Origin: Pseudocercospora fijiensis CIRAD86
Taxonomy: Eukaryota; Ascomycota; Dothideomycetes; Mycosphaerellales; Mycosphaerellaceae
Assembly: GCF_000340215.1 (NCBI RefSeq)
Contig: NW_006921552.1
Coordinates: 202,124-266,123 of the forward strand
Length of the DNA: 64,000 nt
Reading direction: 5' to 3'
Both the position numbers and the translations under genes were made by a program. Each line of letters starts with the position of its first letter. Within the stretch, counting starts at the first letter, position 1. Under the pieces are notes generated by a model that made no database searches, had not been told where the DNA came from, and was given only the letters and a program-made list of their open reading frames with translations. Shown one piece after another: positions 1 to 64,000 of this stretch.

Positions 1-302
1 CATATAGCACCTGCTTATAGGTGCGTATCGCGAGGGTTCAATTAGCAAAAAGGCTCCCTATACAAATCTTAGCGCGCGATCTAATTGGTAGAAATTAAAA
101 AGAAAGGTTACGTGCCGCTCTAACTTTACTGCAACTATAATAGTAGTACTACTACTATCCCTATACGTCTCGTATACGCATACGCATACGCATATATAGA
201 AGGTCGTCGAAAGCACGCCGAAAGTACGCACCAAAAGCACGCACCGAATACACGTACCGAAGAGAAGATTACACTAAGAAGAGATAGTTAAAAAGAAGAT
301 CC

Positions 303-413
303 TACAATGCGCCAATAGTATAATACGCCAATAGTACAATGCGCTAACAGCATAATGCACCAACAGCATAATGCGCTAATAGCACAATGCGCTAATAGCA
401 CAATGCGATAAAA
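303..413. repeat. Degenerate ~18-bp tandem repeat
   Basis: About six units of the form AATGCGCTAATAGCAC, differing mostly by C/T and G/A changes. Likely a minisatellite within transposon-derived DNA. Confidence 0.6.
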
Positions 414-1385
414 AAAACAGCAATGTACTACCCCTACCTGCCTAAACCTATAGCGACCTTCTATAGCAAAACAAACCATTATCTATAGCGACCTTTGATA
501 GTGAAAGCGCAATATAGGAAGAGCAAGGATATGCAATAAAGGACATAGAGCAATAAAGGACTTAGTAAAAAAAAAGAAGAATACTAAAGGGCAAAAAACT
601 GTAGACGGGCAACACCCGGAGTCACTCTTGCGGATACGATATAAACCTCGAGCTTTTGACCCTTTAAGACACGTTACGAATTAACTAAGTGAATATGCCT
701 ACTAGACTTCGACCTTATACACTTCCGAAGAAGTGCCGCTACAGAAAACCTGTCCCGGAGAACTGATTTCTTTAGGTTTAGACAATAGGCAGTTACCTCC
801 ACTAGTTTATTAGGCTGCTAGCTGCCTTAGAAAAGACTATTGAATGGCCCAAATCCCTTAGGTTCCCTACGTAACTCGATAACTAGGCGTAAAGGATTAC
901 TACAACTCTAATACCTAGTTGTAGCTAGGTGTACGCTTCGTTATAGTCGATTGTTATTAGTTAATAGTCGTCTATTCTCGCAAGCTAATATACCCTTATT
1001 GCTACTACCTATAGTAATAGCTTAGTTAGAAGGAAAGATAGCAGGCAGGCAGGTAAGGTTTAAGTACTATACTAGTTAAGGGTTCAATTCCGTATCTAGA
1101 AGCTATATTATCGATATTAAGTTAGTATCGATATTAACATCGCTACGCACTAAACTAGCACCTCCGAAGCCGATATAGTTAAGTCGATTAAGCGTATTTC
1201 TAGCAAAACCACGCTAGCAAAAGTAATCAATACGATAACGACGGCTGCCTTAGGCTCCGAGAACAGCTTCCTTTTAGCTAGGAGACTAACGTTAGCAAGA
1301 TGCGGATACTAAAGCGGTAGGCATAGGGGGTTTAGGAGGCGTGCCGACTATCCCCTCTACCCTAAGCGATAAGGCTAGCAAAAGA

Positions 1386-1620
1386 AGGGTACTAAAGTAG
1401 AGGGCAAGTTAAGACCGAGCCTTAGCGAGTGTTCAACTTGTCCGGAACGCTAACGTCGGACGAATAAGGGTACTAAAGTAGAGGGCAAGTTAAGACCGAG
1501 CCTTAGCGAGTGTTTAACTTGTCCGGAACGCTAACGTCGGATAAATGAGGGTACTAAAGTAGAGGGCAAGTTGAGACCGAGCCTTAGCGAGTGTTTAACT
1601 TATCCGGAACGCTAACGCTA
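1386..1620. repeat. Three tandem copies of an 81-bp unit
   Basis: Units begin with AGGGTACTAAAGTAGAGGGC at 1,386, 1,467 and 1,548. The copies are nearly identical; differences seen are C/T or G/A, as expected from RIP. The array sits about 350 bases before the Helitron coding frame and may be subterminal to that element. Confidence 0.8.
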
Positions 1621-1975
1621 GCAAAAGTAATACGGATATCGACAGCGCTTGCAAAGACACGATAAGGTATATAGTTAATTAGTAAGCGGATAGATACAGT
1701 ACTTTACTAGAGTCCGTGCATTTATATATAAGAAGCCGCGCCCTACTTCTATTCCTAAATTGGTATAGTGCGAGGTTCTAGAAACAAATAGATAGCTAGA
1801 GCTTCTTCTTCTCCTTCTCGTACTCCTTCCTATACGCTTCGACATTTATCGCCCCCGTCGCGATACTACGTGCTACTAAATCGGCTAATACTCGATCGCT
1901 CTCTATTAAATCGCCCTATACGACGCCTTATACGAGCCACAATCGCATCGTATTAAGACGGTCGTACCCTCGAGT

Positions 1976-4900
1976 ATGTTGCTTAAGCCGCCTCCGCAAG
2001 CCGATCGTACTAGCTACGCGCTTTACGGACATTCTAGCCGCGACCGGAAGCTACACATTCGCGGCTATCGCTAGCTTAAATAGACTATATACGAGCAGTC
2101 GAAGCTACTCGCTAGCAAGAACTTCGTCGGTCGCAACCTCCGACGTATACTCGATATTATACTTAAGAAGCTAGAAGCACGCTTAAACGCTAAACTAGCA
2201 GAATTAAAAGAGCAGATCTAGACAGTCAACCTTAGCGACGAGTAGGTATATAACTAGCTTATTTCCGCTCTTACCGACACTTATGCTCGCCTTAATTAGG
2301 TTTAGAGTATACGTATAATAACACGTACTCGTTCTATAGTAGCAACTAGCGGCGGACCCCCTAGTAGTAGTAGCGGTAGGCCTCCGAAGAAAAACGTTCT
2401 AGTAGACCGTATTAATATAGGGGAGGATAGTAATAGTAAGGTTAATAACGATTATAAGGGCGAGATAGATACCTATACTAATTGCGGTTATTAGAAGAAG
2501 CGGCGATGCTTTATAAAAGGCAATAGGAAGCTAAAGACCTGTTCGAAATGCCGAGCATAGACTACTATAAGCAAGAACAAGGGTAAGAGAAAGCTAGATG
2601 CTAAGTAAGAGATACCTTTAAAGCGTAGAGGAAGTCGGATCGGTAGTAGTCGGCTATTATTAACGCCTGCTCTCTCTAACCCTCCGATTAGTATTTAGTC
2701 GACGCCGACTCCGCCTTCAAGCATCAATCCGAGCTTAGCCCTAAGCCCTATACCTCCCGATCGCAATGTTACGGTCGCTCCTCGCATCGGCAATTTATAG
2801 TAGTAGTCTTCTATACTACCTCCGCCTCGACCTTCGCAATTGCTGTCTTCGTCTTAGCGAATAGAATCTTCTATAGGTGCCGCCGGTCGCCGCCGACATA
2901 GCTAGTATAGCAGTAATAACCTAGATAGGGCTACTATACGAACTACCTAGTACGATATCTCGCGGTCCTATCGTTAGCGTCGTTGTACCGGAGACGAGGA
3001 TATGTTACAAACACTAAGCATTAGCGACATACTCGCTAGGTATGCTAAACGCGTATAGAAGCTATCGCAATATAGCGACAACCCTAGCAGCGATAACTTT
3101 AGTAGTGATTTTGATTTGCCTAAGACCTTCGGTAGCAATGCTAGCGATCCTAACCTAGATTAGCGACTAGATAACCGGTTATAGTTCTAATACGAGATCT
3201 GCGATATTCCGCGTGCAATTGCGCGTATTACGGCTCCTTACGCATCTACCTACTAGTATTGTGCCTATACAAATTTCGACCGAGAAACGTAGATAAAGTA
3301 GTATTAGTTAGGTATCTACGAGGTAGAACGAGTACTATTCTTCGATAAGTATAACGATAAGATAGAATATAAATACAATTGTCGACTATGCCGCCTATTA
3401 CTAGATGGCCGTACTGCTAGACGTCGCGGTTAGGGTTATAGTACTCGGCTTATACGTACTCGTTCGGAAGAAGATAAGACATACGATAACCACTTCCTAA
3501 ATAGTAAAGATCCTAAGCTTACATTCGATCGAGACAACCTCTATACGCCCGCTTTATACGACATCGATATAGAGTTAGTTAAGGAGTTCTTCGGCAAGCT
3601 TAATAATAAGAAGATAGAGCACTACTAGAATAAGCATACATAGAGAGGCTGCAAAGAGCGCTAGTTTAATATAGAGTTAGACACGAACCCGGAATCCGAA
3701 ACCTTTAAGGTCTATAAGCGTTGCCGTGCTTCGAGGGATTATAACAAGCTAAGAGGCTTACCTAATCTTATGTCTCGCGGTAACTATATAGACCCTAGAG
3801 CGTAGCCTATTAATGTAGATACTAGTAAGCCTTTACTAACGTTGTTAGGCATAGAGGAGATGCTTATTGCCCGTGTCTATATATACGTAGAGATGCGTCT
3901 CGTTAAGGGTATATAGTAGCGTTATAAGAACAACGTCGTTAACTTTCTTCGGGATGTTAGCAAGGTCTAGAAGGAGCTGCCTCTCGTGCCTAAATACCTC
4001 GAAACTGTCCTTCTTCGACCTGCTAACGGCGACGACACGACTAATCGTATCTTCGTTACGGACTTCACTATGCGACGATAGGTAGTAAAGGCGTAGCTCG
4101 ATTACTTAGTCCGTAACAATCTAGAATATGCTAGTGTTGCTATTAGTAAAGAGCGCCTATCGCAACTACCCGACAGCTAAGAGGGTAAGTCAGTTATATA
4201 TAGACTAAACGCTCTTAAGGAATACGACGAAGATAAACTGCCCCCGCTACTATAGAGCGAGCTCAACTAAGATTAGTAAGATAATGCGAGTACCCGTTCA
4301 AATCCGGAAGCAGGCACTTAGCCCGATAGTCGCCTAGGTACGTAGCAAGAGTAGGACAGCCTTGCTAACTATCCTTTCGAGGCAGCGCTACTATAGGCTT
4401 ATATTCCTAAAGGTGCCCGTACTGCTATCTCTAATATCCTAGAGGAATAGGAGCAGCAGCGACAAGCACAGGCCGATCGTACGAATAATGATCTCGCCGC
4501 TACATAGATAGATGCGTCGTCCGAAGCACCTCCGCCGTAGCAATACTAGCTTATACTACCTAACTTCGATCTAATTCCTCTTAACGAATTTAATAACACT
4601 TAGAAGCTCTATACTCGTACATTTCTAACGCTTATACTATAGGGTATTAGCGACTACGTAGAACCTCGACTACGTAAGGTTTCCTACGACGATTAGATTA
4701 AATATATAATCAAGTAGGATAATAGTACTAGCCCTATCCGACACCGTTTTGCGAGTTATTCTCGATTCCGTTATATAGCTCTTAATACTCTTATAAGGAA
4801 GCAGACTCGCAAGAAGGCCAATTATATTATACAGCAGAACCCGGATTTTAAGGAAATTACCCTTAATAACCTCCGTAACGCTATTAATAGCGATGATAAG

Positions 4901-7900
4901 GAAGCTAAGCGATTGCTGTCTACTATCGTACGCTACGGGAATACGCTACGAGGTATACGCGCGTATTGGATTGCGAAGACGGCTAAGTTAGAGAACTATG
5001 TTAAGGCTATTAGCTACCTATACCTCTTCCTTACCTTTAGTGCTACAGACTTATACTAGGCCTACTAGCAAAAGCATATACCGACAATACTAATAGGTAC
5101 TAAGCACGAGCGTATTAAGACTGCCCGTAAGAATCTAAGGCAAAATCCTGCTATCGCTATATACCACTTTTATCGGCGTTATCAATTTATTATAGAATTG
5201 ATACGAAAGAAGTTTAGTATTGTAGACTACTAGAATCGCTATGAGTTCTAGGCTCGTAGTAGCTCCTATAACTACGGATTAGTATAGCTAAAGCCTCGCG
5301 AAGGACTACCTCTCCCTTAGTCGTTTACGGAAGACGATCGCAGTACCCTTACTCGATTTTGGTCTAAGTATATTACTGCGAGGAATCTAGACCCTACGCG
5401 CACTAGACTAGTTGCTAGCGAGCCTGCAGTACTCTAGATGAAGACGTCTAAGGTCGATAGTAGTTAGTACTAACTAATGCTTAACGTTAACCGAGTATAG
5501 CGTTATATATGCGGCTATAAGTATTGTTAGCGCAAGAACAAAGACACTAGCTAGATCATATGCCGTTTCTATTTCCCTCGCGATACTTACGATAAAGGCA
5601 TCGTTACGAAAGGCCTCAACCCCCGACATTAGATATACGATAGACCTCGTAATAATACCCGTATAAATAGGTACAATCGTACTATCTAAACCGCCTAGCT
5701 TGGCAACAATAACATCGCTATTTGCACCGATAAGGGTACTATAGTAGACTACCTTAGCAAATACTGCACTAAGTAAGAGAAGCGTAGTGAGTTATTCTTA
5801 GAGATTAGTAGGAAGGTCGTACCTAAGATCAATATAGTAGGTACTCGGCTAATAGTATCCTTTTTCGCAAAGATGCTTAACAAGCTTATCGGAGAGCGGG
5901 ATATCTCTATATAAGAAGAGATGCACCTACTCTTAAACCTTCCGCTAGCACAGGGTTCTCGATTAGTCTAGAAGTTCGACTGCCGCAAGCCTAAAGACTA
6001 AGCTAAGGCTAAGCGTTTCGACAAGGAGGTAGGCGAGCTTGTTACTTAGGGCAAGTCGCCGTTACTAAAGTATATCGAGCGCTATAGCATCGAGGAGTCG
6101 AAATTTACTAAGTCTAATCTAGTTAGTCGGCCTAATCTAACATTGTTTGAATTTCTAACTAAGTAGGACTTCCGCACTTACAAGAAGCGCCTACGCGCTA
6201 AGCCGAGAGTTATTAGTTGGTATCTAAAGTATAGTAGTATACCTAACGGCGAAGATAGAACCTACTAGGATTAGTGCCGGACCAAGATCGCCTTACACTA
6301 TCCCTTTAATAGCGCGTACCCGTTACTTAAGAATAGCTATATCTTTGCAGATGATACTAGCGATGCTAACAATCCTCCTACGATATATATAACATAGTCT
6401 AGTGCCTATAATTAGTGTAAGACAAACTATACCTATCTAGACGACTATATAGGCGTAAGCCTACTAGACCCGATAGTAGCTTTGTTCGAAGAGGAATATT
6501 ATAACGAAGAATTAGAGCGAGCAGATAAGGCCTTGCTCGCCGCTACATTGCCTACGCGTCGCCTAGGTAAGCAGCTCGAGGATCTTAACGACCTTAGCAA
6601 CCGACAGATTAACCGTAAGTATAACTAGAAGTCTTACATTAGGCGATATAGTCTTAGAGCGTCCGATGTTAAGGACTTTTAGAAGAACCTCCGTAGTATA
6701 GAGCGAGCCTAGCGTGTTAGAGTTCCTACGGATCTCGCTTAGCGTATTGCTAGCTTAGCTCCTGCTTAGAAGCTGCTGTTTAACTACATTGTCGGTTACT
6801 AGAACGACTAGCTTGCTTACCCGACAGATCGCTAGTTCTTACTTAATATCGATAGCAAAGCGGGGGTTAGGAAGTTATTCGTTATCGATACGTTGTCGTC
6901 CGAAATCGAGCGCATTACAGATTAGTTCAATCAGACTAACTAGCGGGAATATAGCAGTACTGCCCTCACGGTCCTAATTCTAATCATTCGCCTAGCTCTA
7001 ACTAGATCCGCTACTAACGGTATTAAGGGTCGCACGATATACTCCTTCTTTCGACTTCTATTAACGTTAAAGGAGTATATCCCCCTCGAGGGATAGGCAC
7101 TTAATCAGTTCCGATCCGCGGTTAACGATGTAGTATATATCATTATTAATAAGAAGTCTATAATCGACTTAATACTACTCTTTTAGATTGATTAGCGCCT
7201 ACGACAAGTTAGTACTCTTAATGAAGCTAGAGATAATGTACCGTTTAGCGGCCGAAGCATTGTTATTATAGGCGACTTTCACTAGTTGCTACCTATTAGC
7301 GGTCGACCTCTGTTTTCTAGGCTTGAAGATCTTTATATACCCGAGGATATCGCCGGATACACTTTGTATTAGCTGTTTAATTAGACTATTCAACTCAATA
7401 TGATTTAGCGACAGTAGGGCACAGATGCCTTATCTTATGCATTCCGTAAGGCTCTCGAGGGCCTTCGTAATATTCTAGGGAGCATTACGATCGTACATTA
7501 GGATACGTTAGTTACGCGTCTTAAAGCTAATCTTTCGCCTATAGAGCAAGACTTATTTAAAGATACTCTCCGTCTCTACCTATATAAGAAGTAGGTAAAC
7601 GCTTTTAACTAGGACGCTATACGCGACAACAATACTCCGATCTCTGTTGCTACTACCGAACACTCTAGCAGTTTACATACAGCCTAGGCATCGTACGATG
7701 TTAGTAGCAATCTTTACCTACGGTTACCTCTATATGTTAGCGCCCGTATTATAGTAACCTAGAACCTATAGGTAGAGGGAGGTGTTATTAACGGCAGTAT
7801 AGGCACTATTCGTAACATTGTCTAGGAGGACAATAGTAACGATTATAATAAGATTGTCTAGCATCTTCCTACCGTTCTACTCGTCTAGCTCGATCGATAC

Positions 7901-9334
7901 AATAGTCCGATATTAAACGCGTAGTACGACCTAGACAACTAGTATAATCTTCTAGCCGGTGTTGTGCTAATAGTTCCCGTTCGTCGCGAATAGCTCTATA
8001 ATTAGCGACAGGATGCACGTTGTGTACGAACACAATTTCCGGCTACTATTGTATACGCCGTTACTGTCTACAAGTCCTAGGGTATAACCCTAGACAAGGT
8101 TGTTCTGGATATATCTAAGAAGGACTTTACCCCTAGCCTGTCTTATATTGCTGTCTCTAGAGTACGGAACATCTATAACCTAATGTTTGATAAGCTATTT
8201 AACTTCTATAAACGCTTTAAGCAAGGCAAGGCTTAGCGGTTAGTAATCGCTCGATACGCTAACTATATACGTCGCCGCCCTTAGCGCTTACTCCCTCCTA
8301 ATAACCTTCTCTCGTCGGAAGCCCCGAATCCGGCCTAGTAGCCTTCGCGTAACAATGTTTCTAATCGTAAGGAAGTATAGAAGAAGCGCCAAGATCAGCT
8401 AGTTCGGTAGCAGGCCGTGTAGTAAGAGCAGCGTCGACAGCAAGAGATAGCGCGCCTAAGAATAGATCTATAGGCTATCGCTCGTACCGAGTAGATATAG
8501 AAGATTCTTTATTAGAATCTATAGCTTCCATTTAACCTTAATCGTCTAGCCCGTAACTTTACGTATACACCGCTAGAGCTATACGATTATCGCTAGCCCT
8601 TACGAGATAGAACTACTAATGCACTATTAGTTGCGGGATTAGTAGAGGCCTTTAAGTAGCAATTTCCTTAGTAGGCCCCTCTATACATCTCTTAAGGTTA
8701 ATAAGGTTAATAAGGTTAATAAGGTTAACAAGGTCAACAAGGTTAATAAGGTTAACAGCTACCCGGAAATGGCGGCTACCTAGCATATAGTCTTCCTGCA
8801 ACACAGCTAGCCCTAACTAATCCGCTAGCTACAGACTTCTTTTAGCGAGTCGTAGCAAATCGGAAGCAAGTCGAGCAGGTACGAACACTACGGCAATAAG
8901 GCTAGCAGCAATCGAGTTAGCTAAGGCCGGTCGCTCCTCGAGACTATATCTCTCGCTATATATATAATTTAATGCAACTAGGCGATATTCTCAATATTGC
9001 TTAATTAGCCCGTCGCTTTCTTAATTAGCATCCGCAGTACTAGCTCGATTATGAGTTCGAATATAGACTAGCTTTAGCACCAGGTATTACCTTATACTTC
9101 CGCCGTAGTGTTAAAGTCTTTATACGCGTAGAAGATCGCAATACACAGGAGGAAATAGCATACGAGGCGATAACCACCTAATAGGCTGCTACGTACGACA
9201 ATCCGCAGGATGTAATAGGCACCTAGGAAGCAATTGCATTATAGGAAATAGACATAGCGGCTACACAGGATAGTAAGCAAGAGGCAACTCAGCAGGAGCA
9301 CTATAGTAACGAGGTTAATATAAGTAGGACTTGA
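1976..9334 (+). pseudogene. Helitron Rep-helicase (RepHel), RIP-inactivated
   Basis: Rolling-circle transposon protein: a HUH-type Rep nuclease fused to a Pif1-like helicase. The frame from ATG 1,976 to TGA 9,334 is one phase (2,452 codons). Internal stops are TAG/TAA where Trp or Gln is expected. Order seen: a low-complexity N-terminus with a Cys-rich zinc-ribbon-like motif (CSKCRA near 2,540); a DUF6570-like segment near 3,740-4,270 (LLGIEEMLIARVYIYVEMR); a helitron helicase-like/Rep domain near 4,980-5,900, where the HUH motif reads YNY (5,267-5,275) while both tyrosines of YLSKY remain (5,750-5,764); then a helicase with a degraded Walker A near 6,850, a GDF-type Walker B near 7,270 (SIVIIGDF) and a late motif near 8,050-8,160 (GITLDKVVLDISKKD, YIAVSRVRNI). 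HUH to YNY and the Walker A changes are CpA-to-TpA type, so the copy is dead. Family assignment is firm; the element ends are not fixed. Confidence 0.92.
8694..8757. repeat. 9-bp tandem repeat (AAGGTTAAT) inside the Helitron frame
   Basis: Seven units of AAGGTTAAT/AAGGTCAAC in a row. The 9-bp period keeps the reading frame and adds a Lys-Val-Asn repeat to the C-terminal part of the Helitron protein. Confidence 0.85.
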
Positions 9335-9392
9335 ATGGCTTAAGTGTATTCTGTTAAACAATAGCTGCTATAGGGCTATAAGCGATCGCTAG

Positions 9393-9411
9393 TATAAGCG
9401 TGTCGCTTATA
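9393..9411. other. Candidate Helitron 3' hairpin
   Basis: Perfect 8-bp stem TATAAGCG / CGCTTATA with loop TGT, 59 bases beyond the Helitron stop. Helitrons end with a small hairpin shortly before a CTRR terminus. A convincing CTRR was not located, so this is a candidate only. Confidence 0.35.
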
Positions 9412-9638
9412 TTAGCAATCCGTGCTTATAGCGACTATGTGCCGTAGCTACTGCTAATTGATAGGTTGTATGTATACTAATGGTTTCTATAGATTAACGT
9501 GTGCTTATAAACAAGCCCTTTCAGCTTAAGTTGCGTAGAGGGTACTAACAGCTTACGTAGATTGTTATTTCGCGCTCGCCCGCTTCGCTAGACTTATTAG
9601 CACTCGTAGGGCTATAAGTATATCCTTATAGATATAGA

Positions 9639-9930
9639 GCGTAGAGGTATAGGTATCGATACGAAGGTTGAATATAGCGGTAGTATCGCGGTATCGCTAG
9701 GCAATAGAGTAAGCTTCGCGTAAGCCTACATTATAGTAACGTTAGAGCAAGGAAAGAAGGTAGGTACGGCTAAAAAAGGTAGGCACGGCTAGAAAAGGCA
9801 GGTATAGGAGACTTTAAAATATAGCCGGTATATATAGCCGGCATAGTAATAGGCGAAAGCCTCCTTTTAATAAATAGCCGGCGTAATAATAGTATCTTAC
9901 TATAGTATAGATATTCTTTAGTAATGCCTT
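9639..9930. repeat. Dispersed repeat R1, copy 1
   Basis: About 280 bases closely matching 61,896-62,190 in the same orientation, including GATATAGAGCGTAGAG at the left and the TATAGCCGGTATATAGCCGG block at 9,823-9,842. It marks one edge of the hAT-containing block and may be a subterminal region of that transposon or of a related non-autonomous one. Confidence 0.8.
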
Positions 9931-11829
9931 TACTAGCTATAGTAATCTTATAAGTAACCTAGGCCTATTACTAGTAAATATAAGAAATATTAGGTAGGCT
10001 ATACTAAACAAGCTAGTTATTTAGCAGGAAAAGGCCTACTACCGTCTCTATATGCCGGCTACGAGTGCCGGCTATCGCTCTAAATTCAACTCCGCCCTAT
10101 CTCGGAGGCTAAGGTACCGAGCGGAAACCCTATAGCTTATATTTACTCGGTTGTCGCGGAGCGCTTATAGGTAAGGTATTAGAAAAGAGTATAAAAAGTA
10201 CGAGAAGAGTATCCTAGGATATAGGTCGTAAGTGAATAAGAGTAGTACGCCTAGTTATTTATATAGTACGTTACTCTATACGACTAAGAGCCTATATTAT
10301 CTTATACTTCGCTTATAAGACCTCGACTCTACTAGTATACTATCGATCTCTTCCTCGGTCGCTAATACGCTATCTTAATTCTTCTTCGAGTTGCCGGACT
10401 TAGTACGTATCTATAGCTATACAATAGCGCTACGTATTATAGAGAATTTCTCGTTAAAGTTTCTCTCTCGTAGGCTTGCTATCTGCCTCGTAGTATAGAG
10501 GATCAAAGTGCTAATACTAAAGAATCTCCTTATAGTTAGGATGCTAGGGCTCCTTAGGACCTTTATATTTTAGGTCTAAATAGAGACGTATTATAAACGT
10601 TCTATCGCCCTTTCGCTTACTACCCGCTAGGTCGCGATATACGAAGAAACTAATCTAAATATAGCTCGTCTCTATAATAGCCGGGTAAATATAGAGCGCT
10701 AGGTTTCTACTTCGTACCTTAGATTTAGGGACGGCGCGGAGATAAAATTAGAAATGTAGCCGGCACCTATAGCCGGTAAAAGGATGCGAAAATGGGCCTC
10801 CTCCTAGGTTAATCTAACGACTAAATACAATTTCCAACTAATCCGCTATAAACCGACGCCGAATTTTAGCTAGAAGTTACATATCTTTATTTTAAAGAGT
10901 AACCCGCTTCGTATAGATAGTAAGGAGGTTTAAAAGCTTAAGCTCGGTTACGAGAAATGCCTCCGTAGCTTCCTAAAGAGCACTAATCGCCTTAGCCGTA
11001 AATCGCATACTAGACCGAAAATCTAATATAATTTCTCGGACGAGTCGCTAGAAGGGAGTCTTAGGGATTAAAAGCTCGGTCCCTCTTTTATTTTAGAAAA
11101 GCCGGATCTAGCGAAGGGCAATAGTACCTAGTTTAAAGCGCCGCTTCTTTATCGTCGAGTCCTGCCTTATTCCCTTTCTTTTAATAGAAAGATAACTTTT
11201 CTTCGCGATAGTCTTCGTCCGCCTACTCTTTTTAGCCTTCTCCTATCTACCTATAGCCTTCTTGTTTTTCGGTACTGTTTTCCGAGGAACCCCCTTCCTT
11301 CGTATATACTACGGAGAGCCTTACTCTTCCGATATCTCGTTCTCGCTACGGTCTCCCTATACTTAGCTTACTTTACCCTTACCCTTTAGCCTCTAAAGAT
11401 ATTTATCTACGCGTTTAGGCGACGAGGGCATATCGGTAGGACCTAGAAAATTAATAAGTATATAATCGTAAGGAGATATTAATACTTCTTGCCTTCTAGA
11501 ACAAATAGTCTTCTATTAAACCGCCTTATTAGGTTATCGTTAGATTCGAATAAAGGATAGTAGCTTAAGGAAGGGGAGGTAGCCGGCTTAGGAAGGCCCG
11601 AAGAGCCGAATCCTTAAGGCATATTTGTCTTTAAGAATATAGGGAAAGGGAAGAAGAAGAGGAAGAGCGAATAGAGAATTAGAAATAGTCCGTAGGTAAG
11701 TAGGGTCGGTTGCTATAGCAACTAGTCTGTTTAGGTCCTAGGAATTCGAAACACATTTCGGATATATGCCGGCTATATACGCCGGCTATATTACCTTATA
11801 CGTAAACGCTTCGTCTCCTTAAAGCTACT
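9931..11829. other. RIP-altered DNA, unclassified, with minus-strand ORF traces
   Basis: No recognised gene. On the minus strand, about 10,600 to 10,320 reads as plausible protein broken only by TAG/TAA (for example HFDPLYYEADSKPTREKL), but no family was recognised. Copies of the TAGCCGGC motif occur near 10,056-10,075, 10,757 and 11,770-11,790. The stretch lies between repeat R1 and the hAT coding frame and is probably part of the same transposon or a nested one. Confidence 0.4.
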
Positions 11830-14800
11830 CTAAGCCTATATACGTTTCCGCTTCTCGATCCGGTATCGCCTTCTACCTCCGCCCTCCTCCTCTTCGTTAT
11901 CGCTAATTAGGGTTTCGCTTAGACTAAATTTCGTATTCTCTTCGCGCTCCTAGGTTTCTTCGATCTTAAGGTTTTCTAATTCCTCGATTAACTCCTTTAG
12001 TATAATCTTTAGTAACCTACCTTAGCGATTCTAGTAGAGGAGATAGTATCGGAATACTATAATAGATTCGAAGGTAGTAGGCGAGTATATTCGATTAAAG
12101 CGGCCCTAGTAACGAGCGATACTAAAAGACCTCTTATAGCCTATACCTACGCTCGGGATAGCGAGGACGTCCCGAGCGACCGACGCTATCGTTAGAAACT
12201 TAGGCTCTAACCGCTACTATATAGCGAGAATATCGTCTCCGAATTCGTCTAGAAGACCGGTAAGATCTAGAGATTATTAGCCCTCTTTCCGAGCCTACGG
12301 GTTTATACTTACTCGCGCGCCGATAGAGATCGAACTCTTCTTTATTTACTTTAGTAGTTGCTTCCTCTTCTGCCTCTACTTCTTACCTACGAAATAGGTA
12401 TAATATCGGAGCCTTCTAAACCTTCTTTTTCTTTATAGGAGCTACATTTAGACTAGTTTCTTTCCGACGCTCGTAGAACATCTTTTCTAGAATAGTCTAG
12501 TAATACTTCGGCTATACCTCGTCCGCCTTCTATTCCGGCCTCTGCTAGTATATATCCTTTTCTACCGGGTTAAGTAAGTACGCAACGCTATAGATATCCC
12601 CGAACGAGTTAAAGGTAGTACTATAATATTTATGCAACTTAGTATAGGAGGTATCTATAGCTTTCGTTATAGCTACTTTCTAGAGAACGCTCTTCTTAGC
12701 TAGCTTAGCTACGGTTTCCTCGAGCTCGTTAAAGAGCTAGTTATAGTACGTAAAGACAAGGTAGATCGTCGGTCCTCGGGTTCTTCTAATCGTAGTAGTA
12801 ACCTTCGCGTAATACTTACTAATATCGACGAGATACTCTGCTTAGCGCTATTCGGCGGCGGTAAGGCCGAGCTACTTAATACCCTCGGAACTCTAATAGA
12901 TCTCGAGAGCGGTACGTAAAGTATATCCCCTCGTAACTATATAGAAAGTCGAATCGAACCGGGTCTTAACGTCTTAGGTAAAACGGAGTAGGCGCTAAGG
13001 AGGCCGCTTTTGCTATCGCTTATTCTATACGATATTCTAGGTATCGGTTTTAGGGCGCTCGATTAGGTTCTTTTAAATAGCCTCGAATCGGTTATATCTC
13101 TATAAGCTCGAGTTCGTATATATTGCTAGACGACGAAGCTAGAGAAAAAGAGTTAGAACTATACTAGGTTGCCGGCTATAGGTACTAGCTACGGACAAAA
13201 GTTATACCTTATACAAAACGAAAGCGAGGCTCTCTGCCTTATCCCGTCTTATTACTGTAATAAGTTTCTCGACTTTCGACTTTGCTTTATCCTTATCTAG
13301 GATCTTCTATTAGTCGTCGTTTAATAATGCAATTTTAAGCGTCTTAAAGAGGGCTCGGATCGCGATTTGAACTATATAAGCGAGGTAGGGAAACTTCTAT
13401 AGGGATGCAACTAGTAACGACGTCGGCTCCGATTTAATAGGGCTAGGGCTATTAATAGGCTCCTCTTTATCGTTATTATCGTACGTATTATCGTACGTAT
13501 CCGGAATCGTAGCGAGCTTAATATTCGGAAGATTAAGCTAGATTGTAGACCTTGTAATCTCCTCTACGTACTCGACCCTATCGATATAATTAGTAATTTT
13601 AAAGATATATACGAGTGAATTGTATATACAACGCCTTATATAATATTCGATTATTACTAGCGTTGTCCGTAGTAATCGAGATTAGTTTCGTTATTACGCT
13701 AACCCTATCCGCTACTATATAGACAAGAGTCGCTACGTCTTTACTAGTATAGGAACCTAGAATTTCAGGGAATCCGATTATAAGTTCCTAGAGTTTCTAA
13801 TCCGAATTAATAAAGTATAGTATAATCGAGAGGAAGGAGGCTCTTATAGTCCGGCTTAACTAGCTATCGATAGCAATAGCTACTCGGCGAGTATTACGGA
13901 GGATCTCCCGAATGTCGTCTAACGTAGCCTCTTTATTCTTTTCGAATATAATACGCTAGGTTGTCGCGCCGAGAAATGGGGGAGGGTAGTTTATAAGATA
14001 TAGGTATGTCTTCTATATAGACTCCCTTTCGTAGAAGTCTTCCGGAAGACCGTTTATAGCTAGCATTTCGTTTGCTAGTTGCTTAAAGTCTTCGGGGGAG
14101 AAATCGGTAGCCTTCAATCCTAGAGCTTCCTTAAGCGTAGCCTATAATAATTAGCTAGATCTCTACGGTTAATTTAGGTAGCCGGAATCTGTAGCCGGCA
14201 GCTATAGCCGGCAGCTATAGCCGGTATTTTAGAAGACATACCTCTTTCTAGAACGCTATATCTATATTAACTCTCCTCTCTCCTTAAGATTCCCGATACC
14301 GTTTAGAATAGAGATAGTTCGTAGGCGATAAGTTCCTATCCCCTAGTTTCGGGTATTTTAAGATTAAACCGTAGAAGTTATAGACAATTACTAGTTAACC
14401 TTTAAGTCGAGAAGTCGTATAACGGTATAATGCCCCCTCTATAAAGAACTTCTAGAATGTATCCGTTCGCTCCTTACTCCCCTATCGTATCGAGTATTTC
14501 CGGAGTTTATACTCCTTCGAACGTAAGTATAAAGGGAACTATATCTTATAGACCTATTAATTGAACTGCTCTATATACTCGGGTTTCTAAAGATATGCCT
14601 AGCTAGCCTTTTCGAAGATTTCCGGGTTAATACTCGATATTCTTATATCTCCGAACAACCTTCTACTTAGACTCCGTAAAGGTAAGGACTAGGTAGTAGT
14701 ACCCTATAATGAATTCCTACTACTAGGATTCGGAGAGGATAAATCTAGCCCTAATCGTAGTCTAGGACTCGATAGGCTCGAAGGTAAGTATACGACCTCC

Positions 14801-14834
14801 TCTCGACGTTATCGCAATCTCGCTCGTATACTAG
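11830..14834 (-). pseudogene. hAT-family transposase, RIP-inactivated and interrupted
   Basis: Cut-and-paste DNA transposase. On the minus strand the region near 13,640-13,760 reads like the hAT core (SITTDNASNN). Near 12,450-12,660 it reads KLHKYYSTTFNSFGDIYSVA followed by LLNPVEKD, the usual alpha-helical hAT pattern (KLxKYY...VLNP). Near 12,090-12,260 it reads LEPKFLTIASVARDVLAIPS and then SFSIARYWGR after stop-to-Trp reading, which is the C-terminal hAT dimerisation region. Stops are almost all TAG/TAA. The N-terminal side is cut at 14,834 by insertion of element A; minus-strand coding-like sequence appears to resume beyond 21,994. Frame changes near 14,690 leave the N-terminus unresolved, and no BED finger was identified. 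Confidence 0.8.
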
Positions 14835-14839
14835 ACTGT
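14835..14839. other. Target site duplication (ACTGT), left
   Basis: ACTGT immediately outside the left LTR matches ACTGT at 21,990-21,994 immediately outside the right LTR. A 5-bp duplication is usual for Ty3/Gypsy integration. It fixes the ends of element A and shows that it inserted into the hAT transposon. Confidence 0.9.
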
Positions 14840-15036
14840 TATAAGAAGGGTTATGTTAGCAGGTAGATAGGGTGGTAGTAGGTACAGGTAGTATTCGATA
14901 AGGATCTAGGAGGAGAGGGAGGAAGGTAGGAGAGTTAGCCTAACGCTAAGCGCTAAGCCCTGCCTAAGGCACTAAGACCCTAGCTTTACTCGGCCTAATT
15001 ATATACTAATCACGTATAGCCTCTTTAGCTCTAATA
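14840..15036 (-). repeat. Element A 3' LTR (197 bp)
   Basis: Equal in length to the 5' LTR and nearly identical to it. Begins TATAAGAAGGG and ends CTCTAATA on the plus strand. Differences from 21,793-21,989 are confined to CA/TA and TG/TA changes. Confidence 0.92.
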
Positions 15037-15195
15037 CACGCTTCCCTTCTAAAGGCCGCGCCCCCGTAGCCTGCCTATATTCTACGACCTCTATTGCCGC
15101 TAACTTAGCAAGTCTAATAAGCTGCTTAGCCCGCGCTAAATTAAACACTTAACTACCTAATTATATAACTATATCAAACCTCACCTTCTAATACA

Positions 15196-15735
15196 ATGTC
15201 TAACTCTAACTGCGCTATCCTTGTATATAATAAAGTGAAGGGATATAAAGCTATAAGAATTAAGGACTATCGACTAATTATAATACGAGCGCGTCTTCCC
15301 TACTGTAATAGGTAGACGTACGAGGTATTGTAGCACTACCTCCGTTCTAAGTAATATCGTATCGAGTTCTTTGCGTCTACTCTTAAAAGACCTAGCAATG
15401 TCCGCTTCCGAGGGTTGTCCGTTCCGAGGGTTGTTCTTATTATTACGAGGGCTATTATTTACTATCGTGGTTTTACTAGCCCTAATGAGTTAGGTTTAGT
15501 AGCCTTTAAGTGTTAACCAATTATCTCTTTTTAAAAAACTTAGTTCTTCTAGTTTCTATAGGTAAAGGCTATTGTAAGTATAGTAGTAGAGGTTCGCCTC
15601 GCTTAAAGGGTTAGATAGATCGAGGAGTAACCTATTGTCCGTAAGATCGACCCCGGCTAGCTTAGCTCTATAGTTTTGCCCTTAGTTAGTTAGTCTATTA
15701 GTCTACTCAATCTTTTAAGCGGCTTAAGGTTTTGA
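15196..15735 (+). pseudogene. Antisense accessory ORF of element A
   Basis: Plus-strand frame from ATG 15,196 to a TGA near 15,733, inside element A but opposite to gag-pol. The first ~95 codons carry only three stops, all TAG/TAA at Trp/Gln-like positions, starting MSNSNCAILVYNK and including LKRPSNVRFRGLSVPRVV. Beyond about codon 105 RIP-type stops become dense, so the real end may be near 15,500. The truncated copy of A keeps the same ATG context near 57,789 but carries indels soon after. No family was recognised. It converges on the end of pol. It could be a captured gene, a regulatory antisense ORF, or chance openness. Confidence 0.4.
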
Positions 15736-16224
15736 CTTAGCCTTAAAGTTTGATTAAAGTTTTAATCAAAGGTGCCTTAGAGTTTTAATATAGGTAAGGT
15801 TAACAATAGCAAGTAATATTAACAATAGCGACGCTAGTCGTCTTAGTGCTAACTTTACCTTCTTCTAATTTCCTTCTTTAACTAATAACAACTCGGTAAC
15901 ACCGTTACTAATATAGCGGTGTCCTTCCTTTCCTAAACATTAATACACTCCGTAATACTATTACTAATATAGCCTCGCCGGCCGCGCCGTCCTTGCCGAT
16001 TGCCTAGGCCTCGAGGCCTCGATAGAATAAAGGAACAAGAGGGGGACCTAAGTGCTAGGAGAAGGCCTTACAGGGCGCATTAGTAAAGAGGTAGAGCCCT
16101 TAAAAGAGCGTACGATTGGTTGACGCGTCGTAGCGCGCTTATTGACACTCGGTACGCGTTTACTATAGTAGTATAGTCCTATTGTCTCTTGTTGCTAACA
16201 ATTGCTTACAGCTAATTAGTTAGC

Positions 16225-16249
16225 TAATAGCACCCCGGGGGTAGCATTA
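16225..16249 (-). repeat. 25-bp near-palindrome, element A copy
   Basis: On the minus (sense) strand, arms TAATGCTACCCC and GGGGTGCTATTA. It lies 23 bases beyond the probable pol stop (16,272-16,274) and before the convergent antisense ORF. The same 25-bp motif recurs in element B and in the truncated A copy. Confidence 0.85.
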
Positions 16250-16271
16250 ATCCTAGGCCTTAATAGTAACA

Positions 16272-19200
16272 TTATAAGCTTTTAGTCTTCTTCTTGTTCT
16301 TTATACTAGTCTAATACTTATCTAACAACTTAGTTATGTCTTTAAAAGAGTCTTTAGCTTCCTACGAGTCCTATTTAGGTGAATAGCCTTACTATCTTAG
16401 TAGGTACTCCTTCTTGCCTTGCCTAGTACGATGCTATAGGATACGTTCTATAGACTATAGCTCCTTACTATCCGCTAGTATGTCTTCGTGTTCTATAGGG
16501 GCTTTATCCCCTCCGCGTAGGTAGTACGGCTTAAGGAGGGATACATAGAAGGTATTATAGATAGTGTAATAAGGTAGGAGCTACAACTAATAGGCCTATA
16601 TGCCCTTAGCCTCTCGAATGCGGAATAGGCCAATGTATCTTAGTGCGAGCTTGGGCCTTGTTTTGCTATTAGGTAATAGGTGTTTACGGATACGGAGGTT
16701 CTTTATACTAAGCATAACTATATCGCCTTGCTTAAAGGTTATTAGTATATAGCGCTTATCGTAGTAGGTCTTTTAGTACTCTTAAGCCTTTATTAACTTC
16801 TCGGCTATCTTAGTATAGATTTCCCGTATCTTCTAAACCCTCTTAATAGCCGCTAGTGTTTCGGGTACTTAACGCGCTTCCCTTTCCTTACGCTCGGCCT
16901 CGAGCGATAGTAGGTCTTATAGCATAGCAGCATTCTAGCCTATTATAGCTATATAGGGCGAGATCTTAGTTAATAAATGTATACTGTTATTATACACGAA
17001 TTCTGTAGGCTATAGGAGGTTAACCTAATTCTCGGGGTTCTTATTAATATAGCTGCGTAGGTACTGCTATAGGGTAGCATTCTGCCTCTCTATTTAACCG
17101 TTAGTCTATAGATAGAAGGCTATTAACAGCCGATGCTTTAGTCTTAGCTATAAGCAAATCTCGCTCTAATAGTAAGATATAAATATCGAGCCCCTATCGG
17201 AGACTATCCCCTTAGGGGTTCCCTAATAGGTACAGAAGATGTTACTCTATAGCGCCTCTACTATATCAATAGTAGTCTAGTCTTTCCGCGCTAGGATATA
17301 TCGAGCGCCTTTAGTGAATCGATCTACTACAATAAGGATAGCATTATACACGTCCTTGCTACCCCTACGTCTAGTAGGTAGAAGGCCTATAATAAAGTCT
17401 ATTGTTAGCTTAGCAAATAGCGTCTTTAGAATAGGGAGCGAGGACAACTCGCCGAACGGCAAGTGCTTCGGTGCTTTAACTCGCTAGTATACTGTATAGG
17501 TCTGTATATACTCCTTTATATGCCGCTTACTATTTAGCTAGTAGTATATACGCGATAGTAACTCGTGCGACCTCTCTGTACTATAGTAACTAGCGAGCTC
17601 ACTATTATAGTGCCTCTTTAAAAGCTCTTATCTAATCGATTGTTTAGCGGGGATATAGTATCTGCCTTTAAACTTTAAGTAACCTTTATCGTCGATCGAC
17701 TAATTGTTGTTACTCTTGCTAGATCGAGTCGCCCGTCTACTTACAAGCTTATTAATGCGCTCGACAGCAAAGGCGTCCCTCTACTAAGCACGTAATAGCT
17801 TATCTATAAACGATTAACTATCCCTATTTGCAAGGTTATTTAATAGTACCCGTACTATCGAACGAGGTACGCATTATATACATCTAATAGCACTAGTAGC
17901 CGGAACTACTACAACCTCTTCTATAGTACTGTCGCTATATAGGCTATTACTATAGATAGCAATATCTTTAATCGAGTTATTATAGCTCGAGCGATCTACG
18001 TCCTTTCTAACGCGTACTAGAAGAACGACAACTCCGCTATAGTATTTGTTGCCGCCGCGGGGTCCGGAAGTCCGCTTATCCTACGCTTGCTTATTAACAA
18101 TACGGGCTATAGCAATCTTATACTATAGGGTTGGAAACAAAGAATTAATGTATTAGGTCTCGCTATCGTAATTAGGTCGCCTCGATAGGCTATCGGTAGG
18201 GTTACTTACGCCTAGCCGGTATAATATATTAAAATCAAACCCGGCGAGGTAGACGGCCTATCTAGCCTGTCGACCTATAACCCTAGTAACCTTAGTAATG
18301 CTACGGAGGTTGTTATAGTCTATATAGACCTAAATTGTATACTAAGCACTATTAAGATAGTAGCGCTAATGCTTAAAGGCTTCGATAATAGCTAGGAGCT
18401 CTTGCTTGTAGGTCTCGTAGCGACGTTCTATATCGATTATCTTTCGTAAAAAGAAGGCAATCGGGTACTAATAGGTGTCGTTAGCCTATTGTAATATAAT
18501 AGCTAATACAGCGAACTGTAAAGCGTTAGTCTCAATTCGGATCTGCTTGCTTAGTACAAAATAGCGCAATAAGGGGACTTTAGTAAAGCGTTGCTTTAGA
18601 CCGTTAAAAGCGGCTTATGTTTTGTTAGTCTACCTGAACTCTCTAGAAGGGTTTGCCTTGGTTTTAGTAAGCTTAGTTAGTAGTATTACATGCCTCGAAT
18701 AACCCTTAATAAACCGACGGTAGAAGTTAGTAAAACCTAGGAACGATTAAAGCTCCTTAATAGACGTAGGAACAGGCTATTTAGTAATTGTTTTAATCCG
18801 ATTAGGATTAGCCTTAACACTATTAGTTAATACGATAAAACTAAGGAAGGCTACCTCCTTAGTAGCGAAGGTGCATTTAGAAGGCTTGTAATATAGTCTA
18901 TAGGCTCGTAGGCGGTCGAGGACCTTACGGACTATAGCCTAGTACTCCGCAATGTTAGGTAAGTGTATATAAACTAAGATGTTATCTAGGTAAACTATAT
19001 AGAGGTGATCTAATAGGCCTAATAGGGCCCGATTGATATAGGATTAGAATATTACAGGGGCGTTCGCTAGCCTAAATAGCATAACTAAATACTCGAAATA
19101 GCTATAACGAGTGCGAAAGGCTATCTTCTATTCGTCGCCCTTGCGGATACGGATACGATAGTACGCATCCTTAATGTCTAGTATAGTATAGTAGTAGGTA

Positions 19201-21600
19201 CTAGAAAGGCGGTCGAGGGTCTTATTAATAAGCGGGAGTAGACAGCGGTCTTTAATAGTAATAGCGTTAAGCCCTCTATAATCAATATATAAACGTAGGC
19301 CGCTATCCTTTTTTAGCACGAACAGGATAGGTGCACTAGCAGGGCTGTTACTATATCGGATTCGACTATTAGCTAGGTTTTCCTCTAGGTACTTACGTAG
19401 TATAGCAAGCTCTCGTTTACTAAGGTTGTAGAGGGGTCTAAAAGGAACCTCCTTGCCCTCTATAATATTAATCTTATAATCCGTCTCTTTGAATATAGGC
19501 AATGTCGATACTAGGTAGTGTTTGAATACATTAATATAGGTTTCTCGAATAGGTACTAGTATACGAGAGAGCTAATTAGGGTCTATGCTATTAGGGGGTA
19601 CAGGTTTATCGTTATCTCTACCGAGAAGATTAGCTATCGGATTAGCTAAGGCAGGTATTAGGTTGCTAATAAACAGGACCCTAATATCGTTAGGGCACTC
19701 GCTAATATTAATGTATTTAATGTCCTCTTTCCTAGCGATTCTAAATCGCTACTTCTAGAGGCCTAGGTCTATAGCTATAGCGTAGTACTTAAGAACAGGG
19801 TTGCTAATAACAATAGTAGCTCCCCTATGTAGGTTGTCTATATCTACTACGTAAGTAGTAAAGTCTAGTAGGCGTTTATTTCCGAGGTCGTCCTTTAGAG
19901 CTATAGGAATATAGTAGGCTCTATAGGTTAAGTGCCGAGCGTTATTAAACTAAGTAAGGGTTAGCAGGTTAGTCTTCGGTAGTTGTCGAAGGTCTAATTG
20001 CTTAGCTAGGCGATAGCTAATAAGGGCACTAACTGAATTTCCTAGATCTAGTATAACCTTAGTTTAATAGGTAGTGCCCTTCGTATCCTATACAAGGCAG
20101 GAGCGTATTATAGCTAGTACAATGTCGATAGTCTTACGCCGCACGAGGCTAATAGTTAGTACGGCGCTTACTCTTTTTTCGAAGGTTAGCCTATAGGGGT
20201 AGCGTTAGCCGCTAAGAGGTGCTTTCGGTGTTTAGCGGAAGCACGGTTAATTCGGGCCTAGTCCTTAGGTTTGTCGCATTAGCCTAGTAGATAGCTAGTG
20301 CTGTTACAATTAAAGCACTTTAACCCGGTTAGTAGACTGCCGTAGCTGTTGTTACTATTATTAGCCGAGCGGTTAGCATTATAGGGATACGAGCCCCTTC
20401 CCCGGCCCCTATCGCGGCCTCCTCTATATAGCCGCCGGCTACGGCCTCTTCTACGATCGTTACTGTTCCTATTGTTAGTATTATTGTCCTAATAGGAACC
20501 TTAGTTTCCTCCGCGGCTACTACGGTTACTACGGTTAGTACTAGCTAGTCGGATCCTTAATTCTAGTCGTTACTAAAGCTAAACAGCTCGTTTAGCTGTT
20601 TCTACTTTAACTATAAATTGAATACGTGTTAGGTTAGCCTATTCGAATATACGACGGCGGTCCAATTCGAGAATAAGCTCCTACCTAAGCTTAGGGCGTA
20701 TTTCCGAGATCTATATAGAATTAGTCTTAGGCGGAAGGTCGTCTTTAAGGGTTTTCAAATAGGCTTCAAATAAGCGAGCCGATTAATTAGTCTTCTATTT
20801 AGCTCGAAGATACAGGTCCTAAGCATGTTGTTGCCTTAGTATAGGGTTTCTAAGGGTGTCTAGTATAATAGTTTTGTAGGTTTGCTACTAAATAGCAGTT
20901 TGGTTATTAAGGGAGTCGAAATAGTTATCCTATATGCGCTTTAGGTCGCTATTAATGTACTGCATAGCGTATACGACTAAGGAATAGTCGTCTAGTAGCG
21001 CTCTTAGTACATTACGCTAGTTAAGTTTATAGTTACGAATGTGGTCGTTATACTACTTTCGACTAGAGCTATTAAACACGGTATAGTCCTTAAGTTTAGC
21101 ATCCTTCTTTTAGATAGGTAGTAAAGAAGGTCCCGCTATTAGTTTTGCTATCGGGGCTTCCTAAAGGCGACGGAGCTCGAGGAGATTATCCTTTAGCTAT
21201 TGTTCTTAACGTAGGGTAGTAAGCCTGTTTTGAGTAGCTTCTTGAAGTCTCCCTAATAGTTGAGGGCTAAAGGCTAGTTAGCTATATCGACGGTTGACAA
21301 TATTGCTAAGAATATCGTTAACAGGCAACTCTAGGTCGTTACCTAGAATTACAGGTTCTTCGGCAGGCCTAGCAGTAGGCTCCTTAGTAGGAGGCACTTT
21401 AGCAGGTGCTCTAGTAGGCACTTTAGTAGGCCCTTTAGCAGGCACTGTGCTACTAGTATTGTCGTTGCTAGCGCTGCTAGCGGCGCCGCGATTATTGTTT
21501 CGTAATAAGCCGGCTATTGTAATAAGGGGTAGTACTAATAATGTATTATTAGCCCCTAAGATACGGATGTAGCGGAGTTAGTAGATATCGGTCTAGTATA
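16272..21600 (-). pseudogene. Element A gag-pol with C-terminal chromodomain, RIP-inactivated
   Basis: Retrotransposon polyprotein on the minus strand. Gag (about 21,600-20,270) has a Pro/Thr/Ala linker (VPAKGPTKVPTRAP) and a CFNC...C zinc knuckle near 20,330-20,280 whose His reads Tyr. The RT has an open run at 19,502-19,128 with [11 protein letters not shown]. The catalytic YxDD reads YLDN near 18,990-18,975, an Asp-to-Asn change of RIP type. Integrase core is at 17,462-17,277 (LTIDFIIGLLP, VVDRFTKGARYI). A chromodomain near the C-terminus (16,480-16,300: KKEYLLRWWGYSPK with stop read as Trp, then DSWEAKDSF) identifies a chromovirus, a lineage that can target heterochromatin. Stops are TAG/TAA. 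The start of gag and the gag/pol boundary were not resolved. Confidence 0.9.
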
Positions 21601-21792
21601 CTTAACTTAGTATAATAGGCCGTATAGAAGGCCTTGCTTAATAATTAGTACGGTTGTTTCGATAGAATAGTACGTATAGATCCCGTTCTTCGGGCGCAAT
21701 ATAGTTAGATTAGTCTTGTTCGTAGCTATACCGCTAAAAGCTTGAAATAAGAACTATCTAGCTACTGCCCTTAAAGGGTAGATCGAATACTG

Positions 21793-21989
21793 TATAAGAA
21801 GGGTTATATTAGCAGGTAGATAGGGTAGTAGTAGGTATAGGTAGTATTCGATAAGGATCTAGGAGGAGAGGGAGGAAGGTAGGAGAGTTAGCCTAACGCT
21901 AAGCGCTAAGCCCTGCCTAAGGTACTAAGACCCTAGCTTCACTCGGCCTAATCACATGCCAATCACGTATAGCCTCTTTAGCTCTAACA
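21793..21989 (-). repeat. Element A 5' LTR (197 bp)
   Basis: Pairs with 14,840-15,036. In sense orientation it starts TGTTAGAGC, and gag-pol lies downstream on the minus strand. No tRNA primer site was identified next to it. Confidence 0.92.
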
Positions 21990-21994
21990 ACTGT
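21990..21994. other. Target site duplication (ACTGT), right
   Basis: Matches 14,835-14,839. Confidence 0.9.
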
Positions 21995-23527
21995 TTCGAC
22001 TGTCGTCTCGTTATTACCCTTCCTAGTATAGCGCCTAGTATATATATAATGTCGGTCGGTATGTTTTAAGGTTTCGTACGGTAAGGTAAGGACTTAGGAG
22101 TAGTAGATGTATACTAGTAGCTATAGAGAAACACCCTTTCTTTTATAGTATCGTATCGTTAGGAATAGCTAGGCAGTAAATAGCTAGCTACCTTTTTTTT
22201 TTGTTTCCTAGCTACCTAACTACTAGATTTTTTTTCCTAGCTACCCTAGCTAGCCTAACTACTAGAATTTCTTTCCTAGCTACCCTAACTACCTGAATTT
22301 TGCCTTCTATACGGCGGCTCTCTCCTACTAACGGAACCGAGCTACTATACCTAACGAATCTAAGCTCGTTTTTAGTCTTAATCTATCCTCTTTCGGTATA
22401 AGACACTCGATAAGCAAATGCTTAGGCCGAGTCTAACTACGAAACCTAAGACTAACTAATAGCTCTATTAACTAATCCTAATCCTCGAACTCCTTCCGCT
22501 TCTTAGTAAAGACCTTAAAGAGCGCTCGAGCTTCTTCGGGTACCTACGGAGTAGTCGAGATAAAGCCGTATCGCTAAAATAGGTAATCCTTCGGAGGCTT
22601 ATATAGAGATTTAGAGAATTCTAACGCTAACCTATCCTACTAGTAGCTTAGATTCCGGATACAAGCCCTCTCTGCCTTAGTAAAGATTTTATATAGTAGT
22701 AGTACTCTGCCTTCGAGAAACGCTTTCTATTTAACTGTTAGTATCTGCCGGCTACGAACGCCGGCTATATATGCCGAGCATAGAATAATTACCTGTACCC
22801 CTTCCTCCTATAGTAACACTTCTACCGTCCCTAGATACCTAGCCCCGATCGCATTAATCGTAAGCTACTTTGCCTTTATAGACGTAAAGGCTTCGCTCTA
22901 ATACTAATAAAGAAACTTCTACTCTATATCGAGGATATAAAGACGACTAGTCTCGATTCTAATCCTTGCTAGCTTTTCGTAGTAGCTTTAACTATGATTT
23001 TCTAGATTAATAGGACTTATGCCTTAGCCCTTTACTAGTATCTCGTCTCTTTAACTATACTTGATCTACTCCTAGCGCTTATCGTCTATAGCGTTAGGCC
23101 CTAAGACTGCACCTATTACTAGATCGACGTATAGTATCTCCTCGCTTTTTTTAGTTCCTTTATTCGTAGTATTAAGCTCTGTCGCGGTATCCTAAACTCT
23201 AGTATTGTTGTTCTCGGCTATCTAAATATCTCCGTTACTATCGGTCGTATCGATAGAGGTAGCGGCTATAGGTCTAAATGCTATTAGTTAACGTATTAAA
23301 GAAAAATATACCGGCTATAGCTGCTAGCTACGGCCGCTAGCTAGATTGACTTACGCTACTAGAACTTTACGCTCGAAAACTAGCCGTAATTCTTTCCTCC
23401 TCTTAGCCTTCTCTTAGGTTGTCTTCTTATTCTAACCTTTACTTTTTTCTATAGGCGCTAGCTATCGATAGAATGCCTTATTCCGCGCCTTTCTTCTCTT
23501 ATCCTTAGCTCTTTTATCCTTATCTAT
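21995..23527. other. Continuation of the interrupted hAT block, unclassified
   Basis: RIP-altered DNA between elements A and B. The first ~100 bases on the minus strand read through toward the hAT frame if element A and one target copy are removed. Near 22,190-22,290 there is a local repeat of CCTAGCTACC/TAACTAC with T-runs. TAGCCGGC-like motifs lie near 22,745-22,780 and 23,305-23,340, as in 9.8-14.2 kb, which supports one original transposon spanning both sides of A. Minus-strand coding traces near 23,140-22,900 were not identified. Confidence 0.45.
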
Positions 23528-23807
23528 TATTGGCTAGTAACCGGCCCTACACACCTAGGGGGAGTTTTGAGCCTATATAAGAGGCCTCCTTCTACATTGT
23601 AGATAGGGCACCAACCTCGTATAGTACATTGTTTATGTTACACTTCTATAATGCCTATATTGCAGGGCTCTAGTTATTAGCCTAAGCAACCGTCTTGTTA
23701 TCCTATTATGCTAAACATAGCTGCCTATATTGCTATAGGTTATGTTACCCTCGGTAGCCTATACTATTACTGCTAGTAGTAGTAGTAGTTTTAGTTTCCG
23801 TCCTTTA
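23528..23807 (+). repeat. Element B 5' LTR (280 bp)
   Basis: Begins TATTGGCTAG and ends GTCCTTTA; ends TG...CA are inferred before RIP. Nearly identical to 35,577-35,856. Contains a TATA box (listed separately). Confidence 0.92.
23571..23590 (+). promoter_or_regulatory. TATA box in element B LTR
   Basis: GCCTATATAAGAGGCCTCC-type core, conserved in the 3' LTR near 35,620-35,639. Position within the LTR fits the retrotransposon promoter. Inferred from sequence only. Confidence 0.6.
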
Positions 23808-24458
23808 TTAGAGCCGAAGGTAGGGCTATCTCTTTATATCTAATAGGTTCGGGTATATTAAAGGTGGTCTCTAGGCACGAATAGCTATAACTAAAGCGAG
23901 GGTACGACAAGAGCCTACGATACGGACGATACCGAAGTATCTTAAGGGGCTATTACGACAAGCAGAGAAACCTCTTAACGAAGGCATCGCTTTAACCCCG
24001 AAAAGCTACAAACCCTTAGGACTATTATAGCTTAGGGCCTAGTCTATAGCTATAGCTAGCTTCTAAGGACTCGGCTCCGGGTCGAAGACCTATTTAGCAC
24101 CGCTTACTCGAGATAAGCCCCGCCTAAGGAGGAGATAGACTAATTACCTATCGGCCTTGCTTAGTTTGCTAAGACTATCAATTAATAGCAAATACGGATT
24201 GTAGGTCGGATAGCCGGGGAGTCCCCTATTAATCGGGTAGGGCGTTCCTAGATTCGTAGCCTCGCTTAGACAGTGCTTAGCCTTCTACTAGAAAAAGAAG
24301 GCTACCGCCCCCCCTGCCTAGCTAAAGGAGGTACGAGCTAGTTTCTAGGATCTAGATATAAATAGAGATTGTAGTCTCTCCCTCCGAGCGGCTTTTGTCT
24401 AAAATCTACTAAACTTAGCTCCTAGAGGTAGTTAGGCGACCCCTAGGAGGCTAAATCC
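23808..24458 (+). other. Element B leader between LTR and gag
   Basis: About 650 bases with no supported gene. One frame (phase ending at TAA 24,459) has only TAG/TAA stops, but they are dense (about 11% of codons near its end), so it is not convincing as coding. No tRNA primer site was clear after the LTR. Confidence 0.4.
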
Positions 24459-24483
24459 TAATACTACCCCGGGGGTAATACTA
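24459..24483 (+). repeat. 25-bp near-palindrome, B copy 1 (before gag)
   Basis: Arms TAATACTACCCC and GGGGTAATACTA. Read in the gag frame (phase of 24,461) the codons after TAA/ATA are ATA-CTA-CCC-CGG-GGG, which is ATG-Leu-Pro-Arg-Gly if the ATA was ATG before RIP. Confidence 0.85.
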
Positions 24484-27400
24484 GGAGAAACAGCCTAATA
24501 TACTACTCTCTCGTATAGCAACATTATAACAAACCAAATAGACCAAAGTTACTAAAAACACATTTATATAGCATTCTATTTCAACTTTATATAGCATTCT
24601 ATTTCAACTATTTTAACTATTTTATAACAATCGAATAAGCTCTAGCTCTAGCGAAAACGAATATCGAGAATTAGCGGAATCCTCTAAATCCGAAACCGCC
24701 CCTAATCCTATTAACGAAAAAATTAGGCGGCGACTAGTCAATATAAGTAAGCCTCCTACGCCTTCTACGCCTAAGGCGCTCTACAATATTATTATAAAGA
24801 TAATAGAGAAGCAAACTAAACTTCTCCGTTAAAGCAAGCGTCGCCCGCTAGAACTAGGGAGTACTACAAACCCCTTATTCGAAGGGTGGAACGCTATAGT
24901 ACATATTAAGCGCTTTAAGGAAGGCTTAGTTAATTACGAGCTCGATAGAGAATCCGACTAGTACAAGATTCGGTCCTTTACGAGGACTACCTCCTCTAAG
25001 CTTTACCGAACCCTTAAAACCCTAGTTAGCTACCTAGAAAAGGACGACAAGTCTAATACTAACTAGGAGACCTTTAAGGTAGCCTTTATAAGGGAGTATC
25101 GGGAGCGCGATAGCCGTCGCATTAAAGGCAGTCGTACGTAGCTCGAGACCCTCTGCTTAGTAAGGCGCACTAAGGATAACGACCTAAAGGGGTATGTCCG
25201 CGAGTTTGTCGAGTTAGCGGACGGCATCGAATAGAGTAACCTCGAAAACTCTTAGAGAACGAGGCTGCTCCTCTAGGGATTGCCGTAGCCTATAGCTTAG
25301 CGTATCTTCCGTCGCTATAAGCTTAGCGAGTCCGATCCTAAGAGTTTTAGGAAATATAAAGAGGTCCTAGTGTGTGTTAAGGCCGATATTAATAGCATAG
25401 CCGATACGAGGAAGTTTATCTACGGCGAAGACCGGAATAACCTAGCGTAGGTTAGGAAAGAGGCCTTAGGAAATAAGGGACCTAAGTTCCTTCCTAAATC
25501 GCAAAGTGGTCCTAAGACCGTAACTCCCACTATTACTAAGCACTCTTAAGACGTTGCGGACTTAGCTGAATCCCTAGCCTAACTAAACCTAAATGTGAAA
25601 GCATTATAGCAAGTTAGGGAGGTTATTAATGCTACTATACTAGGCGATGTACCGCTAGTCTACTAGGTTTCAGATCCTAACTACCCTAAAGCCCCTTTAG
25701 TAGATGTCTACGCTATACGGAAGATCCATTCTAACTTAGATAGCAAGTGCTAGATATATAGCGGGTTTAAACATGTCTAATCGTCCTACCCTATCTAGAA
25801 AGAGCTTCTTAAAAGGAAGCTTATTATACAAGTAAATAGCCGATTCTATTATATAGATACCGGCGACAAGATTGATTTCGAATAGGATCGGAGAGCCCCG
25901 AAGCTACCTTAGCTAAAGACCCTTCTAGAAAAGAAGTATAGCGGCAAGATCGAGTTTAAGGACACTAGGAATAGTACCCTCGCCGCTATTGCTAAACGTA
26001 AAACTTAGAAGGTTAGGGCAAAGCAAGTTAAGGAGCGGAGCAGTAATAGTACTACTAAGCCTGTTAAGGTTAACTTTGTTTCTTAGGACCCGGACGCAGT
26101 TACTAATGTTTACGCGGTTACTAAGAACAGTATAGATGTCTACGCTGCTATACGGTCTTAGACCTAGTCCTAAAACAAGGGCAAGAGCCCTTAGAACCCT
26201 ACTCGCCCTAGTACGGCAGCCCCTACTAGGGTACTAAAGAACAAGGCGGCCGATAAGGCTAAGCAATAGCGAGAGTCAACCGCTAAAACTAAGACTCTCT
26301 AGACAGCTACAGACTGTACTGCCCGATCTAGCGCCGTACCTAGCACCCTACCTGTAGAAAGCCTAGTCGTCCTAGAGACTCTAGAGGTCGATATAGAGGA
26401 TGTTGCTACTAACATTAGTAGTACCCTAGGTCTAGCTAACCTACCGGCCTATAAGCGAAAGTCATCCGATCTAAAGAGCTTTCGCTTTAATAGGTATATA
26501 AAAAAGTATAGTACTAGCCTAGCTAACTCCTTAGATACAAAGGCAAACGCTCTCTTCTAGGCTTTATAGTTCCTAGACCTTAAGTCTAATGTGTCTATAG
26601 GAGAGCTGCTAGCGTACGGTTTGCCTACTAACCTGTTCTAGAGCCGAATCCCTAACGATGCTACCTTTATAAAAGACCTCGCTACCCTCCGAAGGAAACA
26701 GGGACGAGAAGACTATATCGACGTCTCTTCCCTATAGTTCCTTCCTAAATTTTTAGGTACCTAAGAGTTAGTAGAAGGCGAATCGGTAACCTACGAGAAC
26801 TAAGAGACTATCGATAATACTAACGAAGAGGGAGTTAAGGAGATAGGCCGAGGGGATAGTAATAATCCCGACCCTACTCTAGTTTTAGTCTCTATTAAGG
26901 CTGTCCGGTTTACTAGCTAACAAATCGGTCGAGTAGGACCTCCTCGACCTAAGGAACTTTATTCTATCCCTAATAATGTAGACCTTTCTATAGTTACCCG
27001 TTCCTTCGCCGTCGTTCCCGCTATCTATATTTAAGTTACTATCGGGAGCTATAGTTAACAGATGCTAGCAATGCTTGATAATAGTTCGGAGTTACTTATT
27101 ATAAGTAAGCGTTAGGCTAAACAACTTAGGCTGCTAATAAATAGAGACATTTCCCTAGGCATATAGGGAGTAAATAGGGAGGTTGCGCTAGTAGGTGCTT
27201 ACTATAATGTTATAGTAGACGCCTTCGGCATATGCTTTTCCTTTACCTTCTAGATTGCCGCCGACCTAAATACGCTAATTATTCTAGGTCGACTATAGTC
27301 TCGCATAACTCGAGGTGTCTAGCGCAACTGCGACGATAGTTCCTAGGAGGGAACTATCGCTAACTAGAAGGGCAACCGAGTCGTATTTACTAGTTATATC

Positions 27401-27736
27401 GGCAATACTAGCTGCAAATCCTACGAGGATATCCTTGCTGCTTCTAGACGGTCTTCGGGAAACGCTACGGCGCGGTTGTAAGACCGGCAATCTACGCTAT
27501 AAGTTAGTATAGCTTTAATAGGTTATTTCTAGAAGTGCGCCGCTCCGTACGATAAGGCAAGTTTCTAGGTTCTATACTAAGAAGACGAATGCTCGAAGCG
27601 ATAGCGAGTATAACCTAACGACTACCTACACCTGCTATACGAGTTAAGGTAATAATGCTATCTTATACGTCGTCGCCGGAGGCATTACTACCGGATGCGG
27701 GTCTACTCGAACTAACCAATCAAAGCGCGAGTCTAA
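24461..27736 (+). pseudogene. Element B gag-protease, RIP-inactivated
   Basis: Capsid-like and retropepsin-like region in frame 2. Gag sequence is clear from about 24,641 (SSSSENEYRELAE...), with typical fungal Gypsy features such as FEGWNAIVHIKRFKEG near 24,885 and a helical core. A protease-like site occurs near 27,060-27,110 (MLAMLDNSSELLIISKR, Asp-containing) followed by LNTLIILGRLW near 27,270 (the ILGRPWL-type motif). The frame stays limited to TAG/TAA stops up to the TAA at 27,734-27,736, which overlaps the ATG of the pol frame. The true start is uncertain: either near the palindrome (24,461) or closer to 24,620. No zinc knuckle was recognised. Confidence 0.8.
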
Positions 27737-27758
27737 TGCTACCCCGGGGGTATTATTA
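27734..27758 (+). repeat. 25-bp near-palindrome, B copy 2 (gag-protease/pol boundary)
   Basis: Arms TAATGCTACCCC and GGGGTATTATTA. TAA (27,734-27,736) is in the gag-protease frame and ATG (27,736-27,738) is in the pol frame, giving an overlapping TAATG. The pol frame then reads Met-Leu-Pro-Arg-Gly. Confidence 0.88.
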
Positions 27759-30700
27759 CGAATCTAACGTTTTCGCCGGCGTTATAAATTAGGACTACTA
27801 GTTGCATACCTATCGACTTAAGGAGACTTCTAAGGAAGTTTACGCGCTGTTTTGTTACGCTAATCTCTAGGCCTAACGATAAAGAGAGAGAGCTCGGATT
27901 CGATAATCGATTAGTGTCTATACCCTATATAAGAGGGTAGCCGATAAGATTAAGCCCGTAAAGGGCAGTGTACACATTACCGATAGGTCTAATCCTAGCG
28001 GGAATCCTAACTAGCGATAAAAGTGCCTTAATTAGGAGGCGACACTACTACCTAGGGATAGTCCGTACGATTAGAAGTACATTACTAAAAAGTTTTCTAC
28101 TATCCCTAGGGGGTTAAGGCTAATAGAGGAGAGGCTTGCGAAAATCAAACCTAGTATCGAGCTTTCGGATCGTAAACTGGATTTGCTATACGAGCTTCTA
28201 TACAATCGCGAGGCCGTGTTAGTATATGACTTTACTTACCTAGGTAGAATAAATCCGGAGGTTGCCCCTCCGTAGAAGATCCGAACGATCGAGTATAAGC
28301 CTTAGGCCTACCTAGGTTTTAAGCTAAACCTAAGCCTACGAGGCGTAGTTAAGGACATAATACGACAGCGTATAAAGGCTAGCACCTTGGAACCTTCCTA
28401 TGCCTCGTATCGCAATCTATACTTCCTAGTTTAAAAGAAGACAGCTCCTAGGGAACTAAAGAAGTACCGTCTAATTAACGCTATATAAAAGTTTAACGCA
28501 GTTACGATTAGAGATGCTAACCTGCCTCCGGAGACTAATAGGTTCTCGGAAGCCTTTGCTAACTGTATTGTAGCCTTACTAGTTGACGTTTTCTCGGGCT
28601 ACGACTAGATTCCTCTTTACCCTAATAGCCGCGACCTTACTAGTTTCGAGACACCTCTTAGGCTATATAGGCAAACTACCCTTCCCTAAGGGGCAACTAA
28701 CTCCGTAGCCTAGTTCGTTCGCATTATAAACCAAGTCCTCGCGGCCTATATCTCCTATATAGCGATGCCTTTCCTAGACGATATCGGCATTAAGGGCCCT
28801 AAAACTAGGTACGATAATAAAGAAGTAGAGCCTAGCATCCGTAGGTTCTTTCTCGAACATATCTAGAACCTCGATAGCGTCCTCTACGACCTAGAGCGAG
28901 CTAATCTAACGGTGTATAGGGAGAAGCTTTAGCTCCTATACAAACGAATAAACATTGTCGGGTTTGTAACTAATAAGTACGGCCGCTATCCTAATAATGT
29001 ACGGGTCCTAAAGATAGTGTCCTAGCCGGATCCTACCTGTTAGAAGGATGTCCGAACCTAGCTTAGAGTAGTCTCCTACTTCCGTATCTAGGTCGAGAAC
29101 TTTATATTAGTATATAAGCCCTTATACGCCTTGCTTAAGAAGGATGCTAAGTTCGAATAGACACCCGTTTACTAAGCGGCTAAGGACAAGGTAACTAAGG
29201 CACTCGTTAGCGTACCTACACTTACGTCTATTAACTACTTAGAGGGTACGGGTTTAATAATTGTTGCTATCGACTCGAGCGGGGAAGGCTATAGCGAGAT
29301 ACTAATGCAGTGTAACCGTAAGGAGCTATCCTTGCGTTATCCTATTAGGTACGACTCCGGACTATAGAAGCCAATCGAGGCCCGATACGATACTAGCAAG
29401 CGAGAATGCCTTAGAGTCTATAAGGCTCTAAAGAAGTTCCGACCGTAGCTCTTTAGTATATTCTTTCGCTTAGAAATCGATGCTTAGACGCTAGTCTATT
29501 AACTTAACCGTATAGCCTCCGACCTACTAAACTCTACGATAGCTCGGTAGGTTGCCTAGATCTATTTGTTTAATTTCGATGTCTTCTACGTTCCTAGCAA
29601 GAAGCATACTAGACCGGATAGCCTTTCTAGAAGGCCCGCTATAGAAGAGGACGTCGCCGAAATAATAGAAGAAGAGGATGTCGATACGGTAATTAACCGC
29701 ACTTTCTTCGCTGCCTTCTATATTAATGCTATACTAGCGATTACTAGGCCTACTACCGACGACTAACCTAGCGACTAACCTAGTAACTAGCCCGACGGGA
29801 GCCCTACTACTAACGATAACGACTAGGCTAAAGCTAAGGCGGATAAACTAGAGAGGGATAATATCCTTAATAGGGTCTACTCCGACGACTCCTATTATAT
29901 CGCCTACTTCCTAACCTATACGAAGAAAGCGCCTAGCCTATTAAAGAGTTAATACCGTCGGGTTATTCGCTATTCTCGACGATTCCTAGTTAAAGATCGA
30001 ATCCTTTAGCGATAAGCGATAGTTAATGTACCTCTCTAGCGTGTTATTAACGACCTAGTAGCCCGATAAGAGATCCTTCGTTCCGTTTACGATAAGCTCG
30101 GCTACCGGGCGGCGGAGGGCACCTTCGATGTCCTTCGTCGGCGCTACTAGTAGGACGGCGTATAGGCTAATGTCTCCCGCTACTATAAGAGCTATCCTAA
30201 GTGCAATTTTAGGAATAGCTATCGACGTCCGGGAGAGCTGCGTATTCCTACTACCTAATTAGTCGGAGAGCGATAGTATAGCGATAGGGTCTATCTTAGT
30301 CGCAATAACAGCTTGTATATTATTCGAGAAGGTCTTTCTCGATAGCTAGAGGCCTATTATTTCTATAAGGGCTGCAGCGCTATTAATACTCGTAATATAG
30401 CTACCTTCCTATTTAAAGATCTGTTTTGCCGCTAGGGAACACCTTACGAGATTATCTTAGACAACGCTACGAACAATATAGCTAAAGAAGTTTAAGTACT
30501 ACTTGTTTCGTATAGGGCGAAAAACGTTCGCATCTCCCCGTACTATCCCTAGTCGAATGCTATTGTTAAACGTAGCTATCGGTCTTTAATTGATGCCCTA
30601 TCTAAGATAACTAATAGAGGGGACAGGTCGGTTCCTATCTCTACCCGGGTCCTAGCCCTTCTCTAGGCGGATCGAACTACTATTATCGATACTACTAGAC

Positions 30701-31482
30701 TTACGCCGGTAGAGCTTATAATTAGGAGGGACGCCGTTCTTCCTATTAAGTTGTCCTATCGCACGTATAGCGTTTACGATTAGGGGTCTGTTCGTACTAG
30801 GGCAGATCTTCTTACCCTATAGGCTAAGGCTCTTAAGGATATAACTACGACTTCTTAGGAGGGTCTTGCTCGATAACGGCGCCTTCGTAAAGAGGCTAAG
30901 CAGTATTTCGATAACCGTAATGCTATTAATTGGGAGCCTCTAAAGGTTAGCGATATAGTCCTCCTATACCGGTCCGAGTTAGAATATAGTTACTCTTATA
31001 AGCTAGCCTTTAAATAGAAAGGGCCTTATAGAGTGTAGGAGGTCCTTTACGATAGTTCTACGTACCGACTTTAGGAACTTAATAGTGCTACTTTGAAGTA
31101 CTCGTACCCTCGGGCTAACCTAAAGAAGATCGTCGAATTAAGAGAGCCTGCCCGCCCTCCCCCGACCGAGGAGGAAGTTAATGCCTCTATAGACCCTCTA
31201 CCGACCTTAGATACTTATCGAGAGGAGGATCCTACCGCGATTATAGATCCTATTCTACCTAACAACTATACGCATCCCTAGATACGTCTTAGTAAGCTAT
31301 TAGGAATAACTTATAAACAAAGGGAGGGTTATATACGTATTAATTGCGCGTAGAGCATTTCCGATGTTAATTCCGATAGTAAACTAGACTTCTAGCTATC
31401 TAACTCTAACTCCGAGGGGGAGCTCGACTAGTCTAGCGACGAAGACCGCCTAGAATTATAGCTAGATCCCGAGACTAAATAA
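27736..31482 (+). pseudogene. Element B RT-RNaseH-integrase, RIP-inactivated
   Basis: Frame 1, 1,248 codons from ATG 27,736 to TAA 31,480-31,482. Reverse transcriptase lies near 28,400-28,980 with GATNSVAWFVRI (stop read as Trp) and FLDDIGIKGP at 28,771 in the YxDD position. RNase H follows to about 29,640 (IIVAIDSSGEGYSE near 29,265; PSKKHTRPDSLSR near 29,595). Integrase begins near 30,060 with a zinc-binding region whose His residues now read Tyr (KLGYRAAEG; YPKC) and a core with Asp in YSDRVYL and IILDNATNN (30,457). A conserved post-core tail ends near 31,110 (YSYPRANLKKIVELREP). Stops are TAG/TAA. No chromodomain was seen. Confidence 0.9.
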
Positions 31483-31725
31483 TTGCTTGTCTTTCCCTGC
31501 CTCTACTACGTTGTTTTCCTTACCTTCTCCGCGCTATTAATACAGTACCGCCCTATAGCTTTAGTCCTTACTACTTGTTCCTACGGATGTTAATGCTTAT
31601 AGTTGTTGCCCTCTTTTGCTTTTACTTTGTCTATTGTGTTGCTCTTTTGCCTTCGAGATATTGCTATAACTTCATTCCTTTGCTCTTGTTTTTCCTTAGA
31701 TAGAACTATACGAGGCGTGTTTTCC

Positions 31726-31750
31726 TAATAACACCCTAGGGGTAGCATTA
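31726..31750 (-). repeat. 25-bp near-palindrome, B copy 3 (after pol, inverted)
   Basis: On the plus strand arms TAATAACACCCT and GGGGTAGCATTA, matching the motif in reverse orientation. Its TAA (31,726-31,728) is in the pol frame, 244 bases beyond the first pol TAA. Confidence 0.8.
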
Positions 31751-32177
31751 GGAAAATGGCCGAACCTAACCCTACTACCCTTCTAGGACTACTTCCCTCT
31801 AGATTCCTAGACTCTAGCAACCTTCCTTAAGTAATAACGACAACAAGATACTCTGCTAGAGACTGTTCCTGCCCTAATTAGCACTAGTTACGTAGGACAC
31901 TAAGAAAGGGAGGTTCCCTATCCCTCTCCCTTCCTAGCTCTTAGATAGATATAACAACCTAGGCCTATAGCCTCTAAGAATAGGGACCTTAGGCTGTTAA
32001 GCTTAGTGTTTAGAAGAAGGAAGAAGGTAAACGTATAGACTACCCTTACGTACTTGCTAATGTAAAAGGTAATGCTGCATCTACAAACGGCAGTGCTATA
32101 GGCTAATATACCGACGAATTAGCTACGTTAGGCCTAGGCGACTTGCTCCTCGTTACCGAGCATCTCTAGAGAAAAGC

Positions 32178-32202
32178 TAATACTACCCCGGGGGTGCTAT
32201 TA
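32178..32202 (+). repeat. 25-bp near-palindrome, B copy 4 (before ORF3)
   Basis: Arms TAATACTACCCC and GGGGTGCTATTA. About 420 bases before the first ATG of ORF3. Confidence 0.85.
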
Positions 32203-32622
32203 GTCCCGCTAGCTTTACTACTATAGATTTCTGCTAGAGACTCGGACTAACTAGTTACATTTCGAGTACGCGAGAGTCTACGATAGCTAGAGTTTAATAA
32301 AGGCGCGTATTCGCTACTAGCAATTAGCTAGATCGATTGTCAAACTTTAGCCTACCCTAATAATAAAGAAGTCTCGCATATAGCTTCACTTTTATATATA
32401 GCCGTCATCCGTTTGCTTTACTAGCGCGGAATATACAGACTACGTTACCTTCGTACTATATTTAAAGCGGGCTTCCTAAGCTCCTTCTTCTACTCGATTA
32501 CTAACTAACTCGCTACCGCCTAACTACCCCCCCCCTCTTCTATCTAAACCCTTCGATTATTATTGTTAAGTAGCGAATACACTTGTAGACTCGTTTCTAA
32601 CCTACTTCTGCTTCGGTCGACT

Positions 32623-35400
32623 ATGTCTTCCGGCGCCTCGAATCCGCTAGGCGCTAGTAGCAGTAGCGACCTACCTGCCCCTATTAACCTAAGCCTAGCC
32701 GCCCTAGTCCCGATCGAAGCCCTATCCGATAGCGCCTTAGCTGCTGCAACTAGCCTCGAGTACTGCTTCTAGATCGTTACCGCCCTTAAAGATCCTTAAG
32801 AGAAGATCTAGAACGCTCGTACCCTACTACGCGTTATCGATAGGAATATTAAGAAGGCTACTGTCTTAGTTGCGTACGGTATAAACAACTTGCGTTAGTC
32901 TATCGGTAAGCGTATCTTCAAGCGCGAGGTCCTTAACGATATAGATATTAAACAAGCCTTTCCTATCGTCTATAGCCTCGAGACTACTAGTACCTAGATT
33001 CGTTTGCGCTTTAAGACCCTCGACTAGGCCTTCGAATATTAGGGAGGACTAAGTAGTCTTCCTAAGAGCCTTATTAACTTCGCCTACGGTAGATAAGAGC
33101 GTACTAAGTAGGTCTCTTCGTTCGTTAACAAATATAAGGTCCGTCGTTAAGGCGCCGAGCATCTTTCCCATACTATAATCTATCGTATGTCTACCGCTAG
33201 TAAGAAGGTAGGTAAGCAGTTACTTAACCTATCCTTTACGCTTAACGACTTTACGACAGCCTACTAGAAGAAGCACTACGATGCGATTGTCTAGGTCGAC
33301 CTTAACGTATAGACAACTAAGGATCTACTAAAGGAGAAGGGCTATTATATTAATAGTATAGGCTTTATTATTAAAGGTTAAGAGGCTCCTATCGTTGATG
33401 TCCTTAAACGCAAGGCCCTTCGCCTAGAAACTAAGGCCGATACGGCTGCTAGTCTTGCGCTCGCTATAGAGATGCAGGCTAAAGATCGTCGCTCGACCCG
33501 TAACCGCAAGGTCCCTTAAGAAGTTTAAGACGAGCGCGCTAAGGCCGAAGCAGCGCGTAAGAAGGCATTGTATACTCGCTAGGCCCTCCGTAAGGCTACT
33601 AAGAAATATAGCGCTCCTTCTAGTACCGACTATAGTACTAACTATAGTACTAACTATAGTAACTCGGATGTTAATATGCTAGATATACTACTAGAAGATG
33701 TCTCCTCCGAAGGCTCCTTTAGCAAGCGTAGAAATAGAGGCCTCTCGCCGATCCTGTTAACTAAGAACATTTATAGTTCTTATAAGGGCGACTCTATCGC
33801 GTACCTTATTACCGACATCGATATAGTTCCTAAAGCCGCAATAGGCGAAGCTCCTACCGCCCTCTCTATCTATTAATAGCTCGACGACCTTAGCAAGCTA
33901 GGAGAAGAGCCGTTCTCTATATGTGCTAACTATATTAAGAAGGCCGCTAAGGTCTGTAGTCTCTATGCTAGTGCTAAGGCGAGTGTCCTTGTCGGTCGCC
34001 TATTAAAGATTAGTCGCGAGGTTCCTAATTAAGACGCCTTCGCTACCCTTAAGGCTAATTAGGCCTATACTAACTAGTTTCCTAGACGCCCTATTACCGC
34101 CCCGACATCTCTAGGACTCTACGCGTTCAACCCTACTAGTACTATTACTCGCGCCCTTACGCTAACGGATCGCTAGAGCAAGTTCGTTACCGGCATTCTT
34201 AGCTAAGGCACCTCCTTCGATCGCTTTCGCTAGACTAGTAATACTATCTTCCCTTAAGTCTTTAGTTAGTTATAAGAGCCTCGTAGAGTATATCTTCCTT
34301 TCCTTATCGACCTAATATAGGAAGAGTTTAAGATGTACCTTTAGTATATACGTAACATGCCTAAGTCTAAGCAAGAAGGCCGCAATGCCCTTTAAACTTA
34401 TAGTATAAGCAACTAAATCGTCCGCTAGTACCCTGCCCTATAGCTCTTAGCTATCGCCCTTCGACCTAATTACGTATACGAGCTTATCTCCGTTCCTAAG
34501 CCTACTAAGTTCTTTAAGGTTAGCGGTACTTACGAAAACTGTCCTTCTAAGGAGTCTACTCGTCTCGGACAAGATATAGTTAAGCTCGCAGCTAGCGAGG
34601 GTGCTAGTTACCTACGCATTAAGGTCTGTCTTATATCTAAGGATAAGACTAGCTACTCTACTATTGTCGAAGGCATGTATTAGCCCGAGGTCTTTACGAA
34701 CTAGGTTAAGAAGCTTAAGGCTCGTAGCCTAGTCCTACTAAGCAAGATCGGCAAGCTTACTAATAAGCACCTTACCGACGACGACCTCGACTATATGTTC
34801 GATAGTTAGCCTAATAGTAAGGGGCGCAAAGCGGAGTGGATCCTTAACCCTCTAAAGGAATGCGAAGTCTCTATTTAGATACTATACCTGCTATATAGTA
34901 ATCTAAAGACTAAGAGCAACCGTATATTAATTGACCTAGGCTACTCTCGCGTTATTAACGGCACTAAGGTTAAGGGTTACGAGAACTTGACAGTCTCTTA
35001 GGTTACTAAAGCGCACCGCAATCTAACCGCCCTCCCGGCCTCTAACTCCTTCGTACTATTCGCTTTCCCTATAGCGATCTTAGTCGAAGGCCTCGGCTAT
35101 ATCTCCGACGCCCTAGTTAGTAGGATTCCTTAGTTAAGTTACGTTATTTAGAACGAAGTTGAATAAATCCTCTAGCTTAATAACGAGGGACTTAAGGAAT
35201 ATCTATACAATTAGGAGAATGCTACGACGGAGAAGGCTGCTAACCTCCTCGTTAATTAAGCTTTCTACGAAGGACAGTACTTCGGTGCTAATAGCTTTAA
35301 CGTATACGGAGGAGATTTCGAGAGCCGACTAGCAGATAAGGTTATTGCTAGTAAGGATTACGGCGCGTTAAAGCAGCAGTAAGTCGGCATAGTAGACTAA
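32623..35400 (+). pseudogene. Element B ORF3, unknown function, RIP-inactivated
   Basis: A frame of about 925 codons between integrase and the 3' LTR, beginning at ATG 32,623 (MSSGASNPLGASSSS) and ending at a TAA at 35,380 or 35,398. Stops inside are TAG/TAA at Trp/Gln-like positions. The N-terminal third is Ser/Ala-rich, then helical. A highly basic stretch lies near 33,480-33,610 (ALRKATKKYS), then an acidic/Ser linker (SDVNMLDILLEDVSSEGSFS), then a long globular-looking part with NRILIDLGYSRVINGTKV near 34,920 and FYEGQYFGANSFNVYGGDF near 35,265. No signal peptide or obvious membrane anchor is visible, so it does not look like an env gene. I recognise no domain. It is far longer than usual accessory ORFs in fungal Gypsy elements. 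Confidence 0.75.
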
Positions 35401-35440
35401 TTGCTTAGGATTGTTTTTGCATATTAATAGATTCTAGGAA

Positions 35441-35465
35441 CAATGCTACCCCGGGGGTGTTATTG
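35441..35465 (+). repeat. 25-bp near-palindrome, B copy 5 (after ORF3)
   Basis: Arms CAATGCTACCCC and GGGGTGTTATTG; the outermost pair is C-G instead of T-A, so the symmetry is kept. It lies 40-60 bases after ORF3 and about 110 bases before the 3' LTR. Confidence 0.85.
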
Positions 35466-35564
35466 CGGAGTCTCTAAAAGATAGCCTTAGCTAAGATGCC
35501 TAAGGTTACTGTATAACTGTTTGTTTTAAGCGCGCAATGTAAAGCGTATCTAGTTAGATACGAA

Positions 35565-35576
35565 GAAAGGGAGGGA
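35565..35576 (+). promoter_or_regulatory. Polypurine tract of element B
   Basis: GAAAGGGAGGGA directly before the 3' LTR; the expected plus-strand priming site of an LTR retrotransposon. Confidence 0.8.
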
Positions 35577-35856
35577 TATTAGCTAGTAACCGGCCCTACA
35601 TACCTAGGGGGAGTTTTAAGCCTATATAAGAGGCCTCCTTCTGCATTATAGATAGGGTACTAACCTCGTATAGCACATTGTTTATATTACACTTCTACAA
35701 TGCCTATGTTGCAGGGCTCTGGTTATTAGCCTAAGCAACCGTCTTGTTATCCTATTATGCTAAACATAGCTGCCTATATTGCTATAGGTTATGTTACCCT
35801 CGGTGGCCTATACTATTACTGCTAGTAGTAGTAGTAGTTTTAGTTTCCGTCCTTTA
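35577..35856 (+). repeat. Element B 3' LTR (280 bp)
   Basis: Same length as the 5' LTR. Begins TATTAGCTAG and ends GTCCTTTA. Confidence 0.92.
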
Positions 35857-36129
35857 CTATCTTATCCTTTCTCTCGCGGTCTCGTACGGAATTCTTCTTC
35901 GTAGAGTACTCCTTTTTAGTCTTGCGCTTTTTAGTTAGACGCTTAGGCAAAACAAACTCGCGGTCTTTAGTTCTATCTTCTATTTAGCGCGCGGCGCGCT
36001 TCTCTCTTACTATTATAAGGGAAAGGGGCGGGGGCGTAGCGTATAGTAGTTGTTGTCGGTATAGATATAGAGGAAGAAGTTGAAAGTATAAGAATATCGC
36101 GAAGCCCTAATTGTTGCCGCCTACGTAAC

Positions 36130-36480
36130 GTTATATAGGTAAGCTTTCGCAACTACGGCAACTACGCCCCGGCAATAGCAACTACGCCCTAGCAACGGCA
36201 ACTACGCCCTAGCAACAGCAACTACGCCCTAGCAACGGTAATAAAGCGTAGTAAATACAACCTAGTAACTATTATAGCCGGCAATCGTAGCCGGCAGTCG
36301 AATAAGAGTGTCCTTATAGCAAAACTACGCCCTAGCAACGGCAACTACGCCCTAGTAACGGCAACTACGCCCTAGCAACGGCAAAAGAGCGTAGTAAATG
36401 TAATAGAGTTACTATTATAGCCGGCAATCGTAGCCGGCAGTCGAATAAGAGTATCCTTATAGTAAAACTAATATAGTCTC
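36130..36480. repeat. Tandem array of ~20-bp CGGCAACTACGCCCTAGCAA units in a higher-order duplication
   Basis: Several units of CGGCAACTACGCCCTAGCAA, plus a duplicated ~100-bp block (about 36,224-36,325 and 36,364-36,470) containing ATAGCCGGCAATCGTAGCCGG. No gene seen here or in the flanking DNA down to 36,720. Confidence 0.75.
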
Positions 36481-36727
36481 TAGTTTAAACTAGGAATCTA
36501 TATAGTTCGAAAAAACTAAACCGGAACTAGGGAGCTAGTTCGCCGCTAAGAAACCAAACTATATACGTTTAGTAGTTCGGAAACCGAACTACTACGGGGT
36601 CTATTTCTAGGTATTAGAAGGTTAGTGTTTTGCTCTAGCCTTGCCTTTTTTTTTTTTTTTGCTTAGTAATTCTATTCTATTGCTTAGTATCCTACTCTTC
36701 TGCTGCTCTTTCTATTTTGTCTAGTCG

Positions 36728-37080
36728 GCAGCGGTAGTTAGCTATAAAGAAGTAGCGGTAGTTAGCTATCGGAGGTAGCGGTAGTTAGCTATAAAGAAGT
36801 AGCGGTAGTTAGCTATCGGAGGCAGCGGTAGTTAGCTATAAAGAAGCGGCGGTAGTTAGCTATAAAGCGGCGGTAGTTAGCTATCGGAGGCAGCGGTAGT
36901 TAGCTATAAAGAAGGCGGCGGTAGTTAGCTATCGGAGGCAGCAGTAGTTAGCTATAAAGAAGGCGGCGGAGGTTAGCTATAAAGAAGCGGCGGAGGTTAG
37001 CTATATTAGCTATAAAGAAGGCGGCGGTAGTTCGTTAGCTATCGGAGGCAGCGGTAGTTAGCTATAAAGAAGGCGGCGGA
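36728..37080. repeat. Minisatellite based on GCGGTAGTTAGCTATMRRR
   Basis: About 14 units alternating GTAGTTAGCTATAAAGAAG and GTAGTTAGCTATCGGAGG. Non-coding by appearance; length variation between strains would be expected. Confidence 0.8.
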
Positions 37081-37394
37081 GTTAGAGATGTGTCTATACC
37101 TCCTCTTCCATTTTTATCTAATAATAAGGTACAGGCTATTTAATAACATCCGCTACTAGTAAACACCTACCTCTTAACCCTCTTAATATAACTGAAACAC
37201 TTACCTTTTAACCCTCTTAATATAACTAGGTTAAATAGATAGTAATGCTAATAAGGGGGCGGCTAAAAATCGAATTTCTGTATCCGTAGTATAGCTCTCT
37301 TAATATACTAATTCCGCGTTCGCTAGCGATACTGCGAGTACTGTCCTTTATTGTTAAAGAAGTTAAGGGTTAGCTATTGTAGCTTTTAATTGAC

Positions 37395-37475
37395 ATTGAA
37401 TTTCTATATTTAGTTAGCTATATACCCGCTAGTACCCGCATCTATCGACTAATAGCGAATTTCTATATTTATAGG
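37395..37475 (+). repeat. 81-bp inverted repeat, left arm
   Basis: Begins ATTGAATTTCTATATTTAG; aligns to the reverse complement of 44,428-44,508 with only a few differences, mostly C/T or G/A. Confidence 0.85.
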
Positions 37476-37725
37476 ATATAATATCTTCGCTACCGTTGTC
37501 TAATAATACGGCCGTCTATACTACGTAGGTTTGTTGCTGCAGTATACTAGTTGCTAGTAGGCGATATACGGTGTCTCTAGGTAATGCGTAATAGTATACC
37601 TATAACTACTAGCTTCGAGGTTATTTTTGATTGCTAGTATAGAGGTTGTTTATAGCAAACATTAGGTCGCAGTTAGTATTCTCTAGAGATATAAAGCATT
37701 CGTTACTTCTCTATACTCTATATTG

Positions 37726-37809
37726 TTACTAAGACAGCCCTTACTAAGACAGCCCTTACTAAGACAGCCCTTACTAAGATAGCTACTAAGACAGCCCTTA
37801 TAAGACAGC
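37726..37809. repeat. 15-bp tandem repeat TTACTAAGACAGCCC
   Basis: Five to six consecutive copies starting at 37,726, 37,741, 37,756 and 37,771, the last ones shortened. Confidence 0.85.
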
Positions 37810-38399
37810 TATTAAATCGCTAATGTCTTTACTAAATATACGAGATCTTTAGGCCCGGGTAGCCCGAATCGACGCCGAAATACAGAGAGCTGTTCGGTAG
37901 GGCTCTAGCGGTACCTAAGTTAGTCTAGGCACGGAGGCTAAAGCCTAAGCAGCAATCAACCGAGAGCGTATAGTAGAAGAAGAGAGGTAGCGGCAGAAGG
38001 GGCGCGAGCAGTATAGGCGGATATAGGGGAATTATCTAGGGGAGACACCTCCGCCTTCGCCGTCTAAAGGCAGCTAGTATAGCAGTAAGGGCTAGAAGCA
38101 AGGCGGCAAATGTACTACGCTATAGGGCTACGGAGATCTACCGAATATGCTACTACTAGTACTGCTAGCCCTTCTAGCACTACTAGGGCTAATAGTTCCT
38201 CGACTAAAAGCCCGGTCCTCTAGCTAGGAATCTATGCTGCTTGTCTAATAAACTAATGAAATCTATACTGCTTTTCTTAAAACCTACTAAAATCTATGCT
38301 GCTATTCTTAAAACCTGCTAAAACTTATACTGCTCTTGCTAAAACTATGCTGCTCTTGCTAAATTCTACTCTTGCTCTTTACGGAATCTAAATGCTACT

Positions 38400-38710
38400 G
38401 CGCTTAGTTAGGGTCTTTGTAGGCGCTAGCGTATAGCTCTTTAGTTATAGTCTTAGTCGTAGTCTTAGTTGCTATCGGCGTAGGCTTTAGCGTATAGCTC
38501 TTTAGTTATAGGACGCTTGCCGTCGGCGTAGGCTTTAGCGTATAGCTCTTTAGTTGTAGTCTTAGTCTTAGTCGTAGTCTTAGTCGTAGTCTTAGTTGCT
38601 ATCGGCGTAGGCTTTAGCGCATAGCTTTTTAGTTATAGGACGCTTGCTGTCGGCGTAGGCTTTAGCGTATAGCTCTTTAGTTATAGTCTTAGTTAGTAGC
38701 TAAGTAATAA
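38400..38710. repeat. Tandem GGCGTAGGCTTTAGCGTATAG array
   Basis: Four or more irregular copies of a unit built from GTAGGCTTTAGCGTATAGC, TTTAGTTATAG and GTCTTAGTCGTAG stretches. Non-coding by appearance. Confidence 0.7.
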
Positions 38711-38769
38711 CGGTGTCTTAGTATCGTTAGGTTTCGATAGTAGGACGTAACGTAACGATGCTAGTTCAG

Positions 38770-39190
38770 CTTTGTCGTTAGTAACGTAACGATACTAGTT
38801 TAGGTATAATCTAAGACCGAGCATTATATCGAGTTTTGAATTTCTGTATTTATAGCAAGTTATATAGAATACAGAAATTCGGCTACGCCTCGCTTGCTTA
38901 CGCTTGCTTAAAGCCGGTTCCGCTTTGTCGCTAGTAATGTTACGATACTAATTTAGGTGTAATCTAAGACCGAGCATTATATCGAGTTTTAATCGTATAG
39001 AATACAGAAATTCGGCTACGCCTCGCTTGCTTACGCTTGCTTAAAGCCGATTTAGCTTTGTCGTTAGTAATATAACGATACTAGTTTAGGTATAATCTAG
39101 GACCGAGTATTAGGTCGAGTTATAGATTTCTATATTTATAGTAAGTCGCTTAGAATACAGAAATTCGGCTACGCCTCGCCTGCTTATATA
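38770..39190. repeat. Three tandem ~130-155-bp units carrying MULE-type subterminal motifs
   Basis: Copies start near 38,776, 38,930 and 39,061 with GATACTAGTTTAGGTATAAT followed by GACCGAGCATTA, and each ends with ATACAGAAATTCGGCTACGC. The AATACAGAAATTC motif is the same as in the inverted arms, so these units multiply a possible transposase-binding site. Confidence 0.75.
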
Positions 39191-40283
39191 ATACTTAGAC
39201 TCTATATATATACTCTATAAACCATCGAACTTTAGTACTACCCCCTTCGTGTTCGTATTAATACCGGATAATAATACGAAATATATAGTCCTTCGATCGG
39301 CTATATCTAAGCTTTAGGTACGATAAAATACTCCGCGGCGCCGTATTATATATTTCCGTCGTATTCGCCTATCCCTTCGGAAGTATAACCTAATAGATAA
39401 AGGCATTATATGCCTAGACTATATCGACGTATATCGTACCCGGTACGAATTTCGGATACCGAGGACTCGCTACTACCGCTATATAAGAAGAAGAATAATC
39501 CGTAAAATAGACGACCCGGACGCCGTCTTCCTACTTTGCTAGGATAATGTTTATCGCATAATTAGAGTCTAGTTTGTATACGAATCTCCGGACGAGACCT
39601 GTCTAGTATAGAGCAATAAATGCTTCCTTATATTCCTATATACTAATTACATCTCGGTAGAGTGTATCTATAGTACGCGTCTAGTCTAGAAACACTACGT
39701 TAAGGTAGAATAATGCTAATAGTAGCGCTAGGTAGAAATCAGCTAGCTCGGCCTATAGTAATAGCTCTAGGGTTGTAATCGCATATCTCGATACTGTCGA
39801 TATAGCTTTCGGCGCGTTATTAGCTATATTAGCGCGTCGTATCGGCGTTATAGGAAGGATACGAATACGGTAGAGGAGATAGAGTAGTAGGCTAGCTAAG
39901 ACCTAGGCCAATTCTTACCTAATTCTATATTAAATACGTTAAATAACTATATCGCGTCCTCTATACGCTTCGTTACTACTATAACAATACGACAACTATA
40001 ATAGCTACTAACCCTACGACTAGACAAGCTAATCCTAGTACTAGAATACTTCCCTCCTACGAGTATAAATACACTATCGACGCTTAGAGGCTTAGCCCCT
40101 CCTCTACTTGCCTACGACTAATGCTATCTAGATATATAGACTATAGTAAAGGTATTCGACTAGTATATAGTATAGAGAGGTTAGGCTTTATTTGCAAGAT
40201 TATCTAAGCCAACCCGCAAAGAGTACGTCTGTCTAAGCAATCGCTAGTACTATACAACCGATATAGATAGGCGGAATTAATAT

Positions 40284-43200
40284 ATGTTTAAGGTCTTACT
40301 CCGCTATAATAGGAAGAGGGTCGACGGAAAGGAGGTCTAGGTATTTGTTCTTAAGGAACACGAATACTCTCTAGCAATATACTATAAGAATCCGAGGAAC
40401 TATAGAGTAGGTCTACTCTTTAGGCACTATATCGACGCTATTGCTACCGATTAGCGACTCGTACTAAATTAACTCCGACGCGCGGAGTAGAACTAGTATC
40501 TTAATAAGATTAGCTATATATAAGCATTTCGGATAAAGAGACGGTATTTGAATAAACTTGTTAGCTTAGAGTAAGAGTCGTAGTAGAAGATTAGACTACT
40601 ATTTAACGCAATAGATAGAATATAAGGTATAGACAATATATATACTAGAGCTTTCTATACTCTATAGACAGACTATAAGGATCGATATTAGGTATCTACT
40701 ATATTCCTATACGTACGCCTACGTAGCTTTCGACATCTGCGTAAGCTACTTACCCTTAATAGTAGCTATATGTCTAGTATATACGGTAGCGTTATCCTTA
40801 TTATCGCTAGCATTAACGCTAAGAACTAAGTATATATTATAGTATAGTGCTATTTACGTTCCGAGTTAGAAGAAACCTAGTCCTAGTTTCTTAAGCACTT
40901 TAAGGAACAATTGTAAATTATAGACGAAATGTCTACTATAGAATATAGGGCCCTTATTAGCGATCGGTAGAAAGGCTTAATTCCTATAGTAACTAAGGTA
41001 TATAGTAGGCGTCGTATATATTACTACTACTATATACAGTATCTAGTAGAGAACTTCGAGGAGCATTTCGGCCCTACGATCGCAAATGCTATCCGCTACC
41101 TCGCTACGATCGCAACGGAGATTCCTTTTAAGGCTAAGAAGTTAGCAATACTATACGAGATACTATAGGAAAAGCGTAAGAGCCGGGCTAGAGAGGCAGT
41201 AGAACTCGAGCTATACTTCGAAAGTATTAATACGTCTCGGTAGACAATATATTACGCCCTACTAGAGGAATACCCTCGGTTTAGATACCTAACTTCGAAT
41301 AATTCCGAGTCTATAAACAATAAATTCCTAGTAGAGCGCGAGATAACCGTATTCTAGTGTTACTAAGCAATATAGGAGAGATTAATAGTCGAGAATTACG
41401 AAAGACGGTAGCGTACTTTCCGGTTAATTCGCTAGTTAGACTACTATAGAGAGGAATAGTAGCGATACCTATATAAATCGCGCTCTAGGTAGAATTGTCT
41501 ACTAACGGTAGCTAGTAAGGTAGTAATTAAGAGTAGCGCATCGAAAGAGTCTTATATCGTTAATCTTAATATGCGAACATATAGCTATAAGGCATTTTAG
41601 GATAGGCGAATGCCGTACGAATATACGTATATCGCTATCCGCTACTTTAAGAACGAGCCTTTAATCTCGAACGACCTAGAAGATTACATATACGAAGCGT
41701 ATAGTTAGGCGTTATACCTCGACACCTACTTAGGGATCCTATACCTAATAATATATAACTAGATTTTAGCCGATAGCATTACTAAACCTCTACTACTCGT
41801 AAAGACTAAGGGTCGACCTAAGAAGGCTCGTAAGCGTAAGAAGCATAAGCTAAGGTCTAAAAGCGGGAAGGCCGGGCCTATAAAGACGTGTTCTATTTGC
41901 AAAGAGCATAGACTCGATAGCAAGGGCTATATAAAGAAGACATACGCGCGGCGTAGGACTAGCGAGCATCCTATTAGCAATAAACGCAAACAGAAGGGCA
42001 AACAATCTAAACGCCGGCGGATCAACTACGACGGTACGCTATATGTTATAGAATTAGACGATAACGGCGATAGTAGCGGTAGTAGCAGCAATAGAGAAGA
42101 AGAAAACACCTATAGTATAGGCAAGCTATTAAGTAGTAACAAGAGCGACAAGGATAGCATCCGATACGAGATATTACGATTATCTAGCTTCGAGCAATCT
42201 ATTGTCTGTAATAGGGTAGACTTCTATATCTAGCGGCACCGAAAGGAAGTTAATACAAGCAATACTAACCGCTAAGCGCGTAGGGAACTTAGATAAGAGG
42301 CTAGTAAAGATAAGGATTACTTCTCGGATAACGATACAATGTTTACGAGACGTATACTAAAGCAATTTAAGGCTATAACCGCTCGAGATATATAGGTATA
42401 TCGCGATCGCTTTATAGCTAAAGCCCTCTAGCAATCCGAGTCTAGTATCTCTATCGGTAAAGGTATTCTTCCTATACAAGTCGACTAAGATCTAGTAGTA
42501 GCTAAAGCGAATAAACGCTAGAAGAAGCTTAACTAAGCTACTGCTACGAAGGCCCGTAAGTCTGCGAGTAAGCAGTTCGACAAAGTTAGGTAGTAAAATA
42601 AATAAGCGTCGACGAGAGTAGTATAATAAGAGGAAGAGGTAGGGCTAGAGATAGTACGGTCGGGAATTAGCCGGATAGCTACTTCTTAGCAGAGGTTAGT
42701 AGCGATAATAGACAAGTTCTATACTACTACTAAGAAGAAGCTAACTAGATACTTAATAGTCCGTCTATAGAATACTACGAAGAAGCGAAAGGTATATACG
42801 TCTAGTACTAGTCTAGGCCTATAGAAACGGGTAAAGACAACTACTACAACTCGCGCCGCAATAGCACAATAGAGTATAGTAGCGTCCCGCACTAGTATCT
42901 AAGTAGCCTCTCGAAGTCGGAGATATTATTTTATACTCGAGGATACTAGAGCTACAATTACGGAAAACGAGCGGAGACTCGGCTTTACTATAGAGAACAA
43001 GTTTACTAGGCTAACGCAAGCAGAGAAGAAAGCAGGCGTTATATAGTAACAGAAGGCCGAAGCTAATAAACCACTTATTAAGAAGGAACAGGCTAAGAGG
43101 CTATAAGCGGATACCGAGTTAGATATAAGGGTAGCCTAGTTAGAGGCTTAGATATAAGCCCGTAGAGAAGCCTATATAGCTAAAATACAAATATCTATAG

Positions 43201-44162
43201 AAGAATATCGAGCTCGATAGTAAGAAGAAGAAGAAGAGCGAATCTATAATTAAAGGATTGTAGACGAAGCAGCGAATATAGCATAGCGGCGACTAGACTT
43301 ACTAAGCGTAAGCATTAGATTATAGCTCGAGCACTTTATTATAGCCTATATATCTAGTAAGGCAAAGTCTACGTAAGGACAGAAATACGGCACGCGTATT
43401 ATTAAGAAGACTGCTATCGAAGAATTCAAACATCTATACGATAATATAATACGCGATAACATCCCTCTACTAGTTTATATCGAGAGAATCCGGAGAGGGC
43501 TACTCCCGATCTAAGTCAACCTATATAGTAGTATAGTATTAAGCTAGCTTGCAGTCCTTAGTTATTTTCCTAACGTAGGCTATACGGTTATATAGGCGCG
43601 GAATATCTAATATAAGGCAGAATCTAGCTATTAATCTCTCGAGCCTACCGACGACGAGGAAGCCTTATTGTTTTAAAGAGCATTCGCCGATATAATCGCA
43701 GGGCTACTACGTACGAACTCGAACTCCGACGATATATATAGATTATACGAGATAGACGAATAGGATATAGACTTAAAGCTAGGCTTAGTTAAAGAGGTAT
43801 ATAGCAACATCTATAAGTTTATAGGTCGTCTTAGCGTTAGGATAACTAGTATATACTAGTAATATCCTATATAGCTACCGGCGATAGATACCCGTAGCGT
43901 ATATACTAAGCGACGACGATATATTACAAAGGACGCCTAGGGCTTCCTATATAAGGAACAAGAAGGCTAGACTATACAGTTTGCGCTAAATACAGAGATA
44001 AATATCTTCCTAGCTAACGAGCAATACCGTAGTACAATAGCTACGCTATTTAGCGATAAGGCATCCCTAGAGGAGCGGTTTTAGCGTACTAATATTCGGA
44101 CTACTACTAAGAAGGAGAGCATTAGTGCTCTTTTTAAAAGAGCTCGAAAAAGGGATAGTTAA
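40284..44162 (+). pseudogene. MULE transposase with long C-terminal extension, RIP-inactivated
   Basis: One phase from ATG 40,284 to TAA 44,160-44,162 (1,292 codons), with TAG/TAA as the internal stops. The MULE DDE core near 40,730-41,130 reads LTLNSSYMSSIYG, ETWSWFLKHFKE (stop as Trp) and YLVENFEEHFGP. The first catalytic Asp reads Asn (RIP-type change). A SWIM-type zinc finger at 41,571-41,640 has Cys/His replaced by Tyr (MRTYSYKAF, MPYEYTYIAI). A basic linker and a small Cys motif follow (CSICKEHRLDSKG near 41,893). After about residue 650 comes a ~640-residue extension with Lys/Glu-rich helical parts (about 42,300-43,260) and a further globular part that I do not recognise. Upstream 39,300-40,280 may hold an N-terminal piece, but this is not established. 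Confidence 0.85.
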
Positions 44163-44427
44163 ATAGTTACTAGCGTAGTATCGCCTTAGGCAATAATAAT
44201 AACGTGTTTAGATTTTCTATATCCGTAGTAGAGACATTATAAATACGGAAAATCTAAACTATCGGCATTAACATCGAGGGGCAAGTAGTAAGCAACTAGA
44301 TTACGAGCAGCTATAGCCTAAGATTAGGACAACTAGCAGTAGATTAGAAGCTAAGTAACAAGTCTAGGTAGCAGCGGCACTAGACATAATAGCTATAGGT
44401 CTAGGAATACTAGACAAGAATTACCTT

Positions 44428-44508
44428 CCTACGGATATAGAAATTCGCTATTAGTCGATAACTACGGGCACTAGCGGGTATATAGCTAACTAAATACAGA
44501 AATTCAAT
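44428..44508 (-). repeat. 81-bp inverted repeat, right arm
   Basis: Reverse complement partner of 37,395-37,475. Confidence 0.85.
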
Positions 44509-44649
44509 CGAATTAGCGCTACTTAGATATATAATAAGGAATGCAGTATAGCGCATACTAGCTAACTATAATAGTAGACGAGAGAGAGAATACGACGATT
44601 AGTAGCAATAGCGGCTAGCGCTAGACAGTAAACTTTCATTTAAAATAGC

Positions 44650-46010
44650 GTAGTAGCGCGCTATTATAATATGCTATAGAGGTCTTACGACCTCGTCTTT
44701 CGACAAGGCAGCCTTAAGAACCTATAACTAGCTAAACTAAGAAAAAAAAAGAAACAAAGAACCTAGCGCTTAATTATTATTATTATTAATATTATTATTA
44801 TTAATATTATTATTATTATTATCCTTATCCTCGCTATCCGACGATAGGCAAGGCGGCGACGCGCGATCTGTATAAGGATTATTTGCCTAAATGTAGTAGG
44901 TATACTTGCGATACTTGCCGAAGGCATCGGTCGCGTATTCGTAGCACTTAAGGCCTAACTAAATATACTCGAGATATAGGCGGTAGCGGCGGCGGCTAGC
45001 GATCTCTATAATACGGCCGATATGCGACTAGATCTTCTAGCGGCCTTCGAACACTAAGACATTGTTAGTAAGAGTATAATATATACTAGTTCGATTAATA
45101 TATAAAGCTACTTACTCTCCGGTACCGACTACTACTAATTAACGGCTATTAGGCGGCAAAGTACTATAATATTCTTACTAGCTTTTACTAGACGACTAAC
45201 GCGGCGCTTCTTACTAGTACTAGTGCTAGTGCTAGTACTAGTGCTAGCGCGGTCGGCTAGGGTCTTACTCGGGAAGGTTAGTACCTTAGGAGGCGCGACG
45301 ATTAGTACGAAGGTAGCGGCGGTAGACGGGGTAGCGGCAGGTAGGGCGGCGGTAGTAGGTAGAGGGGAGGGAGAGGGGGAGGTAATAGGAGGGAGAGGCT
45401 TAGCCTTATTATCGTCGTCGTCGTCGTCGTCGTTACTATATACCGAGGTTAGTATACTATAAAGCTTAAATAGTTAATTAAATTAGACATATATTAGAGT
45501 TTCCTTACCGCTAGGTAGCGGGACAATATAGCCGTCGTTCTACCTATATATCGACATATTAGAATAATAAGCTTTAACTAAGTTAGATAATCGATAGAAG
45601 AAAGAAAGCTAGAACTTATAAGACTTGTTTGTCGTTACTACTAGTATCGACTATAATTTAGTCGCTATGTAGACTATTAGTATATACGAACTTAACGAAT
45701 AAACTCGATAGGTCTATACTCTTCTTACTATTACTGCTACTACTGCTGCTACTGCTAGCGGCGCTAGCGTAGGAGTAGGAGCGTAGCCCGGAACCGAGCG
45801 GTATTAACTAAGCGGCGGGCGGTAGCGGCGGTAGCTAAATGCTCGGCGGCGCGGCGACTAAGTAAGCGATTAGTATAACTGTCTTCTAAACTCGCGAATA
45901 GCTAGAAACTTGAACTTATAGGATAGCGCGGCGGCTAGTACGGCGGCGGTAGGCGTCGGAGCTCTAAGGGTATATTAGTCTTTAATTTCTTACTTTTAAT
46001 AAAGAGCGAT
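44650..46010 (-). pseudogene. Minus-strand low-complexity ORF beside the MULE
   Basis: Between the right inverted arm and the outer MULE-like motifs, the minus strand reads as protein with mostly TAG/TAA stops. From about 45,200 down to 44,830 it reads QLVVVGTGE, TSIYYTLTNNVLVFEGR and KCYEYATDAFGKYRKYTYY, then an acidic SSDSEDK and an Asn-rich run caused by an ATT/TTA microsatellite (44,770-44,822). Upstream, an Asp run (CGT/GAC microsatellite, 45,414-45,436), a Pro/Ser/Thr/Ala-rich part and a KKRR basic patch are seen, in a phase that differs from the downstream part. Unknown function; a frame change or intron near 45,170 is unresolved. It may be a second gene of the MULE. Confidence 0.35.
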
Positions 46011-47010
46011 TAGTTATACCTAGCTAAAGAAAGGGTAACTAGCACCCGTAGGCGAGAAGAAGGGGCCGCCTATATTACTTTCTATACCGTTAACGTAGTT
46101 CTTATATATAAGGTATTATCGTAGGTAAGGGTAAGAGGGTATATACGATATCTATAGGAAGAAAGGAAAAGAAGGAAGAAGAAGAAACGGTAGAAAGTTA
46201 TACTATCGAGAGAGTCCTATCGCTATTATTCTATTATTAATATAATAGTAAGGCTTAGTGCAGGGCTTACGCTTAGATTAGGCGATTAGTAATTAGCTAT
46301 AGGCTATAGCGAAGTAATGTTACTCGAGTAAAGTAATTAGGATTTCTATATTTAGTAGCAACTACTATAGATATAGTAATTATTGCTCTATACGACAATA
46401 GTTATAAGTGAGTTCTACCCGAATATAACCGTACCTAACCCTACTAACTAATAATAGTAGAACGAACGATTAAAGGGAAACAGGTCGATTAAGTTTCCTA
46501 TTTAAAGTAAAGGTAGGCGTTAATATATAGGGTTTATAACGGAAATAATATATTATTTCTATATTCGTAGCGAGCGGCTACGAATATAGAAATAGTATAC
46601 GACATCCTCTTAATACTCGACTAACGACTTCTACTATATCTAGCGTATACGTAGCTACTACTAGGCCTTCGAGAGAGTAGACTGCTTACCGCTAGCTTTA
46701 ATAATATCTCTTAAGTACTAACTAGGCTAAAGTAGAAGGATATTAGTATCGATAGAATTTCTGTATTTATAGATACTCGCTACGGATATACAAATGTCTT
46801 AGATCTCTTTCTTATATCTACCCGTCTTATATACTACCCCCTAACTCCCTCCCCTACTCCCTAGTAATGTCCTTCTATCTACTACCTACGTGCCTAGTTA
46901 GAAGACATTTAGAGTATACTACTTAGAGTATAATTATCTTTGCCGCTTTTCTATACACTTAGTAAGGCTCTATAAATATAGAAATTGATAAAAATAGTAT
47001 AATGCTATAT
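46011..47010. other. RIP-altered DNA at the right edge of the MULE block
   Basis: No gene supported. Scattered TTTCTATATT/AATATAGAAAT motifs occur near 46,340, 46,553, 46,580, 46,757 and 46,976, like the subterminal motifs of the MULE. Composition changes abruptly to normal DNA near 47,100. Confidence 0.5.
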
Positions 47011-47011
47011 A

Positions 47012-47151
47012 GGTAATTACTATGCCAATGTTTACTATCCGAGTAATTACTATGCCAATGTCTATACTAATGTGCTAGAATATTCCCATTTAAGAAATGC
47101 TAGCCAATGTTGCCAATCCGATCCTATCCGAGTAATTACTATGCCAATGTG
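47012..47151. repeat. Three copies of TAATTACTATGCCAATGT at the repeat/gene boundary
   Basis: Copies at about 47,014, 47,043 and 47,132; the last two share GAG before the repeat. They straddle the change from RIP-altered to unaltered DNA. Confidence 0.8.
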
Positions 47152-47733
47152 TCCCATTTGAGTATTTACCCGGTAGAAAAAAGCTGTCCACCTCTGATCA
47201 ATACTACTCTCGCACATCCTCGTTCCGCCAACTGTACTATGATGGATATTTGCAGCTCACGCCAACGCACAGCTCTTCCCGAATGCCGGTGTCAACGAAA
47301 CTACTGTCGCGGTGTCAGAGGAATGCCGGTCCCAAACGATGGCCATCTTGAACCTGCGGCCTCTCGAGACCTTCAGCCTCCGTCACTGCGCTGCGCCGAG
47401 GAGGTTGCACCATGTTTCGCCATATGGATCGGGACTGAATTTGCAAGGCCTCACTCGAAGCCCTGGACGGCCTGCAAACAAAGACATTCATTGTACGAGA
47501 CAATGCCCGTGCAATAAATGCTGTTGTGGCATTCTTTGGCTTTCTGAGCAACACCTTCGCATCAACACCACCGCCACCGCGCAGACATGTTGCAAGATCA
47601 AAGACATGCGTCTCAGCCTCCGCCAAAGTACCGTGCATACGCCATACACACATGTAGGCCCACCAGCGTCCGTTGGAGATTCACTGCTGAGTTCCATACG
47701 CTTTCTAGAAAATCACATCCTGGCGCATTCATC
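47152..47733. other. 5' region of the membrane-protein gene
   Basis: Unmutated DNA with normal composition. Several short overlapping frames occur on both strands but none looks like a gene. Probably promoter and 5' UTR of the gene starting at 47,734. No clear TATA box was seen. Confidence 0.4.
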
Positions 47734-49431
47734 ATGAGGCCGATCATGAATTTCATGCGCAATGCCGCCCAAAAACGTGTCATGAACGCTATGCGCAAGC
47801 TGGCGGCTGGCCATAGAGTCCCGCACATCAGCTGGCTCATCTTCGCCATCACATTCTGGTTCTTCGGCACATCAGACAACTCCAGGCTGGCCATATTCGC
47901 CAACATCGTCTGCATGCTCTGCATCTTCTACATGTTGCTGCTGATCGTCTGCTCCCTTCTCTTTTTCCGCGGACATTCTGCGAGCTACCAGGCCCGACAC
48001 CGCACATCCCTACATCTCGTCATCAGCGGAGCCCTGACCGCCATAGGCTGTTCGCTTACGTTGGTCATTCTGATCGCCATCCTCTCTCCAGGACCAGGCC
48101 TGCCCGGAAGTTCGCACTTCGTCAAGGATTGGAACCAGTTCCTGAACGACACCGCCACTGTGAGAGACTACTCAGGCGCGGAGCTTCCGAACATCTACAA
48201 TCATGCAGCGACAGGCGCATACAAAGGTCTTGTTGCAGCATGCAGGCTTCGACCAGGCATGACCGAAATGATTGAGTGGCCCTGGGATTCGGTCTCCAGG
48301 ATCCATCCGAAGTTTGAGCTGGACAAGACTCGGACAGAATGGGGCTGCTGGAAGCCGGCAGAGAACGAGAGCATTCACGACTCCCATCTAGGCTCCGACT
48401 TCGACGAGGAAGAAGGACGCTTTCGCCGGAAAGCCGTTGACTTTGCGGTACACATGACCGGGTTCACGAAAGCTGTCAAGAATGTCGAAGACAGTATCAA
48501 CAAGACCATTTCCGTACTTCTCAGCCACGGCGTCTACACTGCTTTGAACTCTGTGCGCCACAATCTCGGTTCTCATATCACCCACAGCGGCGAACCAGCT
48601 TCCACGTACTTGTGGAAATATCGCCTCGTAGCGTTCTACTCCCCCGTCATTCAGCACACCCCATGGTCCGAACTGAATTGGCGCTTCCGTCTGCGGATCC
48701 AAATCAGCACTATCACTCGTCCAGTGTTCTCCATCCTGCGAGCTATGTTCTTCTCATCTCCCACCTTGGAAGAAGAGTTGTACAACGCACTCGGCGATCA
48801 ATACTTCGATTCCAATTACTACACGAAACGCACCGACCTCACCTTCCACTTCAAGCAAATCGAACACTTCCGGGATGCGGCCACAGGTGATTACAATGAA
48901 TTGATGTCCCTATCCTTTGCGAAAATCCATCGACGCCATCCAGACTTCGCAGGCCAGTTTTCGGCAGTGCGACGTCTCCTCAAAGAACCTGGTACGGAAG
49001 AAGGTTCGCATTACGAAAACTTCCAGAACCTGAAGACAGCAGCCATGGCGGGTGATTCCAGTGGTGTCACGGATGTAGCTCCTTTCCAGGACGTTGCCCT
49101 CACGGAATGGTGGAAGCCAGTTCTGGAAAAGATGATTCGTGTCAACATTCTGCAGAGAATCGACCAGTTCGGGAAAGGTGTTGAGCAGTTGCGGAGAGAG
49201 GGAAGGACTCTTTCAGCAGAGGATATTAAGGGCTTGTTGCTGGAGGGAAGTCAGGAGTTTCTATTGTTGCCGGACCTACTGCCTGACGATGAGGAGCCTC
49301 CTACTCACTCCACTGGTTCACGATACGCCATTCCGATCATACTCATGCTGGCATTCTCCGGCTACTATGTGTGGTGGAGTGGATATCAGAAGCGCACTGC
49401 CGAGCGCTTGAGTCAAGAACAGTATTTCTAG
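47734..49431 (+). CDS. Hypothetical membrane protein, four predicted membrane segments
   Basis: Intronless frame of 565 residues from ATG 47,734 (MRPIMNFMRNA); the frame is open 49 codons further upstream, but that part looks non-coding. The next ATG in frame is 47,746. Hydrophobic segments lie at about residues 31-44, 52-78 (LAIFANIVCMLCIFYMLLL) and 94-118 (LVISGALTAIGCSLTLVILI), and one near the C-terminus at 531-548 (YAIPIILMLAFSGYYVWW). Between them is a soluble region of about 400 residues with many Arg/Trp/Asp, including GLVAACRLRPGMTEMIEWPW and LRREGRTLSAEDIKGLLLEG. Codon use is normal, with no RIP signs. No family recognised; a role at an internal or plasma membrane is an inference from topology. 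Tail-to-tail with the next gene, 80 bases apart. Confidence 0.8.
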   Translation: MRPIMNFMRNAAQKRVMNAMRKLAAGHRVPHISWLIFAITFWFFGTSDNSRLAIFANIVCMLCIFYMLLLIVCSLLFFRGHSASYQARHRTSLHLVISGALTAIGCSLTLVILIAILSPGPGLPGSSHFVKDWNQFLNDTATVRDYSGAELPNIYNHAATGAYKGLVAACRLRPGMTEMIEWPWDSVSRIHPKFELDKTRTEWGCWKPAENESIHDSHLGSDFDEEEGRFRRKAVDFAVHMTGFTKAVKNVEDSINKTISVLLSHGVYTALNSVRHNLGSHITHSGEPASTYLWKYRLVAFYSPVIQHTPWSELNWRFRLRIQISTITRPVFSILRAMFFSSPTLEEELYNALGDQYFDSNYYTKRTDLTFHFKQIEHFRDAATGDYNELMSLSFAKIHRRHPDFAGQFSAVRRLLKEPGTEEGSHYENFQNLKTAAMAGDSSGVTDVAPFQDVALTEWWKPVLEKMIRVNILQRIDQFGKGVEQLRREGRTLSAEDIKGLLLEGSQEFLLLPDLLPDDEEPPTHSTGSRYAIPIILMLAFSGYYVWWSGYQKRTAERLSQEQYF

Positions 49432-49511
49432 GCATCTCTTCAGGATCTGTACTGGAACAGCGGAGCTCGTGCTGGACAGCAACATCCATTGTACTTCTAC
49501 ATGTGTGTATT

Positions 49512-50249
49512 TTATCTAATCGAAAACCACATCCACCTCGGCCGCTCTCCACCCCATCTCTTCCGTCGGACCATCTCTTCGACTTCAGCTCTGTATTCTC
49601 TCCACCACTGATCCGCTGCGTGTATTCCCGCAGTCGTGGACGCAGGCTGCGCGGGAAGTTCGCGTTCGCGAGTCATAGGCGGGATTTGTTCAGCTGGTCT
49701 CTCGAAATATCTGTCCAACTCATGACGGAAAAATTCAGCGTCGCGGCTCCTGAGCATTTCGTTTTCGGCTTGAAGAGCCTGGTATGCGTCGGCGTCATCG
49801 TCGAGTTCTTGGAGTGCGGCATCGAGACGGGCTTGAAGATGGCGTGTTGCGTCGGCATCGTCGTCGAGCTCTTGGAGAGCAGTGTGGAGACGGGCTTGGA
49901 GATGGCGGGTTGCGTCGGCATCGTCGTCGAGTTCTTGGTCGAGGTTCAATTTGGTATTCAGAAGTTTTCGGCGATGGTATTCGGCGAGCGCTGCGTCGGT
50001 TTCGGCGCATTCGAGACGAGCTTGGTCAAGGGGTTGGGTTACTTTGGCTTTGCTGTCAAGGTCGAGGGTAGCGAGGGTATGGTGTAGGCGCTCACTGGCC
50101 GCTTGCAGCTTTTCGATGGTGTTGCTTGATGGCGAGGACTTTGTGAGGTCGAGCACTGTTCGGTAAGCGTAGGCTTCTTGAGTGAGTGTAGTGAGGAGTT
50201 CCTCGTCCGCCTGTGGGGCGCTGTTACTGGTTCGGAAAAGAGAGTTCAT
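49512..50249 (-). CDS. Hypothetical coiled-coil protein with three 21-residue repeats
   Basis: Intronless frame of 245 residues, MNSLFRTSNSAPQADEELL to a C-terminus rich in Arg and Trp (RRKRWGGERPRWMWFSIR). Residues about 40-170 are predicted coiled coil. Residues 105-125, 126-146 and 147-167 are tandem repeats based on QELDDDADATRHLQARLxxA, the third diverging after DADA; the DNA repeats are 63 bp each (49,937 to 49,749). No family recognised. The acidic heptad-like repeat suggests an oligomerisation or scaffold role, as inference only. Convergent with the membrane-protein gene. Confidence 0.75.
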   Translation of the reverse strand: MNSLFRTSNSAPQADEELLTTLTQEAYAYRTVLDLTKSSPSSNTIEKLQAASERLHHTLATLDLDSKAKVTQPLDQARLECAETDAALAEYHRRKLLNTKLNLDQELDDDADATRHLQARLHTALQELDDDADATRHLQARLDAALQELDDDADAYQALQAENEMLRSRDAEFFRHELDRYFERPAEQIPPMTRERELPAQPASTTAGIHAADQWWREYRAEVEEMVRRKRWGGERPRWMWFSIR

Positions 50250-51342
50250 GCTGAGCTGTATGTCTTCTCGTGGATTGGTAATGTGTTCATGTCCGGGTTG
50301 CGCGGGATGGGAGAATGCAGAGCACTTATACGCTCGATCGAGGATGGAACAAAGGCCGAGTACCGGAAATGGCCTGGGATGGGCATCCTGAACAATGCGC
50401 AGTGCAGAGGGACAATACCACGAGGCAAGAAAGAGCAGCGAGGCATGTCATTGTGGAGGGAAGCGATGCGGGATAAGCATCGAGGAACAAGGAGACGTCA
50501 AAGAACAGCCGAGATTTCGATATCGCCAATGCGACAATGGGTCCATGGCACAATAGACAAATGATCTTTGATGGTGTTGCTACGGAACCTTAGGAGGATG
50601 GAAAGATGGAGGATGGAGGACAGCACAGCCAAGGAGACCTCCGAGGAAAGCGGAGTTTCGCGCCGAGCCGAGCCGTGCCGCCGCCGCAAAGCACCACCGA
50701 GTATCGCAGACAATATGAATCGCCATGAGGCGCGCATCAACTTTGACTGCCGCCACGAGCATCTCTGAGCGATGTGACGATTAGCCCCAGGCCTTCTGCG
50801 ACGACATGATGCGACGCAATGTCGCAATGGCACCGCTCGCATCGACTTTGAACCTCCGCATCCTCCCTGCAAGCGCGCCTCGAAACCAAGTTCGAGCGCG
50901 AGTTCGAGATCGAGCGCGCGCATGGCATTACCAGCAATGTCCGGATTCCGCGCCGAACACCTTCCGAGAGACGAGATGAACAGCTCTAGACCTTCTTGAA
51001 TGACATGATGCGACGCAATGTCGCTACGGCGCTTCGAAACGGAGATCGAGCGGGCGCATTTCATAGTCATTGACAGTACAGCGACGGCCGACGTCCGCAC
51101 TGAACGCCACCCGGACGAGCGCACCGTCACGACAATGGCGCGCGCATTACTCGCCACGATGCTGCTGCCCTCCGCGCTCCCTCTATGCTGAAGCCATCCC
51201 TCCCTGCCTTCGTCGCGCATGCGCCATCTAACCTACTAGCCTCTTCCAGCGCTGAAGGCAACATCGGCCATCCAAAAGCCGTCCAGAAGACACGAGAGGG
51301 GGGAAGAGCGGTGTAGTGCGAGGGTGGCGCTGAAACGACGAC

Positions 51343-51730
51343 TTGAAGCTGGAGGTGGAGGTGGGCATACGAGTTGGAGTCTGGGTTGGCTTCGGCGAGG
51401 ACGGAAGAGCGATGCGTGCGGGAGTGAGCCTGAAACAACGGCTTGAAGCTGGAGGCGGACATACGAGTTGAGAGTCTGGCTTGGATTCGGTGAGGAAGGA
51501 AGAGCGATGCGGCGCGACAGTGAGGTTGAAACGACGATTTGAGGCTGGAGGTGGGCATACGAGTTGGAGTCTAGCTTGGATTCGGCGAGGACGGAAGAGC
51601 GGTGGGGTGTGAGAAGGAGCTTGAACAGACGGCTTGAAGCTGGAGGTGAACATGCGAGTTGGAGGCTGGTTTGGATTCACTGTCTGCATGCCATTGGCGC
51701 TGGGAGTCCTCACGTTTTGGGGAAATTGTT
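51343..51730. repeat. Four-copy ~97-bp minisatellite
   Basis: Units begin TTGAAGCTGGAGGTGG or close variants at 51,343, 51,443, 51,539 and 51,634, spacing 95-100 bases, each followed by CATACGAGTTGGAGTCTGG-like and GAGGACGGAAGAGCG-like stretches. A minus-strand frame (51,746-51,228) runs through it, but the unit length is not constant modulo three. Confidence 0.8.
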
Positions 51731-51959
51731 TGGGGCCTGTGTTCAAGCTGGGAAGACTTCGGGCGAAGAAACGAAAGACGATGAACGAGTTTTGGAGAAG
51801 TTGCCTGAGGATGAGTTGGGAAACATGAACAGGTTATGGAATGGAGGGAAGACCTTGAAGAAATTGAGCCTGGACATCGATATAATTCGCATCTCTGGGG
51901 ATCATTTCCATCACTCATCTTTCCTACTATCTCCCGGGCCAATTCTTCATCCCTCAGTC

Positions 51960-52196
51960 TCACAGCGTGCTTGAGCCAAAGGTCACATTTTTAGGCATTC
52001 GCTTTCCATGCTCTTCCTTCTTATACCGACCTTCATCCAGCGCAGTCCGCTCTTGCTGTGTCATTTCCTTCGCCACATGGAGCTCGGTGAAAACTCGCTC
52101 GCATTTACGGACAAGAATCTCGAGTCGGGCTTGACGACAATGCGCACGGCATTGGGGTATTCGGAAAAGCATGGGCCTATGGCATGTCTGAGGCAT
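51960..52196 (-). CDS. Possible exon of an unidentified gene
   Basis: A 78-codon minus-strand frame with a protein-like, charged, helical composition (CRAHCRQARLEILVRKCE, TALDEGRYKKEEHGKRM). It overlaps several other frames. No intron boundaries, start or family could be established. It may be an exon or a gene remnant. Confidence 0.25.
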   Translation of the reverse strand: MPQTCHRPMLFRIPQCRAHCRQARLEILVRKCERVFTELHVAKEMTQQERTALDEGRYKKEEHGKRMPKNVTFGSSTL

Positions 52197-52399
52197 GCAT
52201 CAAGGATTGTCACGAGCATTGGGATTGCGGAAGAGCACCATCCGCAGAGGACAATGGGCTATGCCAGAAGCACATCACCAACATGCTCGCACAGATGGCA
52301 CATCTTTGACCATCTGCAGCAATCTCACGAGATCTGTTGACGGGAGCCTTCACGACACCGATACACTCCTTGATGCCTACGATGTGCCTAACGTCTGAG

Positions 52400-52950
52400 A
52401 AGACCAGTGCAGCCGAGATTCCTTTAGCAGGCCACTGCGAACCGAGTTTGGGAACGGAAGCAAGAGACAAGACAGACGTCCACGTTCCTGAAAAGGCTCG
52501 TCTCTGTTCTACACGTCCTGCTCCTCTCAAAATCGCAATCAGACACAACTTTCATGCCCCGACCAAGCATGCCTGACGTTCGAGAAGACCAGTGCAGCCG
52601 AGATACTTTTGGCAAGCAAATGCGAGACGAGATTGGGAAAGGAAGTCTACATATTTGAACAGGCCTGTCTCTAGACTTCACCCGTACGACTTCTACAGCT
52701 TTGACCTTCTGCACATCCTGCTCCTCTAAAAATCGCACCCAGATACACCAGTACAACCGGGATTCTTCTGACAACTGCGAGATGACATTGCGAAAGGAAC
52801 GAGGAGACATTGTAGACGTCCATCATTTTGGAAAGGCCGGTCTCGGGAGTCTTACCCGTACGAGCTCTACAGCCTTGACTTTCTGCACATCCTGCTCCTC
52901 TCAAATCGCAATCAGACACACTTTCATGTCCAGACCAAGCGTTCAAGTCC
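52400..52950. repeat. Three degenerate ~175-200-bp direct repeats
   Basis: Anchored by TGCTCCTCTCAAAATCGC-like sequence at 52,519, 52,719 and 52,893. The second and third copies align well over ACCCGTACGA...CTACAGC and GCACATCCTGCTCCTCT. Differences include transversions and indels, so the duplication is old and not RIP-driven. Confidence 0.75.
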
Positions 52951-53729
52951 GCTGGATTCCCGACTCGATCTGTAGAGTGCAATGCATCGCTGACCTAATA
53001 GGCACTCTTCTATACTATCTTGCGCTCTTCTCTTGCTCAGAACCAGCTACACTTTTCCATCCATGCCGGACCCGGTGTCCTCTCTCTCTTTCCCCGACGC
53101 CGGGTTGAAAAGTCAACCCTTCAAGATCAAGAAGTCGGCGCCTGGCAACATGTCGTTGCGTGACAATGCCAATGTTCGCTGCTGCATGGCCTCAGTCTCT
53201 CGAGTGCATATTATGCGACCCAGCTCACATCTCGCGACCCAAGAGACGTTGACATCGGACACAAGCTCCTACAAGCAGTTGGGAAAGCAGCCATGTATGG
53301 TAGGTATCATAGTCGAAGGTTGTCATGTTCTAAATACATTGGACTGCGGCAGCTCTGAATTTTGAAATGCCCGACTGTGAAGCTGCTCGCGATGAGACTT
53401 CTCCAAACCTTCGTAGTGCTTTTGACAGCACACTCTCATCACCGGAGAAGTTCCCGAACTTTCACTACGAGATGGGGATGCTTATTCGTATTGTAACTGT
53501 GGAAACACAACGAGGTCCGGTCGCAGGCGGAATGAATTGCAAACGCTGCGAAGAGGTAAATGATGGGATGGTGTCTTTGCAAGCTGCTGCCATTCGGAAT
53601 CTACCTACATTGCCATGCCATGCCACGCCGCACTATGCCATACCTCGTCATGCAACTCCCATGCCATCACATGCCCTTGCTATGCAATTCTCTTTCCATT
53701 CCAATGCTCATCTCCCCAACACATCACGC

Positions 53730-54769
53730 TCACGCATAATAGATGTCATCATCGCCAACATCCACCTGTGGAGTAGCGGCAGCTCTTCCACCCTTACCCC
53801 TACGTCCCCTCTTCCTCTGTGGTGCTTGCTGAGCCGGAGGTGCTGCCATGTCGGTGTACGCATCCTCTGGAACTCGCGCTCCGTTCGTCGGAGGACGTAC
53901 ACCATTGCCTCGCGGGAAGGGAGGCGGACCACCAACGAAGAGCGCATCATCATCGGACTCCTCCATGAATGGGCCTAACACTCGAGGTGTGTGTGAGTTG
54001 CGGTGAGTTGGCGGTGGTGCAGTGGCGTACGTGATGCGACGCGCTGGTTCGATTGGTGGTGGTGCCGGGGCGTAGGTGATGCGATCGGCTGGCCACAGCG
54101 GGTTGTAGTGATGATACTGGTAGTGTCCAGGTGGGTGGTGCTCGCGAGAGTGCTGCTGCTGGCGTGGTGGATGATGTTCAAGTTGGAGGGGATGTTGATG
54201 TGCAGATGGCTGTAACGCCGGAGCTGGTGGAGCTGGTCCTAGTGGTGGACGAAAGGTGGATGGAAGCGTAGGCTGAGGCTCGCTGTGATGAGAAGGGTCG
54301 GGAAAGACTGAGTGAGCATCACCGAGGCCACGAAAGTATTGCGAGAAGTCAAGCTCAATCTCGTCCTCCCATTGTTCTTGCAGGAATACTGATGAAGAAT
54401 GGGCAGCATCAGTGGCAGGCGAGTCGCTGCGAGTTTGCTAGAGTGTCAAAGGGTTAGAAGAGAGACTTCAGCCATGCTTCCTCATCACATCCGTGAGGAG
54501 AGAGAAAGACTTACCACAATTTTGGTGCGCCATCTGATGTGCGCCGCATAGCCATGATACTGGACAGCAACTTGCTGCTCACGCTCCTGCTGCTCCCATC
54601 TGGGTGGATCTTCGTAAGTAATGCGGTGCTGAGTGCGACGAGACTGCACCGAGTTCCACCCTGGTTCCGCGTCTACGGTAGAGGGCTTGCTGTCGACCAC
54701 TACCGTACGAGCATGATGGATGTTCTTTCTCTCGCCTTCGTACCACTCTTTTGTGAATCCCAACGACAT
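53730..54769 (-). CDS. Hypothetical low-complexity protein, two exons
   Basis: Exon 1 is 54,769-54,515, exon 2 is 54,437-53,730; the 77-base intron has GTAAGT donor, CTAAC branch site and TAG acceptor, and joins in phase 0 (GTG|CAA). The product is 320 residues. The start MSLGFTKEWYEGER has a good context (AAGATGTC); an in-frame ATG at 55,009 would add 80 residues with hydrophobic parts, but that stretch looks like UTR or intron. Exon 1 has HRITYEDPP. Exon 2 is rich in Pro, His and Gln (HHPPRQQQHSREHHPPGHYQ), has RITYAPAPPP and RITYATAPPP, and ends in a basic RKRGRRGKGGR patch followed by acidic DVGDDDIYYA. No family recognised. The disordered composition with the basic patch suggests nuclear or nucleic-acid interaction, as inference only. 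Confidence 0.65.
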
Positions 54770-55628
54770 CTTGAGCGTGCGCCTAGACGGGACAGGAGAG
54801 GCGAGTGTAAGAACAGAAGGCAAAGGATGGGAGAAGATCGACAGGAAATAGAGAGTGGACGCTTTCTCCAATCTGAATTTCGCCATATATCGGAGCCAGT
54901 AGAACATGCTTGTTGCAGTGGCATAATATACCTGGACTGGTATCCAGAAGAGGACCCACGCTGATCCGGGAGCGGCTGCCGCCAAGACCTGCGGTTTGCG
55001 CGTCATCACTTGACGGGCAAGAATGATCTCGGTGGGCGGTGCGGTGGACTCTATGATAATCGCGCGTGCATGCTGGGCTCTCTTCGCGTCCCGCTAACGG
55101 CGAATCTGACGAGTTTCGCTTCGAATTTCGGGGCACCGCTCTGGGCGATGAAGCATGTCTGCATTGATGCGTTGAATGAAGTTTGGAAGGGAGCCGCGAT
55201 GGATGTTACAGCGGCGAGCTCTTGAGTAGCGACAATTGGCGAAGGAGAAACCGCAGCTAGAGATCATAGTGGTTGGTGGCATACGGGCAGAGAAATCTTG
55301 ACAAGGCCGAGCCAGCGCATGCCATCCCCGAAAGAAATGCCCCCAGACTTCGCTTGCTCGACATTGAAATAGTGTCTGAAACTGCACTGACATCCCAGGG
55401 TGGCTGCGTGGGCATCAAATGGCGACGACTCCGGTATCATCAAATGGCCCGCACCAGATCCAATTCCATCAGTTGGGAGTTCTTCGATAGTGCCACAATC
55501 ACTTCTCTTGTCAACTTCGGCCCCCACCAACGTCCGACTCGGCGAGATCACCAGAGCCCACAGCCGCACGCGGCATTCCAGCTGCTTTCGAGCTTCCCAG
55601 GATCCATCCTTCGTCTACCGACGTTTAC
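54770..55628. other. Intergenic or UTR region, no supported gene
   Basis: Several overlapping frames on both strands; one plus-strand frame near 55,400-55,717 (NGDDSGIIKWPAPDPIPS) is weakly protein-like and could be an upstream exon of the next gene. No splice sites or motifs support it. Confidence 0.4.
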
Positions 55629-56024
55629 ATGACGCCAAATCGAGCAGCCAAGCGTGCGGCTGGTCAAGAAGGAGGCCCAGAAAAGGGTCGGAGGAGGTGC
55701 CATATGCCAGCGTCTGAAAATGAAGGAGCACGTAGATTCAATTGTTCTGCCGAAGCGACGAAGAAAGTTGCAGGGCTCTCGCATTTCCCCCAAGACATGT
55801 CCTATGCCAGATTGAAGAAGCAGATGAGCCAAATGTCCGGGACACGTGCTACGAAACTGTGCACGGCCAAGGATTCCACATCCCAAGTCCCAGAACAAGC
55901 CGCCATCCACGCCGCCAGGGTCATAGAGACACACGACCCAGAGCATACACCAGCTTCGTTGGAAGACTGCAAGACCCAGGGAAATCGGAATGGCTCTTGC
56001 CCAAATTGTCTCGCTGTTGTCTAA
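55629..56024 (+). CDS. Hypothetical small basic protein
   Basis: 131-residue frame, MTPNRAAKRAAGQEGGPEKG, rich in Lys, Arg, Ala and polar residues, with ARLKKQMSQMSG and a C-terminal CPNCLAVV. No recognised domain. The antisense frame over the same DNA is less protein-like. It may have an upstream exon. Its stop overlaps by four bases with the 3' end of the minus-strand gene at 56,021. Confidence 0.35.
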   Translation: MTPNRAAKRAAGQEGGPEKGRRRCHMPASENEGARRFNCSAEATKKVAGLSHFPQDMSYARLKKQMSQMSGTRATKLCTAKDSTSQVPEQAAIHAARVIETHDPEHTPASLEDCKTQGNRNGSCPNCLAVV

Positions 56025-56560
56025 ATGCACCATCTGTCCGAGTTCATTAGCCTCCTCTCCTCCGCAGTGCGCAACTTACTGGGTGATCTGCTGCTCTTCT
56101 GCTGCTCCATCTTGGAATCCTCCTCACTACAGCACGAGCTGTTGTTGTCCGTCTGCAACTCCATCGTTTGCGACATGTTGTGACCATTGAGGAAGTTCGG
56201 ATTGCGAGGCGCAGGACACGGCAATCTTGCCGCATCCACAAACCCGATATGCTGATTCCCTCTTCTGTATGCTCATGCCGCTGAGTTATGGGCGTCTGTC
56301 TGGCTCTTGTCTCATACCTTGCCCATAGCTCGAGAAAGATGCACTGGTGTCCATGGCCATTGCCGCAAGTGTGCCTTCTTCATCCGCCTCCACCCTGTCG
56401 CCGGGTTCGCTATGATCCTTGACTACGTCGGCCGCCTCGCCATCAGGCTTGACTGTGTTGGACTTGCGCGTCTTTCTCAAGCGCTTCGTCTTCGCCGGAG
56501 TGGTAGGTTCAGGGCTGTCGCTGTTCCCAGTTCTCAGCGGCCGCGGCGTCTGCGGCGCTT
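56021..56560 (-). CDS. Hypothetical acidic protein, 5' end unresolved
   Basis: Minus-strand gene with a 46-base intron at 56,317-56,272 (GTATGAG donor, CATAAC branch-like site, GAG|CA acceptor). Upstream exon: TTPAKTKRLRKTRKSNTV, then KPDGEAADVVKDHSEPGD. Downstream exon: residues including NFLNGHNMSQTMELQTDNN and SEEDSKMEQQKSSRSPSK, ending RRLMNSDRWCI at 56,021. The exon 1 frame is open up to a TGA at 56,562; no start codon was identified, so a further 5' exon or truncation by the RIP-altered block beginning near 56,745 is likely. No family recognised; alternative acceptors change the frame. Confidence 0.4.
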
Positions 56561-56744
56561 TTCAGAGGAGCGCCGCCAGCGAGAGCATTGGTTTCTTCTT
56601 AACGCTAGGCCAGGTCGGTTGAACTGAGTTGCCGCTGCCAAATGATGCAGTATAGGCGTCCTTATTGAATGTGGGCGCGACGCGCAAGGTCCTAGAAGAT
56701 CGAAAAGGAAGCCGAGGCGCGCCAAGCCCGCTTTAGCCTCGGTT

Positions 56745-57437
56745 ACTGTCTCGCGTCTAGACCTCTACGTAGCCTCGCTACTTCTCTAAGCCTTAGCAAT
56801 ATAGGAGATAATAAGATATACTATTCCTAATAAAATCGGATAGGGAAGCGATTTCCCGCTTTTATAACTATATCTATTATAGTAGCTACCTAGAAAGTAC
56901 CGATAAGTCCTATAAGCTAGCTACTATACTATAAAGTAATATCGGATTCAAGTTGCCTTAGTAGTAGGGGCCCCTAGCGAAGCAGGTCGCCTAGTTAGCT
57001 ACCTATTTAGCCGTATAACGTAATATCTTAGGGACTTATATAAAGGCTATATATAGTAGAATAATACTTTATATATTAATATACGAACGACGGGACTATA
57101 CTAAACTACGCGTACGCGTATACGGACGATAGTAAGCGAGATATATAGAGTCGTAGGATAGATCCGAGTAGTAGGAAGGAACCGGAAGATAGGGAAGAGC
57201 TAGAAGAAATATATTTACTTAAAAGCGGTTAAACAAGTTCGTATATACGCGTCGCGTAAGTTAGCTAGGAGATAAAGGCGCTACGAGATAGCGGATAAGC
57301 GGGATACGAGCGCGTACGCTTAGTACGTAGGGAAGGACCTAAAAGTAGAGATTTACTAAGAAGTTAGTAAGTAGGATATATATACTTACGCTTATACGTT
57401 AGACGCGCTAGACGCCCGTAGGGCGGGATACTAAGGA
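56745..57437. other. RIP-altered DNA, nothing recognised
   Basis: Abrupt return of TpA-rich, CpA-poor composition at about 56,745. No gene, LTR or repeat of known type seen before the LTR at 57,438. Confidence 0.5.
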
Positions 57438-57626
57438 TGTAAGAAGGGTTATATTAGTAGGTAGATAGGGTAATAGTAGGTTAGTATAGTATTCGATAGA
57501 GATCTAGAAAGAGAAGGAGGAAGGTAGGCTAGTTAGCCTAACGCTAAGCGCTAAGCCCTACCTAAGGTACTAAGACCCTAGCTTTACTCGAACTAGTTAT
57601 ATACTAATTACGTATATCCTCTAATA
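57438..57626 (-). repeat. LTR of the truncated element A copy
   Basis: Begins TGTAAGAAGGG and ends CTCTAATA; matches the two 197-bp LTRs with small indels. Confidence 0.85.
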
Positions 57627-58791
57627 TACGCTTCCCTTCTAAAGGCCGCGCCCTCGTAGCCTATCTATATTCTAATCTTAACCTCTATTACTACTAACTT
57701 AGTAGATTAACTAAGCTATTTAGCCGCGCTAAATTAAACGCTTAACTACCTAATTATGTAACTATATTAAACCTTACCTTCTAACACAATGTCTAACTCT
57801 AACTACGCTATCCTTATATATAATAAAGTAATATATATCTACGAGAATTAAGGGCTATCGACTAATAATAATATAGGCGCGTTTTCCCTACTATAATAGG
57901 TAGGCGTACGAGGTATTATAGCACTGCCTCTGTTCTAAGTAATGTTATTCGAGTTCTTTACGTCTACTCTTAAAAGATCTAGTAATATTCGCTTCCGAGG
58001 GATTATTCTTATTATTACGAGGGCTATTTATTTACTATCGTAGTTTCGCTAGCTCTAATTAGTTAGGTTTAGTAGCCTTTAATTATTAATTAATCTTATC
58101 TTTTTAAAAACACAGTTCGTCTAGTTTCTATAAGTAAAGGCTATTATAAGTGTAATAGTTAAGGTTTGCTTCGCTTAAAGGATCGGAAAGATCGAGGAGT
58201 AACCTATTATCTATAAGATCGACCCTAGCTAGCTTAGCTCTATATTTTTGCCCTTAGTTAGTCTATTAATCGCTTAATCTTTTAAGCCTTAAGCCCTTCG
58301 AACGGCTTAACCCTTTTAATATAATCGGTATAGTATACTCCGGCCTTAGGCTATAGTATAGGTAAGGTTGTCTTTATAGATATAGCGATAATAGTAGGTA
58401 ATATTAATAATAGCGGCGCTAGCCGTCTTAGCGCTAACTTTACCTTACCTCCGATTTCCTTCTTCGACTAGTAATATACTTAGTAATACTATTACTAATA
58501 TAGCCGCGCGCCGTCTTCTAATATACCGCTAGCTCGTACTACGACGCTATCGTTATTATCGCTAGTACTATTCGCCTATATATATACCGCCTTTGCCGAC
58601 TATATAGCCTCGAATTAAGTATTAAAAGAAGGGCCTCGTAGGATACGCTAGTAAAGAGGTAGATTCCTTAAAAGAGTAGGCGATTAGTTAGTACGTTATA
58701 GTGCGCTTATTAATACTTAGTGCGCGTTTACTATAGTAGTATAGTCTTATTATCCTTTTGCTAATAATTGCTTGCCTCTAATTAGTTAGCT

Positions 58792-58816
58792 TAATAGTAC
58801 CCTAGGGGTAGTATTA
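58792..58816 (-). repeat. 25-bp near-palindrome, truncated A copy
   Basis: Plus-strand arms TAATAGTACCCT and GGGGTAGTATTA, same length and position relative to pol as 16,225-16,249. Confidence 0.85.
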
Positions 58817-59926
58817 GGCCTAGGTCTCTCTAGCGATATTATAGGCTCTTAGCCTTCCTCTTGTTCTTTATACTAGTCTAATACTTATCTAGTAACTTAG
58901 TTATATCCTTAAAGGAGGCTTCCGCTTCCTACGAGTCCTATTTAGACAAATAGCCTTACTATCTTAATAGGTACTCCTTCTTGCCTTATCTAGTTCGATA
59001 CTTTAGGATAGGTTCTATAGACTATAGCTTTTTACTATCCGCTAGTATGTCTTTATATTTAGTAGAGGCTTCTTTATTAGAGTCTCCGCGGTAGTAATAC
59101 AGTTTAAGGAGGGAGATATAGAAGGTATTATAGATAGTATAGTATAGTAGGAGCTATAACTAATAGGCTTAGCCGTTGCCCTTCGGTTCTCGGATTCGGA
59201 ACGGGCTAATAAACCGTAGTGCTAGTTTAGGGCGTCTTTTGCTATTAGGCGATAGGTATTTACGGATACGGAGGTTCTTCGTACTAAGTATAACTATATC
59301 GCCTTACTTAAAGGTTATTAGCGTATAGTGCTTGTTATAGTAGGTCTTTTAGTATTCTTAGGCCCTTGTTAGCTTCTCGGCTATCTTAGCGTAGATTTCT
59401 CGTATCTTTTAAACCCTCTTAATAGCCGCTAGTGTTTTAGGTACTTAACGCGCTTCCCTTTCCTTACGCTCGGCCTCGAGCGAGGTAAATAGTTATTATA
59501 GTAGAGCAGCGTTCTAGCCTATTATAGCTATATATAGTAAGACCTTAGTTAATAAGTATATACTATTGTTGTGTACGAATTCGGCTAGTTATAGGAGGTC
59601 TACCTATTTGTTAGGGTCCTCGTTAATATAGCTTCGTAAGTATTACTATAGGGTAGTATTCTACCTCTCGGTCTAGCTATCTATCTATAGATAGAACGCT
59701 ATAGATAGGCGATGCTTAAGTCTTAGCTGTAGGCATATCTTACTCTAATAGTGAGATATAAATATCGAGCCCCGGTTAGAGACTATCCCCTTAGGGGTTC
59801 TCTAATAGCTATAGAAGATATTATTCTATAGTGCTTTAGCTAGGTTAATAGCCGTCTAATCCTTCCGAGTAGGGACACAACGAGCCCCCTTAGTAAACCG
59901 ATCTACTATAATAAGGATTAGACCCC

Positions 59927-61860
59927 GTAGTAGTTCGGGTTAGTTTAGTTTAGTTTACTAAGCCAAAGATCTAGTTTGGTTTAGGTTAGTTTACTAAGTA
60001 ACTATAGGATTAGCTAGTTCGAACTATAGAATTTATCGGTTTCTAAGAAGTATAAGAATGTCTACGTAACTCGAAGCAAGCCCTTTATAAGATACGAGAG
60101 TATAGCCGGTAGTATAGCCGGTATTTTTCAGTTATAGGAAGGTACTTATATAACCCTAAATCTATAGATAATTAGCTAAGGGCACTAACTAATTAAAAGT
60201 ATATATATATATATAAGCTATTATAGTTCACTTTAGAAACTGCACTTATTAGGTATGAATTTTATCCTTTCGCTCGCTGTTTAATTCCCTAACTGCTCGG
60301 TAGAATATTATTATCTAGATCTAGGTAGAACTTATCGATTTCCCTAGAAGCCCTCCTTAAGAAGTTCGAACACTTTCTAACTAAACTATTCTCTAATATT
60401 AAGTACTAGGATAGCTCCTCTCTCGGTATCGGCATAGTATATAAAAGAGCTATAAGGCAGCTCTATAGAACGTTCTACTAGTTACTCGCTATACTAAGGC
60501 CGAATACTAGTTCGTTCCTTAGAACTCTTAGTTATTTAGGAGATATTAAGGATAGGGTAGGTAGTAACTTCGTATTATATAAGGAGGTAGAGGCTACTAT
60601 AAAGGAGTCCTTTAACCTATAGAAGATAGTAAAAGATATAGAGGCAGCTATAGGTCTAGGTACCTAGTTAAATTTCTAGTAGGTAGAGTATAAGGATATT
60701 TAGAGGGAGTATTAGGTAGACTTGCGAAGGCAGGTATATAATATAGTCTAGAAAACAGGGATAATGCCTATAACTATAAGTATTAGGCTCTTTAACCTTC
60801 CTTATTTTTCCCTATTTTCTTTTTATAAAAATCTAAACTAATACAAATCAACCGGAATATATATCTTCTTTTAGTTCTTTAAAAAACCTAGTAGCGTAGC
60901 CGGTAGCGTAGCCGGCCTTTTTACTCCTTAGAACTAACGGGATTTTCGAAGACTTCTATTCCGTACGGCTAATAAAGCATACTATACTATATATATATAC
61001 TTAGAGAGTATTTAGAGCGCGGTATATAGCGCCGTATAATAGCGGCTTATTTCGTATATAGAAAAGCTTATAAACGATACTACGAATATCCTTCCTACTA
61101 GAATATCTATCCTACCTAGCACTATCTCGAATATAGATATCCTAGCCTTTTAGAATCTAATCGAGTGCTTTAAAATCCTTGTCTATAATCGTTATACGCT
61201 TCGCGTAGATAGCTATTAGGTTAACCGCTAAAATAGTATTAGTATAGTCCGAAAAGAGGCAGAAGAGAAATATATATTCGAAGATACGAACTAGGTAGGC
61301 TTCTATAGCCTCTTAAAGGGCGCCTATCGCGGAGGCTTAGAAGCGAAGGTCCGTTCTATAAGCCTAGGCAATTTCGCGAATAAGTCGTTAGAAAGGAGCT
61401 TTACGGATTAGGAGATTAGAAATCTTCTAATACTTCCGAATCTTACGGAGGGCTACGGCTAAAGAAGGATTAGTAAAAAGACAGTAAGAATGCCGGCTAC
61501 GCTACCGGCTACGCTACCGGCTATAAATAGGACTTACTTCCTAGGCGCTATCGACGCTTTATACGATTATTACTACTAGTAGCAGAAGCGCTAGTCGTCG
61601 TCTTACGTAGAGCCTTGCCTACCGTTATCTTACGCGGAGCCTTACTCGCGACGCCCTTTCTAGTACCGGATCTAGCGGTAGTAGTAGCAGCCTTCTTACG
61701 TTAATATACTATACTCGTTCTACTATTTCCGGTCTTATTGTAACCCGTAGAAGTAGTAGGTCCCTTCTTACGAGGCGTCGTAACTTAGTTAAGTAGACTC
61801 GGTATTATAAAAGTCGTTAAATTAAGGAAAAAAGTACGTTATAAAGGTATACGAAAGCGC
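59927..61860. other. RIP-altered DNA with two unidentified plus-strand ORF traces
   Basis: After a GTTTAGTTTAGTTTA-like stretch (59,938-60,000), one plus-strand trace near 60,330-60,760 reads LEALLKKFEHFLTKLFSNI and a second near 61,080-61,580 reads YIFEDTNWVGFYSLLKGAYR (stop as Trp), both with TAG/TAA stops only. Neither family was recognised. TAGCCGG motifs lie between and after them (60,100-60,125, 60,895-60,920, 61,490-61,520). On the minus strand 61,700-61,560 reads as a basic, Ala/Thr/Lys-rich tail (RKKAATTTARSGTRKG). Possibly a second copy of the hAT-block DNA. Confidence 0.4.
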
Positions 61861-61895
61861 GCGCGGAGCGAGGGTATTATAGAGATAGTAGATAT

Positions 61896-62190
61896 AGAGC
61901 GTAGAGATATAGGTATCGATACGAAGGTTAAATATAGCGAGAGAGGTAGTATCGCGGTATCGCTAGGTAATAGAGTAAGCGTCGCGCAAGCCTATATTAT
62001 AGTAACGTTAGAGTAAGGAAAGTAGGTAGGTACGGCTAAAAAGGCAGATACGGCTAAAAAAGGCAGGTATAGCAAACTTTAAAATATAGCCGGTATATAT
62101 AGCCGGTATAGTAATAGGCGAAAGCCTCCTTTTAATAAATAGCCGGCGTAATAATAGTATCCTACTATAGTATAGATATTCTTTAGTAAC
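61896..62190. repeat. Dispersed repeat R1, copy 2
   Basis: Same orientation as 9,639-9,930, differing by C/T and G/A changes and a few small indels; includes the double TATAGCCGG block near 62,096-62,112. Confidence 0.8.
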
Positions 62191-62211
62191 GTTATAGAAA
62201 CTTTTTTACTA

Positions 62212-62302
62212 ATCGCGACGATCCTATCGATAGGATCGCTTAGGATCCTTAGGATCCTTAGGATCGTACGTTAAAGATCTTATCTAATAGGATCGTCGCG
62301 AT
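62212..62302. repeat. 16-bp perfect inverted repeat around GGATCCTTA repeats
   Basis: ATCGCGACGATCCTAT at 62,212-62,227 pairs with ATAGGATCGTCGCGAT at 62,287-62,302. The 59-base loop contains three TTAGGATCC-like units and a second ATCCTATCGATAGGAT palindrome. Unaltered CpG inside the stem. Confidence 0.85.
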
Positions 62303-62519
62303 CTAGAAATTCTAGTAAATCTAATCGTAGTTAGAATTTTATTCTTTACCGTCCGACTCGTATATCGAGTCGGGCTCGAGTCGTCGTAGGTACTAGTACT
62401 ACCCTTTAAATTACATTTTCTATCGGATCTATATATTATACGATTGTTACTTCTACTAATATCTAACGTTTATACGTATACTCGGGTAACTACCGGCATT
62501 TGTATACGTCTACTACGTA

Positions 62520-64000
62520 TACTAAGTTAGTACCGACTTAGCGACCGACTCGTATAGTATTAATAGATTTCGTTATATTATATAGGGCATCTATTTATTA
62601 CGGTTAATAAGAATGTATTCTATTCGTCCTCTACGGCTATATTAAAGCGATATATCTCTACCTTCTTTCGTTTGTTTCCTTTCGACTTTTTCTTCTCTTT
62701 TACTATATATCTCCTAATTCTTCGATCCTACGTCTCCTCGGTAAATGCTATCTCCTTAACTTTACCGCCGTCCGCCTCTATATCCGCCTACTATATCTAC
62801 TCCCCCTCTTCTAGCCCTAATATATCCCTAACGCGATTACTTACCGCTATGAATAAAGTCTTATCTATTATATAAGACTAGTTAGAATACCTGCTATTCG
62901 TACAGCAATTAGCGCGCAATCCTTTCCCTATTATTATCTCCGCGGTATATCTATACCTTTTATATTAATTGTCTTTAGTTCTATTATATTCTATTATCTC
63001 GGTTGCACTTATGCCGTTACCTCCCCGTACCGAAGTAAACGGATTAGTAGCCTCCGTCGGCTCCTAATCTATCGCTTAGAAACTGCTCTATAGTATAGGT
63101 AGTCTAATATCGTTTTTCTTAGGTAGGGCCTCCGCCTCCGCTAACTTATCTATCGCATTGTCGCCGGCTTTAAGTTATTTACTTAATTGTTACCCGGTAG
63201 ACGCTTTAGAACCTATCGATTATATTAGTAGATAAGAGGAATATAGCGCTCGTAGACTACTCTTATTATAGCGCTCGATCGATCCGCCTTTATTATCGGA
63301 ATCCGAAACGACGTCGATTGCTATAAGTATATCGATGTCGTTACGTACGCTCTCGAAGTTATTTATTAATAATTTAGGGATATCCTATACTCTACCTATA
63401 TACCGTACGTATATCTTCTATGCTTTCGATAACCGAAGGTTACGAGTAGCTTAATCCGTCGCATTCTACGTAGTTATCCGATCTAGGAACGGCTAGTATA
63501 TTAACTTATAATCTAAGGCTAGCTAGATCGCTTTACCTCTAACTTTAGTTAAATACGACTCTATCGACTATCCGGTTAGTATTCTACTAAGTACCGTAGC
63601 GGTAGACAATATTATAAAAGGGATAACTTTATAGTAGTACTATTTAATATATGTCTTCTAGCCTCGCCGATCCTACCGGAGTAGTATACCCGCTAGATAT
63701 TTATATATAAGCTTACTAAGGTAGCGCGTAGTATATATCGACCGTTAGGTATTATCTAGTAACTATACTATTTTAGAGAGGGTCTTACTAGTTTCTCGTC
63801 GTAGTACTCGAAGATTTAGTTATCGAGTATCCTCTTAGCGTATACTATCCTTTTTAGAGTATCGGTTATTGCGATCGGTACTTAGCTTATTAAGGTCGAT
63901 CGGATATAGGTATTAATATAGCCTCGCTCCTTTCGTATAGCTTCTCGCAACTATTCTAATATTAGTCTCGATACTATTATATCGGGATCTCTACCGACTA
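62520..64000 (-). pseudogene. Unidentified long minus-strand ORF, RIP-altered, runs off the window
   Basis: Roughly 480 codons read on the minus strand with mostly TAG/TAA stops, from the window edge to about 62,520. Recognisable protein-like runs include DNTQRSIYTTRYLSKLIYKY near 63,740 (stop as Gln), DIPKLLINNFESVRNDIDIL near 63,370, AVSNRVRDILGLEEGE near 62,840 and the basic KEKKKSKGNKRKKVEIYRF near 62,680. No transposase, RT or helicase motif was seen. It could be the C-terminal part of a transposon gene or a captured host gene. Family unknown. Confidence 0.45.

Follow-up and report, generated by a model that had tools for sequence, protein, structure and literature searches.

A 25-bp near-palindrome shared by unrelated LTR retrotransposons of Pseudocercospora fijiensis: a candidate cis-acting site at the DNA level

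Why should one and the same short palindrome recur at several points of retrotransposons that have little else in common? Sequence common to unrelated retrotransposons is generally rare, except where a host tRNA or a protein domain imposes it. The question is raised by a stretch of 64,000 nucleotides from P. fijiensis CIRAD86 (contig NW_006921552.1, hereafter the window), whose preliminary description reported seven copies of a near-palindrome, each of 25 bp, in two Ty3/Gypsy lineages, here called elements A and B (Table 1). All seven copies are present. Six of them lie within three mismatches of TAATGCTACCCCNGGGGTGCTATTA and the one at 24,459 differs from it by four. Chance origin can be ruled out: 100 shuffles did not give a single match to TAATGCTACCCCNGGGGTGCTATTA, and the genome (73.9 Mb in 30 contigs) holds 1,103 forward and 1,138 reverse matches with up to three mismatches, against none for a control in which the word was read backward. 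The arms are indeed inverted, but the palindrome is imperfect at one triplet, where the GCT of one arm is opposite the GCT of the other. The orientation of the word follows that of the element in six of the seven copies, as had been described, the copy at 31,726 being the inverted one. The reading that we favor, tentatively and with a probability of about 0.4, is that this 25-mer is a palindromic cis-acting site that several unrelated LTR retrotransposons carry and that operates at the DNA level.

Table 1 Features of the window that relate to the 25-mer; the names of the places (A, B1 to B5) are those used in the text
Feature	Positions	Strand	Remarks
Element A, copy 1, chromovirus-like Gypsy	14840..21987	-	LTRs 14840-15034 and 21793-21987, 95% identical
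Element A, copy 2, part aligning with copy 1	57438..59918	-	LTR-like end 57438-57632
Element B, Gypsy by eye, 12-kb	23528..35859	+	LTRs 23528-23810 and 35577-35859, 95% identical
25-mer, place A	16225..16249	-	Element A on - strand; 3' of pol end; exact match
25-mer, place B1	24459..24483	+	Upstream of gag by the map of the preliminary description; 4 mismatches; arms GCT-like/AGC-like
25-mer, place B2	27734..27758	+	ATG at 27736 in the frame coding downstream (pol)
25-mer, place B3	31726..31750	-	Inverted relative to element B; within a longer palindrome TTTTCC..GGAAAA
25-mer, place B4	32178..32202	+	Between pol and ORF3 of the preliminary description
25-mer, place B5	35441..35465	+	5' of the 3' LTR; CAAT..ATTG ends kept
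25-mer, place A, second copy of element A	58792..58816	-	

The carriers belong to more than the two lineages first recognized. Element A matches the Pfam family RVT_1 with an E-value of 5.4e-5, which does not reach the curated cut-off, and its chromodomain was identified by eye. The sole relevant match of element B is RT_RNaseH_2 (E 0.017, which does not reach the cut-off either), and its putative Gypsy status comes from RT-like pieces recognized by eye in the sequence. The ORF3 that had been attributed to element B is made up of pieces without significant Pfam match, and the other copies of this element have no long open piece. The third carrier, which is not visible within the window, is a Ty1/Copia element (element C, represented by L017/L040, L027/L041 and L065). 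Two pieces of L040 match RVT_2 and pass the cut-off (E 3.5e-10 and 5.1e-8). The 25-mer reads NATPGVLL in frame there, with a zinc knuckle on one side and a protease on the other, both recognized by eye. Two putative Ty3/Gypsy lineages are thus a minimum, and one Copia lineage has to be added, so that the families are at least three. Finally, a relative of element A (A', locus L048) aligns with it at 75.7% and carries the whole 25-mer inverted; the pol anchor, which A' shares with A, is 74 nt away. Together with B3, this makes two inverted places out of eight.

When classified by their flanks, the distinct readable copies number 107: 24 at A, 2 at B1, 23 at B2, 14 at B3 (including L066, whose flank is rearranged), 13 at B4, 27 at B5, 3 in C and 1 in A'. 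All 107 are in an LTR retrotransposon context, in a set that was mostly retrieved via the match to the 25-mer itself and is not a census. Three other searches were designed to exclude the known contexts and cover part of the possible contexts and forms. The genome has no place where a purine lies three bases downstream of an exact 25-mer; a version tolerant of repeat-induced point mutation (RIP) and followed by Y and then H has 21 (nine at B2, ten at B5, one in A' and one B1-like); and the RIP-tolerant version with a G directly 5' has three, one each in C, B5 and B2. These 24 places are all in LTR elements and none was found elsewhere by these searches, whose coverage leaves aside the 64 genome places of the perfect AGC/GCT palindrome, at least five of which are A copies. 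The 25-mer does belong to retrotransposons, as first proposed, with no scatter in other DNA among the places searched.

One explanation for a shared word is common descent. The preliminary description had deemed shared ancestry of the site unlikely, since A is a chromovirus and B is not, and the words shared between families agree with this view: the ancestry of the whole elements does not explain the 25-mer. Words of at least 14 bases compare as follows with the expectation from 10 shuffles (A-B, using the window's copies, 2 vs 2.5; A-C 4 vs 2.4; B-C 5 vs 2.4) and the longest of those shared by B and C are the 25-mer itself, over 23 and 19 bases. A residue of homology, or of recombination, between families that once carried a longer common block would fit the mild excess of words of at least 12 bases, which the 25-mer explains only in part (B-C 61 vs 40.2, A-C 43 vs 32.7, A-B 41 vs 35.2), as well as the recurrence of CTAACTAATTAGAG at most 25 nt away from the 25-mer both in A and at B2. 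Nevertheless, given the counts for the longer words and the lack of any relation between the pol of Copia and that of Gypsy at this level, such a residue is highly improbable. The two occurrences of CTAACTAATTAGAG are on opposite sides, at about +26 in the right flank of A and about -22 in the left flank of B2, and the motif resembles a fungal branch point followed by a 3' splice site. Among the words that recur from copy to copy, CTAACTAATTAGA(G) adjoins the 25-mer in A and lies 8 nt 5' of it at B2.

Another family of explanations places the function in the RNA. The word had been located near ORF boundaries, and hairpins separating the ORFs had been suggested. The location is correct for A and B2, but not for element C, where the 25-mer is in frame within gag-pol. 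In element A, transversion columns counted by position modulo 3 (2, 11 and 3 over the last 250 bp) indicate that the pol frame extends to the 25-mer, and no clear coding periodicity was seen in the columns 3' of it. A stop present in at least 90% of the aligned copies is 25 nt 5' of the 25-mer in the window copy, with a spacing that varies among copies. At B2, the ATG carried by the 25-mer is in the frame that is coding downstream (columns 3, 8, 4; 3, 10, 2; 0, 8, 1), and upstream a weak signal is in a different frame (34, 27 and 47 over 1,250 bp). Stop-start reinitiation at UAAUG occurs in SART1 and in victoriviruses, and the likeness is that the RIP-mutated 25-mer begins with TAATG and is found at a frame change at B2; however, the less mutated 25-mer begins with CAATG and the other places have no matching frame relation. 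This reinitiation was rejected as a candidate: the frame relation is possible at B2 only, C reads through and A follows pol.

More generally, an RNA hairpin acting in translation, through reinitiation or frameshifting, or at transcript ends could draw on the B2 arrangement and on the ability of most sense copies to form an 11-bp stem with one mismatch. Yet a single frame runs through the 25-mer in C, no coding signal follows it in A, the frame of its ATG closes within the 25-mer itself at A, B4 and C, and the copies at B3 and in A' are inverted. Moreover, five 25-mers fold no better than their shuffles (z between -0.02 and -1.19), and neither do three of four stretches of 65 nt (z +1.36, -0.47 and -0.60), the element-sense RNA of B3 being the only one to do so (z -3.16). 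An RNA role is therefore unlikely, and the notion of hairpins that separate ORFs is not supported. Since the 25-mer is 5' of pol at B2, in frame in C, 3' of pol in A and inverted at two of the eight places, a single translational role for all places is unlikely as well.

If the word had been inserted into elements that previously lacked it, empty sites and target duplications could be expected. The flanks of B4 separated by a gap of 0-30 have 274 matches in the genome (134 + 140); among the 100 listed, the gap is filled by 25 bp in 99 and by 26 bp in one, and a gap of 0-21 gives no match in the genome. For the flanks of A the same gap of 0-30 gives 581 matches (285 + 296), and the 25-mer was recognized by eye in all of the 100 listed. 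Rather than being absent from most members of these families, the 25-mer is carried, as read by eye, by the matches listed (100 of 274 for B4 and 100 of 581 for A). No clean empty site, for which a gap of about 3 is expected, was found at A. A gap of 0-23 has three matches there (G000:C6:3289670, C9:407197 and C21:294848), with gaps of 10, 11 and 10 instead of the usual 27-29. These exceed the gap expected of an empty site, and the three shortened copies are probably partial deletions of the palindrome. In the printed flanks, searched by eye, no direct repeat surrounds the 25-mer at A, B1, B3, B4, B5 or C. The only case is B2 in L018 (L018:1495-1531), where the 6-bp repeat CGAGTC is present on both sides. 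The tiny nested palindromic insert that had first been suggested is thus possible, but neither a duplication shared by the places nor, at A and B4, a clean empty site speaks for it.

These data bear on the insertion of a miniature DNA transposon (MITE), or of the joined ends of one, by a transposase. The inverted-repeat structure and the CGAGTC repeat in L018 would agree with it, but the other places have no matching direct repeat, A and B4 offer no clean empty site, and the searches made, as far as they reach, gave no copy in single-copy DNA. Half-arms separate from a full 25-mer are also few and imperfect in the fetched loci. A MITE is very unlikely on these grounds, and a DNA transposon was discarded for the same lack of a common duplication, of a clean empty site at A or B4 and, within the searches made, of any copy other than those in LTR elements. 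Alternatively, the 25-mer could be a minute palindromic hitchhiker without function that was copied several times into retrotransposons, for instance when reverse transcription switched from one co-packaged RNA template to another, and whose number then grew along with that of its carriers; the places that survive would be the tolerant ones. It would be at home in either orientation, at five places in B, in LTR elements only, and in linkers, between genes or in frame. It would also explain the near-identity of the word over three families, unpaired positions included, better than a DNA site does: that the GCT/GCT triplets are identical although they do not pair is suggestive of copying rather than of binding sites that evolved separately. 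Another point counted in its favor is an extra TAATGCAG directly 5' of the 25-mer in one copy of element C. Against it stand the missing empty sites at A and B4, the missing duplication common to the places, the lack of copies outside retroelements in the three context-excluding searches and the lack of a known mechanism for a two-ended transfer of 25 bp. Such a hitchhiker is the main alternative to a DNA site and only slightly less probable. The extra TAATGCAG (L065:1480-1530, compared with L017) resembles a partial tandem copy of the left end of the 25-mer, and the frame upstream of it is shifted.

The differences between copies require separating the effects of RIP from the rest. RIP is strong in the window, where CA and TG reach 0.44 of their expected frequency and TA reaches 1.61, and PMC4981457 describes RIP in P. 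fijiensis as biased from CA to TA, with CT to TT in some families. Since 461 genome matches begin with CAAT and several B copies have CAAT..ATTG, the outer T..A of the 25-mer is at least partly a RIP product. The possibility that the word itself is a RIP artefact was rejected: RIP-type transitions account for most differences between copies but not for the sharing of the 25-mer. Beyond these transitions, what distinguishes the 25-mers of A, B and C is mainly the centre base and one base of an arm, and their flanks are unrelated. Most B places and element C have a central G, and A and B3 have a central C; at B2 the centre is G in most copies and C-like in L047, L057 and L064, that is, the spacer is found inverted. 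The arm triplets of 91 of the 100 listed A copies, scored by eye, are GCT-like/GCT-like (a few with one further change), whereas the other nine have rewritten arms within constant flanks, six AGC/GCT and three GCT/AGC-like. Changing GCT into AGC is a reverse complementation of three bases, so that in either arm a multi-base change has made the arms complementary. At B1 the window copy has GCT/AGC-like arms, and L051, a diverged relative, has GCT/GCT. The outer T-A pair of the B3 word has become G-C in two distinct copies (L020 and L028), which keeps the palindromy.

Both the arms and the centre have thus been altered in place, and hairpin template switching is the mechanism that we infer from this pattern. 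Template switching between inverted repeats homogenizes arms and inverts spacers in yeast, according to PMC8604942. The 25-mer resembles the quasi-palindromes treated there in being an imperfect short inverted repeat, with arms that a single multi-base step makes perfect and a centre that flips, but there the mutations concern unrelated single sites and here one word in unrelated elements and thousands of copies. The transversion test for selection on the word had no power and an ascertainment bias (most copies were found via the 25-mer), and the counts at B3 are too small. At B3, where 14 copies make up a less biased set, transversions occupy 4 of 350 cells in the 25-mer, all four from one paired change, vs 2.65% in the flanks; at B4, no more than about 0.5 of the 25 columns would be expected to vary at the flank rate. 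A further and rather doubtful reading is that of a self-complementary sequence of 25 bp, a minimal parasite of transposable elements whose only way to multiply would be to pass from one LTR retrotransposon genome, Gypsy or Copia, to another and whose shape would be held by hairpin template switching. Around B3, in a comparison of window positions 31720-31756 with L020 and L028, the palindrome extends to about 37 bp (TTTTCC..GGAAAA), and another subfamily has CTTCC..GGAAG instead. A C 5' and a G 3' of the 25-mer, which would yield inverted CCAAT boxes, are seen in the window copy of B1, at B3 and B4 and in C, and are absent in A, B5 and L051.

What is observed is one word in unrelated elements, at fixed places, in either orientation and in any reading frame, and, among the places examined, in such elements only. 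A site that is read as DNA accounts for the independence from orientation and frame and for the restriction to elements. The inverted copies at B3 and in A' speak for this cis-acting site, and so do the five B places that surround the units of element B by the map of the preliminary description, the palindromy that was kept upon base change (the G-C pair at B3, the AGC/GCT and GCT/AGC-like arms in unchanged A flanks) and the lack of a clean empty site at A or B4. On the other side, a factor of the host would be expected to bind in the host's own DNA too, and the forms searched gave no site there. The 25-mer would most likely be recognized in double-stranded DNA, and its partner would be a protein of two-fold symmetry, encoded by the host, as had been suggested among other roles, or by the elements; the recognition may take place near the boundaries of transcription units. 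Its first passage between families could have been a short-patch copying during reverse transcription, which is a guess. The gypsy retrovirus of Drosophila offers a precedent, in which several sites of one host protein, Su(Hw), lie in an LTR element and act on DNA. The Su(Hw) sites cluster within a single untranslated region and belong to one family, whereas the 25-mer is at several places of at least three families and its protein is only putative.

A word of 25 bp common to Gypsy and Copia and unseen elsewhere would reveal either a trans-acting factor that several families need or an extremely small mobile sequence of the nucleus, and its numerous copies, frozen by RIP within a single genome, would serve as a natural archive of hairpin template switching. 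Among short palindromic repeats described elsewhere, the bacterial REP and GTAG-tagged palindromes are similar in size (20-40 bp) and in their high copy number (PMC3733652), but the present ones are in a nuclear fungal genome and, as far as examined, in LTR retrotransposons only. The short palindromic repeats of Volvox organelle DNA are regarded as selfish (PMC2670323); here, unlike in those organelles, the repeats are inside nuclear retrotransposons. Within the open-licence literature, the arm letters returned one unrelated paper, and searches by topic brought up no description of the 25-mer. In the main text of the survey of P. fijiensis transposons (PMC3562529), the strings "palindrom" and "hairpin" occur 0 times.

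The window has some other repeats and one region of a different composition. In a repeat pair of another family (9629-9924 and 61889-62189, about 92% identical) the 25-mer was not found. Diverged tandem arrays with units of about 126-150 bp extend over 36150-39190. Positions 47000-57000, an island inside the RIP-mutated DNA, are richer in GC (about 50-56%) and have a normal CA/TG content; the island holds several ORFs, one of them of 614 aa at 47587-49431.
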